A stretch of 64,000 bases of DNA. It comes from Aurantiochytrium sp. KH105. Taxonomy: Eukaryota > Sar > Bigyra > Thraustochytrida > Thraustochytriidae. The notes below the pieces were generated by a model. That model was not told where the DNA came from, made no database searches, and saw only the letters and a list, made by a program, of their open reading frames with translations. Both the position numbers and the translations under genes were made by a program. The stretch lies in the NCBI GenBank assembly GCA_003116975.1, contig BGKB01000090.1, positions 186,001 through 250,000 on the forward strand. The letters are read 5' to 3'. Shown here piece after piece: positions 1-64,000 of the stretch; within the stretch, counting starts at the first letter, position 1; the number at the start of each line of letters is the position of its first letter.

Positions 1-55
1 CGGCGGTCGATCGATCACCAGGCTGGGTCAATCGATCGATCGAAAATCAAACAAG
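1..55. repeat. GATC-rich palindromic simple repeat
   Basis: Two clusters of overlapping GATC/CGATCG units lie just upstream of the first gene. This is short simple sequence in probable promoter DNA, and no function can be assigned. Confidence 0.5.
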
Positions 56-199
56 CAGAGAGAAAGATTGCAATAAAAAAAATTAGTTTGCAGCGATTTG
101 CAGCGAGCTAGCTGCAGCTGCCTGGCTGGTGGTGGCCCCCAAACGACGAGCCGAGACGGCCAGAGGCCAGCGCTTTCCTTCTGCCTTTCAAGTGGAAAC

Positions 200-2338
200 A
201 TGAGCGGCGCAACGGGGTCGGCAGCGCCGCTCTGGCGCGCAGCCTTTGTACGGAGGCTGCCGCGAGAAGGCAAGTTGAGCGTAAGCCTCGAAACACTCGA
301 GGCAGGGGCCACATCGACAACCCTCCTTGGCAACCTACTTCGCGACCCGAGCGAGGAAGTTTCTCGCACGCTCGCGCGGCTCGGCAAGACGCTGGCCAAA
401 CATCACCGGCGCAAACGTCCAGTACCGTGCTGCGAAGTCGAACTCCACGACTCGAGCAAGATCGATGGAGGCCTCACGGCACAACGCGCACTCACGGATC
501 TAGGCGCGGCCATCCTCGTCAATGGCTCAGAACGTTTTCCAATTCGCGTTCACCATCCACGCGTCCACGAAGTTAACGTCCGAGGTTTTGCCATCGAGGG
601 CTGCCCCATTGCGCCTTGGATCCAAGGTGATGATCTCGCAGATGCAACGCTTCATTGGACATGGTCCTATGCCGACGCCGAAAGCAGCACCAACGATGCC
701 GCCAACGCCTCTGACACCAGCAAGAGCGATGATAACAAAGACCCCACGCCTCCTGCGCCACCGTCCGTAGACAATGGGATTGCGAGTGCTTCCGCGAACG
801 TAATCGCACGTTCGCGCGTCTACACGCCCACGAAAGCTGACCGAGGGCGCAAACTCCGGGTCACGTGCACCGCGGATGGCGACTTTCCCGTCCCAGCGAC
901 GTGCGATATTGATGGTCTCGTATTGGAAAGTCCACCCTGGGACGCCATGCGTGACCGCGTGCAAGCGCAACCACAAGGCACCGTTCGCGTTCTCAGCTAC
1001 AACGTCCTTGCTGACACCTACAGCCATACCTGGGACGAAATGTATCCGTACTGCGATCCTGCCCATCGGGATATTCGCTACCGCGCCCCTTTGCTAGCGC
1101 GCGAGGTCGGCCTTTGCGATCCGGACGTTATCTGTATGCAAGAAGTCGATGCGAAAATGGTAGACTTTTGGGGCGCTCTGCTTGAACCAGAGTTTGTCTG
1201 CCACTATACGCCCAAAGATGGCAGTGGAATGGAAGGCTGCTTCTTTGCAGCTCGGAAAACCCGTTATCGCGTCGCACACTTTGAGGCAGTGAGCTTTCGC
1301 GACCTCGTCAAACGCCGCCGCGACGACGCGCTCTGGCTCAACCATCTTTTGCAAAGCATTGAATCTCTCGAACACTCGATCTCCCGCGTCACGAGCATTG
1401 CGCAACTGGCCGTCCTCGAGCCCGTTCCCGGCACCGGTGATGCGAAGGTCCGCGAGGATGTGCCCCTCATTGTCACCAATACGCACTCCTTTTTCCATCC
1501 TGGTGCAGGAAACATTCGTTGCATTCAAGCCAAATTACTCGCAGATCTTGTCCAAGAGAAGCGACGCGCTCGAGGGCGCAAAGATGCGGTCATCATGTGC
1601 GGAGACTGGAACGCTCAGTCTTATGATCTTTCGCTACAGTTTTTGCTTCACGGGACGATTGGGGCCGACCACCCGGAGTGGGCTACAAGCAGCATCTTTC
1701 AGTTCGAGAGCAAGGCCAATCTTGCGCGCGACGTCATTTTCGAGGATGCTGGCAAGGATTCGCAGCGATACATGGACATCCTGTCGCAGACGACGGGAAG
1801 CGGACGCGCACGGCCCATTAGCGATCTGCGCAAGCAAGTCGAGGCCGTCGACGATGGGTACAGTCTCGTCGACAAGCTCAATGTTGTCGCAGAGCTCAAG
1901 AATGGCCTCGCTTGGCACGAGGACGCTGCTGACCGCGTTGCCATTGGTGACATGATTGCGCAAATGCAATCTCATTTAGTGGCGTCTCGAACTCAGCTCA
2001 TTGCCGCGCAGCGCGCGCGCACAGAGGCGCACGGGGACGTTGCGTCGGGTCAAGACCACGCCGTGGGCTGCGGCGCGTGTCTCTCGCACACGCTTGACCT
2101 CTTTAGCGCCTATGGCAAGCCTGAATTCACAAACTTTGTGGGCAACTGGCAGGGCGATCTGGATTGGATCCTATGCTCGCGCGAGCTTGTTGCCGTGGCG
2201 CAGACCGCCCCAATCCCTTCCAAAGCAACGCTGCAGGTTGATACAGCGTTGCCCTCGCGCACGTTTCCGTCAGATCATGTCTCGTTGTGCGCTGATTTGC
2301 GCGTCAAGGGTCCTGGCGGGCAAGAGGTGGGGCAATAG
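200..2338 (+). CDS. PDE12/CCR4-type endonuclease-exonuclease-phosphatase family nuclease
   Basis: About 712 residues. The C-terminal two thirds (from about residue 262) is an endonuclease/exonuclease/phosphatase fold: VLSYNVLADTY at its start, ICMQEVD with the metal-binding Glu near residue 315, GDWNAQ near 467 and the closing SDHVSL near 691. The combination of YNVLADTY and a 250-residue N-terminal region is typical of 2',5'-phosphodiesterase 12 and related CCR4/nocturnin deadenylases, which remove adenylates from RNA 3' ends in mitochondria or cytosol. An acidic, Asn/Ser-rich linker lies near residues 165-185. The reading frame opens at 98, but I chose the ATG at 200 because the upstream part is low-quality leader. 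The N-terminus (MSGATGSAAPLW, Arg-rich) could be a mitochondrial presequence. The exact substrate, poly(A) or 2-5A, cannot be read from sequence alone. Confidence 0.85.
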   Translation: MSGATGSAAPLWRAAFVRRLPREGKLSVSLETLEAGATSTTLLGNLLRDPSEEVSRTLARLGKTLAKHHRRKRPVPCCEVELHDSSKIDGGLTAQRALTDLGAAILVNGSERFPIRVHHPRVHEVNVRGFAIEGCPIAPWIQGDDLADATLHWTWSYADAESSTNDAANASDTSKSDDNKDPTPPAPPSVDNGIASASANVIARSRVYTPTKADRGRKLRVTCTADGDFPVPATCDIDGLVLESPPWDAMRDRVQAQPQGTVRVLSYNVLADTYSHTWDEMYPYCDPAHRDIRYRAPLLAREVGLCDPDVICMQEVDAKMVDFWGALLEPEFVCHYTPKDGSGMEGCFFAARKTRYRVAHFEAVSFRDLVKRRRDDALWLNHLLQSIESLEHSISRVTSIAQLAVLEPVPGTGDAKVREDVPLIVTNTHSFFHPGAGNIRCIQAKLLADLVQEKRRARGRKDAVIMCGDWNAQSYDLSLQFLLHGTIGADHPEWATSSIFQFESKANLARDVIFEDAGKDSQRYMDILSQTTGSGRARPISDLRKQVEAVDDGYSLVDKLNVVAELKNGLAWHEDAADRVAIGDMIAQMQSHLVASRTQLIAAQRARTEAHGDVASGQDHAVGCGACLSHTLDLFSAYGKPEFTNFVGNWQGDLDWILCSRELVAVAQTAPIPSKATLQVDTALPSRTFPSDHVSLCADLRVKGPGGQEVGQ

Positions 2339-2628
2339 CTTGTGTGTTTGTGTGTGTGGAAAACACCAACTGTAAGAAGTCAGCATGTTTCCCGGGATTT
2401 GTCTTGCGAGTAAGATTCACAGGAGCAGAATGGGCCGGACGAGGTCTGAATCGCTTTTTTACTTTATCACTGCTGTCCGTCTTCAGAATTTGCGAACTCT
2501 GTCTATCGAGCGTAGATTCTTTCTGTCAAGACCAAGGCAAGCCGAAAATCAAGGTGAAAGAGTGACTTTTGAAAAGCATCAGCAGAGAAGGGTATGTGTA
2601 TACCGAGTGAAAATTCTAGACACAATAC

Positions 2629-4056
2629 TTAGTAGACACCCGGGATGATCAGGTAGGGGACCTTGACCTTGTACTCGTCCCACTTTTCGCCATACTTGGA
2701 TGCACAGCGCGCGTCGTCACGCCAGGCACGGTCGATGAGGAGAATAAAGAGAAAGGCAAAGTAGACCCATGCCAGAAGGTGAAAGGGGTGGGCAACAATG
2801 ACAGACCAGGAAAAGGCAGCGCAAAGCTCGAAAAAGTAGTTGATCTTGCGCGCCTGACCCCACCAGCCCGAGTGCAAAAGCATGGAGGAGTGCTTCTTGC
2901 CGTCGCTCGTCGTGTACTCGGCGACGAGGTACTCGGCGTCCTTGCCCCAGATCTTCATCTTGCCGTCCTTGGCGCGAAATTCCTGGCGCTGACGGTCGAC
3001 GTCGTAGTTAAGGAAGATGGAGAGCAGGCAAAAGACGAACTGCGCCGCGGCGGCCCAAGTGGGAAAGTTGTACGGGTGGAGCACGAGAAAGGCCGTGGGT
3101 GCGGCGTAGAGGCTGGGGACCCAGACGAGGCAGCCCCAGCAAATGTAGTAGCCGGCGCGGTCGTGCATGATATCAATGGTGAACATGTAGCCACGCTCCC
3201 AAATGTGGAACTTGGCCAGGTAGATGACCTGGAGAGCGGCGGCAATGAGGATTGAGTTGCTGACCTCGCCAAAGCGCTCGTACTGCGCGTAGGCGAACGA
3301 GGTGCAGAGCAGGGCCCAGCCAGTCATGCCATAGCGGCAGTTGGTAAAGACCTTGACGTCCCAGCCGAGGATGCGCGGGTACAGCTCGGTGCCCCAGTAG
3401 TAGTCAAAGGCGATGTTACCCGAGAGGCCCGAGTCGGAGCTGGAGGGAGCCACGGCGCCCTTGACGTAGAGGATAGCCACAAAGATGAGGGCGAAGATGT
3501 TCATGGAGGCAATGAATTCCTGAAAGTAGTCAAAGGCGATGCCACCGTTGAAGAGGCCAGAGTACACGCCGAGCCCATAGAGGGCAAAGGAGGCCACGTA
3601 GCAGGCAAAGCAGTTGTCCTTGTAGATGGGGCGGTTGCCCATGGGGCTTTGCGGGCCCTCGTACGTGGGTCCGGGCATGAATCGCATGAGCAGGAGCTGG
3701 ACGACCATGTAGGTGCCGATCATCTTCCACACGAAGGGGTTGAAGGCGTCGCGGGTGTACGTGTAGACGATGCCCTTTTCGAGGATCTCCTCGATGACGT
3801 CCCATGCATTTTCGAGGAACGAGGAGTCGTGCTTGGTGGTGACGACACTTCGGCTCAGGATGATGCTGGTGAGCGGCGTGGAAAGTACGAGCAGAACCGG
3901 CATGAGCGTGGCGCGCAGGGCCTCGGGGCCGATGCCCACGCTCTCGGAGGTGGACGCTCCGCTCCACATTTCCGACTTCTTCTTGGCGGCTGCTGCGGCG
4001 CTGCCCGCGGGCGCGAGGCCCTTGGCCTTGGCGCCTCCCTGCTTTCCGGCCGCCAT
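2629..4056 (-). CDS. DHCR7: 7-dehydrocholesterol reductase (DHCR7, ERG4/ERG24 family)
   Basis: A 475-residue multi-pass protein of the sterol C14/C7 reductase family, which reduces the sterol delta-7 double bond with NADPH in the ER membrane. Signatures are GTELYPR, the conserved CRYGMTGW segment, LHSGWWG followed by KINYFFEL, and the C-terminal KYGEKWDEYK / VPYLIIPGVY tail. Length matches the family (about 430-480 residues). The tail and WGTELYPR context favour DHCR7 over delta-14 reductase or ERG4. A longer in-frame ATG exists at 4296, but the extra 80 residues are an Arg/Ala-rich leader, so I start at MAAGKQGG. It converges on the upstream EEP nuclease gene with about 290 bases between stops. 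An Ala/Lys-rich cytosolic N-terminus precedes the first membrane span. Confidence 0.9.
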   Translation of the reverse strand: MAAGKQGGAKAKGLAPAGSAAAAAKKKSEMWSGASTSESVGIGPEALRATLMPVLLVLSTPLTSIILSRSVVTTKHDSSFLENAWDVIEEILEKGIVYTYTRDAFNPFVWKMIGTYMVVQLLLMRFMPGPTYEGPQSPMGNRPIYKDNCFACYVASFALYGLGVYSGLFNGGIAFDYFQEFIASMNIFALIFVAILYVKGAVAPSSSDSGLSGNIAFDYYWGTELYPRILGWDVKVFTNCRYGMTGWALLCTSFAYAQYERFGEVSNSILIAAALQVIYLAKFHIWERGYMFTIDIMHDRAGYYICWGCLVWVPSLYAAPTAFLVLHPYNFPTWAAAAQFVFCLLSIFLNYDVDRQRQEFRAKDGKMKIWGKDAEYLVAEYTTSDGKKHSSMLLHSGWWGQARKINYFFELCAAFSWSVIVAHPFHLLAWVYFAFLFILLIDRAWRDDARCASKYGEKWDEYKVKVPYLIIPGVY

Positions 4057-4675
4057 CCTGCTTCGCGCGCGTGCCTTCCGCGTCTGCTTTCTCGTCTGTT
4101 TCTCTGGCTGTCTCTCCGCCGCTGCTCCTCCCTCCCTCGCTGCTGCCCTCGCTGCTCGGGGCTGGCCTCGTTGCGGATTTGCCGCCCGGCGAGGAGGTCT
4201 CTCGCGCCCACGCTCGCACGCACGATGCGCACGCGGTCGGAGATCGCGTTTGCCTGCCTGCTTGCGCCTTCTGCCCCGGGCACGCGCCTCGTACAATAAA
4301 TAGCAAGGCCCCGCTCCCTAACGACACCTCAAAGATAGAGACGGAGACCCCGAGACCCGGCCGGCCAGCCAGCCAGCCAGCCAGCCCTCTCCTCCTCCGC
4401 CGCAGACTGAACCCAGCGCAGACCGAGCCGGCCAGACCGCGCGGCCTCCTCGCCGCTCCGCCCTCGCCCGCCCGCCCGCCCGCCCGCGGTGGCAGCCGCG
4501 CCGCGGGCGGCCACCTGGCAGGCAGCGCCGCCTCGCGCCAACCTCCGCTGATTGCGCCGCCGGTTGGAGCCCACGCATCGCTCCCTCTCCGCTCCGCCCC
4601 AAGCAAGCAGGCACTGTACTGCAAACGAAAATGAAACAAGATAGTAGAACAAGAAAGAAGTACAGTAAAGAAGGA

Positions 4676-5094
<419 letters not shown>

Positions 5095-6380
5095 CAGCGG
5101 CCCGGCGCACCCGAGCGCCGCGCGCAACCGCCGCCGGCAGCGCGCGCGCTGTGCTTTGGCGCGCGGCCGCCTGGCGCGGGCGGCGACACGGCGCGGGAGA
5201 GGGCGCGGAGAGGGCGCGGGAGAGGGAGGGCCGGTTGCGGAGGCGGCGCGGAGGCGGGGGCGGGAGGGGAGATGGGAGATGGGGAGGATGGGCACGATCT
5301 AGCTTGATTGATGATGACGATGACGATGGCGGCACGCGCCGGCGCGGGGCGCGCGGCGGCGGAGGAGAGCGAGGCGGGCGTGCTGGTGCGCGGCGACGGC
5401 GACGGGGACGAGGATGGCGTGCGCGCGGGAGAGCGACAGCGAGGAGCAGCAGCTGCAGCTGCAGCTGCGCCGCGAGCCGGGGAGAGAGAGAGAGGCAAGG
5501 AGGAGAAGGATGGGGCCGAGGCGGGATCAAGAAGTGGGAGGAAGCCGCGCTTGTGGCGCGGAAGCGCGTGCGCGCACGGTGGCCGATGATGAACGCGACG
5601 TCGCCAATCAGCCGCCCGGGGATTCACTGTCAGGAACCGCGCGCTTTTTTGGCAGAAAGACGCGGCCGGTGCAGCAGCAGCAGTAGCAGTGCAGCTGCAC
5701 TGCAGCAGCAGCGGTTCATGGGCATGCCGGGCACGAGTGGGCGGTCGGTCAGAAAAGTGAGCGAGCAAGCAAGCAAGTTGGCGGCGGCCTGGGAGATGAG
5801 AGCCCATCACGCGTCGTCGAACGTGACGCCTTCTTGCGGCATGCGGATGCACGAGCGGGGTCCTGCCTGGAAACGAAAGAAAGAAAGAACGAACGAACGA
5901 ACGAACAAACGGTCACCGTGACGGCGGCGGAGATAGAGCCACCGGTGCGGCAATCTGTAATGGTGATGGAGGCCACGTCACCTCCTCAGGCTCCCCCACG
6001 AACACTTTGCGGGCAGCGGTGGGGGAAACTTAGCCACTTCGTCACTAGCCTATGACCAGCACATGTGCAGTGCGCATGGACACTGACACTGGGTCCAGCT
6101 TTGTCATAGTCATGGATCCAAAGCGGCGACGTGACAAATGCGTCTGTCCAGTCAGCTATGCTCCGCGTGGCTCGCGCTGCCACCGGGTTCATTTGCACGG
6201 CACATTCTCTGGCAAGTTCGCTTGCACCGCACACCGAACACAGACCGGACATTTGTCGTCTTCTCAAGTGGCGTTTTTACTGATGAGCGGAACAACGGCT
6301 TGCTCGCGTGCGCTTGCTGAATGCATGAGCTCGAGTTCTGCATTGTATCTTTAGAATGCAACAGTGCAAGTGAAGTTTGG

Positions 6381-6558
6381 CGCCAAGTCGTGCATCTGTC
6401 TCTGCATTCGTGCTGCTGTAGAGCAGATCCACTTCACCTCGTAGCAAGAGCTCTTGCTTCGTTAAAAAAGGCCGGCGTTTTGGACAATGAGAGCGACTTT
6501 TTGACGCCAAGTCGCGTATTCGTCTCTGCATTCGTACTCTTGTGGAGCAAAAATCCAC
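6381..6558. repeat. Diverged direct duplication in spacer
   Basis: Positions 6381-6432 and 6505-6558 are two imperfect copies of one sequence. Both contain CGCCAAGTCG, then TCTCTGCATTCGT, then GAGCA and ATCCAC, about 124 bases apart. Neither copy sits in a recognisable gene. Confidence 0.75.
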
Positions 6559-7241
6559 TCCGGCTCACAGAACTCATTTGCTACTTACGAGGCATGGTTA
6601 ACTTCATGAATGCAGGCGAGGTCTGACACGGTCGATCGCGTTAATTGGTGCACCTTGGCTGCTGCAACTGCAGGTTGCCTGTTGTACAGTACGACAATCA
6701 TCATCCGGCTGTACAAATCGGCTGCTTCTTTAAGTCACTTTCAAATCGTCCGCCGGCTTCATGCTCATTGCAGCTGCCGCTCGAAGTAGCACCCGAGGTC
6801 GCGCCGGGTGAAACGCACTGTTGCAGCTGTTGTCCTTTTGGGGACTTCGCGTTCATGTTGGCATTTCATCGTTCTTCTGGCACCTGACAGACGGCTTCTC
6901 CTCGAATCACAAGACTCTTTTCTTGAGCTCGTCCTGGGCTACTTTACCATCATCATTTTCACGAGTCTGACACTTGTTCTCAGCGACTTGTCGCAGAGGT
7001 CGTTCTTATAATCATGGCGCATGGACGTCTTCGGGCAAGGGCTGCAGCTCTTGACGCTGATGTTACAGCTATGCTTGTGCCTGCGAAGCTTCGGGCTCTC
7101 ACTTCCAAACGTCTGGTGCAGCGGCGTCTTGGCGCGACTGCCAAATGATGTTCTGGAGCTGACGTGGGGCAGAATCACGCGCAGAAGCAGCGACGGCCAA
7201 ACGCGCTGCGTAAACACCTTCTCGCACATATCGTATACGGC

Positions 7242-7447
7242 TGCGATTCTCGTGCTCCAACTTTAAAGTTGAACGCGCGGTCAAATTGAGACGGTATAGG
7301 CAATCCACACTTTTCAGCGCATACTACTGCGATTCTCGTATTTCTAAGTTCAAATGTTGCATTCGCGTTCAAGTTAAAATAAGGCGCTATCGCCAACCAA
7401 ACGATTCTCATACTCTAGATTCGAATGTGAATTGGCGTGTTCAAGGT
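7242..7447. repeat. Three imperfect tandem copies of a 50-75-base unit
   Basis: Each unit begins with CGATTCTCGT or a close variant (about 7243, 7329 and 7400), continues with an AA(C/G)TT..AA segment, then GTTCAAG or GTCAAAT, and the first two end near CAATCC or CCAACC. The copies are strongly diverged. They lie downstream of the ATP-grasp gene's stop. Confidence 0.55.
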
Positions 7448-7633
7448 GTGACATTGCCACCGATCGTTGGCCTTGACAAAGGTTTTGTCGCGGACGCAAC
7501 CAGGCCTTTCGCAATGAAGCCTTTTGAAAAACAACAAAACAAACAGATACAACATCATGATTCGATATCAGGGGCGCAAATGGTGTGTGAGCATGGGAAC
7601 AAATGTGGCAGGGTCGAATGTGGCATGTGATAT

Positions 7634-9028
7634 TTACTCTTCAGCAGGACCCTCCTCGGCCTGGATGGCCTTGGTGTCTTGGACAACCTCGAAGACGTCG
7701 CCGTCGAGGAGCATCTCGTGAATGCGGACGTAATCCTGGTTGACCTGCTCGGCGTCAGCGTGCAAAAGCTGAACGCGACCAGGCATGGTGAAGAGGTCAA
7801 TGGTCTTGGTCATGCGGGAACCCGGGGCCACGCTGAGGTCCTCCTTGAGGAAGGAGCTCATGCCGCGCACACGCTCCATGCCGTCGAGGCTGCGCAGAAT
7901 ACCGTCGAAGCGGTTGACGAGAAAGACCTCGCGCGCGTTGACGCGAAGTTCGGTCGGGAAGGGCGGGAGGGCCTCAAAGAGGTCCGGGCGCAGGTACGAG
8001 TTGAGGGTTTCGTCAATCTGGTTGTAGCCGTAGGCGGCCTGGGCAAGAGGCTTCCAGGTGCCGTGTCCACCGTGGATGCGCGAGCCGACCTCGACGAGGA
8101 CGATGGAGTCGCGCGTGACGAAGATCTCGGCGTGCGAGGGTCCGTGGTTAATCTGAAGGGCGTCGAGAACCTCGGCGTTGTAGGCGACAAGGGCCTCCTC
8201 GAGCTCAGTGGTGGCGGCGCGAAGCTGCATGCCAAAGTAGTTGTTGAACTGGCCGTTGAGGGAGCGCTTGTCGTACTGCCAGATGGCGACAACCTTGTGC
8301 TCACCGTTGCGGGAGACCGAGTCGACGACGTACTCGATGCCCTCGAGGAACTCCTGGACGAGGACACCCTCGTTGACCTCACCGAACTCGTTAATGGCGC
8401 CATTGATGCAATCAAAGGCGGCACGGACTTCGTCAATGTTCTTGCAGAGGAAGACATCGTCTGAGCCGGCCGAGGCGTTGGGCTTGACAATGACCTTGAA
8501 GGGGGACGGGTTCCAGTCGAGGACGAAGCGCTCGATTTCGTCCCAGTCGACGGAGATGGTCTGCTTGACGGCGCGGACGCCGGCGAGGCGGATGGTTTCG
8601 CCCATGAGGTACTTGCTGCGGCGGGCGATGCTGAGCTCGGTGGGGTTGTGCACGAGGCCCATGGCGGCCGCGAGGTAGTCGGCGACGACGACGCCGTTCT
8701 CTGCGCCCGGGACGACGAGCTGAACATCGACGGGGAGATCCTGAAGGATGCGAGCGGTCTCTGCATCGTCGCCGGTGTAGAAGACCTCGTAGTCACCTTC
8801 GACCTGGCACGAGAGGACGCCCTCTTCCATTTTGGCGGCGAGGAAGACGAGCACGAGCTTGTAGCCGAGCTCGCGCGCGCGCTCCGCGAGAAGCTCACCG
8901 GACGAGAAGGGGCACACCACCGCGACGGCGGCCTCCCTGTCTCCGCGGGGTGCAATGGTCATGGACTCCATGGCCGCGGACACCGCGTTGGCCTCGCTGG
9001 CCGAGTACTCCTCGCTGGCAAAGTTCAT
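7634..9028 (-). CDS. ATP-grasp domain carboxylate-amine ligase-like protein
   Basis: 464 residues. An N-terminal Rossmann-like pre-ATP-grasp region (about 30-140) is followed by an ATP-grasp domain (about 140-400). Visible family features are VIVKPNASAGSDDV (ATP-binding lysine and glycine-rich loop), VQEFLEGIEYVVD, and a metal-binding end with HAEIFVT and VEVGSRIHGGHG. This arrangement matches ligases that join a carboxylate to an amine through an acyl phosphate, such as bacterial L-amino-acid ligases (BacD) and the ligase half of animal carnosine synthase. The substrate cannot be predicted. I start at MNFASEEYS. The open frame continues upstream to 10123, but that part is polyglutamine and Arg-rich leader from a CTG repeat. 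A cytosolic location is likely, since no signal or membrane span is seen. Confidence 0.75.
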   Translation of the reverse strand: MNFASEEYSASEANAVSAAMESMTIAPRGDREAAVAVVCPFSSGELLAERARELGYKLVLVFLAAKMEEGVLSCQVEGDYEVFYTGDDAETARILQDLPVDVQLVVPGAENGVVVADYLAAAMGLVHNPTELSIARRSKYLMGETIRLAGVRAVKQTISVDWDEIERFVLDWNPSPFKVIVKPNASAGSDDVFLCKNIDEVRAAFDCINGAINEFGEVNEGVLVQEFLEGIEYVVDSVSRNGEHKVVAIWQYDKRSLNGQFNNYFGMQLRAATTELEEALVAYNAEVLDALQINHGPSHAEIFVTRDSIVLVEVGSRIHGGHGTWKPLAQAAYGYNQIDETLNSYLRPDLFEALPPFPTELRVNAREVFLVNRFDGILRSLDGMERVRGMSSFLKEDLSVAPGSRMTKTIDLFTMPGRVQLLHADAEQVNQDYVRIHEMLLDGDVFEVVQDTKAIQAEEGPAEE

Positions 9029-9117
9029 CTTGCTGCTTCTTCTTGCGCCTACTGCTTCTCCGCAGCGGCTGTCTCCTGTCTGCGCAGGGCTGGCTTCCTT
9101 CTTCTCGCTGCTGCCGC

Positions 9118-9148
9118 TCTGCTGCTGCTGCTGCTGCTGCTGCTGCTC
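9118..9148. repeat. CTG/CAG trinucleotide run
   Basis: About nine CTG units lie roughly 90 bases upstream of the ATP-grasp start. On the minus strand they read CAG, giving polyglutamine if the leader frame were translated. Confidence 0.9.
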
Positions 9149-10572
9149 GATGTCTGCGCGGCTGTGCTCTGCTCGCGAGTAGGTTGCGGGTTTGCTTGCT
9201 CGGACTGCCCGCCTGCTCTGCTCGTCGCCGCCAGGCCTCCGTTTCGATGGTCTCAGCGTTCTGCCTCTCTCCCACTGCGTTCCCTCCGTCCACCCGATGG
9301 CAGGCGGCGAGAGAAAGGGGAAAGAAAAAGAAAGAAAAAGAAAGAAAAAAGGGAAGAAAGAGGAAGAAACGGGAAAAAACCGGAGAAGAAGGGCGCTCCA
9401 GCCAGCCAGCCAACGACCGCGCGCAAGAGGGAACAGAGCCAGCCACGCCAGCCAGCCGACGTCGCGCCGCAGCCAGCCACGCCGCCCGCGAGGCCGCCAG
9501 CCTCCGAGGCGAGGGCGCGTGCGGCGGCGGGCGCGCGAGCAGCCGGCCGGCCAGGCAGGCAGGCAGGCAGGCGGGCAGGCAGCTGCAGCGGCCGCGGCCT
9601 GCAGGGCCTGCGGCGGCCGGTGCCATCCATCCACGGTTTTGAAATCGGCATGGCCAGGACGACAGCGCGTCGAGCTCGATCGACCCGCGGCCGGCGAGGC
9701 GGGGCCGGAGCGCGGGCGAGGCGAGGGCTGGCGCAGCGAGCGGAGCGCGGCGGTGGGTGGGTCCCCTGGCGGGCGGCGGCCAATGCATGTGCGCAGTATC
9801 CTCGCCTCCATTTCAAACCTTCGTGCGCGCCTTCCATTCCTGTCCTTTCCATTTCTTTCCTCGCACATACTACTTACCACATAGTACATCCGTGCCGGGG
9901 AAGCCGGCGCCTGCGCGGAGACCGACGCGGTGCTCAGCTCAGCGCAGCGCGCCGCAGCGCGCCTCAGCGCCCTGCGGCCAGCGCCGGCCGCGTCCGCGCA
10001 CGCGCGAGGTCGCAGGCGGTCGGCCGCGCCGAGCGAGAGCGCGCGCGAACGCGGGAATGGTCGCGGGGGGGCTGGCAAAGAAGGCGCGGAGGCGCGGCGA
10101 GGCGAGGATTCACTGTCAATCATGTCACAGTCAATCCGCGCTCGCTCCCTCTTTGATTTTGAAACAGCCGGTGCTGTTGAAAAGTTTCAAACACCTCCCA
10201 CAGCCGGGCTGGCGGGGTTCAAAAATCGAAGTCGAGGTCGAAGTCGAAGACGGAGAGATTCATTCATTCACTTGTCCATCGTGGCCGTCCGTCTGTCTGT
10301 CCACCCGCCAGGGCCGCGCGTCCACCCGTCCGGCTTGGGGACGCGGAGACGGGTGGCTCGCGCGGCGTGGTCTCGCCGCGGCTCGGCTTCTCCGCGCGCG
10401 TGGGCGGGCGGGCGTGCCGCGAAGCCTCGCTGAAGCCGCACGCTTGCGCGCTCGCGCTCAGACGCCAGGGGACGCTGCAGACACAGATTCTGTGGCTCCC
10501 GCGAGAGCGCCCGCAGCCGCGCGGCCTCTGTGCCCGCAGCTGCCCGCAGCTTCCAGCCAGCGTGCCACCAGT

Positions 10573-10600
10573 GCGTTCGCACTTGTGCAAGTGCGAACGC
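10573..10600. repeat. Perfect 13-bp inverted repeat with 2-base spacer
   Basis: The left arm GCGTTCGCACTTG and the right arm CAAGTGCGAACGC are exact reverse complements separated by TG. Further CACTTGTGC/CACTTGCGC copies follow within 50 bases. Confidence 0.9.
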
Positions 10601-12565
10601 CGTGGATTCTCCACTTGTGCCGCGCCATACCGCACTTGCGCCGCTGTCCCGTGATGCGCCGCCAGCACCTCGCGTCGCACACTGGACCCGCACGCCGCGT
10701 CCCGTCTACACCGCGCCGGGGACGCGCGGAGAATGGGTGGCGTCCGAAGATTCCCTCCCTCCGCCGGGTCCCTTACGGCATCCACACATGCGTTCGCATG
10801 CGTTCGTCGTGCACCAGACCCCGGGCCATCGCTTTTGCGCGCGCAACGGCACCGCTGAAGAAGACGCCGCGCGTGCGTTGACGAAACGGCGTATTAAATA
10901 CGCGTAAGCACGCCGAAACGGCGCGAGGCCGTTACGAGCCGCGCGGCGAGGAAATCGGCGCGGAAAAGTGGCAGTGGGCAGCCAATCATTTCCGCGCACG
11001 TAAGCATCTTCTCCTTTGCTTGAAAAAAGAAACAAACGAGGTCAGCGATGCGACGAACTCGAGCCACCCACCCGAGTTGACAGTGAATCAAATAAGCACG
11101 CAGAACCACCCACGGCCAACGGTCCTCGCGCTCCAAGTTCTCCTCTTCTTCGCTTCGCGGCCAGTCAGTCGTTCGGCCCGGGAAGGGAGCTCTTCTCAGG
11201 CTCGCTCGGCCAACCATGGCAAGTGGATCGACCGCGTCGCAGTCGCAGTCGCTGTCGCACTTGCATTGCTTTCAAGATCTCAAGTTGCGGCAACCAACGG
11301 GTTTCATCCCATTCACATCAAGAGATTCAAGACTTGGGAGAGAGACGAGTGGCCGCCGTCCCTCTTTCGCCGGGCTCGTACGAGCCAACGATTCAGGGAG
11401 CCACCGATTCGGGCGAGCCAGCCGCACCGCCGAGCACGCGAACCTGCGGCGCGAGGCGGCCATGCCGAGCCTCGCCTCGCACCGCCTCGCCAGCCACCAC
11501 ACGTCCGCCGAGAGGCCGGCCGGCTCCGCTGCTGGCAGTGGCCGCCCCGCTTGGCCTCGCGCGCCAGCCAGCGCAGGTCTTGGCGAAGGGGCGAGAAGGA
11601 GAACGTTACGCCTACCACGAGTGGTGGCCGGCTGCAGCTGCAGCTGCTGGCTGCTTTTGGTGGTGGCGGGCAAAAGATGGAGCTCTTTCTTCGCCAAGTC
11701 GGAGGCCGCCAGCGCAGCGCAGCGCTGGTGCTGGCAATAGCAGCAGCAGAGGGAAACGAATGGTGTTGTGGCGAGAATGATGCTTATGTTACGAATCGTG
11801 GACGGAGGAAGGACTGGCTGGGTTGGTGGGAGTCGCCATCGGCACGGCCGCCTGGCTGCCGCGACAGTCTGAAAGATGCTGTCGCTGCTGCTGATACCAA
11901 CAACGGGATGGATGGAACTGCAGCTGCAGCTGCTGCGTCGCCGCTGCCGCTGCAGCCAAAAAGGGTGTACAGCGGCAGGTTTGTGCCTTCTTCGCCTGCG
12001 TCAATGGGTGGAGTGGAAGCACTTGCAGAGCCTTGACGAGAAAAGAAACTCGTTGCGGCCTTGTCGTCCGTCCGTCCGTCCGCAGCCACCCCACTGGACT
12101 TGGCCGGCCGTCATGGCCGACCACGTCGGCCAAGTAGCTGATTTATTAGTAGTAGTACTACGCCGGAGCCAGCCACGGCCACCAGTGGTAAGATGGCCGC
12201 TGGTTCTTGCTGCCACTGCTGACTGTAGCTGGCCGTGACAATCGAATGAATGGATGGGCAGTTGAATGAGTCTCTGCAGAGAATGGCTCCGTCGCAGGCT
12301 GACTTAACTGGCTGGCTACCCGTTGGAGAAGCGAGTTACACAAAGAAGCACGAACTGACTTCGGAAACAAGGGGCCAGCAATGTCAAGTTCGATCGACGA
12401 TGGCCCGTGTCTCGTCACATCACCCACGCGCCACGGAAAGCTCGACTTTACAAAAGACGACTTCTCAGTGGTGGCCCCCAAAACCGCGCCCAATATCTCA
12501 CACCACATTACGTCCGGCCACGGCCACCACCAGCGGTCGGCTGCGGATGGGGTGGAGGGAACTGC

Positions 12566-12602
12566 TGGTTGGTTGGTTGGTTGGTGGGTGGGTGGGTGGG
12601 TT
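12566..12602 (+). repeat. (GGTT)n-(GGGT)n run, canonical G-quadruplex sequence
   Basis: GGTT repeats pass into GGGT repeats. At 12586-12600 there are four G3 tracts separated by single Ts, which is one of the most stable intramolecular quadruplex formats. It lies about 400 bases from the 3' end of the dynactin-like gene. Confidence 0.85.
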
Positions 12603-13004
12603 CGCCAGCAGTCGTGGCAGCAGCGCGCGCATTCTTCCCTGTGTTGGCCTTGAACACCGCAATATCTCCGCCGGACTTGGCTGCTTCAATCGGAAATAAT
12701 TCTCAGCAGTGGCAGTGGCTGTGGACACCTCAAATTGCGCGAGAGCGAGAAAGAAAGAAATAAAAAAAGGCCAGCGGCCTTTCTCACGGCCAGCGTTCGA
12801 CTGCAATCTTATTCTATCTTCTCGCCGGTCAAGCGTTCGTTTCGGACATCGAATGATACGATATACACTCATCTCTTGCCCTTCCCGGTCAAAGAGGCCA
12901 ACCCTCGGCAAAAGACTGTCGCTATCGGGAGCCAAAGACTTACGTCATTCTCATCTTGGTTGTTTCATCTATGCCCGCAAAACAAAGCGACTGACCGCGT
13001 CATT

Positions 13005-13514
13005 TCATGATTGTGCTGCTGCTGCTGATGATGATGACGATGACGATGATGATGATGATGACGCTAAGAGTGTGGCATTCACCGAGTCGATCCAGAGCGC
13101 GTAGTCGTGCACAAGCGCGCGCACCTGTTCGCTCACTTCCGACCTGCGCGCAACAAGCTTGGCGGTGGCCACCTCGCGCGCAAGAATTGCATCCGGGACA
13201 AGCGCGTCCTGATCAACAACGCCTGGGCTCGCAGCAAGCTTCTTGATCTCTTCGCATTGCGCATTCAACTCTTGCAATCGACGCGCTTGAAGCATGAGCA
13301 CCTCCGCGTCCGTCGCAAGGGCCGCAACTCGGAGCTGTTGCTCTTGCGTTTTAAGCCGAGCCGCCGCTAGCGCGGGTCGCTCTGACTCCACGTGCGCAAC
13401 TCGCGTAGCCAGCGCGTGCAGGCGCTCTGCGAGTCCCGCCCCGCCTGCCTGCTCCTCAGCCGCGAACCCCGCGCCCGCGATACGTCGCTCCAGCAGCGCC
13501 ACGCGTGACTCCAT
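13005..13514 (-). CDS. Dynactin subunit 3 (p24)-like coiled-coil protein
   Basis: 169 residues, almost entirely helical with heptad character. It opens with SRVALLERRIAG, like the VEELERWVYG start of animal dynactin p22/p24. Near residues 70-85 there is LQARRLQELNAQ (compare the family's VALLEQVNAL), and near residue 140 VHDYALWIDSVNATL. The order and spacing resemble DCTN3, a small coiled-coil subunit of the dynactin shoulder that supports dynein-driven transport. The length is close to the family's (about 186). The last 20 residues are a Ser run followed by Ala, encoded by a TCA/TCG trinucleotide repeat. The similarity is weak and read by eye, so a generic coiled-coil protein remains possible. 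Confidence 0.45.
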   Translation of the reverse strand: MESRVALLERRIAGAGFAAEEQAGGAGLAERLHALATRVAHVESERPALAAARLKTQEQQLRVAALATDAEVLMLQARRLQELNAQCEEIKKLAASPGVVDQDALVPDAILAREVATAKLVARRSEVSEQVRALVHDYALWIDSVNATLLASSSSSSSSSSSSAAAAQS

Positions 13515-15002
13515 CTTGAGCGAAATGCGCCGTCAACGTCGATTGCGTCGCTCTCGCCGCCGTCTCGGACGTTGCCACCGCCACCTTCGTCGTCGTTGCC
13601 GTCGTCGCCGCCGCCGCCGCTGTCGCCGCCACTCTTTCGCTTCGTCAGGACTTTGGCGAGCACGCCGACGTCGAGCCGACGGTTGGTCGTTCTTGCTCTT
13701 TGCTCGTTTGTATCTTTGCCAAGTCAGCAAATCACCCGGCCCATCCAGAAAGGCGCTTCAGCCCAAGACTTGAAAAGGCCTAACCCAGCGTGGGCGAGGT
13801 GAGGGCCGCCAAGCAAAGTGCGCGTCATCGCTTCAAAAACCTTGGAAAATCGACGCCTTGAAAAGAAGCGACGCCTTAGAATGGAAAGCTTGCCTCGAAG
13901 AAAAGCTTGCCTCAAAGAAGAGCATGAAAAGCTTGAAAGCTTGTCTCCATGAAAACTTTGCCTCAATGAAAAGCTTGCTTCTTTCAATGAAAAGCTTGCT
14001 TCTTTCAATGAAAAGCTTGCTTCTTTCAATGAAAAGCTTGCTTCTTTCAATGAAAAGCTTGCTTCTTTCAATGAAAAGCTTGCCTGTTTCAATGTAAAAG
14101 CCTGCCTCGTTGAAAAGCCTGTCTCGATGAAAAGCCTGTCTCGATGAAAAGCTTGTCTCGATGAAAAGTTTGCCTCGACAAGTCGTAAGAAACGACCGGT
14201 TTTGCTTGTCTTCACTTCATGCTAGCTTTCATTCTATGCTCACTTTGTTCGCTCTTGTGCGCCTTAAGAAGATAACGTACCGGGTGGGTATAATCTTGAT
14301 CTAGCCAATAAGTTAGAACGCTATAGAGAAAGCGAACAACTCCTGTAAGTCGAACTGGTTATTTACTATTTTGGAAAGCGACCAACGATCGCAGCCGAGC
14401 AGACCTTATCTTTCAGACCTCGCTCAGCATGATCGTATCAGCTCTGCCATTATTGCGATCGTCCTTCTTCGTCACGATGATGGCTCAGAGAGATCTGAGC
14501 AAGCCTGCTGCACAGACACCCTCCCTCTCAGACAGACCATCGTCGCACGTAACACCCCTCTGGTCCCAGGTGAAGGAAGAGGCCCAGAACAGCAACCGCG
14601 AGCGAACACATCCGTCCCTGCGTCATGGTTTGGTTAGTCAGTCAGCTGTTATTCATGCTGCTTCTTCTTTTTTTTCCTCGCGTCTGTTCTGTCCTGCTAG
14701 GCTAGGCCTAGTGTTACGACTCCGGTATTTGCAACAGGCATCTCGTCGCGTCGGCCCAGCAGAACAAGCTCGGGCCTCGCGCGCTGCGGCTGGCTGCGGC
14801 GCGGACGCGGGCCTGCGTCGCGGCGAGGTATCCCGCGCGCAGACGCGGCTTCGCGCGAGCCACGCGCGGGCGACACCGGCGGCCGCAAGCGCGAGTGGAG
14901 ACAGAGGCCGGCGAGAGAGGGGGAAAAAGGACGCCCGGATCGTGGCCGATTCGCCGCCCTCGCGGACGCGTGCGCGCTCGCTCGCGCGCGGCGGGATCTC
15001 GC
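13515..15002. other. Divergent 1.5-kb intergenic region
   Basis: It lies between the divergently transcribed dynactin-like and coiled-coil genes and should hold both promoters. It includes the AAAGCTTG minisatellite and a TAGGCCTA-type palindrome near 14700. No other gene is supported. Confidence 0.6.
13840..14180. repeat. AAAGCTTG-core minisatellite (21-bp and 17-bp units)
   Basis: Six near-identical 21-base units start at 13966, 13987, 14008, 14029, 14050 and 14071, each containing ATGAAAAGCTTGC. They are flanked by shorter, more diverged units, three of them spaced 17 bases near 14127-14161. Because 21 is divisible by three, both strands stay open through the array (MKSLLLS on +, SLKEASF on -), but I consider this incidental. 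Confidence 0.95.
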
Positions 15003-16214
15003 ATGGGCGACGCGAGCGGCGAGGGCCTGCGGCTCATCGCGGCTCACCTCGCCAAGGTCAAACTCGAGTTTGCGGAGCGCGAGTACGCCGCCAAGAGCCG
15101 GATCGGCAACCTCGAACACGAACTCGACGACACGCTCTTGCGACTCGAGGAGGCCACCAAGGACGTCGCCAACTACCAGGCCCAGGTCAAACAGCTACAG
15201 GGACAAAATACGTACAAGGCTCTCGTTCAAGAGCGCGAAAAATGGAAATCGCTAACCGACACCCTTCGCAAGGACAATCGAGCGCTCCGCGCCCAAATCG
15301 ATCAATTGCAGCACGGACAGCTACAAAAACCGTCAGATCAACAACAAACCGTCGAGAGCTCCGCAACAGCCTCATCAGAAACGGAATCAAGGACTCGCGT
15401 TGATGCAGAGGATGCGCAGCCAAAGCAGCCAAAGCAAATCGAAGAGTCCAAGACAAGCACTGGGCAGTCCTGGCCCATCGAATCTTCCTTGGACCCCTCT
15501 TCCTCTCCTTCCTCCTCCACAAACGACCTCTCCTTGCACGCAAGAAAGAGCTCCCCGGTAGCGCCTTTGGGAACGGCGCCTTCGGGAACGGCGCCTTCGG
15601 GAACGGCGCCTTCGGGAACGGCGCCTTCGGGAAGCCCCGCGGGTGATGGCAGCGTGAACCAAACGACGCAAGCTTCAGCCACAAAGCCTCTTTCGTCGCC
15701 GTCTGCAAGCTGGAATTCGTCGGGCTCCGGGGCGGAACCCGACCTTTTGTACCATCCCGCGCGGCGGCGCCAAGACTCCCTCACTGACCGTTCCGCTGAG
15801 CTCGTCCAACTTCGGTCCGAGATTAACTTTCTCAAGCACGAACTCGAGGACAAAAATGTAGAAATTAACGCGTTGCGGGCCAAGCTTGATCGCGAGCTCG
15901 AATTGAAATGGGAACGTAGTCACGGCGGATCATCCGGCGCAGACCCTGTCGCCCCTAATGGCGGGGGCGGCTGGAAGAGGTCCCTCTTTGAGAGCGTTGC
16001 CGAAGTTCTTGCGCCTTTCCCGCATGCCAGTGCCGAAGAAAACGATGCTGACGCAGATCAAGAGTCCCCAGAGCTCTACGACTACAATGGCAGCACCTAC
16101 GATAATGATCCACGAGCTGGTCACGACAAACGAATACCCACTTCAATCAATCATCAGGGAGGTAGCGCCCACGCCCACCACACAGATGCTGTCGTCGAAT
16201 CAGCGAGCTTTTGA
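15003..16214 (+). CDS. Coiled-coil protein of unknown function
   Basis: 403 residues from the ATG at 15003; an in-frame ATG at 14895 would add an Arg-rich leader. Residues about 10-100 form a long coiled coil (LEHELDDTLLRLEE, LRKDNRALRAQIDQLQ). A Ser/Gln/Thr-rich disordered middle contains four PSGTA pentapeptide repeats. A second coiled coil (INFLKHELEDKNVEIN) lies near 275-310. The C-terminus is acidic and Asn/Asp-rich. There is no membrane span, enzyme motif or zinc ligand set. The two coils separated by disorder suggest a scaffold or tether, but no family is recognised. Confidence 0.7.
   Translation: MGDASGEGLRLIAAHLAKVKLEFAEREYAAKSRIGNLEHELDDTLLRLEEATKDVANYQAQVKQLQGQNTYKALVQEREKWKSLTDTLRKDNRALRAQIDQLQHGQLQKPSDQQQTVESSATASSETESRTRVDAEDAQPKQPKQIEESKTSTGQSWPIESSLDPSSSPSSSTNDLSLHARKSSPVAPLGTAPSGTAPSGTAPSGTAPSGSPAGDGSVNQTTQASATKPLSSPSASWNSSGSGAEPDLLYHPARRRQDSLTDRSAELVQLRSEINFLKHELEDKNVEINALRAKLDRELELKWERSHGGSSGADPVAPNGGGGWKRSLFESVAEVLAPFPHASAEENDADADQESPELYDYNGSTYDNDPRAGHDKRIPTSINHQGGSAHAHHTDAVVESASF
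15571..15632 (+). repeat. 15-bp in-frame tandem repeat (PSGTA x4)
   Basis: The unit GAACGGCGCCTTCGG is repeated four times almost perfectly inside the coiled-coil gene. Each unit keeps frame and adds one PSGTA pentapeptide. It is a likely site of length variation between alleles. Confidence 0.95.
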
Positions 16215-17080
16215 AAAAAAATTATAAAAAGAAGAAGAAACCAAGCAAGCGAGCATGAAACCAAGCGGGATTGCTCTTCATCAAACACCCACTTTGTTTT
16301 TTTATAAATAAAAAAGGAAAGACGTAGGCTTATTCACGAGTCCGCTCAGCTGAACTTTGTTCTATTCTACTCTATTCCTTCTTGGAGGGCCTCGGGGCAC
16401 CCGGACGAAGAGCATGGACTCCAAAGGTGCATCGTTTTTTCAGCTCGTAACTTAGGGCCTTTGTTTAGCCCTCCCTACACATTCGTCGCGCTCTCCTACA
16501 GAGCAGGAAAAGGCAACTTATTACTTTGCATCTTTTACGTCAGCATAATACTTTGTGAATTCTTTCTTGGAAACTGTTTTCTCCATAGTCAACTATCTCT
16601 CTTCTCCTCGCCTCTCAAAACACAGGCAAAGAAAAGTTGTATTCTTGTTAATCGACCATGCCATCCATTCAAATGCGTCATGATCGATCAACAGAAGAAT
16701 ACGACCAATTAGCGAACCAAGTGGAACGAGCATCTTGCAAATCAATCAACCAAACAAGAACCAAGATAAAGAAATAAAAAAGGAGGGAACATCCATGCAA
16801 TGCATCATATCATCATCGCCTTCGGCGTCAGCGCGCTTCTTGCTCGCGCCGGCTGCCCCGCTACGACCAAAGGCCCCTCGGATCATTTGGCATTCAGCGG
16901 TACTCTACCCCCACGTGCAGGCAATACACGCACGTACGCGCACAAGCACGCACATGAGGATAGAGACTTTAAAAAAAAGGGGGGAGTTGGGGGTGGGGGA
17001 GAGAGGGAAAGGGAGAGAGGGGGGAAAGGAAAGAGAAAAGGGAAGGAAGAAAGGAGAAACAGTCACGAGCTCGCCCCCCT
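16215..17080. other. Convergent intergenic region
   Basis: 866 bases between the 3' ends of the coiled-coil gene and the V-ATPase H gene. It contains A/T-rich 3' sequence (16215-16330) suited to polyadenylation and a G-rich purine block at about 16979-17060 with several tracts of five or more Gs. No gene is seen. Confidence 0.6.
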
Positions 17081-18484
17081 TTAAGCCTTTACAGACTCCC
17101 AGTTCGTCACCATGATCTTGGAGCAGGCAATGAGAGCCTGCTTCTGGACCTCGGGGCTCTGGTGCGTGAGCAGCTGCATGATGGCATGCTTGCCGCCCTC
17201 CTTCTCCACAATGGCCTTGCCGTTGGGAAAATACTGCACAAAAAAGCCAAGATCAGAGGATGCGACCGCCACCGTCTCTGGGTCCTCGGACTTGAGAAGC
17301 TCAATAAGCTGCTTGATGGAAGAAAAGTTGTTGTGCTCGAACTTGAGCGCGTTCTCCTTCCAAAAGAGGTCCTCGTGCAGCATCGACTTGGTCAGCTTCT
17401 TGGAGAGGAGTTCCTGTGCGTGGCGTTCAAAGGTGCTGAGCACCTTAAAGTTGCGGCTCAGCGTCTCGTGCAGCCAGTCGAGGTTTGCGCGCATCTCAAC
17501 GTCCTTGACGTTCTTCTTGCTCGAGAGCTGGCCGAGGATCTTGGGGAGCTTGGCCTCAATCACCGCCTCGCACAAGGCCTGCTGATTGTCCGGGTTGAGC
17601 GCCAGCACGATGCGAATGGTCGCGAGCAAGAGGCGCGTCGTTGGCAGCCGCGGCTCCAGACGAAGCAGACGAACCAGCGTGCTCAGGCCAGCCTGGTCCA
17701 CGCGGGCCGCCGCCGACTCACTAAAGCACGACAGCCAAATGCAGAGCGCCAGCGTGTACTGTGTGTTGGCGCTCATATTGCTAAATCCCTGGTCTGCCAA
17801 GTCGAGCAGCATGATAATGCCCGCGCGGTGCTCGAAGGCACTGCGCATCGTGTGGTTCCGCAGCAGCACAGAGAGCGACTGCAGCGCCGCCATGAGCGAC
17901 TTCGACGCGAGGCGTCCGTCGCTCGTCAGGTCGTTGCAAATCGAGTTCAGGATCGTCTTGCCACCCTGCGACTCGGACGCGTGATCGCCGGCCACACTCA
18001 GCAGCATCGACGAGACGTAGCGGGCGCGGAGGCACACCATCTCGTCCTGGACCTCGAGCAGCTTGGCGAACTGGCTCGCGGCGGCGGCCTGCGGCGTCGG
18101 CGCGCCAGCAGGGGCATCGTCGGATCCAAGCAGGTCCGTGGGCTCGCCAGCGCCGCTAAAGATCGCCTTGGCACGCTTCGCCAGATCCGGCAGCAGGACC
18201 TTCTCCGCGAGCTGCACCGCGTACCGGAGCACGTTGGCGTCGCTCACGGCGCCCACGGTCTTGAGCAGGGCGGCGCCGAGGTCGGCGCCATTGTTGCCCT
18301 CGGCGAGCAATTCCGAGGTTGCGCGTTCATCCTGGCCCTCCACGGCCCGGATCGCGCTCACGTCGTGCGACGAGAGGCCGGCCGTGGACGCGACCGCGTT
18401 CCAGTCCGGGGCCTGCGCGTTCGCGCCCTCGGACTCCAGCACAAAGCTGCTCTCCTGGAACCTCGTGCCCTCGAAGGCCGCCAT
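17081..18484 (-). CDS. ATP6V1H: V-type H+-ATPase subunit H (VMA13/ATP6V1H)
   Basis: 467 residues, the normal length for this armadillo/HEAT-repeat regulatory subunit of the V1 sector, which couples V1 to V0 and silences free V1. The C-terminal domain is diagnostic: LHEDLFWKENALKFE, then IKQLIELLKSEDPETVAVA, DLGFFVQYFPNGKAIVEKEGGK, and the closing IMQLLTHQSPEV / MVTNWE. The N-terminal 300 residues are helical repeats, including LALCIWLSCFSESAAA. The start MAAFEGTRFQ is the first ATG of the frame. The enzyme acidifies vacuoles and endosomes. A 692-codon open frame runs on the opposite strand, but it is a codon-bias shadow. Confidence 0.93.
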   Translation of the reverse strand: MAAFEGTRFQESSFVLESEGANAQAPDWNAVASTAGLSSHDVSAIRAVEGQDERATSELLAEGNNGADLGAALLKTVGAVSDANVLRYAVQLAEKVLLPDLAKRAKAIFSGAGEPTDLLGSDDAPAGAPTPQAAAASQFAKLLEVQDEMVCLRARYVSSMLLSVAGDHASESQGGKTILNSICNDLTSDGRLASKSLMAALQSLSVLLRNHTMRSAFEHRAGIIMLLDLADQGFSNMSANTQYTLALCIWLSCFSESAAARVDQAGLSTLVRLLRLEPRLPTTRLLLATIRIVLALNPDNQQALCEAVIEAKLPKILGQLSSKKNVKDVEMRANLDWLHETLSRNFKVLSTFERHAQELLSKKLTKSMLHEDLFWKENALKFEHNNFSSIKQLIELLKSEDPETVAVASSDLGFFVQYFPNGKAIVEKEGGKHAIMQLLTHQSPEVQKQALIACSKIMVTNWESVKA

Positions 18485-19798
18485 CTTGACCGCCTCGCCT
18501 CGTCCGAGTCCTTCTTCACACGCGCGACGCCGGTCTCGGCCGCGAGCGGGGCGGACGCGGGGACGGGGGAAGCGGGGCGCGCGGCGGGCGGCGTGCGGCG
18601 GGTGTCACGAGCGCGCGCGCAGCGAGCTCCGGCGAGGCGAAGGAATGTCTGTCTGTCTGTCTGGATGGATGCTCCCGCGTTCAAATCGACGGCAATCACC
18701 GCCGCGCTCTCCGCCTCCGTCGGCCTCCTCGGCTCGGGGCGCAGGCGGCGGCGCGGACGCGGCTCCTGCGAGCGAGCGAGCGTGCGGGCGCGCGTGCGGG
18801 CGGGCGGGCGGGCGTGCGTGCGTGCTCGCGCGGGCGGGCGTGGTGCACGGGGCGGCGGGGAGGAAAGGATCTGCGCTGCTTGCAATGGCATGGAAATGCA
18901 CTGCAAGCCCGTGCTGCTTGGGCCGATGGTTTTCCCGCGGCCTTGGCGCGCAGTCGCCGCTGCTTGCGCGCCTTCGCCCGCCCCGCCGCGCTGCAGGCCC
19001 CGCCGCCCGCAGCGCCCGCCCATCCCTAAACCCGTATCAACCCGCGCGCCGCGCGCCCTTTCTCGCGCACACCCCTTGCTAAACCCGTATCTCCCGCGCC
19101 GCCGCGGATTCTTTCTGCCGCCGCAGCCACCGCCAAGCGCGCGGGGAGGGACTCCACCCAGCCGCGTTCTTGGGGCGTTCTTGGGGCGTTCTCGCGCGCG
19201 AGTGGACGCGCCGCATGTCCCGAGAAAGGTGCCAGGATAGGGCGCCGATATACATGGCTGGGAGCGGCGCCGGCTGCGCGTGCAAACTTGGTGTCGTGTC
19301 GCTCGTCTTCGAACTAAGGTCCAAGGTTCAAGGGCCGGCCGCGTCGGCCGGGAGAGAGGGAGCATCCGTGCCGAAAAGAGCCTCTGCGGGTCGAGGGGTG
19401 CTCGCTGACAAACTACATGAAAAAGAGGGGAGAAATTGCGTGTTGCTTTGAGGATGTGGGTCCGACGAGAGGATCGTCGGCGACGAGACCGACGTCGCCA
19501 AAAGCTTGACAGGCCATGAACGGGAAAAGAGGGCGTAAATATATACTATTGTTATAATGTGCAGCGAGCGACCTGTGAAGAGACGTGGATGCGTGCGCTT
19601 GGGCCAATGCATCTTTGGCGCTGCTAGCGCTTGTTGCTCTATCCATCCATACAAAAGCTTCAACACACGGGCAAAGAGACACTCAAGCTCTGTCAGACTG
19701 CGCCTTCAGAATCAAGATCAGAAAGGCCACTTCATTCAAATTCTCTAACTCATCAAAGCACCAAGGCAATTCAGTGTTTGCAACGCGCAAGCTTGACG
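18485..19798. other. 1.3-kb spacer upstream of V-ATPase H
   Basis: GC-rich probable promoter/leader of the V-ATPase gene. It includes two copies of TAAACCCGTATC (about 19026 and 19080) and two copies of CGTTCTTGGGG near 19160-19190. From 19400 it becomes the 3' flank of the K+ channel gene. No gene is supported. Confidence 0.55.
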
Positions 19799-22198
19799 TT
19801 ACAAACCACGTTCAGCTCGAGCACTCTCGTCGGAGTCAAGCTCATCTTTAGAAGCTTGTTGACGACTCAAACTCGGCCTCGGTCGGAGAAAAACGGCAGA
19901 ATCCATATTGTTTGGCTTTCCAGCCGTCTTGGGCTGACGCAGCATCGACACACAATTGTGTAAAATCTGCTTGTTATCCACCTGGAACCGACCCAACAGC
20001 GTGTAGAAGCGCAGGACAGAAATGTAATTGAGCTCGCAAAACTCAATCGCCCGAACTGTGGCCGTGCGAAAATTGCCCGTTAGAAGGCCAATCTCACCAA
20101 AATGGTCACCCTGGCCAAGGACGCGGAGCTCCTGCACATTGCCATCCTCTTCAACGTCAGAGCTAGTACTAAGGTCGAACTCGTGAGGATCTGGCACATG
20201 GCCAGGAGGTGTCGGCACATTCCCATCCTCCACTTTTGCTTCTTCCAACGCATCACGAAAGCTAGGCCCGTGTCGCTCTACGCGACATCTTCCGCTCTCG
20301 ATTATAAACCACGCGTCTGAAGCTTCTCCCTGGCGGATAATGGCTTGGCCGGGAATGCAAATCACCCGATTGAGCGAAGAGCACAACTCTAGCAAAAAAG
20401 CCGACGTGCAATCATGGAGAAAGTCAATCTTCTCCAGCTTTTCAAAGAACAGCGCCTCGGTACAAGCCAAGGCGAGAGGCCGAGGAAGGTCCTTGTAGAA
20501 AGGCCCTCCTCCAGAAAGCATGTACTTTTGCTTGTCAAATACATTGCCGTAATACGCAAAAATTTTGTTGCGCAACGACGTAGGAAACCGAAGATATGTC
20601 ATCTGTGCTTGCGTGTCCTCCATTACACTCGCGTACTGGTTGCTTAGCGCATTCGCGCGCTCGAGCACTCTCACAATGGTTGAGAAGACATGCGCGTACA
20701 CGCCAGCCCCAATCACGGTCACAAAAATGTACAGAATGTGCTCAACGACGTTCACCGGCACAATGTCACCATACCCGACGGTCATGATGGTCGCAATCGA
20801 CCAGTAGAGTGAACGAAGATAAGGTGATATGAGAGAGGCATCCAGACGATTCTCCGCCTGCTCGATGACCCAAGAACAATGTCGCATCCTGTGCAACGGT
20901 GACGACCGTCCGTGGGTGATGTCACCGATCTGTGCCAAGTCGCACTCGCCGCGCTCAAGCCAAATCATCCCCAGACGATACCAAAGGCAGGCTACCCAGT
21001 GGCAAAGCAACAGCACTGTAAAGAACAGACGCACAATTCGCGTTGCTGCCGCAAACTGAAGGCGATCCAGGAATCGTAAAATCTTGGCCAGTCGCAAAAG
21101 GCGCACGCATTTGAGCAAATCCGAGGCGGACACAAGATATCCAGGAACAAAGAGCTCAAATGGAACGCACGCCACAAGGTCAATCATAAACCATGACGAA
21201 ACGTACGCTCGCGCAATCACCCTCTTGTCCGTGTGTAAGGTACCCCAGGTATCAATGTGGGCCACAAAAAAGTTCTGCAAGAGATCTGCCCAAAAAATTG
21301 CGTCCGCGACTCGGTTCACCCTCTGCACAGCTTCTGGAGAGCCTGTCTCTGTCCAAAATGCGAGCTCAAAGGGCAGCATTATGCCGTTGAACACAACCAG
21401 GCTTACAACGAGAAGTTCCCAGGCTCGAAACGTGCGCCAATGCGGGTAGATGGTGAATTTTTGCACAGACAATATCAAGATCCACAAGACCTCGCTCAAG
21501 GAAACAGGCTTTTCCTCTCTTATATCTCTTTTGCTGGGGCTCTGCATTTTCGCGCGTCTTGCACAGTCCCCCGCCTGGTCTCTTTCTTGATCTTTGTCGG
21601 ACGCAGCGATTTGGAATTTTGACGACCGTCTGCCGGAAGCATTCGATTTTCCGCTCGCAATTGGCGACGTAGCATCCTCATGCGCGACTGATGCTGCGAA
21701 CTGAAGACCGTCTTCGTCTTCTGATTGAGACTTGGAAAAGATCAAGCTGTGATTTGACCACACGCCGCTCGCCCCACCCTCGTGATCAGCTTCACCTTGC
21801 TCACGCTGCTGCTGTGCGTCGTACGCGGCTTTCCAAGCTCCGCGAAGAAGCGCTTGTTCGTAATCGTCGAGGCCAGCGAAAAGCCACTCGCTCTCTTCGG
21901 TACTCCGAGAAGGTTTCTTCATCATACCAAGCTGCATTGTCGCAGTAGATGGTTGCGGCGAAGGCAAGTTGAGAAGCTTCAATTTGGAACTCTGGCGGTC
22001 CTCCGAACTCGAATTGCCACAAAGACTGCGCGAAGACTTGCGTTGTATTTGGTTCATCTCCAAAATATTTGACGCATGGGGAACCGCTGATGAGGATGGC
22101 TGTGCTCGTACCGCGAGAGCTGCATCATGCCCAGCCCGGCTGCGATGGTCATCTCCCGCATTCTTGGTACGCGACTTTGCCGTGGCTACATTGAGCAT
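19799..22198 (-). CDS. Voltage-gated K+ channel with cyclic-nucleotide-binding domain (EAG/KCNH-like)
   Basis: 799 residues. The N-terminal 230 are disordered. Six membrane segments follow (about 235-530), with an S4 helix rich in regularly spaced Arg/Lys (CVRLLRLAKILRFLDR, near 364) and the K+ selectivity filter TVGYGD at 473-478. A C-linker leads to a cyclic-nucleotide-binding domain with PGQAIIRQGE, FGEIGLL and RTATVRA, so the phosphate-binding Glu and Arg are both present. A roughly 40-residue acidic, Pro/Ser-rich insert interrupts this domain before the HFGEIGLL strand, which is unusual. It should conduct K+ at the plasma or ciliary membrane and may respond to cAMP or cGMP. It is divergent from the first member of the membrane-protein array. 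Confidence 0.92.
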   Translation of the reverse strand: MLNVATAKSRTKNAGDDHRSRAGHDAALAVRAQPSSSAVPHASNILEMNQIQRKSSRSLCGNSSSEDRQSSKLKLLNLPSPQPSTATMQLGMMKKPSRSTEESEWLFAGLDDYEQALLRGAWKAAYDAQQQREQGEADHEGGASGVWSNHSLIFSKSQSEDEDGLQFAASVAHEDATSPIASGKSNASGRRSSKFQIAASDKDQERDQAGDCARRAKMQSPSKRDIREEKPVSLSEVLWILILSVQKFTIYPHWRTFRAWELLVVSLVVFNGIMLPFELAFWTETGSPEAVQRVNRVADAIFWADLLQNFFVAHIDTWGTLHTDKRVIARAYVSSWFMIDLVACVPFELFVPGYLVSASDLLKCVRLLRLAKILRFLDRLQFAAATRIVRLFFTVLLLCHWVACLWYRLGMIWLERGECDLAQIGDITHGRSSPLHRMRHCSWVIEQAENRLDASLISPYLRSLYWSIATIMTVGYGDIVPVNVVEHILYIFVTVIGAGVYAHVFSTIVRVLERANALSNQYASVMEDTQAQMTYLRFPTSLRNKIFAYYGNVFDKQKYMLSGGGPFYKDLPRPLALACTEALFFEKLEKIDFLHDCTSAFLLELCSSLNRVICIPGQAIIRQGEASDAWFIIESGRCRVERHGPSFRDALEEAKVEDGNVPTPPGHVPDPHEFDLSTSSDVEEDGNVQELRVLGQGDHFGEIGLLTGNFRTATVRAIEFCELNYISVLRFYTLLGRFQVDNKQILHNCVSMLRQPKTAGKPNNMDSAVFLRPRPSLSRQQASKDELDSDESARAERGL

Positions 22199-23521
22199 TT
22201 CTCTTTTCTATTTGAAGCACTGTACTTTGCCCCGCGAGCGGCAATAAGGTCAAGCAAATGCACAAGTTTAGCCAGATCCACGTTATTGCAGCTCGGCCTC
22301 GCTACGGGTGAGCCCACCTCAGCAGGCGAGCTTTGCCACGCGCGCGCGCAAACGCTTTTGGCTCGCCTTGCCTACTTTATCTCATCGCAGCTGTCCTCTT
22401 GCGACTGACCTCCTATCGTAAAAGAAGAATGGTGCATCGACAGTACACCCGCCGTGTGTGCGTTCCGATGCGAAGTAAAGCCTACGAGAACACGTCGGCG
22501 CGTCTCAGGCAGACCGTCGGGCGACCGCCGCCCATTGGAACATGAAACGGTATACCAACGCGACATTGCTCAGTACACACCCCTTTTGCGAACCGGGGAT
22601 TCCTTTCCAATGGCGTCCTTTCACGGTTGACAAAGCCGGCTTTCCAAAGGCGTGGTGTACAATTTATGCCTCAAGGCCTACGCTTATTTGCAATCACCCA
22701 CAGCAGCCAGCCAGCTAACCCATCCAGCCAGCTAACCCATCCAGCCAGCCAAGCACCATGGCCAGCCAGCCAGCCAGTCTGACAGACAGCCAACGTTTTC
22801 CAAGGACCGGGGAACCGCGTCGTGCGCAGACTCGGACCCTCGGGGCAACTGCTGTTACAGGGTCCGGCAATCCGAGGCTGCATGAGCTTCTATGGCCCTA
22901 GCACTTCGAAAACGGCCGAAATTCTGACGACAAGCCGCAGTCGAACTCGGAAAATCTTGCGTTCAACGGCTCTTTTCGCCTCTGTCCGGAGAAGAAAGCA
23001 TTGTACCCTGTGTCGTATGAAAGCCGTTGATGCTCGCAAGACTACGTTGCAGCAGCCAAAAGCTTGATGCGGTCGACGAGAGGATCGCCTTCTCGCTTGC
23101 AGGCGCTCAAGCCTCGGTGACTTGGAAGTCAAGGACACGACGATGGGAAGCGGGTCCACAGAAAATTCAACCGTGCCGATCTGGCCTTTCTCTGGTCTTG
23201 TACTCGAAATCGACGTCGGTATGATGATCAATTCGGGAGCAATCCAAGAGAGGAAACGCAAGGCCAAGCAAGTGTCGCCTTTCGATCCCCGGTGTCGACG
23301 CGTGGGTCCGTTTTCATATTCCGTGGGGAAAGAAGAATGGCAATGGGTTGGAACGGGAAGTTAAAAGGGAACAAAAGGAAGGGGAGGGGGGTGTTGGTGC
23401 GATCTGGCGAGTTTGTCAGGGACGATCAGCCAGCAGAAACGAATTGGTCGCTCTGCAGCTGCAGAGGAACGAAGCTCGTTGATGGCGCCTCGGTTGACGA
23501 GGTCACACCGAGCCTACGAGA
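22199..23521. other. Divergent 1.3-kb intergenic region
   Basis: It lies between the K+ channel and array member 1 and should hold both promoters. It contains a CAGC-rich block with two 17-base units (CCAGCTAACCCATCCAG) at about 22720-22755. No gene is seen. Confidence 0.55.
22688..22785. repeat. CCAG/CAGC-rich short tandem repeat
   Basis: Repeated CCAGCCAG units contain two consecutive copies of a 17-base unit with CTAACCCAT. Simple sequence in the divergent intergenic region. Confidence 0.8.
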
Positions 23522-25180
23522 ATGACAGATCGCGTCGGTGTCTTGATGCCCTCAAGTGGGAGAGTGGCGCCGTCACGGGCACAGATTGCGCCAGCGCCAG
23601 CGCTCGCTGAAGGAAATGAGCCATCTGCACTTTCAAATGATGAGAAAAACAAACTCCAGACCGAGAAGCAGCGGCACCATGAGGTGGAAGGTACTTTGGA
23701 TATTAACGTGAGGAAAAGCCGTGTCTTTAAGACGGATAGCCTCGCAGAGCTGAGCAACGCCAATTTCTTTCGCTCAGTGCAAGGCGACGATGCAGACAGC
23801 TGGGACGGGGGGTCTCTCGCAGGAGGTCCCTTGCAAGGAGACAGTAGCAACACTGCATCTCTCACCATGGACGAAATGTTCGAGTCCAAAATGCGGGAGC
23901 TCAATTGGCGTGAGTTCGTTCACATTCTCGTGTGGACGTACAAGCTTTGGCCGTCGATCGTGCTGGTTGGAGCTGGTATTTTCTTGAGTGAAGTTCTACA
24001 TCGACTTGTGATTGGACAGCACAAACCTTATGTGCAGGTACTCGTAAGCTATGCGGTTGCCGTACTCTGTTTGACGATCGGCCTGTGCAATATTTATCGC
24101 TATATGCGAATTCCTTGGTCAGCAGCTCTCCCCACAGTTTGCCTCGAGTTTCTCCTTTGTTTCACGATCGTTTCTATCGCCGAGTTTTACTTTGAGAAAC
24201 CCTGGGACCCACTTATGACAATGGCCTACTTTTCAATCTCTTTCTGCATGTGGTCGACCTTTAGTCTGCAATTCCTGCAAATCATCTGCGGCGCCTCTCC
24301 TTTGGATATAATGCCCCATCTCGTAGCCTTTTCAATTGGCATCTCGTCTGGGTTTTCCATGATCTTTATCACAGGGTACGGGTACGTCACCTTTGTCACC
24401 TTTGATTCGTGGTTGACGGAATGGATCGTGTCGGGGCTTACGTTTCCTCTTCTTTCTGTCATCGTCGGCCGCTTGATGGTGGCTGACTATATTAGTTTTG
24501 CCATGTTATGGGCTTTTCCAACCGGATCGAGTCGAGCGGTCATGAGCTTCTTTTCTATCTGCGTCAAGGTAAACTTTCATCTCGCGAGTCAAATTGGAAT
24601 TCTCCTTATCGACTCGCAGGTTGCCTTTGCAATGGCGGTCGGTGTCTCCTGTCTCACGGAAGTCGTTGGGACTTATTTCAACGTCGTCATGACCAACGCG
24701 ATGCAAAAGCGGTCGTCGGGTATGCAGGTTCACCCAAGCAGCAGAAATATCATCTTGCACTGGATGGCACTGCGAGCTGCCGTGTCAAAAGAAAAACTCA
24801 TTCTTCACGTGCACGATGAATCGGTGGGGGAAAAGCTTGTCGTATTTGCCGCGACTGCCTCAGTAATGATGACTGTGTCGAACGACGCCAGCGTTGCTGA
24901 TGCAGATCGGCCCAGGACAATGCACAAAGTGTTAATACGAGGTCTTATTCTTTTCGCAGCGGAAATCATGCAGGACTTCTTCCAGCGCTTTGTACTCCTC
25001 CACGTGGGTCGATTGACCGCAACGGTGATCAAGCCTCGTTTCTTAACGGTCCGGGAGAACCTTAACATCATTGTGCTCATTCTCATGACGCTCAATCTTT
25101 TCAGCGTCTCTGAATGGCTCAACTGGATCAATACATGCGAGATTGAGCAAGGAAATGCTACCAAGTGTTTTGCCACGTGA
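23522..25180 (+). CDS. Array member 1: multi-pass membrane protein, unrecognised family
   Basis: 552 residues, the longest and one of the two most divergent of six paralogues in a row. A hydrophilic N-terminus of about 130 residues precedes roughly ten hydrophobic segments. Family marks: TDSLAEL near residue 65, corresponding to RSxSLxAL in the others; EWIVSGLTFPLLSVIVGR; then VADYISF and LWAFPTGSS; EVVGTYFN; the loop motif EKLILHVHDE followed by GEK; and AEIMQDFFQR near the C-terminus. The C-terminal tail (WINTCEIEQG) is unique to this copy. I know of no family with this pattern. The HxHDE motif suggests a possible metal or proton site, but that is inference. Confidence 0.8.
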   Translation: MTDRVGVLMPSSGRVAPSRAQIAPAPALAEGNEPSALSNDEKNKLQTEKQRHHEVEGTLDINVRKSRVFKTDSLAELSNANFFRSVQGDDADSWDGGSLAGGPLQGDSSNTASLTMDEMFESKMRELNWREFVHILVWTYKLWPSIVLVGAGIFLSEVLHRLVIGQHKPYVQVLVSYAVAVLCLTIGLCNIYRYMRIPWSAALPTVCLEFLLCFTIVSIAEFYFEKPWDPLMTMAYFSISFCMWSTFSLQFLQIICGASPLDIMPHLVAFSIGISSGFSMIFITGYGYVTFVTFDSWLTEWIVSGLTFPLLSVIVGRLMVADYISFAMLWAFPTGSSRAVMSFFSICVKVNFHLASQIGILLIDSQVAFAMAVGVSCLTEVVGTYFNVVMTNAMQKRSSGMQVHPSSRNIILHWMALRAAVSKEKLILHVHDESVGEKLVVFAATASVMMTVSNDASVADADRPRTMHKVLIRGLILFAAEIMQDFFQRFVLLHVGRLTATVIKPRFLTVRENLNIIVLILMTLNLFSVSEWLNWINTCEIEQGNATKCFAT

Positions 25181-26010
25181 GAATTTTATTCGCAAACAAC
25201 GATTGTAGATAGAGATGGTTTTCCAAAAGAATGCGGATCTCGCAATGGCGTGCTCGATGTGACTTCTCTCCACGCTGGGACTGGCGTCCAGGGCCAAACA
25301 ATTTGGACCCAGTAAAGGACACGTTATTTTCAATTTTAAGAAGGATCCAATAGTGCTCATAGCAGTGAGCATTGCTGCGTTTTGCTCTGCTGTGTTGTGC
25401 TGTGCAGAGCTCTACGTTGCAGCTCGTTCCGTTCGCAGAGGAAAATTCCCCTCATTATAAAGCAGATTACGAAGGACAGTTCCTTTTCAAAATAGAAAAA
25501 TAATGAGCTCCCAGACGAACGTCAAATCATCACGTGAGTTTTCAAGGGTAAAAGCACCTTATTGATTGAAGACGTCTCAAAATCATAGTTTTCTTTTAGT
25601 TTCCAGTTTCGCGTAAGCAGTGGCAGCTGACCTTCTTTCTTTCTTTTTCTCCTTTTTTTTTTCTTCTAATTCTCCTTCGTTTTTGCGAGTACAATCACGC
25701 AGCCCAAGAGCTCCGTCTGAGAACCACACTTGACGTCGCTTGCACATGCTAGGGAGATGCCCGGACAATTTGAGGCTCAGAGAGTGAGACCCGGACAATT
25801 GTTTTGTAGGAGCTTCAATTGATTTTCTGCGGGCCAAACAACGGATCTTTCTTGAGAAACGTGGTACAAGCGATCCTGAGAGTCTCCGGGAGAGAACCCG
25901 GGCGAGAACCTAAAGTAGTATGACGAGGCCAAAACCCGGTTCGACGGTACAGAAGGGTCTTTAACCTCGTTGGCCTCGGCGTCCGCGTAGTCGTCCTCGT
26001 CGTCATCCTT
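25181..26010. other. Spacer between array members 1 and 2
   Basis: 830 bases, relatively A/T-rich, with a T/C-rich stretch at 25635-25680 and two copies of CCCGGACAATT about 32 bases apart near 25759 and 25791. No gene is seen. Confidence 0.6.
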
Positions 26011-27432
26011 GTGATCGTTTTCGAAAAGCTAGAGCTCGTGGGCCGGTGCAATCTGAGCATGCAGGCATGGCGTCATCAAGCTTGCTCTAGCGTGCAGATC
26101 GCACCAGAGACTATGGTCGAAAGTTCAGACCAAGTTATCATGAATAAGCCTAGGCGACGCAACTTTCGCTCCTCGAGCTTGATTGCGCTAAAGTCGGAAA
26201 ATGTAAGCCATGTTCTTCTACGAGAAGAGCTAAAGCAAGTTTTCCTCTGGACTTTACATCTTATTCCGTCAATGCTCTGGGTTGTCTTGAGCGTTTCAAT
26301 AGACACGCTTTTCTCTGGAAAAGTCATATCCAGCGATGCACCCAGACAAGCAACCATCTACAGAGTATGCGTCTCCTTTGCGATCTTCTTTGTCTCGATC
26401 GGTGTCATGCAGCGAGGGCTTAACTTTACCAGATTTGAGGTGCTATTATCCTCTTTCGTCACGTACGGGTGCTTCGGCGGTTTGATAGCATTAGGCGTGC
26501 ATTATGGCTTCCCTTGGGACACTTTGTCATCGATGATTGCAATTAGCGCCTCGTACGGCGCTGCCTCGTGGTTAAATTTGGCCATCTTGCAGATAATGAA
26601 TGGCGCCCGAATTTTTTCAATAAAGGTTCACATTGTTGCTCTCGTGACCGGCGGGAGCGCGGCAGTCGCATTGCTCGCATGCATTGGCTACGGCTTGATC
26701 ACACAAAGGAAATACTCTTGGCATGCTGAATGGCTTATTGCAGGCGTAGCGTTTCCTCTGGTTTCTCTCCTTGCTGGACGCCTCCTCGTAGCGGACGTCA
26801 TCAGCTTTGCGCTCTTGTGGGCATTCCCCGAGGGATCATCGACGTCCGTTCTCACTTTCTTTAGTCTCGTGGTCAAGATTGCATTTTACTTGCCCGGTCA
26901 AGTCGCTTTGCTCGGATTGCGCTCGTGGACAGCTTTCTTGCTGTCGATCGTCGCCACAAGCTTTTCTGAGATCTTTGGGACCTACGTAAATGCCAAAATG
27001 ACCCGAATGCTACATCGCAAAGCACAAAGCTTCGAAATCGACGAAGAGAGTCAGAACTTTGTGCGACAATGGGTCGCAGTCCGTGCTGCTGTCTCGGACG
27101 AGAAGCTCGTTCTTCACACGCACAATGAGCTCATCGGGGAGAAAGTCGTACTCTGCGCGGCCATTGCGGCAATCCTACAGAGTGAGGCAATCTTGCAAGG
27201 AGAGGCCACCTCGGCAGGTGATCTATTGTCGCGCGGCTTGCTTCTTGCATTTGCCGAGATGCTTCAGGATTTCTTGCAACGTCGCGTGCTGCTAGCCACG
27301 GCAGGACTCTCGGTGACGGGAATCCCGCCACGTATTCTTAGCTTGAGCGAGAACTTTTGCATTTCGTGCCAGCTTCTAATGACTCTGAATCTACTGAAGA
27401 CGTCGCAAAGCCTCCTCGAGATTAATGAATAG
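26011..27432 (+). CDS. Array member 2: multi-pass membrane protein, unrecognised family
   Basis: 473 residues from the first ATG. Start at 26113 (MVESSDQ) is equally likely, because other members begin about 25-30 residues before the conserved N-terminal FRSxSLIAL motif. It has about ten membrane spans. Family marks present are EWLIAGVAFPLVS, VADVISFALLWAFPEGSS, FFSLVVKIAFYL, GTYVNAKM, EKLVLHTHNE followed by GEKVVL, EMLQDFLQRR, and PPRILSLSENF near the end. It is much closer to member 3 than to any other copy, indicating a recent duplication. The HTHDE of other members is HTHNE here and in member 3. Confidence 0.8.
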   Translation: MIVFEKLELVGRCNLSMQAWRHQACSSVQIAPETMVESSDQVIMNKPRRRNFRSSSLIALKSENVSHVLLREELKQVFLWTLHLIPSMLWVVLSVSIDTLFSGKVISSDAPRQATIYRVCVSFAIFFVSIGVMQRGLNFTRFEVLLSSFVTYGCFGGLIALGVHYGFPWDTLSSMIAISASYGAASWLNLAILQIMNGARIFSIKVHIVALVTGGSAAVALLACIGYGLITQRKYSWHAEWLIAGVAFPLVSLLAGRLLVADVISFALLWAFPEGSSTSVLTFFSLVVKIAFYLPGQVALLGLRSWTAFLLSIVATSFSEIFGTYVNAKMTRMLHRKAQSFEIDEESQNFVRQWVAVRAAVSDEKLVLHTHNELIGEKVVLCAAIAAILQSEAILQGEATSAGDLLSRGLLLAFAEMLQDFLQRRVLLATAGLSVTGIPPRILSLSENFCISCQLLMTLNLLKTSQSLLEINE

Positions 27433-28485
27433 TTTTCACTGTGGCATTAGCAAGCTGAGAAAGGGACGCGGGACGATGGCAGAGAAACTCTCGCACGAGC
27501 AATGGACTGACAGTGAGGCGCTGCTCAGGGCCACCAAGGGCAAGCTACTCTATGAAGAACAAGGGAAAGTCACGACGTCCACGAGACCTTTCAGCACCTC
27601 AGAAAGTCGAGTTGATATTTGCGTAGTGATATCTGTCCGCTACCAGCTTTCAGCTTTTGCTCGATTTCGTTGCTTCCCATTGGCTGACCTGCAAGAATGC
27701 AGACGTCGATTATCGGGTTCCTGATCGATGTGGACGAGCGATCGCTACGCAACTTGCAAAATCTCTCCGTGTCAGCTTCGCGTGGGCCCTACAAGGTGGA
27801 GAATTTGCGCGCAAGAGGTGTCCAAAGGTTGCCGACGCTCAACGGCCCCTACTCCCAAGTTTGCGGTCGGCTTTGGCGCGCCTGCAATTATGCTTTGGAG
27901 AGGCGCCGGCGCACACCGACCCTCGCGATCGACCGTACTTCGGCGTCTCTGCCATCGAGCGCACCAGGCGCGACTTCGTCTCCACCGTCCCAGGCTTGGC
28001 TTTTTCGTGTGCGTGCAGCACGTGACCGCGGTCGCACGTAGGTTTGAGTAGGCCTAGTAGCCAAGTGGGCCTAGATCCCGGGCCCTAGGCTGTCTTGAGG
28101 TCCCAACGGCACTGCATTGACATGTGAAAAGCGTCACCTCAACCTGCCCAGTGCCGCTTTGCCACTTCCTGGCAGACTAGACTACTCTCCTACACTGCCC
28201 CCGCCCACGGCGATGCTACTTCAACGACCACCAAACAAGCTCCGGCTCTGGATGCCTCGAGAAAGTAAATTATATAAAAAAAATAAAAAAAATACAGGAC
28301 TCGGATTCCTTGTAAATCCGACTTTTGCAAATCGTAGGGAAAAATGGTATTCAAGAGACGTTTTCCCGAGGATGAGAGGGTTAAATTTTAAAAAAAATTA
28401 AAGAAAAGGACACATTCTCTCGGTGAGCAGGGGTTTGGCCTAGCCAAGAAAAGACAAAATGTCGCAATCTAAATTCTTAGGCTAC
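27433..28485. other. Spacer between array member 2 and transposase remnant
   Basis: About 1 kb. Three overlapping open frames of 100-120 codons at 27660-28050 show no domain. From 28260 to 28410 the DNA is A/T-rich with A and T runs, possibly the flank of the transposon remnant. A GGCCTAG motif recurs near 28052, 28075 and 28437. Confidence 0.5.
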
Positions 28486-29282
28486 TTAGTCGGCCATTGT
28501 GTAGTCGATGAAGCCATTCTTTTCGATCACCTTAATCAATGATTTATACATGGACAACAATTCACCTTTGCTGCCTTTCTTTTCTCGAAAGAAATCGACA
28601 CCCATTCGCACGATGCGCTCGAGCACGTTCAGTCGGTGCTGAGTTTTCTGGCCATGTGGGACATGCGCATTCAGAAGTCTGGTCTCGATCTTGGGATCAT
28701 TGCGCTTGTGATTCGTCCATGTACGTAGCATACGGTTGTAATTTTCGCACAAGTTCAACTGCGGCGAGTTGGGTGCGGAACGAAGAATATGGATTTCTCC
28801 TTTGCGCTTCCCATCGCAGGTGATACCTTTCATGAAAGCCTCATAACTTGGCAGCGTCTTGAGCAAGTCATCGTCTTCCTTGAATCCGACGTGGTGTGTT
28901 CTGGAGCGTTGTCCATGATGATCCAAACTTTCATTCCTCTCAGGATCTCGATGTAGGGATCCTTTTGCAAAGTTGGAGCACTGCCTTCAAGAAGAGCACC
29001 AAGGAGGTTGTTCAGGAAGATACATAACTCTTGATGCCGATAGTTTGCCTTCCAGGCTGTTGTCTCCTGCTTCTTTCTTCTGAGAACTGGCACTTTCTGC
29101 GCGGGAAAGAAATCGGCATGGAGAAGGCCATATTCATCATTGACCGCAAGGGCGCCTTGGCATCTATGCCCAAGACCACCTATGGGCGGTGTCTTTATTG
29201 TTGCGCGCTCACCAATCTTGAGACGAATTCGAAGACGCCATCGCGGTGGTACGCATGCCAGCGTCGAAATTGGTGCTTGCAC
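28486..29282 (-). pseudogene. Decayed DDE transposase (Tc1/mariner-IS630-like)
   Basis: Two overlapping frames carry consecutive pieces of one transposase. The 5' piece (28830-29282) ends with KVWIIMDNAPEH, the second catalytic Asp region. The 3' piece (28486-28926) carries PNSPQLNLCEN, the catalytic Glu region that reads SPxLNPIEN in intact Tc1-type enzymes. The frame changes at about 28885-28905. No clear N-terminal helix-turn-helix is found, and terminal inverted repeats could not be recognised, so the copy looks dead. It lies on the strand opposite to the membrane-protein genes, between members 2 and 3. It is different in sequence from the transposase at the right end of the window. Confidence 0.75.
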
Positions 29283-29912
29283 AAGTCAATGACGCTGGTG
29301 GGGCTTCAACAACAGACGCTGGCGCAGCCAACGTTGACTTTGACGTTCTAATGGCTTTGCTAGGCGGTGGCAAGCCACTCGTGGAGCGGTTAGCCTCGGC
29401 ATTGACAGGTCTTCGCGCCTCGCCATGGTCGGCAAGTGTCATCCTCGACGCCATGCCTGCTGGCCAGCAGCCAGGCAGCTTGGATCCCTTTCGCCCACTG
29501 CCAACAACGCAGGCACGGTTGCTGGCTGGCTGCCAGTGGAACGCCAGAACACAATCGCAAGACACGCGCGATGTCTTTTGCAGCCAGCCGGCAGCAGCGC
29601 CGCTGGCGATGGCCTCTTGCCGTCGCTGTCAATGTGTTGCCTGCCGCTGCCCCTGGTGGAGGGAAAATCTTTGGGGACGCTCGCGAGAACAAAGGGCGGA
29701 TTTCGTAATCATCTTAGAATGTTGGCCGGAGAAATAAGCTAGTTCGGGAAAATTACAAGAAGAGGCCTAACCCTGATTCTGGTTTCACATGTCATCCACT
29801 GGGAAGCGGGGTGTTGAGAGGTGGCGAATAGAAGCAGCAGCCAAAAAAATAAGTATTTTGAAGTGCATCTTCCACTCTTGCAGCGCCAGCTCATGAAACG
29901 GAAGTAGCTGGT
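29283..29912. other. Spacer between transposase remnant and array member 3
   Basis: 630 bases. GC-rich DNA at 29340-29700 contains GCTGGCCAGC-type palindromes and repeated GCCAGG/GGCTGGC. It may be part of the decayed transposon or foreign filler. No gene is supported. Confidence 0.45.
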
Positions 29913-31409
29913 GTGGGTGGCACTCCACTGCTGCGGCTGTATCATGTAGCGCGCAACGCCTTCAAAGCAAGCCAAAGCAAAATTGACAGAGTGAGAACCG
30001 TGCCGCCATACTCAGGACGGTCGCCCAGGCGGGGCGGCCCAAGCATGCTAGAGCGCCAGGACGAAGTACGCTCCAAAGTGCAGGTGGCACCTGTAACAGA
30101 AGACTGCGTTCTATCGTTGCGAAAGTCTGAAAGACGCGAGTTTCGCTCAGAGAGCTTAGTGGCACTAAGCTCCGAGAATGAGCGTCGGTTTACTCCTCTC
30201 GAGGAGCTAAAGCACATTCTGCTTTGGACCATGCATCTCATTCCGTCAATGATCTGGGTTGTCGTGAGCGTTTCACTGAACGCACTCTTTTTCGAAAAGG
30301 TTGCTCCCCCCGATTCGCCCAGATTTATGGTCATTGCGAGAGTTTTCGTCGGTCTGATGCTCTTTTTCGCATCGATCGGAATTATGCAGCGAGGACTTCG
30401 CTTCACTAAACTTGAGGTGCTTTTCTCTTCATTCGCCACGTTTGGATTCTTTGGCGGACTCCTTGCGTTGATGGCACGCTTTGGTTTCCCATGGGAGACA
30501 GTCACGTCGATGGTCGCCATCAGCCTGACGCACGGGACACTGACCTGGTTCAACATGGTGGTCATGCAAGTTTTAAGCGGCGCCCGATTTCTTTCCGTCA
30601 AGGTTCATCTCATTGCGCTCGTGACAGGGTCGAGCGCAACGATTGCAATGCTGGCGTGTATTGGATATGGTTTGATCACGCAAAGGGAGTACTCGTGGTA
30701 CGCAGAGTGGCTTGTTGCGGGAGTGGCGTTCCCCTTGGTCTCGCTTCTTGCCGGGCGTTTCCTCGTGGCAGACGTGATCAGCTTTGCAGTGCTTTGGGCA
30801 TTTCCCGAGGGATCATCGACTTCCGTTCTGACCTTTTTTAGTCTCGTTGTCAAGATTGGGTTTTACTTGTCAGGCCAAGTCGCTCTGTTCGGATTATCTT
30901 CGTCAACTGCATTCTATCTATAAATCGCCGTTACTAGCTTGGCTGAAATCGTTGGGACCTACGGAAATGCTAAAATGACACGGATGCTGTATGAAAAGGC
31001 CCAAGGCTTTCGTGTCGACCCCAAAAGCGAGAATCTTGTGCACCAATGGGTCGCAGTTCGCGCTTCTGTCTCTGACGAAAAGCTCGTTCTTCACACACAT
31101 AATGAGCTGATCGGGGAGAAAATTGTACTCTGCGCGGCCATTGCAGCGGTCTTGCAAGGAGAATCGACTATTGAGAGCGACGCGTTTTCGCCAGTCATCC
31201 TGTTGACGCGCGCCTTGCTGCTTGCAATTGCCGAAATGCTTCAGGATCTCTTGCAGCGACGCGTGTTACTGGCCACGACGGGGCTAACGGTGACGGGGAT
31301 TCCGCCTCGTATCCTTAGCTTCGGCGAAAACTTTTCCATTCTGTGCCAGCTCCTCATGGTGCTGAATTTATTGAAAATGTCGCAAAGTCTCCTGGAAATT
31401 CAGTTGTGA
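29913..31409 (+). pseudogene. Array member 3: membrane protein gene with one in-frame TAA
   Basis: A 498-codon frame, open except for TAA at 30921-30923. It is collinear with member 2 over its full length: FRSESLVAL, EWLVAGVAFPLVS, VADVISFAVLWAFPEGSS before the stop, then GTYGNAKM, EKLVLHTHNE, GEKIVL, EMLQDLLQRR and PPRILSFGENF after it. The stop falls exactly where member 2 has Ser (TCG), so a single base change from TCA would explain it. There is no frameshift and no other damage. It is therefore a very young pseudogene, a truncated 336-residue protein, a sequencing error or a readthrough gene. Downstream ATGs (30939 in frame) could in principle start the C-terminal part. The first ATG at 29913 adds a longer N-terminus; 30045 (MLERQ) is an alternative start. 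Confidence 0.8.
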
Positions 31410-31490
31410 GTCCTTTTATTCATACCGTTACTATTTATCTCTACAAACAATATTTTACAAGCCGTAACTAGCATAAGTTTACCAGAAGAG

Positions 31491-32754
31491 TCACTTCGTG
31501 CACGAGATGGATTTGATGTAAATATTGCGAGCACCGTTGATGTCTCTGTCAATGGAGAGACCACAACGATCACAATTATATCGTTTATTTCCACCAAGAT
31601 TGCGTTTCACGTATCCGCATCTTGTGCATGTTTTTGAAGTGTACTCTTCAGGAACGGCCAGCGTGTTTCTTACATGTCCGTGGTCTTGAATGAGTTTGTC
31701 GCGAAAGCGACAGTGAGAAAGCAGTTGTATCTTGCGCTTCGCAGTTCGATGGGGGCTTGGGTGATTCGAGGATACTCTTGACACCTATTTTACCAACCCG
31801 GATTTCTTGAAAGTTGTCCAGAAGAAAGCGAATGATCTTGTCGTGTGTGTTCTTGCGTTTGTTCTTCATTTTTGCCCAAAGCATTTGCTCTTTGTGCTTG
31901 TAGGTCTTCTCATGAATGCGACTTCCAGTCTTTTCATCCCGATCCCGGGAGCTTCTGATCTGGTCGATACGCTTTGACAAGTCGAGCATACTGTAAGACT
32001 TGAAATTTTCACGTTTCTCAGAACCAGTCGTACGTGGCAAGACGTTGAGTGTTGCACATAGTTTCGCATCGTTCGAATAGAGTGTTTGAAAGTCACGAGC
32101 ACCTGGATCGAGAGTCGCGTCTTTGAAAGGTGCTGGTTTGAGCTTTTCTCGCTTTTTCTGATATGGAATGATCAGGTACCAACGACCAGGCTCTTCGTAA
32201 ACGATTTTGCAGTCCTTTTCAATCTTGGGGAGCTTTCGATTTCGCTTTTTCGAACCTTGACGTTTGTATCGCAATGATCCAAATGGTTCAGCTTCGTCGT
32301 CTGCATCCAATTTCCACCGATATTGTTCCATGAGGAAGATGAAGTTGTCGTCAAATGCATTGTTCTTGGCGAACATACACTTTTGAACTGGAATAACACC
32401 AAAACCTCGCTTGTCGCGCCTTGACTGAAAGCGCATTTCGAACTTTTTCACATTTCCAGCCTTTTTGTTCGAGAAAGCGGATTTGTAAGCTGCTCCTAGA
32501 CGACGTAGAGTGTCACCACGCATATGGTATGGAATACTCTCAATCTCGTCATCGAGCTTTCGTTCCTTCTCGACCGCACGATTTAATGCTTTACGGGTTG
32601 GTCCAAGAAAGTACTTTTTCATCTCCGCAAAATGAGTGCCTACATTTCCTTTCTTGATATGCTCAAGAGCCAGATTCCACAATGCGCGTAGTGCGTGGTG
32701 AATTTTGGCAAAAATCTTTCTTTGACGAAGTGTTGGTCGCAGCTTAACTTTCAT
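31491..32754 (-). pseudogene. tnpB: TnpB/Fanzor-type RNA-guided nuclease homologue, one frameshift
   Basis: About 420 codons spread over two frames. The 5' frame starts MKVKLRPTLRQRKIF, the usual TnpB opening, and has RuvC-I in TLDPGARDFQTLYS (Asp216). The 3' frame (from about 31784) has RTAKRKIQLL, VPEEYTSKTCTRCG, a CxxC-CxxC zinc ribbon, and RuvC-III in DRDINGARNI. At the canonical RuvC-II position (IRVGKIGVKS, about residue 321) the Glu is replaced by Gly. The Glu pair in VPEEYTS about 48 residues later matches the relocated catalytic Glu described for Fanzors and a subset of TnpBs. The break is a net one-base insertion, most likely in the run of five Gs at 31751-31755, so a sequencing error is possible. 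In intact relatives the nuclease uses an RNA encoded at the element's 3' end; no such RNA can be recognised here by eye. Confidence 0.85.
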
Positions 32755-33360
32755 TGATCTTAAGTCGCTTTCTTCCACTTCGTCTGCTTCGTTGACCGTG
32801 GAGACGACACCCAAAGACAGTGATGATTGAGACGAGGTCTTTGACGAGTTCATCTTGCGGTCCTCCATCGTCTTCTCGTCCATTTGGATGGACAACTCGA
32901 ATTGAGCCTCCTTTGGAAGTGACAATCCACTCGAGCAAGTCGAATGCGAATCGACAGAGACGGTCTCTATAGGTAACCACGACTTCGTCGAGTTCTCCTT
33001 GCATTGCGAGTTCCAGAATGGAACGAAGACCGCGCCTTTTGAAGTTGATGCCCGATCCAATGTCTTGGATGACTTGGTGATTGGGGAAGTTTTCTTCGAA
33101 CCAAGCGACTTGTCTGGAGAGGTCGTCTTTCTGCGCTTTGCTACTGACTCTTGCATAACATAGTCGACGTCGCTCAACTTCCGTTTGCCTAGGAGTGTCC
33201 GGATTGTTGTCAAAGTCCTCGATACATACTCGCCGGTGTCCACCTTTGTTCTATAACTTCTGACTTTGTTGGCGTTAGCGTAGTTTCGTATCGTATCTCT
33301 GTGCAGTCCGAGCCGCGCAGCGGCGACCCCAATAGAGACGTAGTGTCGCTCATCTGACAT
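32744..33360 (-). pseudogene. tnpA: IS607 TnpA-type serine recombinase, one frameshift
   Basis: The 5' frame, starting at MSDERHYVS, has a MerR-like helix-turn-helix (VAAARLGLHRDTIRNYA). The frame then shifts by one base at about 33225-33240 into the catalytic domain. That domain shows CYARVSSKAQKDDLSRQ with the nucleophilic Ser, then YRDRLCRFAFDLLE, and ELVKDLVSIITVFGCRLHG near the end. The span is 617 bases, one short of 206 codons, as expected from a single deletion and matching the usual 200-residue TnpA. Serine recombinases of this group move the element through a circular intermediate with little target preference. With the shift the copy should be inactive unless the shift is an error or is bypassed. 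Confidence 0.85.
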
Positions 33361-34123
33361 TGAGCGATACCACCAACCCGAGTTTTGGTTTTGCTGGAAA
33401 CGAGCTGGTTTTGCTTTCGATTCAGGTCGCTTCCACACCCGGTCGTATCGTATGAGCCACCAAGAAAGAATGTTCCTACAATGTAATACATCGAACACAA
33501 TGTTCATATATCTTCTACATGGCTAATAATTTGTTGTAACTGCTTCGTACCCTGTCTTTCTCTCTATGAGTCCATCTGTCGTGCATTCTTTCGTGCAGAT
33601 TTTTGATCAATCAGGGGAGCAGAAAACGCAACTGCCCTGACCGTTTCGAAACTAACATTATCGTATCAGCATGATCTTGTGTGAGCATGCACAGCTTCGT
33701 TCCGTTACGCTGTGGGGAAGCCTTCACCTTCGCCTTCCAAAAAAGACACGAGCAGCTCCCGGAGAGAGAGGAAGGAAGGAAAGGAAAGGAAAGGAAAGGA
33801 AAGGAAAGGAAAGGAAAGGAAAGGAAAGGAAAGGAAAGGAAAGGAAAGGAAAGGAAAGGAAAGGAAAGGAAAGGAAAGGAAAGGGGTGTGGCATTCTGAC
33901 CTTACAGTATCAATGCCGCGTCACAAGTGTCGGTTCGCCGAGCGTGATTGCATCACTTGACCTGACCTGAAAGCCACAACACGGTCCGGCGCAGCTTTTC
34001 GATAAGCGTGCATGCTGCAAGGCGTGCGCGCTGCAAAGTAGGAATTGCTTCCGGGCTGCCCGGGGCACGCCGTCTGACTGGAAGGCAAGGACAAGCGAGC
34101 GCCTTGCAGCGCCTTGATGCACT
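33361..34123. other. Spacer between IS607 element and array member 4
   Basis: It holds the left flank of the IS607 element (an in-frame extension of tnpA reaches 33507), then ordinary sequence, a GGAAA microsatellite, and about 230 bases of probable promoter for member 4. No gene is supported. Confidence 0.55.
33771..33885 (+). repeat. (GGAAA)n pentanucleotide microsatellite
   Basis: More than 20 near-perfect GGAAA units lie about 240 bases upstream of array member 4. The tract is entirely purine on the + strand. Confidence 0.97.
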
Positions 34124-35440
34124 ATGGCTAATGGCGTTGCTGCGGTGGTACCCGAGCAAGATGGCCAAGTGCTTGGGTCTCGTATTTCGAGTCGAGTTTT
34201 TCGCTCTGAGAGCATGCTCGCCTTGCAATCAGAGGAAAACAAAGTGCCGGATGTGCTGGTTGACCTACGTCACATTCTACACTGGACACTGTGCCTCATT
34301 CCTTCTGTAATATTTAGCAGCGTCGGTGTATTTATCAACGCAATACTCATTGGAAATGCTCTGCCTTCAGATTCACGCACGTTGCCCGTGCTAAAATTCG
34401 GTTTTGCAATCGTCTCCTTCGTGCTCACGGTTCTCACGCTCTATCGTGGCTTTCAGCTGCCTTGGGTCATTGTCATCATGTCAGCGTTAGAGATGCTGCT
34501 CTTTTGCGGAGTCCTCATGGCCATACAGGTTTCCCAAGGCTTTCCGTGGAGTCCTCTCACGTCGATTGCCATGATGAGCGCGACTCACGGCGTGACGGCT
34601 TGGAGCAATATTTTGTTCACGCAGATCCTACATGGGATATCCATCCGCACACTTCGGACTCATCTTATCGCTATCATTGTCGGATCGTGCTCTGGTGTCG
34701 CCATGTTTGCTATTGCTGTGTATGGTCTCATCACAGAGGCCGACCATCCATGGTACATTGAGTGGCTCATTACCGGCTTTGCATATCCAGTCGTTTCGGT
34801 TCTTGCCGGTCGAATACTGGTTGCCGATCTCATCAGCTTTGCGTTGCTTTGGGCTTTTCCAGAGGGCTCGTGCACCTCAGTGCTCAGCTTTTTCAGCCTT
34901 CTCGTGAAAATAAGCTTTTACTTGGCTGGTCAAGTGTCCATGTTAGAGCTACAATCTTGGACTGCGTTTGGATTATCAGTCGTTGTGACTACCCTCTCGG
35001 AAGTCGTTGGTACCTATGCTAATGCTCTGATGGCTCAATTTGTGCGCCGCAAGGCAGAAGGCTACAAAATTGACGCTGAAAGCCAAGATTTTATCCATCA
35101 GTGGGCGGCTGTGCGTGCCGCTGTCTCGGACGAAAAGCTTATCCTCCATACGCACGACGAGTCCATTGGCGAAAAGGTCGTTTTGGGTGCCGCAATTGTC
35201 GCTTCGCTTCTTGACACGTCGATGCCAACTTTTACGGTCATTTTGCGCGGATCAGTACTCGCAGTTGCAGAGGTTGCGCAGGATCTGATGCAGCGTCGAG
35301 TCCTGGCTCACGCTGCGAATCTTACCGTGACGAATATCTCGCCGAGAATTCTACGGGCAAGAGAGAACTTCAACATCACTTGCTTCATTATCATGACCTT
35401 TAATTTGTACAGCTTCTCCAAAAGTCTCATTGCCATTTGA
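34124..35440 (+). CDS. Array member 4: multi-pass membrane protein, unrecognised family
   Basis: 438 residues, a compact and apparently complete copy. It has a 27-residue lead to FRSESMLAL and about ten hydrophobic spans (first LIPSVIFSSVGVFINA; fifth HLIAIIVGSCSGVAMF). Family motifs are EWLITGFAYPVVSVLAGR, VADLISFALLWAFPEGS, FFSLLVKISFYLAGQ, EVVGTYANALM, EKLILHTHDE followed by GEKVVL, EVAQDLMQRR, and SPRILRARENFNI. It is closest to member 5. It probably sits in a cellular membrane with the FRSxS tail and the HTHDE loop in soluble phases. Function unknown. Confidence 0.82.
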   Translation: MANGVAAVVPEQDGQVLGSRISSRVFRSESMLALQSEENKVPDVLVDLRHILHWTLCLIPSVIFSSVGVFINAILIGNALPSDSRTLPVLKFGFAIVSFVLTVLTLYRGFQLPWVIVIMSALEMLLFCGVLMAIQVSQGFPWSPLTSIAMMSATHGVTAWSNILFTQILHGISIRTLRTHLIAIIVGSCSGVAMFAIAVYGLITEADHPWYIEWLITGFAYPVVSVLAGRILVADLISFALLWAFPEGSCTSVLSFFSLLVKISFYLAGQVSMLELQSWTAFGLSVVVTTLSEVVGTYANALMAQFVRRKAEGYKIDAESQDFIHQWAAVRAAVSDEKLILHTHDESIGEKVVLGAAIVASLLDTSMPTFTVILRGSVLAVAEVAQDLMQRRVLAHAANLTVTNISPRILRARENFNITCFIIMTFNLYSFSKSLIAI

Positions 35441-35835
35441 GCATCTAGCTAATACTAAGGTATCAACACCTTTGAACAGCTTTCTTCCATCGAAGCAATG
35501 TGATACTCTAGATCTCTGCAACTTTTTCTTGACGCAAGGCGATCTTCGTATCACAGGCGCACTACTGTTTGTAGGCTTAGGCCTTCGATTTGATCACCAT
35601 TCCATCCCAATATATCCGTTGGGGATGATGAAGTCAAGTTCAAGTTCGCCGTCAAGTACGAAAGTTGGACTTGAATGTTGAACTTAAAATTCGACTTTCC
35701 TCAACTTGACCCGGTGGCCACTCCCATGTGCACTATTCGCAAGAACTTCTTGGCCCGAGGCTTGGCTAGGTGGTACGGTTGACTCGAATCCAGGTAAACG
35801 GTCCGGTATACATGTCGACACCATGATGCTGGCTA
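35441..35835. other. Spacer between array members 4 and 5
   Basis: 395 bases with A/T-rich 3' sequence and no gene. A CAAGTTCAAGTTC-type stretch lies at about 35632-35647. Confidence 0.6.
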
Positions 35836-37302
35836 TTGAATAGAAAAGCACAACCAAGAGCTGAGTGCGCAGCGCGCGGGCGTCCTCTGGACACCTTGCG
35901 TCGAGGCGCTGCCGCACGTGGCAGCGTTGACGAGGAAGCAATGCCCTGGAAGAGCGCGACTGTGGCCCCCGCCCAGAGAGATAGAGAGGCTTTCGTTGAA
36001 GAGTCGAGCACGAAAGTTCCCGTGTACGACTCCCGCCGAGCTTTCCGCTCAGACAGCTTGATTGCGCTGCGCCCGGCGAGCACTGTATACACGTCAATCG
36101 GCCATGATGTGCAGCATATGTTACGTTTGACCTTGTATCTAATCCCGTCCATGGCGTTGGCCATTCTGGGCATTGTCACGAACCACTTTCTTCTCACAGC
36201 CGCGCTACCCGAGGTCTCGCGCTCTCGTCCTGTGACCATTTTCAGCGTTGCACTCATGGCATTTTCTTTGGCACTCAGCACAATATACTATGGCTTTCGA
36301 TGGCACTTGATCGAAGTGGCCCTCTCCATCACCCAGCTTCTGGTAACATATGTCGTTTTGATTGCTCTTCAGATTCTCAAGGGCTTTCCCTGGGACCCAT
36401 TTCTGTCTGTAGGCATGCTTAGCATCACCCATGGTGTCGCTGCATGGACGAATCTGCTTTTCTCGCAGTATCTGCAGAAGGCAAACCTGTGCTCCCCCAA
36501 GCCTCACATTGTTGCTCTCGTCATTGGGGTCTGCGCAGGCGTTGCAATGTTCACGATTACTGTGTACGGACTGATCATTCACAAGGATTACGTCTGGTAT
36601 GAGGAGTGGCTCATTGTTGGCGTTGGATACCCGGCAGCCTCGGTTTTGGCGGGCCGCGTCATGGTGGCTGACATGATCAGCTTTGCTTTGCTTTGGGCCT
36701 TCCCTGGGGGTTCGTCCTCTTTAGTGCTGAGCTTTTTCAGCCTGCTCGTCAAGATCAGCTTCTACTTGGCCGGCCAAACATCAATGATCGAAATGCACTC
36801 CTGGCGAGGCTTCGTGCTCTCTGTCATTATAGTGAGCCTCACAGAGGTTTGCGGCACCTATGCCAATGCCAGGGTGACGCAATTTATACGTCGCAAGGCA
36901 CAAGACATCACGATCGAACCTGACAGCCTTGATTTTGTTCGGCAATGGGCAGCTGTTCGAGCTGCCCTTTCCGATGAAAAGCTCATCCTGCACACACATG
37001 ATGAAGCGCTTGGTGAAAAGATTGTATTATGTGCCGCAATCACGGATGCATGGCTCACAGGATACGTTTCAGCTCAGACCGTTTTGCTCCGTGGTTTAAT
37101 ATTAATTCTCGCAGAGTCAATGCAGGATCTGTTGCAGCGTCGTATGCTCGCTTATGCAGCAGGTCTCTCAGTAACGAGTATCCCGCCTCGCTTTTTACGT
37201 CTTCGTGAAAACGTGAGCATTGTGTGCTTCATCATTATGACAAGCAATCTGTACAAATTTGCGACAAGCCTTCTCGCAGTGCCTTTCGTATCGACACCAT
37301 GA
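35836..37302 (+). CDS. Array member 5: multi-pass membrane protein, unrecognised family
   Basis: 488 residues from the first ATG; 35941 (MPWKS) is a plausible alternative. FRSDSLIAL lies about 70 residues in. About ten hydrophobic spans follow. The set of family motifs is complete: EWLIVGVGYPAASVLAGR, VADMISFALLWAFPGGSS, FFSLLVKISFYLAGQ, EVCGTYANARV, EKLILHTHDE followed by GEKIVL, ESMQDLLQRR, and PPRFLRLREN. It is most like member 4. No frame damage is seen. Function unknown. Confidence 0.82.
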   Translation: MNRKAQPRAECAARGRPLDTLRRGAAARGSVDEEAMPWKSATVAPAQRDREAFVEESSTKVPVYDSRRAFRSDSLIALRPASTVYTSIGHDVQHMLRLTLYLIPSMALAILGIVTNHFLLTAALPEVSRSRPVTIFSVALMAFSLALSTIYYGFRWHLIEVALSITQLLVTYVVLIALQILKGFPWDPFLSVGMLSITHGVAAWTNLLFSQYLQKANLCSPKPHIVALVIGVCAGVAMFTITVYGLIIHKDYVWYEEWLIVGVGYPAASVLAGRVMVADMISFALLWAFPGGSSSLVLSFFSLLVKISFYLAGQTSMIEMHSWRGFVLSVIIVSLTEVCGTYANARVTQFIRRKAQDITIEPDSLDFVRQWAAVRAALSDEKLILHTHDEALGEKIVLCAAITDAWLTGYVSAQTVLLRGLILILAESMQDLLQRRMLAYAAGLSVTSIPPRFLRLRENVSIVCFIIMTSNLYKFATSLLAVPFVSTP

Positions 37303-37996
37303 TTCGGCTCCTTGGCATCGCTTGGCGAGCCCAGCCAAGCAAGGACCTCAGTCCTTTCGTATTGTTTCTTTTTTCCCGCATCTTTTGGGGACCTTGCATG
37401 CGTGCGGTCGCTCACTCTCTCGTCCTTTACAAAACAGAGGCTGACCTACGCACTGGCAACAATCGTTGGGCCCTTTGGTCCCATGGCCCAGCAAGCCTTT
37501 TCAGAAATACAAACATGGTGATTACCTCGGTTGGTCGGAACGAGACCACTTTTCGAATTGTAAAGGGATGAATGAATGAATGAATGAATGAAGTTTGATT
37601 TTCTTCAAAATCGCTCCGCCCTGCTTGCCTGGGCCGCTCTTTCATGGTTCACTGAACATCTCTACATGGTAGATCCTCTATGCTGGAATGCCTGCCTCAC
37701 TATCCGGATTGTGCCTCTTTCACAGATAGTAAGGCCCAAGGAATCCGTTACGGAACTGACAGTGAGTAGCTCGGACGTTGGCGGACGATGGGCCGGGCAG
37801 TAAACATAAACTCGGTTTCCTCCTTTGGACTTACTAAGCTAAGGTTAGGCTTGACGGAAAGTGTCGAGCAGAGACGAACAGCTCGAAACAAGCCCAACGG
37901 CTATTATGTCTTTGGCATTGGAGACATGTAGACACATGTAGGGTCCTGTACGCCCAAAGTAGTAGTAGGGCCCACTCGACATCGGCATGTGAGTGC
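37303..37996. other. Spacer between array members 5 and 6
   Basis: 694 bases without a supportable gene. It contains a short (GAAT)n tract at about 37568-37591 and ordinary mixed sequence before member 6. Confidence 0.6.
37568..37591. repeat. (GAAT)n microsatellite
   Basis: Five or six GAAT units in the spacer between array members 5 and 6. Confidence 0.9.
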
Positions 37997-39442
37997 ATGC
38001 CTCGCCCGAACCCGACGAGGCCAGACGGTCGAAGCCCGTCCGTCAGTAGGCTCGGCCAACCAAAGAGGATGCCGGAGTCCCGGGCGGTGCGCGTGACGCC
38101 CGTACCGGAGCCGGCACACGCGCCGCGGTGCGAGATACACGCCCTGGGAGATCAATCTACTGCGTCGCGAATAGTTCGTGCAGAGAGTATTCTAAGTCTC
38201 CGAAGCGAATGTGTGACGGGAGAGGCTACGTGGCGGAGTGAGGTTGAGCATACTCTTTTCTGCATATTGAGATTATGGCCTTCCGCTTTGTTCATTGTGA
38301 TCGCCGTTGTGTGCAATCATACGTTGCGACAAAGACTTATTACCACGCCTGACTTCTTCCAGTACAAGGCAGTTATCGCATTCGCAATAGGCGATCTTAG
38401 TTTTGCAATATCTCTCATCTTTCTGTGGCGCAGAGTGAGGATGAGTCGAGTGCAGACAATGCTCGTTATCTTAATGAAAGAGAGTATCAGCTTCGCAACA
38501 CTCGCCTTGGGCATCCGGTACGGTCTACCATGGACAAACGATCAAATGTCAATATTTTTCTTCTCAATTGCGCTGGGGCTAAGCATCATGGTGGAAATGT
38601 ATGCAGCGCAGTCATTGAGGCGCGAGAGATTGTGCTCTTTTCAGACGTCGTTCCTGACGTTGAGTAATTTTTTATCTACGATCGTGGCATGCTTTACAAT
38701 CATGTATTACGCATATCTCGTCATTTCTCTGGATCTTGAGGACTCTTGGCTTAAAGAGTGGCTTCTCAATGGTATCGCATTCCCGGTTCTCTCTGTGCTG
38801 GTTGGACGCCTGCTCGTGGCAGATCTGATGAGTTTTCTGTTCATGTGGGTTTTCCCACCTGAATCGCACCGAGCGGTCCTGACCTTTTACACAATTTTGG
38901 TGAGGTTGAACTTTAGCATTGCCTCGCAAATCGCAATTTTGCGGTTGACGTCAACTCGAGCCTTTGTACTTTCCGCCATCGCTGCATCCGTAATGGAGGC
39001 GGCGGGGACGCTGATAAACGTCAAAATGTGTGACTACATTCGACGCAAGGCTCAGGACTATAAGCTTGACGCTGGCCGCATGGACAAAGACGCGAACGTG
39101 ATGACGCAGTGGCTTGCCATGCGGTCGCAGCTAGCGCGGGAAAAACTCATTCTTCATACACACGATGAAGTGCTCGGTGAAAAGGTGGTCATTTTGGCCG
39201 CTACGGTGGAGACTGTGCTGACGACCAACAACGCAGCGCAAGCTCTTGCTCTGCGTGGGACAATTTTATTTATTGCACAAGTCCTGCAAGAGCTCTTGCA
39301 GCGGGCTATCCTCCGTTGGTGTGCAGAGGTTTCTCTTACGAGCAACGAGCTGCGCTATCATTCCTGGCAGGACAATGTTGTTTTGGCAGGCATTATTGTC
39401 ATGACGCTGAATTTCTTTACAGCGTCAGAAGATCTTGTGTAA
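37997..39442 (+). CDS. Array member 6: multi-pass membrane protein, unrecognised family
   Basis: 481 residues, the second divergent member, at the far end of the array. The N-terminal motif reads VRAESILSL instead of FRSxSLxAL. About ten hydrophobic spans follow. Retained motifs are EWLLNGIAFPVLSVLVGR, VADLMSFLFMWVFPPES, GTLINVKM (Tyr of GTY lost), EKLILHTHDE followed by GEKVVI, and QVLQELLQRA. As in member 1, the FFSLLVK block is altered, to FYTILVRLNFSIASQ. Members 1 and 6 share features absent from 2-5, such as the Ala-Ser-Gln of ASQI after the seventh span, so the outer genes may be the older copies. Function unknown. Confidence 0.8.
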   Translation: MPRPNPTRPDGRSPSVSRLGQPKRMPESRAVRVTPVPEPAHAPRCEIHALGDQSTASRIVRAESILSLRSECVTGEATWRSEVEHTLFCILRLWPSALFIVIAVVCNHTLRQRLITTPDFFQYKAVIAFAIGDLSFAISLIFLWRRVRMSRVQTMLVILMKESISFATLALGIRYGLPWTNDQMSIFFFSIALGLSIMVEMYAAQSLRRERLCSFQTSFLTLSNFLSTIVACFTIMYYAYLVISLDLEDSWLKEWLLNGIAFPVLSVLVGRLLVADLMSFLFMWVFPPESHRAVLTFYTILVRLNFSIASQIAILRLTSTRAFVLSAIAASVMEAAGTLINVKMCDYIRRKAQDYKLDAGRMDKDANVMTQWLAMRSQLAREKLILHTHDEVLGEKVVILAATVETVLTTNNAAQALALRGTILFIAQVLQELLQRAILRWCAEVSLTSNELRYHSWQDNVVLAGIIVMTLNFFTASEDLV

Positions 39443-39682
39443 CGGAACGAACAGGCGTGCGCCTGCCTGAGCGCCATATGAGTGAGTCAAGGTATGAATG
39501 CGTGTCTGGGACTGTCTGTGAGCCTGGACTTGATCAGGAATTGTTTATCTGAAATACAAACGAAACTGACTGTTGAACAAAGAAAGAAAGAATCCAAATT
39601 AGAAGGAAAGCATTAGGGAAATGAGAACGAAACGGAAAGAAAAGAAGATACGAGAGTAAGGAGAGGAGAGGAGAAGACAATG

Positions 39683-40507
39683 CTAAGTTTCCGTTCGCGA
39701 GGCAGCCCAAGCTTGCTCGGCGAATTCAACGATAGGTTGCACGGAAAGAGGTTCAGTGCATGTGCCTCCAATCTCTGTGGGAAGCGACGAGGCGTCTACA
39801 GCGTCCTTGAAGCCGTCTACATCCTTGACTAGACAGAGCTTCGCACGGGTTCGAGGATCGAAGAAAAGCTGCACGACCTTCCATGCACCGCGCAACAGAG
39901 GGCCTGTCGGCGCAGCCATGGCTTGATGAAGACGCTCCGGGTAGTTGTCCTGCATGAGGCCAGCAACAACCTTGACCACATCGAAATCCATATTCTTGCG
40001 GGTCGCGTCAAGGCGCGAGTAGACGACAGTCATAAGACCAATTGGCCCTGCGAGGTGCTCGACGTACTCTGCCAGAATAATCGTGGCCTTTTTCACTATC
40101 TCGAGGTCTTCGTACGTGTGCTTGCCCATGACTTTGCTGCGCACAAGTACGATAAGACGCCCTTCCTTATCCTTGCCGTAAATTAAGAACTTGAGCTTTT
40201 CCAGCTCGGCACGAACTTCGGCGGTCGGTTCAATGGGGAGAGTCTCCTTGCGCCATGCCAAATTGGCTTTCAGAAAGGTCTCTGCGTCATCAACTTTACC
40301 ATCTCGCGCACGCAAGAACCTCACGACTTGGCCCGGACTTGCCTCTGGAACTCGTTGCTGAAGCTCTTTGCAAGCCTCGAGCTCTGCGCCTTGCACAAGT
40401 TCTTCGAGCGGGCTAGAGCCCGGCGCTGGCGCTGGTGCTGTTGCCGGCGCGCTTGCAGGCACGGACGCCGACGCAGGCGCCGAGGCAGTCGTCGTCTCCG
40501 TCGCCAT
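39683..40507 (-). CDS. CRAL-TRIO (Sec14-like) lipid-binding domain protein
   Basis: 274 residues. After an Ala/Pro-rich N-terminus (SASVPASAPATAPAPAPG), a CRAL-TRIO N domain (about 45-90, with VVRFLRARDGKVDDAETFL) leads into a CRAL-TRIO lipid pocket (about 100-265, LIYGKDKEGRLIVLVRSK, then DNYPERLHQAM, and LPTEIGGT at the end). Such proteins bind or transfer phosphatidylinositol, tocopherol or similar lipids between membranes. DNYPERL is the conserved gate-helix region. There is no GOLD or SEC14-extra domain. It converges with array member 6 across 240 bases. Confidence 0.9.
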   Translation of the reverse strand: MATETTTASAPASASVPASAPATAPAPAPGSSPLEELVQGAELEACKELQQRVPEASPGQVVRFLRARDGKVDDAETFLKANLAWRKETLPIEPTAEVRAELEKLKFLIYGKDKEGRLIVLVRSKVMGKHTYEDLEIVKKATIILAEYVEHLAGPIGLMTVVYSRLDATRKNMDFDVVKVVAGLMQDNYPERLHQAMAAPTGPLLRGAWKVVQLFFDPRTRAKLCLVKDVDGFKDAVDASSLPTEIGGTCTEPLSVQPIVEFAEQAWAASRTET

Positions 40508-41103
40508 GGGTGCCGCTCGCCGCTTCTATCGCCTTGCCTCGCCCAGTGCCTTGCCTTGCCTTGCGTCAAGAAGCAAGCACCTCTCGCGCCTCCCGGCCTC
40601 TCTCCCCGCGCGCTGCGGCCCGTGCGGGCGGCGAGCGGCACGAGCGCACAGAACTGTCTTTGGTGTGGCGCCCCGGCGAGGTGAGGTGAGGGTCGAGCGA
40701 GCTTGAGAAAACGAGCGCACGCGCGCAAACCAAACAAACTAACAAACGAACAAACAAACAAACCAACAAACAAACCAACAAAACAAGCAAACCCGCGGTT
40801 GTGTTTATCACAGACAGTCGGTCTGTGTGAGTGTGTGCCTAGTGGAAAAAGGGCGGATTGGAAAAGCGGGTTTGCCTGGCCCCACGTGTGTACATGGACC
40901 GGACGAGGTTGGAGCTATTGATTGATGCAGAGAGGTGCTCGCTACGTGCCATCCCTCACTTTCACTTCACAGTCAATTCACTAAAAAGCAGTCGCGAGCA
41001 AACGCAATGCAAATTGAACCTACATTGGGCAACGGGAACGGAAATAGAAAGTCAACCCTCGCGTAGCTGCGGCTTGGCCAGAGATTTGCCTTTTCTTTGC
41101 TTT
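40508..41103. other. Spacer between CRAL-TRIO and malonyltransferase genes
   Basis: 596 bases with a (CAAA)n-type block at about 40728-40790 that would lie in the promoter or leader of the CRAL-TRIO gene. No gene is seen. Confidence 0.6.
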
Positions 41104-42240
41104 TCATGGAGAGACCTGCGGAAAGTCTTGCGGTGTTGGCAGGTCGATAGTGTCCGAAACGGGGAAAACGCGAACGTTCTTGCCACCGACAGCAGAGACG
41201 AGTGGCGAGAGAACCTTACCTCCAGCCTCGATAAAACTCGCGTTCGCGGCGCCCTGAAGTGCGGTATGCACGCAGGCGTCCCAGCGCACAGTGCTTGTGA
41301 GCTGCTCAAGAGCCAACTCTTGAAGTGCGTCTGCGGATAGGACGGGCTCAGCAGTAACATTGGAAATGATGGGAACGTCGGGATGGCGCCAAGACTTTGC
41401 AGCGCTGAGGGCCTCTTCCAATGCTGGCCGAGCGTCTGCCATGACGCGGCAATGAAAAGGCGCAGATACGCGGAGAGGTGTAGCCCTTCGGGCGCGGAAT
41501 TTCTCCTTGGCAATTTCCACAGCACGCGAGACGGCAAGGCGCGATCCGCTCAGAACAACCTGTTTAGGACTATTAGCATTGGCCACCTGACAGACGTGAG
41601 AGTCCTCGCCAAGCTCTTGAAGAGCGAGAGCGCATGCTTCTGCCGCCTTTTCGTATCCAATGGGCATTATTGCGTACATGGCAAAGTCATCGTCACCATC
41701 AGCGCGCTCCCGGAAAAACATGTTGCTGGCCGTTTGCATGGCACGGCCCCGAGCGCGTACAATGCGTGCAGCGTCCGCAAGCTCGAGGGCTCCTGTGGCC
41801 ACCATGGCGGTGAATTCGCCGAGTGAGTGGCCGAGGGCCATCTTGCAATGCGGGCTCGCGGCGCCGAGGCCAAGTTCATGATCAAGTACCCGCGTGACGG
41901 CGATGGACAGAGCCATGATAGCTGGTTGCGCATTTTCTGTAAGATCAAGCTCGTCCTGGGGTCCTCGTAGCAGCAAGCGGTTGCATACATCATCCTGCAA
42001 GGCCTCGTCGACCTCGTCAAAGACAGGCTGTACGAGTTGCTCAAAGCGCTCAAGCCACGGCTGCGCGCGGCCAACGGCCTGCGATCCTTGACCAGGGAAA
42101 ATGAGCACAAAGTCGTTTTTATCGCTCTCCTGAAGTCTGCTAGCCTGCATCATGAGTCCGCGCTGCGCGGAAGCCGCCGCTGCCTTCGCGGTTCGCGGGA
42201 CCGTCCGCAGGGGCAGGCCCAATGATTTCGTCCACATCAT
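41104..42240 (-). CDS. MCAT: Malonyl-CoA:ACP transacylase, probably mitochondrial
   Basis: 378 residues of the FabD/MCAT fold. PGQGSQ (49-54) forms the oxyanion region, GHSLGEF (137-143) carries the nucleophile Ser139, the Arg in RARGRAMQ binds the malonyl carboxylate, and APFHC (about 260-264) supplies the catalytic His. It loads malonyl groups on acyl carrier protein for type II fatty-acid synthesis. I start at MMWTKSLGLP because the next 30 residues (Arg, Ala, Ser, no acidic residues) look like a mitochondrial presequence; the open frame continues to 42474 without such character. A stand-alone MCAT in a eukaryote usually serves mitochondrial lipoate and octanoate supply. It is divergent from cytochrome-b5 reductase. 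Confidence 0.9.
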   Translation of the reverse strand: MMWTKSLGLPLRTVPRTAKAAAASAQRGLMMQASRLQESDKNDFVLIFPGQGSQAVGRAQPWLERFEQLVQPVFDEVDEALQDDVCNRLLLRGPQDELDLTENAQPAIMALSIAVTRVLDHELGLGAASPHCKMALGHSLGEFTAMVATGALELADAARIVRARGRAMQTASNMFFRERADGDDDFAMYAIMPIGYEKAAEACALALQELGEDSHVCQVANANSPKQVVLSGSRLAVSRAVEIAKEKFRARRATPLRVSAPFHCRVMADARPALEEALSAAKSWRHPDVPIISNVTAEPVLSADALQELALEQLTSTVRWDACVHTALQGAANASFIEAGGKVLSPLVSAVGGKNVRVFPVSDTIDLPTPQDFPQVSP

Positions 42241-43562
42241 GGTCGCGTCGCACGCACAAGTGACTTCGTCCTTGTGGTTTCCCAGCAGTGCTATAGCCCG
42301 CGTGCTCTGAGCAACCGCGTCTTGGCCCCCGCCCGGGGAGCAAGGCTGCCGCGTCTCCTTGGGGCTCTCTCGCGCTGCTGCGTTTGATGTTTTCGTCTTG
42401 TGGGCCTCATGGATGAAAGCACGAATGTCATTCGGATGCCATGGATAAATAGAGGAAAAAGACAATCTGCGCAACCCATTTCGTTCGCACAGGGAACAGC
42501 AAGGTTTTCTCTAGCTGCAATTTACTATTTGAGCTCTGCCACGTGGTGACCGAATAGAGCGCAGGGATGGGCCGTGTCGATTGTGGATCCTTGGCAAGGG
42601 ACGCACGGGATTCGAGACATGAGAAAGAGATTCGAGCCCCGGTATTTTCTTTCTTTAGAAAGACCACCTGCCGCTGCCGCTGCCGGGGGGGGAGGAGTTT
42701 TTTTTTTTTCCGCAAGAAGCTCGCGCTTCGGTTTTGCGTCACAAAATGAATGCGGATGTCCGGATGTCTCAAGTTCACTATTCCCAAACGAAGTAAGTGT
42801 TGTAGTTACTACTTTGAAGGAAACGAAGGGCAGACTCACGGCACGCGCACGACAACGCTGTTCAACGACAGCGCAGAAGAACCTCCGCTGGATCCGCAAA
42901 GGATTCTTTGCTTTCCTTATGAAAGTAATCGTTTCCTGATTTTACGCGAGCGAGACCCATCGTTCATGTGATTCGTAGCGATCTCCATGTCATAATACTT
43001 CCTTCGTACATGCGGATGCTGCCCCGCTCCTATCCACCATCCCGCTCGCTGCGCATGTGTCCAATGTAGAGGGACTAGCCCAAGTCCGCGTGTTCGGGCT
43101 TCCTTCCCTCTACCTTCTCGCCGAGTCGCCTCGCGCGATGGGCACCCGGTCGCCAAGGGCGCATGTCTCGAAGATGCGACCTGGAAGCGCCACAGCGCTT
43201 GCTGTTCGATCGTCGCGATGATTGCGCAACCCCTTCTTTGGGGAGCATGCGCCGACATGACATGCGCGCTCCGAAATCATGACGCACTCTGCCAGAAACC
43301 ATTGCTCGCTCTGCCTGCGCGTGACGGCGAGGTCTTGGCGAAGCCCGAGGGAGGAGCGAGGCTGGAGCGGGAGCTGCGGCTGCGCGAGGCGTGAAGTCTT
43401 CTTGCTTGCCACGCAGACGACAGACCGGCTTGGGTTGTCCGTCGCGATCATCGGGCCTGGCCAGCTGTAGTACGTACGTGCGTGCGTGCGTGCGTGCGAA
43501 GGAGACGCAGCAGACACAGGCAGGTGACGAGATCGCAGCGGCGCACGACAGAGATCGGCGCG
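42241..43562. other. Divergent 1.3-kb region between MCAT and CYB5R
   Basis: It should contain both promoters. A homopyrimidine/G7-T11 stretch is at about 42685-42710, and a (GTGC)n run at 43474-43498 sits just before the cytochrome-b5 reductase start. Short open frames show no domain. Confidence 0.55.
43474..43498. repeat. (GTGC)n microsatellite
   Basis: Five GTGC units lie about 65 bases upstream of the cytochrome-b5 reductase ATG. The same repeat recurs at 47471-47507. Confidence 0.9.
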
Positions 43563-44507
43563 ATGGAGAACCTCAACGATCTCTTGCCGTATCTGATTGG
43601 CGTGGGCGTCGTGCTGGTGACTGTGATTGTTTATTTGCTGCGCAAATCGGGGAGCGATGAGACACCCGGTGCGGTATTTCTGAACAAGGAGCGCGTCGCG
43701 GTGCCGCTCATCGAGCGCAAGGACCTATCACACGACACTCGTCTGTACCGCTTTGGCTTGCCCAAGCCCAACGACGTGTTTGGTCTGCCCATCGGCAAGC
43801 ACATTAAGGTTTTTTGCCCTACACCCAAGGGTATTAAGGAGGGCGAGTGGAATGGCCGGCCCGACGTGGACTTTGGCAAACCCGAGATCGAGCGCAAGTA
43901 CACGCCTACATCGAGCGACAAGAACCTCGGCTACTTTGATCTCTTTATCAAGGTGTACCATGGCGGCGTGCTCGAGCAGTTCTCGGATGGTGGCAAAATG
44001 TCACTTTACTTCGAGACGCTCAAGGTAGGCGACACGATCGATGTTCAGGGCCCCTTTGGACTCTACGAGTACCTGGGCAAGGGCACCTTCAAGATCATGC
44101 GCAAGACTCGCGAGGTGAAGAAGGTGGGCATGCTCGCTGGTGGCACGGGTATCACACCCATGCTTCAGGTCATCACGGCCATCATGTCAGACGACAGTGA
44201 TGCAACGGAGGTGAGCTTGATTTTTGCTAACAAGACCGAGGAGGACATTCTCGTGCGCGATATGCTCGAAAAGCTCGCGGCCGAGAATCCGGGTCGCTTT
44301 CATCTGCACTACACCCTGGACGCGCCGCCTGAGAACTGGACCCACTCAAAGGGTTTCATTTCGGAAGAGATGATTCGCGAGCACATGCCAGCACCAGCAG
44401 ACGACACGCTTATTCTTATGTGCGGTCCTCCGCCCATGATCAAGTTCGCTTGCAAGCCAAACTTGGAAAAGGTCGGCCATGCGTCCAGAAACGTCATTGA
44501 ATTTTAA
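43563..44507 (+). CDS. CYB5R: NADH-cytochrome b5 reductase
   Basis: 314 residues. An N-terminal membrane anchor (LLPYLIGVGVVLVTVIVYLL, about 7-26) is followed by a ferredoxin-reductase module. The FAD-binding motif RKYTPTS is near 110, the second flavin site GGVLEQF near 140, the NADH-binding GGTGITPML near 193, and the C-terminal nucleotide motif CGPPPMI near 286. It passes electrons from NADH to cytochrome b5 for fatty-acid desaturation and sterol synthesis on the ER or outer mitochondrial membrane. Start at 43563 puts the anchor at the N-terminus, as in CYB5R1-3; the 27-codon upstream extension is GTGC-repeat leader. The usual C-terminal Phe (…IEF) is present. Confidence 0.95.
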   Translation: MENLNDLLPYLIGVGVVLVTVIVYLLRKSGSDETPGAVFLNKERVAVPLIERKDLSHDTRLYRFGLPKPNDVFGLPIGKHIKVFCPTPKGIKEGEWNGRPDVDFGKPEIERKYTPTSSDKNLGYFDLFIKVYHGGVLEQFSDGGKMSLYFETLKVGDTIDVQGPFGLYEYLGKGTFKIMRKTREVKKVGMLAGGTGITPMLQVITAIMSDDSDATEVSLIFANKTEEDILVRDMLEKLAAENPGRFHLHYTLDAPPENWTHSKGFISEEMIREHMPAPADDTLILMCGPPPMIKFACKPNLEKVGHASRNVIEF

Positions 44508-45235
44508 AGACTCTTGCTGCTCTGCTGGCGAGGTGTGCTCACGACGTTCGTTTCTTGGCAGCGAGGGCGCAAGTGAACTTGGAATTCAATGCAGACGCTG
44601 AGTGAAAAACAAGGGGGGATGAAAGTAGAGAACAAGAGCTGGAAACCCGCTGCATCGCATCTACCTACCTGAGCCAAATCTTTTGAGAAAACAAAAATTA
44701 ATCTGCCGCTCTTTGACACGCTGATGAAAAAAGCAAAACCAAAAGCAAAGTGGTCGCGAGTCACGCGAAGGCTGCAAGGCACCTCCTACCACTTGAATTT
44801 ACAAGCCTTCTTGTCACTTATTTGCGCACTGAGCTGGAAAATTGTAAAGAGCCCTGCACTTTGCTTTGCCACCACCCTTTTCGTGTGTCTTTTTCCTGTC
44901 GAGTGTAGAACATGTGAAGGATTTTCTGGAAAAACAATCTTAATGGTGGAACCATCCTGCTTTGTAGGTAGAACAATCTTTTTTGTTTTCATAGTTTACT
45001 TAGGTATGGCATGGTATGTATTTACATGAGCTTGGCCGACGCCCACCGGCTGATGCAACGTAACGCTGCGAGCTCAGGCTACTTGAGCGACATTGGCGGA
45101 CGCCGAATCTGTGAGAAAAGGGTGTATGTATTGTGCGAGGTCGACCTTGCCTCTCCTTTCAAGTTTCTCCATTGGTATGTGAACTGCAGTCCGCAGATTG
45201 TGCAGCCTAACTCCACTCACTCCTTGCGACTTTCT
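44508..45235. other. Convergent spacer between CYB5R and C2H2 gene
   Basis: 728 bases, relatively A/T-rich from 44690 to 45030, as expected for two 3' flanks. No supportable gene. Confidence 0.6.
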
Positions 45236-46525
45236 TCACCCCATGTGGTATTGCGCCTCATGACTTTGCAGACGCTGCTGCGTTCGAAAGTGCTTGCCGC
45301 AATGCGCGCAGGCAAAGACTGCCTTTTGATGGGCCATCATGTGACTCTTGAGACGAGCTTGGTCTGTGAAGGTCTCACCACAGCCCGCGACCGTACAGCT
45401 GAACTTGTTGGCTTCCGGGTGCTTGCGCTCGTGCGCGCGAAGGTTAGACGGGTGAGCAAAGCACCTGTCACACATGGAGCACTTGAGAGGTCGTTCGCCA
45501 GTATGCACGCGAACGTGGACAACCACTTCGCTTCGCTTTCGAAAGCCCTTTCCGCAGGCATCGCACATGAATCGGATGTCCTTCTTTTTGCCTGGGGTTT
45601 CCAGTGGTCGAAAGATCTTGATATCGCTCATCGTCTCGAGAAGCTCGCCACGGCTCAGGGCCGGGCCCGAAGCAGCGCGCATGCGCTTTGGCTTGACCGG
45701 TCGGGTCGAAGTGGAAGCAGGAGCACTTGGTCGCGAAGCGGCCTCTGCGTTCAAAACCTTCTTGTTCTGGTCTCGTGAAAGATCCGTGGCGTCAAAGCTT
45801 GACGAAACGCGAGGGGACTGGCTGTACTCGGGGTAATGACTCGAATGAATCACGGGACTCTCTTGCATGGCTTCCGTCAGCGAGCTTTGCGTCCGCGCAC
45901 GCGGGCGGGGGCGATGCTGCTCGGGCTCGGTGGCCTCGGTGGCCTGGCTAAACTGAGGTTGCTGCGATCCCGCATCAAGCTGCGCGGGAATAGCGGCAGA
46001 GGTGGCATCCTGCTCCTTGCGCGCAGCGCCTCGGCCCATCTTGTGGTAGAACGGCTGAGGAACGGGCGCGGGTTCCGGCAAGGTTGCCGAAAGCGACCAA
46101 GACGGTGTGCTGGTAAGCGCCAGCACCTCCTCGTCCATCGCATCGTCGACAAAGTCTCTGATCTTGCGCACCATGTCGGGCCGCATTGTGCTAGTGTCGA
46201 ATTCCCACTGCGCATTCTCGTACCGCAATGATCGTGGGTCTTCCTTCTTGATGAGCGCCTGCAGCGCCATGAGTGACTCGCCGGACAGCTTGGTGATTTG
46301 TTGGCAGAGCTGCTCCTGCTCGGGAATGGAAAGCATCTCGCTTCCTTCGAACTCCATCATCATGGGGTTACTCGCGTCGTGCTGTTCGGGAAAGAGGTCC
46401 ATCTCCGTGTCCTCGTTGCCGAAGTCGGTGGTGCTCATGTCAAATAGTTCGTGATGATTCTTCATCTCGCTCCCCAAGTGGTCAAGGGGCATGATGTCAA
46501 AGGCGGCTGGGTTGCGGACCACCAT
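45236..46525 (-). CDS. Four-finger C2H2 zinc-finger protein, probable transcription factor
   Basis: 429 residues. The first 310 are disordered and rich in Ser, Pro, Gln and acidic residues, with Met/Asp/Glu-rich blocks that could be activation regions. Four consecutive C2H2 fingers occupy about 318-428: CDACGKGF, CSMCDRCF after a TGERP linker, a TFIIIA-like finger with a longer Cys spacing (CTVAGCGETF), and CAHCGKHF. The protein ends at MG right after the last finger. A run of tandem fingers with one TGERP linker indicates sequence-specific DNA binding in the nucleus. The start MVVRNPAAFD is the first ATG, but later ATGs (MPLDHL, MKNHHEL, MSTTDF) are close and cannot be excluded. Confidence 0.85.
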   Translation of the reverse strand: MVVRNPAAFDIMPLDHLGSEMKNHHELFDMSTTDFGNEDTEMDLFPEQHDASNPMMMEFEGSEMLSIPEQEQLCQQITKLSGESLMALQALIKKEDPRSLRYENAQWEFDTSTMRPDMVRKIRDFVDDAMDEEVLALTSTPSWSLSATLPEPAPVPQPFYHKMGRGAARKEQDATSAAIPAQLDAGSQQPQFSQATEATEPEQHRPRPRARTQSSLTEAMQESPVIHSSHYPEYSQSPRVSSSFDATDLSRDQNKKVLNAEAASRPSAPASTSTRPVKPKRMRAASGPALSRGELLETMSDIKIFRPLETPGKKKDIRFMCDACGKGFRKRSEVVVHVRVHTGERPLKCSMCDRCFAHPSNLRAHERKHPEANKFSCTVAGCGETFTDQARLKSHMMAHQKAVFACAHCGKHFRTQQRLQSHEAQYHMG

Positions 46526-47429
46526 CCCCCAAGGACTAGTTCCTCGCTCACGCGCAGCAAAGGGGCGCGCGGTTCGATTCGGTTCGGTTCCTTGGCTTGG
46601 CTTGGCCGAACTTGGCTTTGCTTCGCCTTCTCCTCCTCTCGTTCGCTTATTCCCGAGTGAGTTTCGAGTTTGCTGACCCTGGCTAACTGGCTGGATGGAT
46701 GACTAGCCCCAGGACCTTTCCGGTTCCGCGCACGCGCTCTCAAACTAGCTCTCTCGCGAGAAGAAACGGAGAACCTGTTTCACTCTCTTTCACAAGGTGC
46801 ACCGATGACCGAGCCCCTGACGAAAGCAAGCAAGCAAGCGAGTCCCTCGGGCCCGCTAGCTGTCCTGCCCGCTTACTGTTTTGCAGGCCTGCTCGCTGGA
46901 CGAGCCCTTCTTGGCGGCTGTTACCGCTGGGCCTCGGCGTCCGTGCGCGAGACTGTCGCCGACTTCTTCTCCTTGCGCTTCGGGACGAGCGAATCCCTCG
47001 ATGCAAGCTGGGCCTCGCGACCCGGCGCCCGCGTGTCGCTCGCAGCTGCCGGCCCGACCTGGCTGGCTGGCTGGCGGCCGCGGCGCAAGAGCTCTGGCTC
47101 GCGGCTTTCCTCTCCGCGAGGACGGGCTCGCGCGCGCTGTCCTCGGCGCGGAAGGTATGCAGATCGACGGATGGATGAGCACGTAGCTCGCGGCGATGAA
47201 ACGAGCGCGTCTCGCGTTCGGGTTTTGCTGCCGCGCGAAGGCGGCTCCGCGCCGCGCCGCGCTCGCCTTCGAGAGAGAGCGGTCTGCTGCGGCGCCGCGG
47301 CTAGCGGTTCTGCCTCGCGCGAGAGCGGCGCGAGAGCGGCTCGGGGTCCACGTCGGCCGCGTCGGCCTCGGCCCCGGGGGCACCGAGGATCCGCCGCGCG
47401 CTCGGCACCTCGCGCGGGCGCGCGGGCGA

Positions 47430-47449
47430 GGGGGGGGGGGGGGGGGGGG
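47430..47449 (+). repeat. Homopolymer run of 20 G
   Basis: Twenty consecutive Gs between CGAG and CGCGCGCG in GC-rich spacer. The length may be inaccurate because long G runs are prone to sequencing error. Confidence 0.97.
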
Positions 47450-47470
47450 CGCGCGCGCGGCGGGCGGCGG

Positions 47471-47472
47471 CC

Positions 47473-47507
<35 letters not shown>
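47471..47507. repeat. (GTGC)n microsatellite
   Basis: Eight tandem GTGC units, a second copy of the repeat type seen before the cytochrome-b5 reductase gene. Confidence 0.9.
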
Positions 47508-47508
<1 letters not shown>

Positions 47509-49006
47509 GACGGGCGGCGGCGCGAGCCTGCTGCTTTCGATCGATCGATCTCGATGGACCTCTCTGTGTCACCGTTTTGAAGGAGCGAACGACTCGGAGA
47601 AGAAAGAAAGAAGGAGGAGGAGGCGGGAAGAGAACGGCTGGAGAACGGAGAACCTGGAACGAAACGCGACTTTTGCTGCCGGTTCCGCGGCAAAAAACCG
47701 CGCTGGCTTCTACCTTCGTACGCCGCGCGCGCTCCAGGGAGAACACCGAAGGTTCCAGAACTTCATCCGAAAGTGCTGCACTGGCCCCCGATGAAGATGT
47801 GATAGGAAGAGATATCTCTCTTCAAGGGGGGTAGGCTGGGTAGTATTTTGTTGCACGACCAAAGAACAGAGAAAGCCTGCAGGGACACGGGCTCGGGGAG
47901 AAAAGGTCTGCGGCAACCCCCTGCGACCCTTATACCAGCACGAAGCTGCCCCGCGTGAAGGGGTCTCGGAGGAAGACTCCGACGGCGGCTCATCGTTGTT
48001 GACCCGACCGGAGAAACCTCCTGAGGTCCGGTTCCGTATATGTTCTCGAAACGTTCCAAAAAAATTCTGGGCTATGCAGTCAGAAAGACTCCAAGTTGCT
48101 AAAAAAGGGAAGAGACGGCGACACAGCCACGCAAGTTGAGACCGCAATGTGGCGGCCATCACCAGTGACCATGAGTTATAGCTCGAGTTTTCTCTTTCAT
48201 TCCTTGTTGCAACTTGTTGGACATGGCCGCCATGAGGAAAGACACCACGGGCGTTGAAGCGTTCGTCGTTGGTGTGGATTGCTCCAAGGAAGGAGTCAGC
48301 GATCATCGGCGTGAGTTGAGCAATAACAGTAACAGTGGCCAGCAGCAGCTAGCTGTCATCGTCATGGTAGGCTGAAGTAAAATTGTGGCCAGCAATCAAA
48401 TCATTCATGGCAACAGAAAGACAGATTGGTCAGCCCTTGTGCTAAGGCTTTGCGGCTAAAGTTACGAATGTCGGGCCAGATGAATGGCAGCAGGACCATG
48501 AAACCAAAAATGTGGACGGTTTTTTTTTTGTCAAGAATGAGGACGAGAGTCCTTTAACTTGAGCAGACCTGAGCAGTGCACTCATCAGCAAAGAGAGACA
48601 TGAGTCAAGACAATGACGGTCTTTTTCCTCGGCTTCAACCATCAACCAGTTGCCAAGGTTGCTGCTGTTTTCAGTATAGAAGAAAAAGGGAGTCCATCAT
48701 GATCGCTCCGCAATGGTGGCCCACAATAGCACTTTTCTTCTTGCTGAGGTCCTCGGCAGTCCTTCTTGCTCGACATGATCGGTCACCGTTAGTTGCTATG
48801 AGTAGTAGGCCTAGGCCTAGACGCCCCTGCAACTGTTGTGGCGAGGCGATGCCAGGACAGCAGATTGGATTGGGACCTTCACGACGCGCGCAGAGCCAAC
48901 GAGCGGGCGCGCAGACGCGCACGCCCGCGCGGCCGCCCTCTGCGCTGGGTCTGGCGAAAAGAGCAGCCGGTCTCTGGCGAAGCAAGCTACCGCCCATCAG
49001 GCAGTC

Positions 49007-51181
49007 ATGGTCGCGCGACGTGACGACGGCCGCAACGACGACGACGACGACGAGGAGGAGCTTGCTGGCGAGGATGACATGCTCATGCTACAAGATGCAA
49101 TAGAAGACGGCGCGTCCGTGGCCGGCGACTCCGCTGGGTTCTCCAAGCCGCGACCTTCAACGTCAGCAAACCGCGGAACAGCGCTAAAAGATATGTCGCC
49201 AAACAAGTGCCACAACCTTGTCATGGTGCTCCTCGTGCTGTTCAACACAGTGCTTCTCATGTATTCACATCTTGGCACGAGCGGCTTGATTCTATCCAAT
49301 CTTCAAGCCCTCGCATCGCACGGCAGAAGAGATCTGCAAATCTCAAGTTCTTCTCGCGGTGCCAGGTGGCTCGGGGCGTGCAATGGAAAGGATGAGGCTC
49401 GTTGGGAAACGCAGACGCTCGCTGACACTCTGCAGTCTGTCAAAGGCTGTCTGTCCTGCATGGGGAACACAACATGCATGACGGCCTGCGTCGTTCGAGA
49501 AGGCAGCTTCTCGATGCCTTGTGCCACGTGCTTTGCAGACGTTGTTGATTGTGCAATGAAGAATTGCCTCTTTCAGTGTGCCGGCGACCCTTCTGCACCC
49601 AAATGTGCGTCATGTCTCGAAGCAAAATGTGTATCTTCATTCGCGACATGCTCAGGTCTCTCTGTGGCGAAATTGAAAGCGCCGACTCCGCCACCATCGA
49701 CCCCGGCGACTGCACCCCCTTCAACCACAAGTTCGTCGCAACCTTCATTGGAAGCCCCATCTCCGCCACCCACAGAACCTGCACGGAGTTCTTTGCCACC
49801 AACGCGTTCGCCAACCGCCAAGGCCAGTGAGAGTGGCTTATCGAGCACTGCTGCTGAAAAGGTGCCTGCAACAAACGCAGCATCTGCGGACCCAAATGTG
49901 CAAAAGCAGCCGGAGACGACAACAGATCCGTGCAGCGAACTTGAGTCGGTGTACGAGGTCAAATTTCTCGACGCTGTCTCAAAGGCATGGAATAATGGGG
50001 CAAAAGTGCTGGCGGTGATCTTGTTCGTTGCCTCTGGAGTTTGGCCTTACGTCAAGAACATGCTGCTGCTTGTAACGTGGCACAGGCCCATGGAGAAAGA
50101 GCAAAGAATGCGCCTGCTCGTGTGGCTCTGCAGGCTTGGAAAGTGGTCATTTGTTGATGTCTTTGTCATGTTGCTCTTCAATGCAATGCTACGCATCGAG
50201 AAACAGCTCTCGACGAGCATGACACTCATTGTATATGCAACTCCACAGGCAGGTATCTACGCCTTTTGTGCTGCCGCAAGCTTGGCGCTTGCCCAGAGCG
50301 AGTGGATGCGACGTCGGCACGAGGGACTTTGTAGTGTCGAAGCTTTGACGGCTTCAGATGCGACAGTCGCTCGGGGCGGAATTTTTAATAGCGGAGATAG
50401 CGGTCGTCTTCGCAGCGGATGGCGAACAGCGACGACGCGCAACAGAGTCCGCTCCCGCCTCCTTCATGAGCGTGGCTCTCTGTACTTGCGCCTTTTGGTC
50501 CCCGCAGTAGGCTTTCTAAGTCTCCTTGTTGGCTTTTATGGTACCACACTCGTCCACTGCGAGATCCAGGGCTCGCTGAGCTACTTGCCCGGACAAAACG
50601 ATTTCTCGTACACTGGCGCAGAGATGATGCGTTCTGCGTCCGGTGTATCATCGTGCGAAAGTAGTCGAGGGGGTCGCGACCATCCATGGGTGCGCGAGGT
50701 ACTCGTTTGGCTCCTTCTGATTGTGGTCGTCGGCCTCCCAATCATTTCTTTCATAGCAGTTAGTCTCTTGTGGATTATTGGCGCTGGCGTGCCGTGCAAA
50801 CCGCGCTATTTCAAGCAGGTGTTGCTCAATAGCGCGCACCGCCTGATGCAGTTGGTGGAGGTCGCCGCCAACCTGGCCTGTCTTGACGTTTTTCTCGTCT
50901 CCCTTCTCGTAGTATCCTCGGAGATTGGCAATGTTGTGCGCGCTGTCGGAGCCACTGTTCAAACATCGACAATGTCCATGTCTCTCGACTTGTCTTTGGG
51001 ATCGGGCGCTGTATGTCTCATATTTGCTGCCATCTTGCTGCTCGTTCTGAACATTTTGACTCACTTTGAAGCTCCTGCATTGCGAAATACGCTGGCGCTC
51101 GCTGCAGGAAGGGGTAATCGCAACGTGTACGACGAGATTGACGCAGAGGATTCAGATGAAGACACCTCTTTTGTGATTTAG
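49007..51181 (+). CDS. PqiA-like multi-pass membrane protein with Cys-rich lumenal domain
   Basis: 724 residues from the ATG at 49007; the frame opens at 48836. The N-terminus is acidic (DDDDDEEEL) and cytosolic. A membrane anchor at about 70-88 precedes a Cys-rich region with repeated CxxC and CxxxC spacing (near 145-225: CLSCMGNTTC, CATCFADVVDC, CASCLEAKC). A Pro/Ser/Thr-rich stalk leads to a C-terminal bundle of several membrane spans. The start of that bundle (GVWPYVKNMLLL, then RLGKWSFVDVFV) resembles bacterial paraquat-inducible protein A. PqiA family proteins act with MCE proteins in lipid transport in bacteria; whether that applies here is unknown. The many Cys suggest disulphides in a secretory compartment. 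Identification rests on one short block, so confidence is moderate. Confidence 0.55.
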   Translation: MVARRDDGRNDDDDDEEELAGEDDMLMLQDAIEDGASVAGDSAGFSKPRPSTSANRGTALKDMSPNKCHNLVMVLLVLFNTVLLMYSHLGTSGLILSNLQALASHGRRDLQISSSSRGARWLGACNGKDEARWETQTLADTLQSVKGCLSCMGNTTCMTACVVREGSFSMPCATCFADVVDCAMKNCLFQCAGDPSAPKCASCLEAKCVSSFATCSGLSVAKLKAPTPPPSTPATAPPSTTSSSQPSLEAPSPPPTEPARSSLPPTRSPTAKASESGLSSTAAEKVPATNAASADPNVQKQPETTTDPCSELESVYEVKFLDAVSKAWNNGAKVLAVILFVASGVWPYVKNMLLLVTWHRPMEKEQRMRLLVWLCRLGKWSFVDVFVMLLFNAMLRIEKQLSTSMTLIVYATPQAGIYAFCAAASLALAQSEWMRRRHEGLCSVEALTASDATVARGGIFNSGDSGRLRSGWRTATTRNRVRSRLLHERGSLYLRLLVPAVGFLSLLVGFYGTTLVHCEIQGSLSYLPGQNDFSYTGAEMMRSASGVSSCESSRGGRDHPWVREVLVWLLLIVVVGLPIISFIAVSLLWIIGAGVPCKPRYFKQVLLNSAHRLMQLVEVAANLACLDVFLVSLLVVSSEIGNVVRAVGATVQTSTMSMSLDLSLGSGAVCLIFAAILLLVLNILTHFEAPALRNTLALAAGRGNRNVYDEIDAEDSDEDTSFVI

Positions 51182-51523
51182 CTAAACTGGTATAAACTTT
51201 TTGTGTGGTGACTCTGTTAGCACCTCGTTCTCGGACAAGAGTGACTCCAAATAAGATGCAGCACAGAAAGGATCTCCTTTACACGCGCGCCACACGGTTT
51301 AACACCGCCCGGATCACTCACTGAAAAAAGCACGACATCCTTTTGGTCTGCCGGATGGCATTCAAAGAAGCATAAATGGAAGCGAAATTTATAATAAAAG
51401 GCGTGAAAGCAAACATAAAGTGGCAGCTTTTGCAACATGGATGGGCCCCGGGATGCAAGCCAAAAGAAAGGAAAAGAAAAGTAGTGTGTCATGTATAAGG
51501 TAAAGGATATACAATGCCGCAGA
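51182..51523. other. Convergent spacer
   Basis: 342 bases between the 3' ends of the PqiA-like and Doa10-like genes. Mixed A/T-rich sequence, nothing else seen. Confidence 0.6.
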
Positions 51524-54500
51524 CTAAAAAACTTCGTTGCGGCGCTGAGCATATTTTTTCTGACGCTCTTCCATATTGTGCAAACGCTTGCCAATCAAGT
51601 AACGCTCGTCACGCAATGCATCGTGCACTGTTTGCCATGTGCGATGTGCACGAATGGCAAAAAAGGGAATGAGAAGCGCCAGCATGAGCACCGCGGTTGC
51701 ACGGCGCAGCGCGCTGACGAAACCGTAGGTCTCGCACACCGATTGATTTGATAAAAAGAGCGGGATGATATCCGAGCCCACGACCATGAGTACGGGCAAA
51801 CCCACCGCCGCAAGTTGCACCATGGTGAGAGTGCGCACATAGCGGTGCAGAACCTCGGAGCAATCGAGCGTACGAACAGCATGCACAAAAGCACGGCCAA
51901 TGTCTTCTTCCAAAGCACGCAACGATGGCAAATGCAAGAGGGCTTCGGGAGCGCCTAAGGCAGCGGCAATAATAATCATAACTGCCCAGCCCACCGTCCA
52001 CTCGTGCAAGGGCGAAGCAGAAACCTGCAGGGCGCTAAGCGCGTACTTGACTGCAGGTAGGAGAGGACGCGACTCTTCGGCAGCTGCAGAAATCCCAAAG
52101 GCGTCGCACAACCGCGCGTTACCCGTAATGTCATCATATTCGAGGTCGGCTTGCCCGCCCACGAGCGCGCCAAGCACCGCAAAGCAGCTTGACACGCACG
52201 ATGCGCCAGCATCCTCCATGTCGCCATCGGCACCGCTGCCGCCCAAAGATCCAAGAAATGCTAGCGGATGTTGGGTGGGAAAGAGAAGCACGAGCTGCAC
52301 AAAGACACCCATGAGCCAGGGTTGCAAAATGGCGAGGGAAGCCACCAGCTCGACCCACTGCAATCGGCAGCGCACAATCTCAATCACACCGCGAAGACTC
52401 GCGCTGCGATCTTCGAGCATGGCAAAACGCTGCAGGAACGTCCAGGCAGGAAAATAGGCTGCCACGTGTCCGAGCTGCCAGAGCGCATTCCCGAGTGTGC
52501 ACAGTACCACAAAACCAATGCCAAAGATAAGCGGGTCGTGCTGAATCGGAAGATGCACGAGTGACACGAGAATGCGGCCAAAAACCCAGGGGGCGCTCAC
52601 CACAAAGACGGTGGTCACCACACATACCGCCCAGCCAATGGTAAAGAGCAGCGCGAGCCTTGGAACGACAAACCAAGGCTTCTTGCGAGGCAAAAGTGTA
52701 CGCGCGTAAAGGACCATCTCGCGCTGCATTTCGTCCAGACCTACAAGCTCCTCATCTTCGTCTTCATCTTCATCCTCGTCCTCGTCTTCCTCCTCGTCCA
52801 CGTTCGTGTCCTTCTCGTTTTCACTCTCTCCCTTTTGTGTGTCCTCATCGTTCTCTGCCAATGCGGCATCGTCTTGGTCCCGAAGCGCGAGCGGGGCGGC
52901 ATCAATTTCGCCTTGCGCGAGTTGCGCCTCGGCTTCATCTTCTGCAGCGGCGACGGCAGCCGTTTGCGCAAAGAGCCTGGCTACAATGTCATCTTCAGCA
53001 AAACCCTGATCTGGGCCCTCATCTGGCTTGGGCCGTGGGAGGGCAAGCAAATAACGCTCGAGGCCACAAAATTGAGTCGCCTTGAAGACCCACAAACCAA
53101 TGGCAGCGCAGATCCAATCCTTGCACTGTTCGAGAAAACTGAGAATTCCAATATGAACGCACAACAGCTCGACCGGAAGCTGCACCTCGAGCACCGTATA
53201 CGACAGCACAGGCGTTGACGGGAAAATAGCGAGATTAGCGTCCTTGAGAATGCGCGCGGGGATGTAGACAAAGGCAAGGACCAAAAAGGTGTAAATGGCG
53301 CAGCTCAGGGCCATACGGCGAAGATGACGCGCGATGCTTTCTTCGAGAACTGAGCGAAGAAGGCCGTCGTCCCCATTTTTGGGCCTAATGACACCGTGAA
53401 GGATGTCCGGATGTAAGAGGTCGCGCAGCTCGAGCACCACGACCGTAATGACAAGCATGTGGGTAATGCCTGCCACCCAGAGGACCATGACGGCAAAGAC
53501 GGGATGGTCGACTGCAAACTGGTACCGCGAGACAGGGTCAAAGGCAACGACATCGCGTACTGCCACCTCGAGGAGCGCTCCGAGAAGAACAGGAAAGAGG
53601 CCCATTTTGAGGAATACAATAATAACCACCTTGAAGGTCCGGCTCATGAAACGCAAGACGCGCGTGACGCTGTCGTAACCCTGGTACGTGCGCCGGTTCC
53701 GCGCGTGATCGCGCAGCCAGCGCGTTGCGAGGAAAAGGGCCCCAAGGAAACAAGCCACGGTGATGTAACCTACGAGAAGAGCAGCGAGCTCCAAGCACGC
53801 GTACCGAAGCTCTTCCGTGAAGACATGTCTCGTTTCTTCGAGATACCCTTGGTGCGTGCACTGCGCCGGGGCCTCGAGGCCAAGTGAGGCTCGAGGCACA
53901 ACACGTTCGAGAGGCCATGCTTTGCTCCTTTCGAACATTTGCTCCTCGCGGTCTTGCGCCGCTTGCTGGGACCTGAATCGGTGCAGCGTGCGCAGGAGAA
54001 AGCCTTCATCCGATCTTGAGAGCATGCGAATGCCCGTGGCTCGCTCGATGACACGGCCTGACATGGATAATACGACCGCCCCGACGGTAGTGGGAGCAAA
54101 GAGCGCCACGCATAAATAGAGACCATTAAAAGTCAAAAGCCACATGACATTGTGAAAGAGGACCCAGCTGGGTCCACGTAGGCCAAGGAGCTCATCGAGA
54201 GCGACGTTGAGGTCACCCACATGGTTGTCGTCATCGTCATCGCCAAGGCCCGCGTCATCGTCTGCGTCATCATGCTCGTTGTGATTGTCGTCGTCAAAGA
54301 AGCCGAGCCCACGGACGGCAGGTGGGTCCGCCGCGTCTGCGGCGGCGTCTGCAGCGGCGTCTGCAGCGGCATCTGCAGCGGCGTCTGCAGCGGCGTCTGC
54401 AGCGGCGTCTGCGGGCGGCTCCATTTCGTCTTCAGGAATGTCACGACGGAAATCGTCACGGTCATTTCCTTCTTCGTCAAAATCGTCAACATCGAGGCCA

Positions 54501-55864
54501 GCAGCATCGTCGTGGTCGATGTTCCCGGTCTCATCGACAGATTCAGCATCGTCGTGGTCACGAATTTCAAACTCGTCGTCGATCAGATCGCCATTACGGA
54601 CGGGGATCCAGTCTGCAACATTGTAATGGGCGGCCGCAGCTGCTGCGGCAGCATCGGCTTCGGCTGCAGCTCGAGCTTCGACTGAGGCTGCGGACTCTGC
54701 ATCGATACTTGCATTTTCTGCTGCATTTGCCGCGGCTGCGGCCGCCACTGCGGCTTGACGCGCGCCTTGCATAGGCTCTGACCAGTGCGGTAGCACGGCT
54801 GGAGTATCGGCGTGCGGTATGGGGCTGCTATTATCTGAGTCCTTGTCAAAGCCCTCACACGCAGTATCCCTTGTTTCTTGTTCGTTCTCTTGCCCGTTTT
54901 CTTGTACATGTGTTGCAGAATTTACTTGTGCGTCGTCGAACTGGTTTGCTGCGCCGGTATCTTGTGCCAAGAGGTCTTCTTCCAGCATTGGGCCCTCATT
55001 CGCCTCGTCGAGGCCCGGGCCAGCCTCAACGTGGGCGTCTACTTCATGTGCGTCAACATCCTGTTCGTGATCCTGTTCATCGTGTTCATCGTCGGCCTCC
55101 GGGACGTCGTCGTCGTCGGCATCAATGTCGTTGAAGAAGTCATGTTCGCGCACGAAATCAACCACAGAAATAAGTGTCAAAAAGGAGACGAAAATACCAG
55201 CAGATGCACAAACACCGACACCCCAGCTCGTGTACAGGCCGCCATCGAGAGCCATGCGCAAACGCGCCTGAAAATTGCCAAGACTCCCTTGCTGTTGTGG
55301 GAGATGCGTTTGCTGAGCGTGCTGCAGCAGCGAGTCTTCGGGAGTCCCTGAATCAAGTCTATCGAGCTTGCCAAGAGAAAGAATTCGGAACATGACGCAG
55401 GTTGCGATGGGGATGAAGACGCCCCACGTAATGGCTACAACAATGATGCGACCAATAAAGGGGAGCGTCCTCATGCCGCGGACGATGGAGAGGCGCAGAA
55501 ACTCTGCTACGGTGAGCGATTGTGGAGCACCTGGCTCGTATACGGGAGTGAATCTGAACTTGTGCCCGCAGAGCTCACAATTTGGCCTACTTCCTGTCGC
55601 CGAGGCGCTGTGCGAGAGCCACTCCATGAGGCAGTCTTCGTGGACAAATTTGATGCTGCCTGCGCAAACACAAGGATGGTACAGAGGTCGTTTCTCCTCG
55701 ACGCCGCATCTGCAAATGCGGCAGATTTCCTCGTCCTCGAGGGACTCGCTGTCTCTGGCATGTCCGCGGTCATCGACCGCGGACAACAACGTCGTCTGCT
55801 CTGGGGCCTCGCGTGCAGGCTCATCCTCGAGAGAACGTGCCTCTGCGTCGCCCTGCATAGCCAT
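51524..55864 (-). CDS. MARCHF6: Doa10/MARCHF6-like ER-membrane RING E3 ubiquitin ligase
   Basis: 1446 residues. It begins with a C4HC3 RING-CH domain (ligands C48, C51, C65, C67, H75, C78, C96, C99; motif CRICRCG, then HPCVCAGSIKFVHEDCL). About 14 hydrophobic segments are spread to the C-terminus, as in yeast Doa10 and mammalian MARCHF6/TEB4, and the length matches (about 910-1320). These ligases ubiquitinate misfolded and regulated proteins at the ER and inner nuclear membrane, including sterol-pathway enzymes. The region between early membrane spans is unusually acidic, with a (DAAA)n repeat and a long Asp/Glu/His-rich stretch. A second acidic block (EEDEDEDED) lies near 1060-1080. The start MAMQGDAEAR is chosen because it directly precedes the RING; the frame continues to 56482 through Arg/Pro-rich leader. 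Confidence 0.93.
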   Translation of the reverse strand: MAMQGDAEARSLEDEPAREAPEQTTLLSAVDDRGHARDSESLEDEEICRICRCGVEEKRPLYHPCVCAGSIKFVHEDCLMEWLSHSASATGSRPNCELCGHKFRFTPVYEPGAPQSLTVAEFLRLSIVRGMRTLPFIGRIIVVAITWGVFIPIATCVMFRILSLGKLDRLDSGTPEDSLLQHAQQTHLPQQQGSLGNFQARLRMALDGGLYTSWGVGVCASAGIFVSFLTLISVVDFVREHDFFNDIDADDDDVPEADDEHDEQDHEQDVDAHEVDAHVEAGPGLDEANEGPMLEEDLLAQDTGAANQFDDAQVNSATHVQENGQENEQETRDTACEGFDKDSDNSSPIPHADTPAVLPHWSEPMQGARQAAVAAAAAANAAENASIDAESAASVEARAAAEADAAAAAAAAHYNVADWIPVRNGDLIDDEFEIRDHDDAESVDETGNIDHDDAAGLDVDDFDEEGNDRDDFRRDIPEDEMEPPADAAADAAADAAADAAADAAADAAADAADPPAVRGLGFFDDDNHNEHDDADDDAGLGDDDDDNHVGDLNVALDELLGLRGPSWVLFHNVMWLLTFNGLYLCVALFAPTTVGAVVLSMSGRVIERATGIRMLSRSDEGFLLRTLHRFRSQQAAQDREEQMFERSKAWPLERVVPRASLGLEAPAQCTHQGYLEETRHVFTEELRYACLELAALLVGYITVACFLGALFLATRWLRDHARNRRTYQGYDSVTRVLRFMSRTFKVVIIVFLKMGLFPVLLGALLEVAVRDVVAFDPVSRYQFAVDHPVFAVMVLWVAGITHMLVITVVVLELRDLLHPDILHGVIRPKNGDDGLLRSVLEESIARHLRRMALSCAIYTFLVLAFVYIPARILKDANLAIFPSTPVLSYTVLEVQLPVELLCVHIGILSFLEQCKDWICAAIGLWVFKATQFCGLERYLLALPRPKPDEGPDQGFAEDDIVARLFAQTAAVAAAEDEAEAQLAQGEIDAAPLALRDQDDAALAENDEDTQKGESENEKDTNVDEEEDEDEDEDEDEDEELVGLDEMQREMVLYARTLLPRKKPWFVVPRLALLFTIGWAVCVVTTVFVVSAPWVFGRILVSLVHLPIQHDPLIFGIGFVVLCTLGNALWQLGHVAAYFPAWTFLQRFAMLEDRSASLRGVIEIVRCRLQWVELVASLAILQPWLMGVFVQLVLLFPTQHPLAFLGSLGGSGADGDMEDAGASCVSSCFAVLGALVGGQADLEYDDITGNARLCDAFGISAAAEESRPLLPAVKYALSALQVSASPLHEWTVGWAVMIIIAAALGAPEALLHLPSLRALEEDIGRAFVHAVRTLDCSEVLHRYVRTLTMVQLAAVGLPVLMVVGSDIIPLFLSNQSVCETYGFVSALRRATAVLMLALLIPFFAIRAHRTWQTVHDALRDERYLIGKRLHNMEERQKKYAQRRNEVF
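54340..54422 (-). repeat. 12-bp in-frame repeat encoding (DAAA)n in the Doa10-like gene
   Basis: About six copies of a 12-base GCAGCGGCGTCT unit, nearly perfect, code for tandem DAAA in a cytosolic loop of the ubiquitin ligase. Confidence 0.95.
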
Positions 55865-56645
55865 GCTGTCTGACTGTCTGTGTGCGGTGGAGCGCTTCTG
55901 TTTGTTGCTGCTGTTGCCGCTGTACTTTTCACCAACCTCTTGCGCCCAGAACCTCGACCCGACCCGACCCGACTCACGGCGCGGAGGCGGATGCGGGCCG
56001 CGAGGGACACGTGCGCGCGCGCGCGCGCAGCGCAGCACCGCCGTGCAGGGCGGGCTGGGCGGAGGCGGCGCTCGCTTGGGCCCTCCTCCGAGGCGCGATC
56101 TGGCGCGCCCGGGCCTTCCCCGCTCGCCTCTTCGCGACCGGGGCGCGCGCGCGCGCGACGGCGCGGCGGGCCTCTGCGCGCGCAGGCGGGCGGGAGCGCG
56201 GGCCAAAGGGCGAGGGCGCGCCGCGGAGAAGTCGCGCGCGGAGGTCGCCGGGCACGCGCTCTGCGTTGAAGTCGCTTTGTTTGTTTGAATCGGCGCCCGG
56301 AAACTCGCGTCGCGCGCACCCGCCTCGGGTTCTACAGTTGCGGAACTAGTTTCGCATCTTGCGAGCTTCTGTCTCGTGCTCATGGCCAGCCGGCAAGCGA
56401 AGCCAAGCCAAGCAGCCCAGGAGGGAGGGAGGGAGGGAGGGAGGAGGTGCCAAGAGGCGTGGCGTGCGAGCAAGCACGGCATGCACTGTCAGTGCAGACG
56501 AGGCGGAAAATTGTGGTGCATTTTGATGGTGGGAAATGAGAATGAAAGAAAGGATGAAGGCAGAGTTAAAGCAAAATAGATCATCACTTGTCTCATGTGT
56601 CAAATGGACTTTCTCTTAGGTCTAGGTTACCCCGCATCCAGTCCG
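55865..56645. other. Spacer upstream of the Doa10-like gene
   Basis: 781 bases, strongly GC-rich from 55970 to 56260 with alternating GCGCGC, then a (GGGA)n run near 56421-56440. It probably holds the Doa10 promoter and the 3' flank of the next gene. No gene is seen. Confidence 0.6.
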
Positions 56646-56980
56646 TCAATTGTTGTTGTTGTTGTTGTTGTTGCTTTGGGAAAAATTGATGAATGACGAG
56701 GACATCGAGGGCAAAGAGTATCCTTGCTGTTGATGTTGTTGAGATTGTTGCTGTCCTTGTTGCTGTCCTTGCTGCTGTCCTTGCTGCTGCATAAGTAATT
56801 GGGCAGTCAACGCCCCAAGTCCGGTTTGCCCTGAATTTCCAGACTGGAAAAGAATCTGCTGCGGCTGCTGTTGTTGCTGCTGCCATTGCTGCAGCTGCTG
56901 CAGCTGTTGCGCATTCAACTGCCAAACGGCTCCATTAAAGTTCGCTTGTGTCGAATTCTGCTGCTGCTGCTGCTGTTGAG

Positions 56981-57018
<38 letters not shown>

Positions 57019-58814
57019 AGCTGGAATTGCTGCATTTGTTGAAGCTGCTGCATTCGATGTTGCTGAGACATTTCCTGAGTCTGCTTTTGCGACTGCTGTG
57101 CCATGCCAGGCGAGTTGAAGCCTTGCGGCAGCATGTGCAAGAGATTGGACGCAATTGTCCTCTGCTGTTGCGGTTGTTGCTGTTGCTGCTGGTTTTGTTG
57201 TTGTTGTTGTTGTTCTTGCTGCTGCTGCTGCTGCTGCTGCGGCTGGATTCCCTGGTTGTTGGAACCAGAGGCGAACATTTGGCTCAAGCCACTGAGAAAG
57301 GCTTGCGGAACCTGATTTCCACTGCTACTGTTGCTGTTCATATTGTTGGAAGGTGCAATCGTGGCAGCGCGGCTACTGCTGCTGCCGGCTCGATTAATGC
57401 TGTCGTCATTGTTATTGCTCGCGCTGACGCCGGTGTTGTAATTATTGTTGGTGCCGCTATTATTGCTGTCCCCACTACTGCTATCTGTGCGATTCTGTTG
57501 CTGTAATTGCTGCTGTTGCTGCTGCTGAAGGAACTGCATTTGCTGCTGGGACATGTACATTTGCTGGGCGAGGTTCTGCTGTTGCGGCTGCATTTGCTGC
57601 TGCTGTCCACCGGAAAGAGAGGCTGGGAGCCCGGGCATGTTTGCAGCGAAGAAGGGCTGTGTGTTGTTGTTGCTAAAGGAAGAGACCTGACTGGGGAAGA
57701 CACCATGCACCATTTGCGAGTGCGCCAGCATCTCTTGGAGCGAGGAGAAACCGTGCTGACACATCCCGCAGACAAAGGGGGAAAACTGCGCAGAGGACAT
57801 TCCAGGTCCGCCATAGACAGCTCCGGTCGAGGACATGGTGGCCATGGTCATGTCGGGTGTGCCAGAAGGCATGTGCACGAGGTTGTTCATCATGACGGGC
57901 GGCAAGGCGGCGTTCGCCTTTGTTTTCAGGCAGCTTCGGGCCTCAAGGTGATACTTGAGACCGTGGCGACCCTTAAAGGTCTTGCCGCAGCGCGGGCATT
58001 GAAAGTTGCGAATGTCAGCATGGACGCAGGTAAGGTGACGGACGAGGGAGTTTTGCCAGGAGAAGCTGCGGTTGCAGAGCTTGCACTTGAACTTGCGCGG
58101 ACCGACCTCTTCGATGTAGGCCCGGTAAATTCCATTGGCGAGATCGTTGCGGAGTTTCTGCATGTTGACGTCGGAGAGCCTCAGCGACTGCTCTCCTGTT
58201 TTCTTGGCGTCGGAGCTGTCGTCGTCATCGGACTTGGAAGATTTGTCGGCGCTATCATCGGAGTCGTTGGTTTGGCCGCTGACGGGCTGTTTGTGGAGTC
58301 TGTGACGCTTGTGAGGGCGGTGTTCGCTCCTCTCGGCCTTGGCGTCTTGACCCCGGCGGGCGAGGTCTTTTTCGACACGGAGTTCCTCGTTTCGGTCATT
58401 TCCGCTGCCGCCTTGGCTGCTGCCGCTACCGCTATCGCTGTGTTTGTGCTTGTGCTTGTGCTGATGCTGGTGTTGGTGGTGCCTCTTCTTTTTGCGTTTC
58501 AGGCTTGCCTTGTCTGCGGCGGCTGCGGCGGCCTCGTCTGCGACGTCTCTTGCGACGCTGCCCGCGTCGGAGGCCGCTTCGCCGTGTTTCTGCATGCCCG
58601 CGTCGCTCGAGTCCTCGTCGGTGCGCGTGTGGCCCTCCGCCGAGTCCGCGTCCGCGTCCGTGCTCGGGGACGTCGGCGTCCGCACCGCCGCCCCAGGCTC
58701 GCGCTGCTGCTTCTCGCGCCGCTTGAGCTGGTCCTCCTCGTTATACCGCTGCTGGTCCTCCTCGCGCTGTTGCTGCTGCTCCTGCTCCTGCTCCAGGTCC
58801 TCCTCGGCGCGCAT
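56646..58814 (-). CDS. Polyglutamine C2H2 zinc-finger protein, probable transcription regulator
   Basis: 722 residues. The N-terminus is Glu/Gln-rich, followed by a basic His/Lys repeat (HQHQHQHKHKHKH) near 113-125 and a Ser/Asp-rich linker. Two adjacent C2H2 fingers lie at about 242-265 (CKLCNRSF) and 271-295 (CPRCGKTF), with a third finger, CGMCQHGF, at about 347-370. The rest, about 440-720, is Gln- and Asn-rich with many CAG/CAA runs of up to ten Gln. This architecture, a DNA-binding region plus a prion-like Q/N tail, fits a nuclear transcription regulator prone to phase separation. The frame continues to 58955, but I chose MRAEEDLEQE. The C-terminus ends in a run of Asn. Confidence 0.85.
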
Positions 58815-59094
58815 AAGCCCGCGGGCGAGGCCGGCTCCGTTCTTCCCACAGCTGCGTCTATTTGCAGGGCGCTGTGGGAGAGCCCTTCCCTCCTGCACCC
58901 TCTGAGCGCACCTGCCGCAGGGGCGAGTGGGGGGGCCCGCCGTGCCAGGCGACAAACAGGCCGAGCCGCTCTCACAGGTGCGGCCGCCGCCCCTGGCCTC
59001 CCACCGCAGAGCCTGTGTTCTTGCGCGCGGGAAAAACCGCGGCCCGCGGTATTCCGCGCCTAGGACCCGCTAGCGCCGCTGCACGCTCACCTGC

Positions 59095-59240
59095 TTGTTT
59101 GCTTGCTTGCTTGCTTGCCTGACTTGGCTTGGCTTGGCTTGGCTTGGCTTGGCTTGGCAGCTCGCTCGGCTTGCCGTGCTCGCTTGCTTGCTCGGCTTGC
59201 CGTGCTCGCTTGCTTGCTCGCTTGCTTGCTTGCTTCGCCT
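59095..59240. repeat. (CTTG)n and (TTGGC)n simple repeats
   Basis: CTTG units at about 59095-59118 are followed by six TTGGC units at 59124-59158 and further CTTGCTCG/CTTGCTTG units to about 59240. Confidence 0.9.
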
Positions 59241-59714
59241 CGCCCTGCCCGCCTCTATCGGCGACCAGGAGTAAGCAGGGACTCGCCGGGAGACACAGAG
59301 AGAGAGGGGAGAGATAGGCGCTAAGCAGGCGCGGCGAGCCTCGCTCGGCGCGCCTGCCCGCCCGCCCGCTGCAGGCACGCGGGAGGCGCTGCGGCGGGCG
59401 GCCGGCCGCCGCGCGCGCGCGTTCCTGCCTGCTCGCCTGCCTGCTCGCGCGCGCCTGCCTGCTCGCGCGCGCCTGCCCGCCTGCCTCCGCGGTGCGCCGA
59501 GGGGTCCGCCGGGCGGCGAAGAAAGGACAGCAGAGGAAACAAAGCAAAGGGAAAAAAGAAGAAAAAGGAGGGAAAGATGCCGCGCGCCGCCGCCTTCGGC
59601 CGGCGTCCGCCGCTCCTCCGCCGCCGCCGCCGCGCACGCAGGGGAGGGGGCGCGCCCTCCGCCGCCGCCGCGCCGCGCCGTGCGCGCGGGCCGCGGTCGC
59701 CCCTCGCGCTCTCG

Positions 59715-59743
59715 CTTGCCTGCCTGCCTGCCTGCCTGCCTGC

Positions 59744-59780
<37 letters not shown>
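59715..59780. repeat. (TGCC)n-(TTGC)n simple repeat
   Basis: About seven TGCC units pass directly into about seven TTGC units. One base substitution converts one unit into the other, suggesting expansion after mutation. Confidence 0.92.
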
Positions 59781-60201
59781 CGCTGTGCCGGCCGGCAGGC
59801 GCAGGCAAAGCGGGTTTGTTGGTTTCTTTGCCCCCGCCTGCATTGTAGCATGAGCAGATTGTTTATCTGCAGTTAGACCCGCACTCTGCTTCCGCAGCCG
59901 GCGCGCTGCGGGGGCCGCAAGTTGTACTTTCGACCCTCACCGCCCCTCTCCTCGCCCGTGCTGTGTGATGCACTGCGGGGGCCCGCGTCCTGTTCAGAAT
60001 TATATTTACCCGTCCTGCTTGTGTCGCGCCCGTCGCCCCCTCTACGCGGAGGCTCGGTCCCGCAGCCTTGAATCCCACACGGACCCGCCTCAACCGACCA
60101 GTGGGCGCGAAAGTGCTGTGGGGCCCGCGCTCTTCCCGACCTATTCCCCGGCACCCTCCCTCCAGTCGCCAAGAACACAAGCGCCCCTTCCTTCCCTCCT
60201 T

Positions 60202-60226
60202 CCCTCCCTCCCTCCCTCCCTCACTC
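60202..60226. repeat. (CCCT)n block, left arm of a 25-bp inverted repeat
   Basis: The exact reverse complement of this 25-base block is found at 60731-60755. Both are simple sequence, so the symmetry may be coincidental. Confidence 0.85.
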
Positions 60227-60730
60227 TCCTCCCTCGACCGCTTTCCCTCTCATCTCCTTTCACGCGCCGGGAAGCGCGCCGGAGCGCAAACGCATTTGGC
60301 AAGAACGCGCCCCTCGCCGCGCCGCTCCCCCAGCCCCCCCCGCCGCGCCGACAAACCTTTGCGGCCCCCTCTGCTCCGCTCCCCGCCCCCCGCGCCGCCG
60401 CACTGGAGGGCAAAACAGCGCGACGCCTTCTCCCTCCGCTCCCTCCCTCCCGCTCTCCCTTCCTCGCCGCACCGCCGCTCGAGACGACCGTCTCACAGCG
60501 ACGAAACATACAGAGAGACAGACAGATAGACAGAGGGAGCGCGGCTCCTCGGGGCCCATATAAGTATGCAATAGATGCAGAATGGAGGGATGTATGCTGG
60601 GCCTGGCCTGGCCTGGCCTGCCTCCCCTGGGCGGGCCAGCCTGGCGCCGCGGAGCCCAACAACGAAAGCGAGGCTGGCTCCGGAGAAGGTGGTGGCTTCC
60701 TCGAGAGCGGGCAAGACCGCGGGCGCGAGG

Positions 60731-60755
60731 GAGTGAGGGAGGGAGGGAGGGAGGG
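60731..60755. repeat. (GGGA)n block, right arm of a 25-bp inverted repeat
   Basis: Reverse complement of 60202-60226, with about 500 bases between the arms. Confidence 0.85.
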
Positions 60756-60908
60756 AGGGTAAGCGGGATGAAGGGGGAAGGCGCCGCCGACAGCCAGAAG
60801 AAGAAAAGAAAGAAGAAAGAAGAAAAAGGAAGAAACAAACGGAATAAGAAAAAAAAAGAAGAAAGGAGAAGAAAGAAAGAAGGAAAGAAGCCTGAAGGGA
60901 GAAAGCTG

Positions 60909-60938
60909 GCCGGCGACCACAGGACTGTGGTCGCCGGC
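60909..60938. repeat. Perfect 14-bp inverted repeat with 2-base spacer
   Basis: GCCGGCGACCACAG and CTGTGGTCGCCGGC are exact reverse complements separated by GA. It directly follows a polypurine tract in the gene-free region. Confidence 0.93.
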
Positions 60939-63401
60939 TGTTGGCTGGATGGCTGGCTGGCGAGCACAGCGCAGCGCAGCCGGCGCGAGGCCTGGCGGCG
61001 GACGAGGCTCTGCGAGGGGAGGGAGAGACGGAAGGAGGCGGTGTCGCAGGTGGGAGATTGGGGAACAAGAAGCACCGCGGCAGGACGAGGGTCTGGCCGG
61101 GCCGCGCGTTGGTCGCGGTGGAGGATCGCATCGGGGCTGCGTAGCTGCGGGGAAAGGCGAAAGCTAGCAGGCCGATTTATGAAGCTACGCGGCTTCTCTG
61201 CCGCGAGGCTGCGGGCGCCGGCGGCGCAGGAAGAACTCGCGGCGGCCTCGAGCCGGGCTGCGCGCGTCGCTACGCCACGGGGCGGCGCGAGCTGCAGCAG
61301 CGCCGCCGGCCGCGAAGGGCCCGCGCGGATCAGTTCGCGCGTCGCGAGGCGGCCAACTTTCGCGCGCGCCCCACGCGAATACCGCCCCTAACAAGTGTGT
61401 GTGGGCTCCCCCTTGCGCGCGCAGCGCTCGTCACGCGGGGAGTACGGAAGAACGCAGCGGCGCGACAATGCTTAAGAGCCTCCGTCCTCTTGTGGGGACG
61501 CTGTGGGCCCACTTTTTAAGGCCGCCCCTCCCGAGTTGCTCTCGCCGCCCTCGCGTAGTACCCCAACAATTCAAGACGCAAGACCAGGCGCGCGGCTGAC
61601 TCGTCTCCCTCACTGTCAATCATGCGTCCTGCCGCCGCAGCCAAAACTACCTACACCTACCTCCCTGCCCGCCTCGCTATCGATACTTGTCTGCCGCCGC
61701 TCCGCTTTCGCGGCCGCTCAGGCCAACAACCGACCAAACGAACGAATGCCTGCCCTCATAAATAAACTAACTGTAAAAGCACTTCACTCCAACCGTCTCT
61801 CCCTCGGTTTGCGGTGGCTTTTTCGTTCGTATGTTGCCTCTACGTTTTTCCTACTAATGACATCTACCCACACCCCCACCCTGCCCGCGAACAGAATCGC
61901 GCGCAGATCTATACGCGCAATGCGCCTAACCTTTGCTAGGCCCGGCGCAGTACCGCGCGCGTCCCCGAGCGCAAAGGCCACGCCTAGGGTTTATGCGCTG
62001 TGGAGCTGTGGGCGCCCCCCTTTCCCGCCGCTCCCCACTCTCCCCTCTCCCCACCCCCCCCCTTTCCCGCTGCCCGCCACAGCCTGCCGCAGAGGCAAGA
62101 AGGCAGGCGGGCAGGCAGGTAGGCAGATAACCAGCCAGCTCCGTCCGGCCGCGCTTAGCCACGCCTGCCGGGGCGAGTCCAGCTCAGCACAAGCCAGCCG
62201 CCGAGCGATCGAGCAAGCGAGCAAGCGAGCAAGCGAACAGGCGGAGCGGGAGGAGTGGAGTCAGTCGCCCTCCCTCCCTCCCTCCCTTCCCTCGCTGCCG
62301 CAGCCGCCCCCGCGGCGCCTCCTGCTGCGGCCTGCGGAGGTGCGGGCGTCCCCAAGCTGCTTCCCGCACGCTGTGGGGCGGGACCCGCCCGCACCCTAGA
62401 CCAGCTTCGCTTTTCGCCGACCCTTTTGCGCCGTTTTCCTGCTCCCCCTCCTTCCCCCTCCTCCGTGTCTCCGCGCATCCTCGCCGCATCGACCCATCCA
62501 TTCTCTCCGCGCCTCATCCCACGCCTCCGCGCATCCTCGCAGGCGCCGACGCAGGCCTCTTTCGGCAGGCCTTCGCGTCATGTCTGCACGGTCCGCAGCC
62601 TTGTCGCCGCAAGAACGCGGGCGGGGCCTGGCGGCGCGGTCCTTATCGCTATTTTATGGCCGTTGGTCGCGCGTGCACCCTCGTCGCGTATCCATCCACA
62701 CATCCATGCATGCATGGATGGATGGATGGACGAGTCGATGCACGCGTGGAGAAAATGGATGGGCCCGCCGGGCCGCAGCCACCGGAGGAGGATTTGGGGG
62801 GATCGCGCGAGGCAAGAACGCAAGCCGCCCCGGCCGCCTGTGCGTCTTTGTGCGTGGAGGAGCAGCGGCGGACCACCCGTCGAGTCATGTCTGAGCCCCT
62901 GCGCAAGAACGCAAGGAGCCTGGCCGGAGCCGGAGGAGTCAAGGTGCGCTCGATCGTGCGCATTCGTTCCTGCATTTACCGTTCTCGCGCCAGACGTGCG
63001 ATGGACGGACTCGCTCCAAAAAAAAAATGCAACGGCACCCTCCGTCTCTGCGCCGAGCTCCTGCGCGCGCGGCGGCCGCGTCGCCATCACGAGGCGCTCC
63101 GCGTCGCCGCATTTCGCGCGCATCCCGCCTCTGCACAGGACATTCGTCCGCAAACCCAAGCAGATGCCTGATTCTGAAATTGGAAACAAGGCAGCAAGCA
63201 AGCAAGCAAGCAAGAACAAGCGACAGCGAGCGGTAACAGTCAACGAGACCATAAATCGGTAATTATAAAGGCAATGGACGGAGCTGCACAGGGCCGGGGG
63301 AAGGGGCGTTGTTGGCGGGCCTCTGTGCTGATAGTCGAGCCCAACTCGTATTTGGATAATAGTTGATTGTAACCATTCTTATTGTTTTTACTATATAACC
63401 T

Positions 63402-64000
63402 CTAGGGTCGACCATCTGAAATTGTTAGGACAGCTTCGAGCTGCTTTTCGAGTTCATCAACGTCGTATTCTTCTTCAAAAAGGTCATCATCATCACCACT
63501 ATCATCGCTGTCAGTTTCAACACCATCTTCAATCGAGGATTCACTACGAAACTCCTCTATGACACGATCACGTGAGACGATAATCCGCTTCACCAAGTCT
63601 CGACCAGAGGGTTGCTCGAGTTTGATGAACTCGGCATCGAGTCTCTGCTTCACATCTTGGAGAGTGGTGTCCTTCGTGTATTGCCTTGCAATATTTCCTT
63701 TCACGTAAGCCCAAATCAGTTCGATGGGCTGCAGATCCGAGTAGTGAGGTGGTGTGAAGAGGACGCGATGCCCTGCCCTCTGTGCTGCCTCGATCACTTC
63801 CGGCAGCACCTTCTCCTTGATCCAGTTCTTCAGCAGAACTTTCAGCTGCGCAACTGTGCTCGTTGCGTCGTGCGGTATCTGATATTGATAGAGCGCTGCA
63901 ATAACCTCCCGTTTCTTTAGCTTCGCGACGTCGGGTGCGGTTGGCGGCAGCGTCTTGTGGTAGCTCGCATTGTCCATTATGATCAGGGACGGCTCATGAA
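63402..64000 (-). CDS. DDE transposase (Tc1/IS630-like), partial at right edge
   Basis: About 200 C-terminal residues; the frame stays open to the edge of the window, so the 5' part lies outside. The second catalytic Asp is in IIMDNASYH, right at the edge. The third acidic residue is in PPHYSDLQPIELIW, the canonical (S/P)xLxPIE(L/N)xW motif. The protein ends in an acidic tail (DDDDLFEEEYDVDELE). Tc1/IS630 enzymes cut and paste DNA at TA sites. No frameshift is seen in the visible part, so the copy could be intact. The A/T-rich 3' flank (63340-63401) may contain the inverted repeat. It is clearly different from the decayed transposase at 28.5-29.3 kb, so two lineages are present. Confidence 0.88.
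   Translation of the reverse strand, partial: HEPSLIIMDNASYHKTLPPTAPDVAKLKKREVIAALYQYQIPHDATSTVAQLKVLLKNWIKEKVLPEVIEAAQRAGHRVLFTPPHYSDLQPIELIWAYVKGNIARQYTKDTTLQDVKQRLDAEFIKLEQPSGRDLVKRIIVSRDRVIEEFRSESSIEDGVETDSDDSGDDDDLFEEEYDVDELEKQLEAVLTISDGRP

Follow-up and report, generated by a model that had tools for sequence, protein, structure and literature searches.

A tandem array of six old and diverged genes for a many-helix membrane protein in Aurantiochytrium sp. KH105

Six paralogous genes for a many-helix membrane protein (g1 to g6; Table 1) lie on the plus strand between positions 23522 and 39442 of the window, a stretch of 64,000 nucleotides from contig BGKB01000090.1 (here C90) of Aurantiochytrium sp. 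KH105. Homology was found by tblastn in all 15 gene pairs of the array, the weakest with a complete query being g1/g6 (E 5e-59). Identities between paralogues range from 29% (g1/g6) to 66% (g2/g3), in agreement with the original prediction, made from the DNA alone, as to which pairs are the most divergent and the closest. The genes are adjacent, on the same strand and homologous, and so constitute a tandem paralogous family; the arrangement is repeated on a second contig, C49. Six same-strand genes of 438-552 codons had been predicted. The six homologues and their common strand are borne out, as are the lengths of five members, but g3 is not open in the window: its ORF (30045-30923) has only 292 codons and ends in TAA, and in-frame homology runs on to about 31406. 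The array is flanked on the minus strand by an ion channel with a cyclic-nucleotide-binding domain (19799-22198) and by a CRAL/TRIO protein (39683-40507).

Table 1. Members of the array and conserved segments of g4 (positions in the window)
Feature	Position	Strand	Description
g1	23522..25180	+	552 codons; longest N-terminal tail among the members; open on both contigs
g2	26059..27432	+	457 codons; open in the window; 1-nt insertion in the C49 allele
g3	30045..31409	+	interrupted by TAA at 30921-30923; C49 allele open, 454 codons
g4	34124..35440	+	438 codons; open on both contigs; AlphaFold2 mean pLDDT 81.7, pTM 0.82
g5	35941..37302	+	453 codons; open in the window; 1-nt deletion in the C49 allele
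g6	37997..39442	+	listed as 481 codons, with the start probably near 38069; open on both contigs; AlphaFold2 mean pLDDT 77.5, pTM 0.77
Conserved serine peptide, disordered tail	34193..34225	+	g4 residues 24-34; R24, S30 and L34 invariant in all six
EW...GRxxVADxxSF core	34751..34870	+	g4 residues 210-249; 35-residue helix with R230 and D235; 17 of 40 invariant
EKLxLHxHxExxGEK segment	35132..35176	+	g4 residues 337-351; 10 of 15 invariant

Over the 26 kb of C49 that were compared, the same six genes occur in colinear order, and the aligned blocks share 92-95% of their DNA (15606-28211 at 93.5%, 29825-31418 at 94.6% and 33603-43319 at 91.7%, in window positions). A neighbour of the array, the gene for V-ATPase subunit H, is matched twice in the genome, once on C90 and once on C49, and both copies encode the same protein sequence. 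C90 and C49 are therefore probably two haplotypes of a diploid assembly, although the pair may instead reflect a recent duplication or a hybrid. The assembly comprises 76 Mb in 367 contigs; if both haplotypes were represented throughout, the haploid genome would be about 38 Mb, inside the range of 30-60 Mb given for thraustochytrids in a published account (PMC12258536).

The second contig also clarifies the gene models. Its g3 allele aligns without a gap, at equal length and with a single stop at its end, so the TAA in the window is a nonsense change rather than part of an intron. The g2 and g5 alleles of C49 each carry one 1-nt indel, and these may be assembly errors since they lie near base runs, albeit of at most four. 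Altogether, three of the twelve alleles are interrupted (g3 in the window, g2 and g5 on C49), and at least one open allele is present at each of the six loci. For g6, codon 1 is not Met on C49 and Met25 is unchanged between the alleles, so that translation more probably starts near 38069, giving about 457 residues; the Met1 counted among the invariant positions (see below) is consequently unreliable.

Several insertions and other features mark the surrounding DNA. Between g3 and g4 lies a TnpB/Fanzor-like ORF (31648-33507, minus strand, 619 codons) with a MerR-like N terminus, within an element of about 31412-33545. Its matches to OrfB_IS605 (E 9e-5) and MerR (E 1e-4) both fall below Pfam's cut-offs, and its best PDB match is the TnpB-like protein L79 (E 2e-9). 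The ORF seems broken, since its zinc-ribbon end, read by eye, is in another frame. The DNA of the element has 26 matches in the genome including itself, 10 of them nearly full-length at 89-100%; the C49 allele lacks it and has, in the same gap, a different insertion roughly 2 kb long, at whose ends an inverted repeat of some 25 bases was read by eye. Two unlike mobile elements thus occupy one intergenic gap. The gap between g2 and g3 holds a further insert of some 1.6 kb (28211-29825), present on C90 alone, whose pieces, judged by eye, resemble a decayed Tc1/mariner-type transposase. Elsewhere in the window, a 724-codon gene (49007-51181, plus strand) encodes a PqiA domain (Pfam E 2e-11), a domain known from bacteria and here found in a eukaryotic genome, and a long low-complexity tract, which contains a run of N and whose translation repeats SFFLSFF, occupies 4329-5807 on the minus strand.

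The duplications that gave rise to the array are old: dS is saturated in 12 of the 15 paralogue pairs, and the remaining three have values of 1.37 (g2/g3), 2.38 and 2.58. A midpoint-rooted tree of nine sequences, from which the three interrupted alleles were excluded, groups g4 with g5 and g2 with g3, and places g1 and g6 deep; alleles pair with each other for g1, for g4 and for g6. Selection on the family is purifying, and this is the sole selection signal measured. By a simple counting method applied to the differences between C90 and C49 alleles, dN/dS is 0.11 for g1, 0.12 for g3, 0.09 for g4 and 0.35 for g6, and, ahead of the indels only, 0.19 for g2 and 0.17 for g5. The least constrained member is g6, whose two alleles differ at 34 of 481 residues, compared with 16 in g1, 15 in g3 and 12 in g4. 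Searches of the genome with single proteins returned 14 matches each for g1 and g4, all on C90 and C49, and 15 for g6, of which the extra one was weak, antisense to another frame and discarded. No credible further copy was thus found in the 76-Mb genome among the matches listed for these three queries, and as far as such searches see, the family appears confined to this locus in the assembly. Taken together, the array is an old, diverged and constrained family, not a recent burst or recent dosage amplification. The proposal that local amplification had been selected for dosage finds no support in these values, or in identities of 29-66%; selection for diversification among the copies is possible.

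Constraint is concentrated in a limited number of residues. Across the six paralogues, with the intact C49 allele representing g3, 70 positions (in g4 numbering, as throughout) are invariant, charges within membrane helices among them. Three motifs are kept in all six members: [RK]-[STA]-x-S-[LMI]-x-x-L in the tail, EW-x3-G-x2-[FY]-P...GR-x2-VAD-x2-SF in the core, and EKL-[IV]-LH-[TV]-H-[DN]-E-x2-GEK, which in g3 is located behind the stop. These are the motifs originally described, although in their exact earlier wording RSxSLxAL is found in only three members and FP in four, with YP in g4 and g5. Apart from P10 and the extended peptide R-x-[FV]-[RK]-[STA]-x-S-[LMI]-x-x-L, the N-terminal tail is variable. 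The pattern R-x-x-S-[hydrophobic] within this peptide is a basophilic-kinase consensus; in g1 its R is replaced by K.

Hydropathy profiles contain 9 to 11 peaks per member, consistent with the ten or so spans originally estimated, and the AlphaFold2 models of g4 and g6, computed from an input of seven window-derived rows, both show eleven membrane-length helices in identical order. These are preceded by one short helix in the g4 model and by two in that of g6, and pLDDT is under 50 for residues 1-39 of g4 and 1-73 of g6. Loop limits were set by hand on the g4 model, and the N terminus was assumed to be inside. Summed over the six members and without the tail, the predicted inside loops contain 82 K+R among 562 residues, compared with 25 among 344 for the outside loops, a twofold difference in density. 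By the positive-inside rule, this favours a cytosolic N terminus and a C terminus on the outside. In this orientation, the stretch joining helices 8 and 9 would also be cytosolic. In the g4 model, the EKLxLHxHxExxGEK motif sits there on a 41-residue helix that continues as helix 9. Conserved charged or polar residues within the helices include R230, D235, K/R262, E293, Q386, D/E387, Q390 and R391. Judged by their register in the model, most of them would lie toward the cytosolic end, where they may meet the adjoining HxHxE...GEK helix in one site.

No credible relative of the family was found in Pfam, NCBIfam, PHROGs, the sequences of the PDB, IMG/VR, GTDB genomes or phages. In Pfam-A, listed to E 10 with HMMER filters that remove most matches above about 0.1, nothing fell below E 3.4 for any of the six members. 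The original view that these proteins belong to no recognised family therefore holds in all libraries searched, none of which gave a strong profile match. Structure prediction followed by Foldseek, a check originally proposed for members 4 and 5, was run on g4 and g6 and revealed no convincing known fold: no PDB entry matched at E 0.001 or better (best E 0.036 for g4 and 0.052 for g6), and no viral fold matched convincingly. On these comparisons the family is unnamed within the profile libraries and the viral, bacterial, archaeal and PDB collections that were covered. Unnamed orphan families of membrane proteins are common in protist genomes. It is rather probable, whichever function applies, that relatives already exist in the proteomes of related protists, as hypothetical proteins or under other names, given that the sequence collections searched were viral, bacterial, archaeal or from the PDB, and that the age of the duplications makes the family probably older than this species. 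Against this stands the result from Pfam-A, whose models are drawn from all of life.

The nearest candidates among known systems are members of the TMEM16/OSCA superfamily (TMEM16K, 6r7x; OSCA1.1, 8ymp), but their family models, presumably those named Anoctamin and RSN1_7TM, are not listed in Pfam-A at E up to 10 for any of the six proteins. The alignment with the choline-transporter-like family, represented by yeast PNS1 (9f63), is weak and partial, and the Pfam model of that family is likewise unlisted for all six within the same limit. For MFS, MATE and other solved transporter folds, the best Foldseek values against the PDB are those given above. Tandem families of unnamed polytopic membrane proteins occur in protists, and the array resembles them in that diverged same-strand paralogues without a named family share one locus; it differs in having only six genes, old duplications, strong constraint and no recent burst.

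A role in transport or sensing, as first suggested, is plausible. Tentatively, and at rather less than even probability, we favour a protein resembling a transporter or channel, in which a conserved polar site would lie at the cytosolic side and the N-terminal tail could be phosphorylated. This reading draws on the compact polytopic body, the short outside loops, the intramembrane charges, the conserved cytosolic block and the regulatory-looking tail; short outside loops with a conserved block on the cytosolic side are as expected for a membrane-embedded site. In such a protein, the conserved polar membrane residues would most likely form the substrate or ion site, or the gate, and the HxHxE segment could act as a proton- or metal-sensitive gate. 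The tail peptide would be a putative site for basophilic kinases, through which the protein is switched or localised, and the six copies may have different substrates or be used in different places or at different times.

The main rival is an integral-membrane enzyme, which might, for instance, carry out lipid modification on the cytosolic side; H342, H344, E346 and E350 would then make up its metal or acid-base site. The densest invariant block does contain HxHxE, at what would be the cytosolic interface beside R230, D235, D/E387 and R391. Yet no enzyme family in Pfam or NCBIfam and no fold in the PDB matches, and the invariant residues of the HxHxE helix face all directions round it, which resembles a packed helix more than a single active face; we regard an enzyme as unlikely. 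The same distribution suggests packing against a partner along the long cytosolic helix and, together with the short linear motif in the tail, is what might be expected of a protein that neither transports nor catalyses but acts as a receptor, scaffold or structural component, the helix then being an oligomer or partner interface. This next alternative seems distinctly improbable: conserved intramembrane charges would be costly for a mere scaffold, and a receptor of large ligands would be expected to have longer outside loops than these very short ones. Returning to the transporter or channel, its most specific form combines eleven helices in a fold absent from the PDB, a metal or proton gate at the cytosolic HxHxExxGEK segment, six subfunctional copies and restriction to one protist lineage, and in this full form it is unlikely.

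The array is thus corrected from a dosage amplification to a set of old and constrained copies, in which the residues for experimental testing are sharply defined: HxHxE, GRxxVAD and the tail serine. If relatives exist in other protists, the alignment and models would provide the basis for a family entry; if the fold is truly new, the array would add a transport or enzyme family that is unnamed in current libraries.
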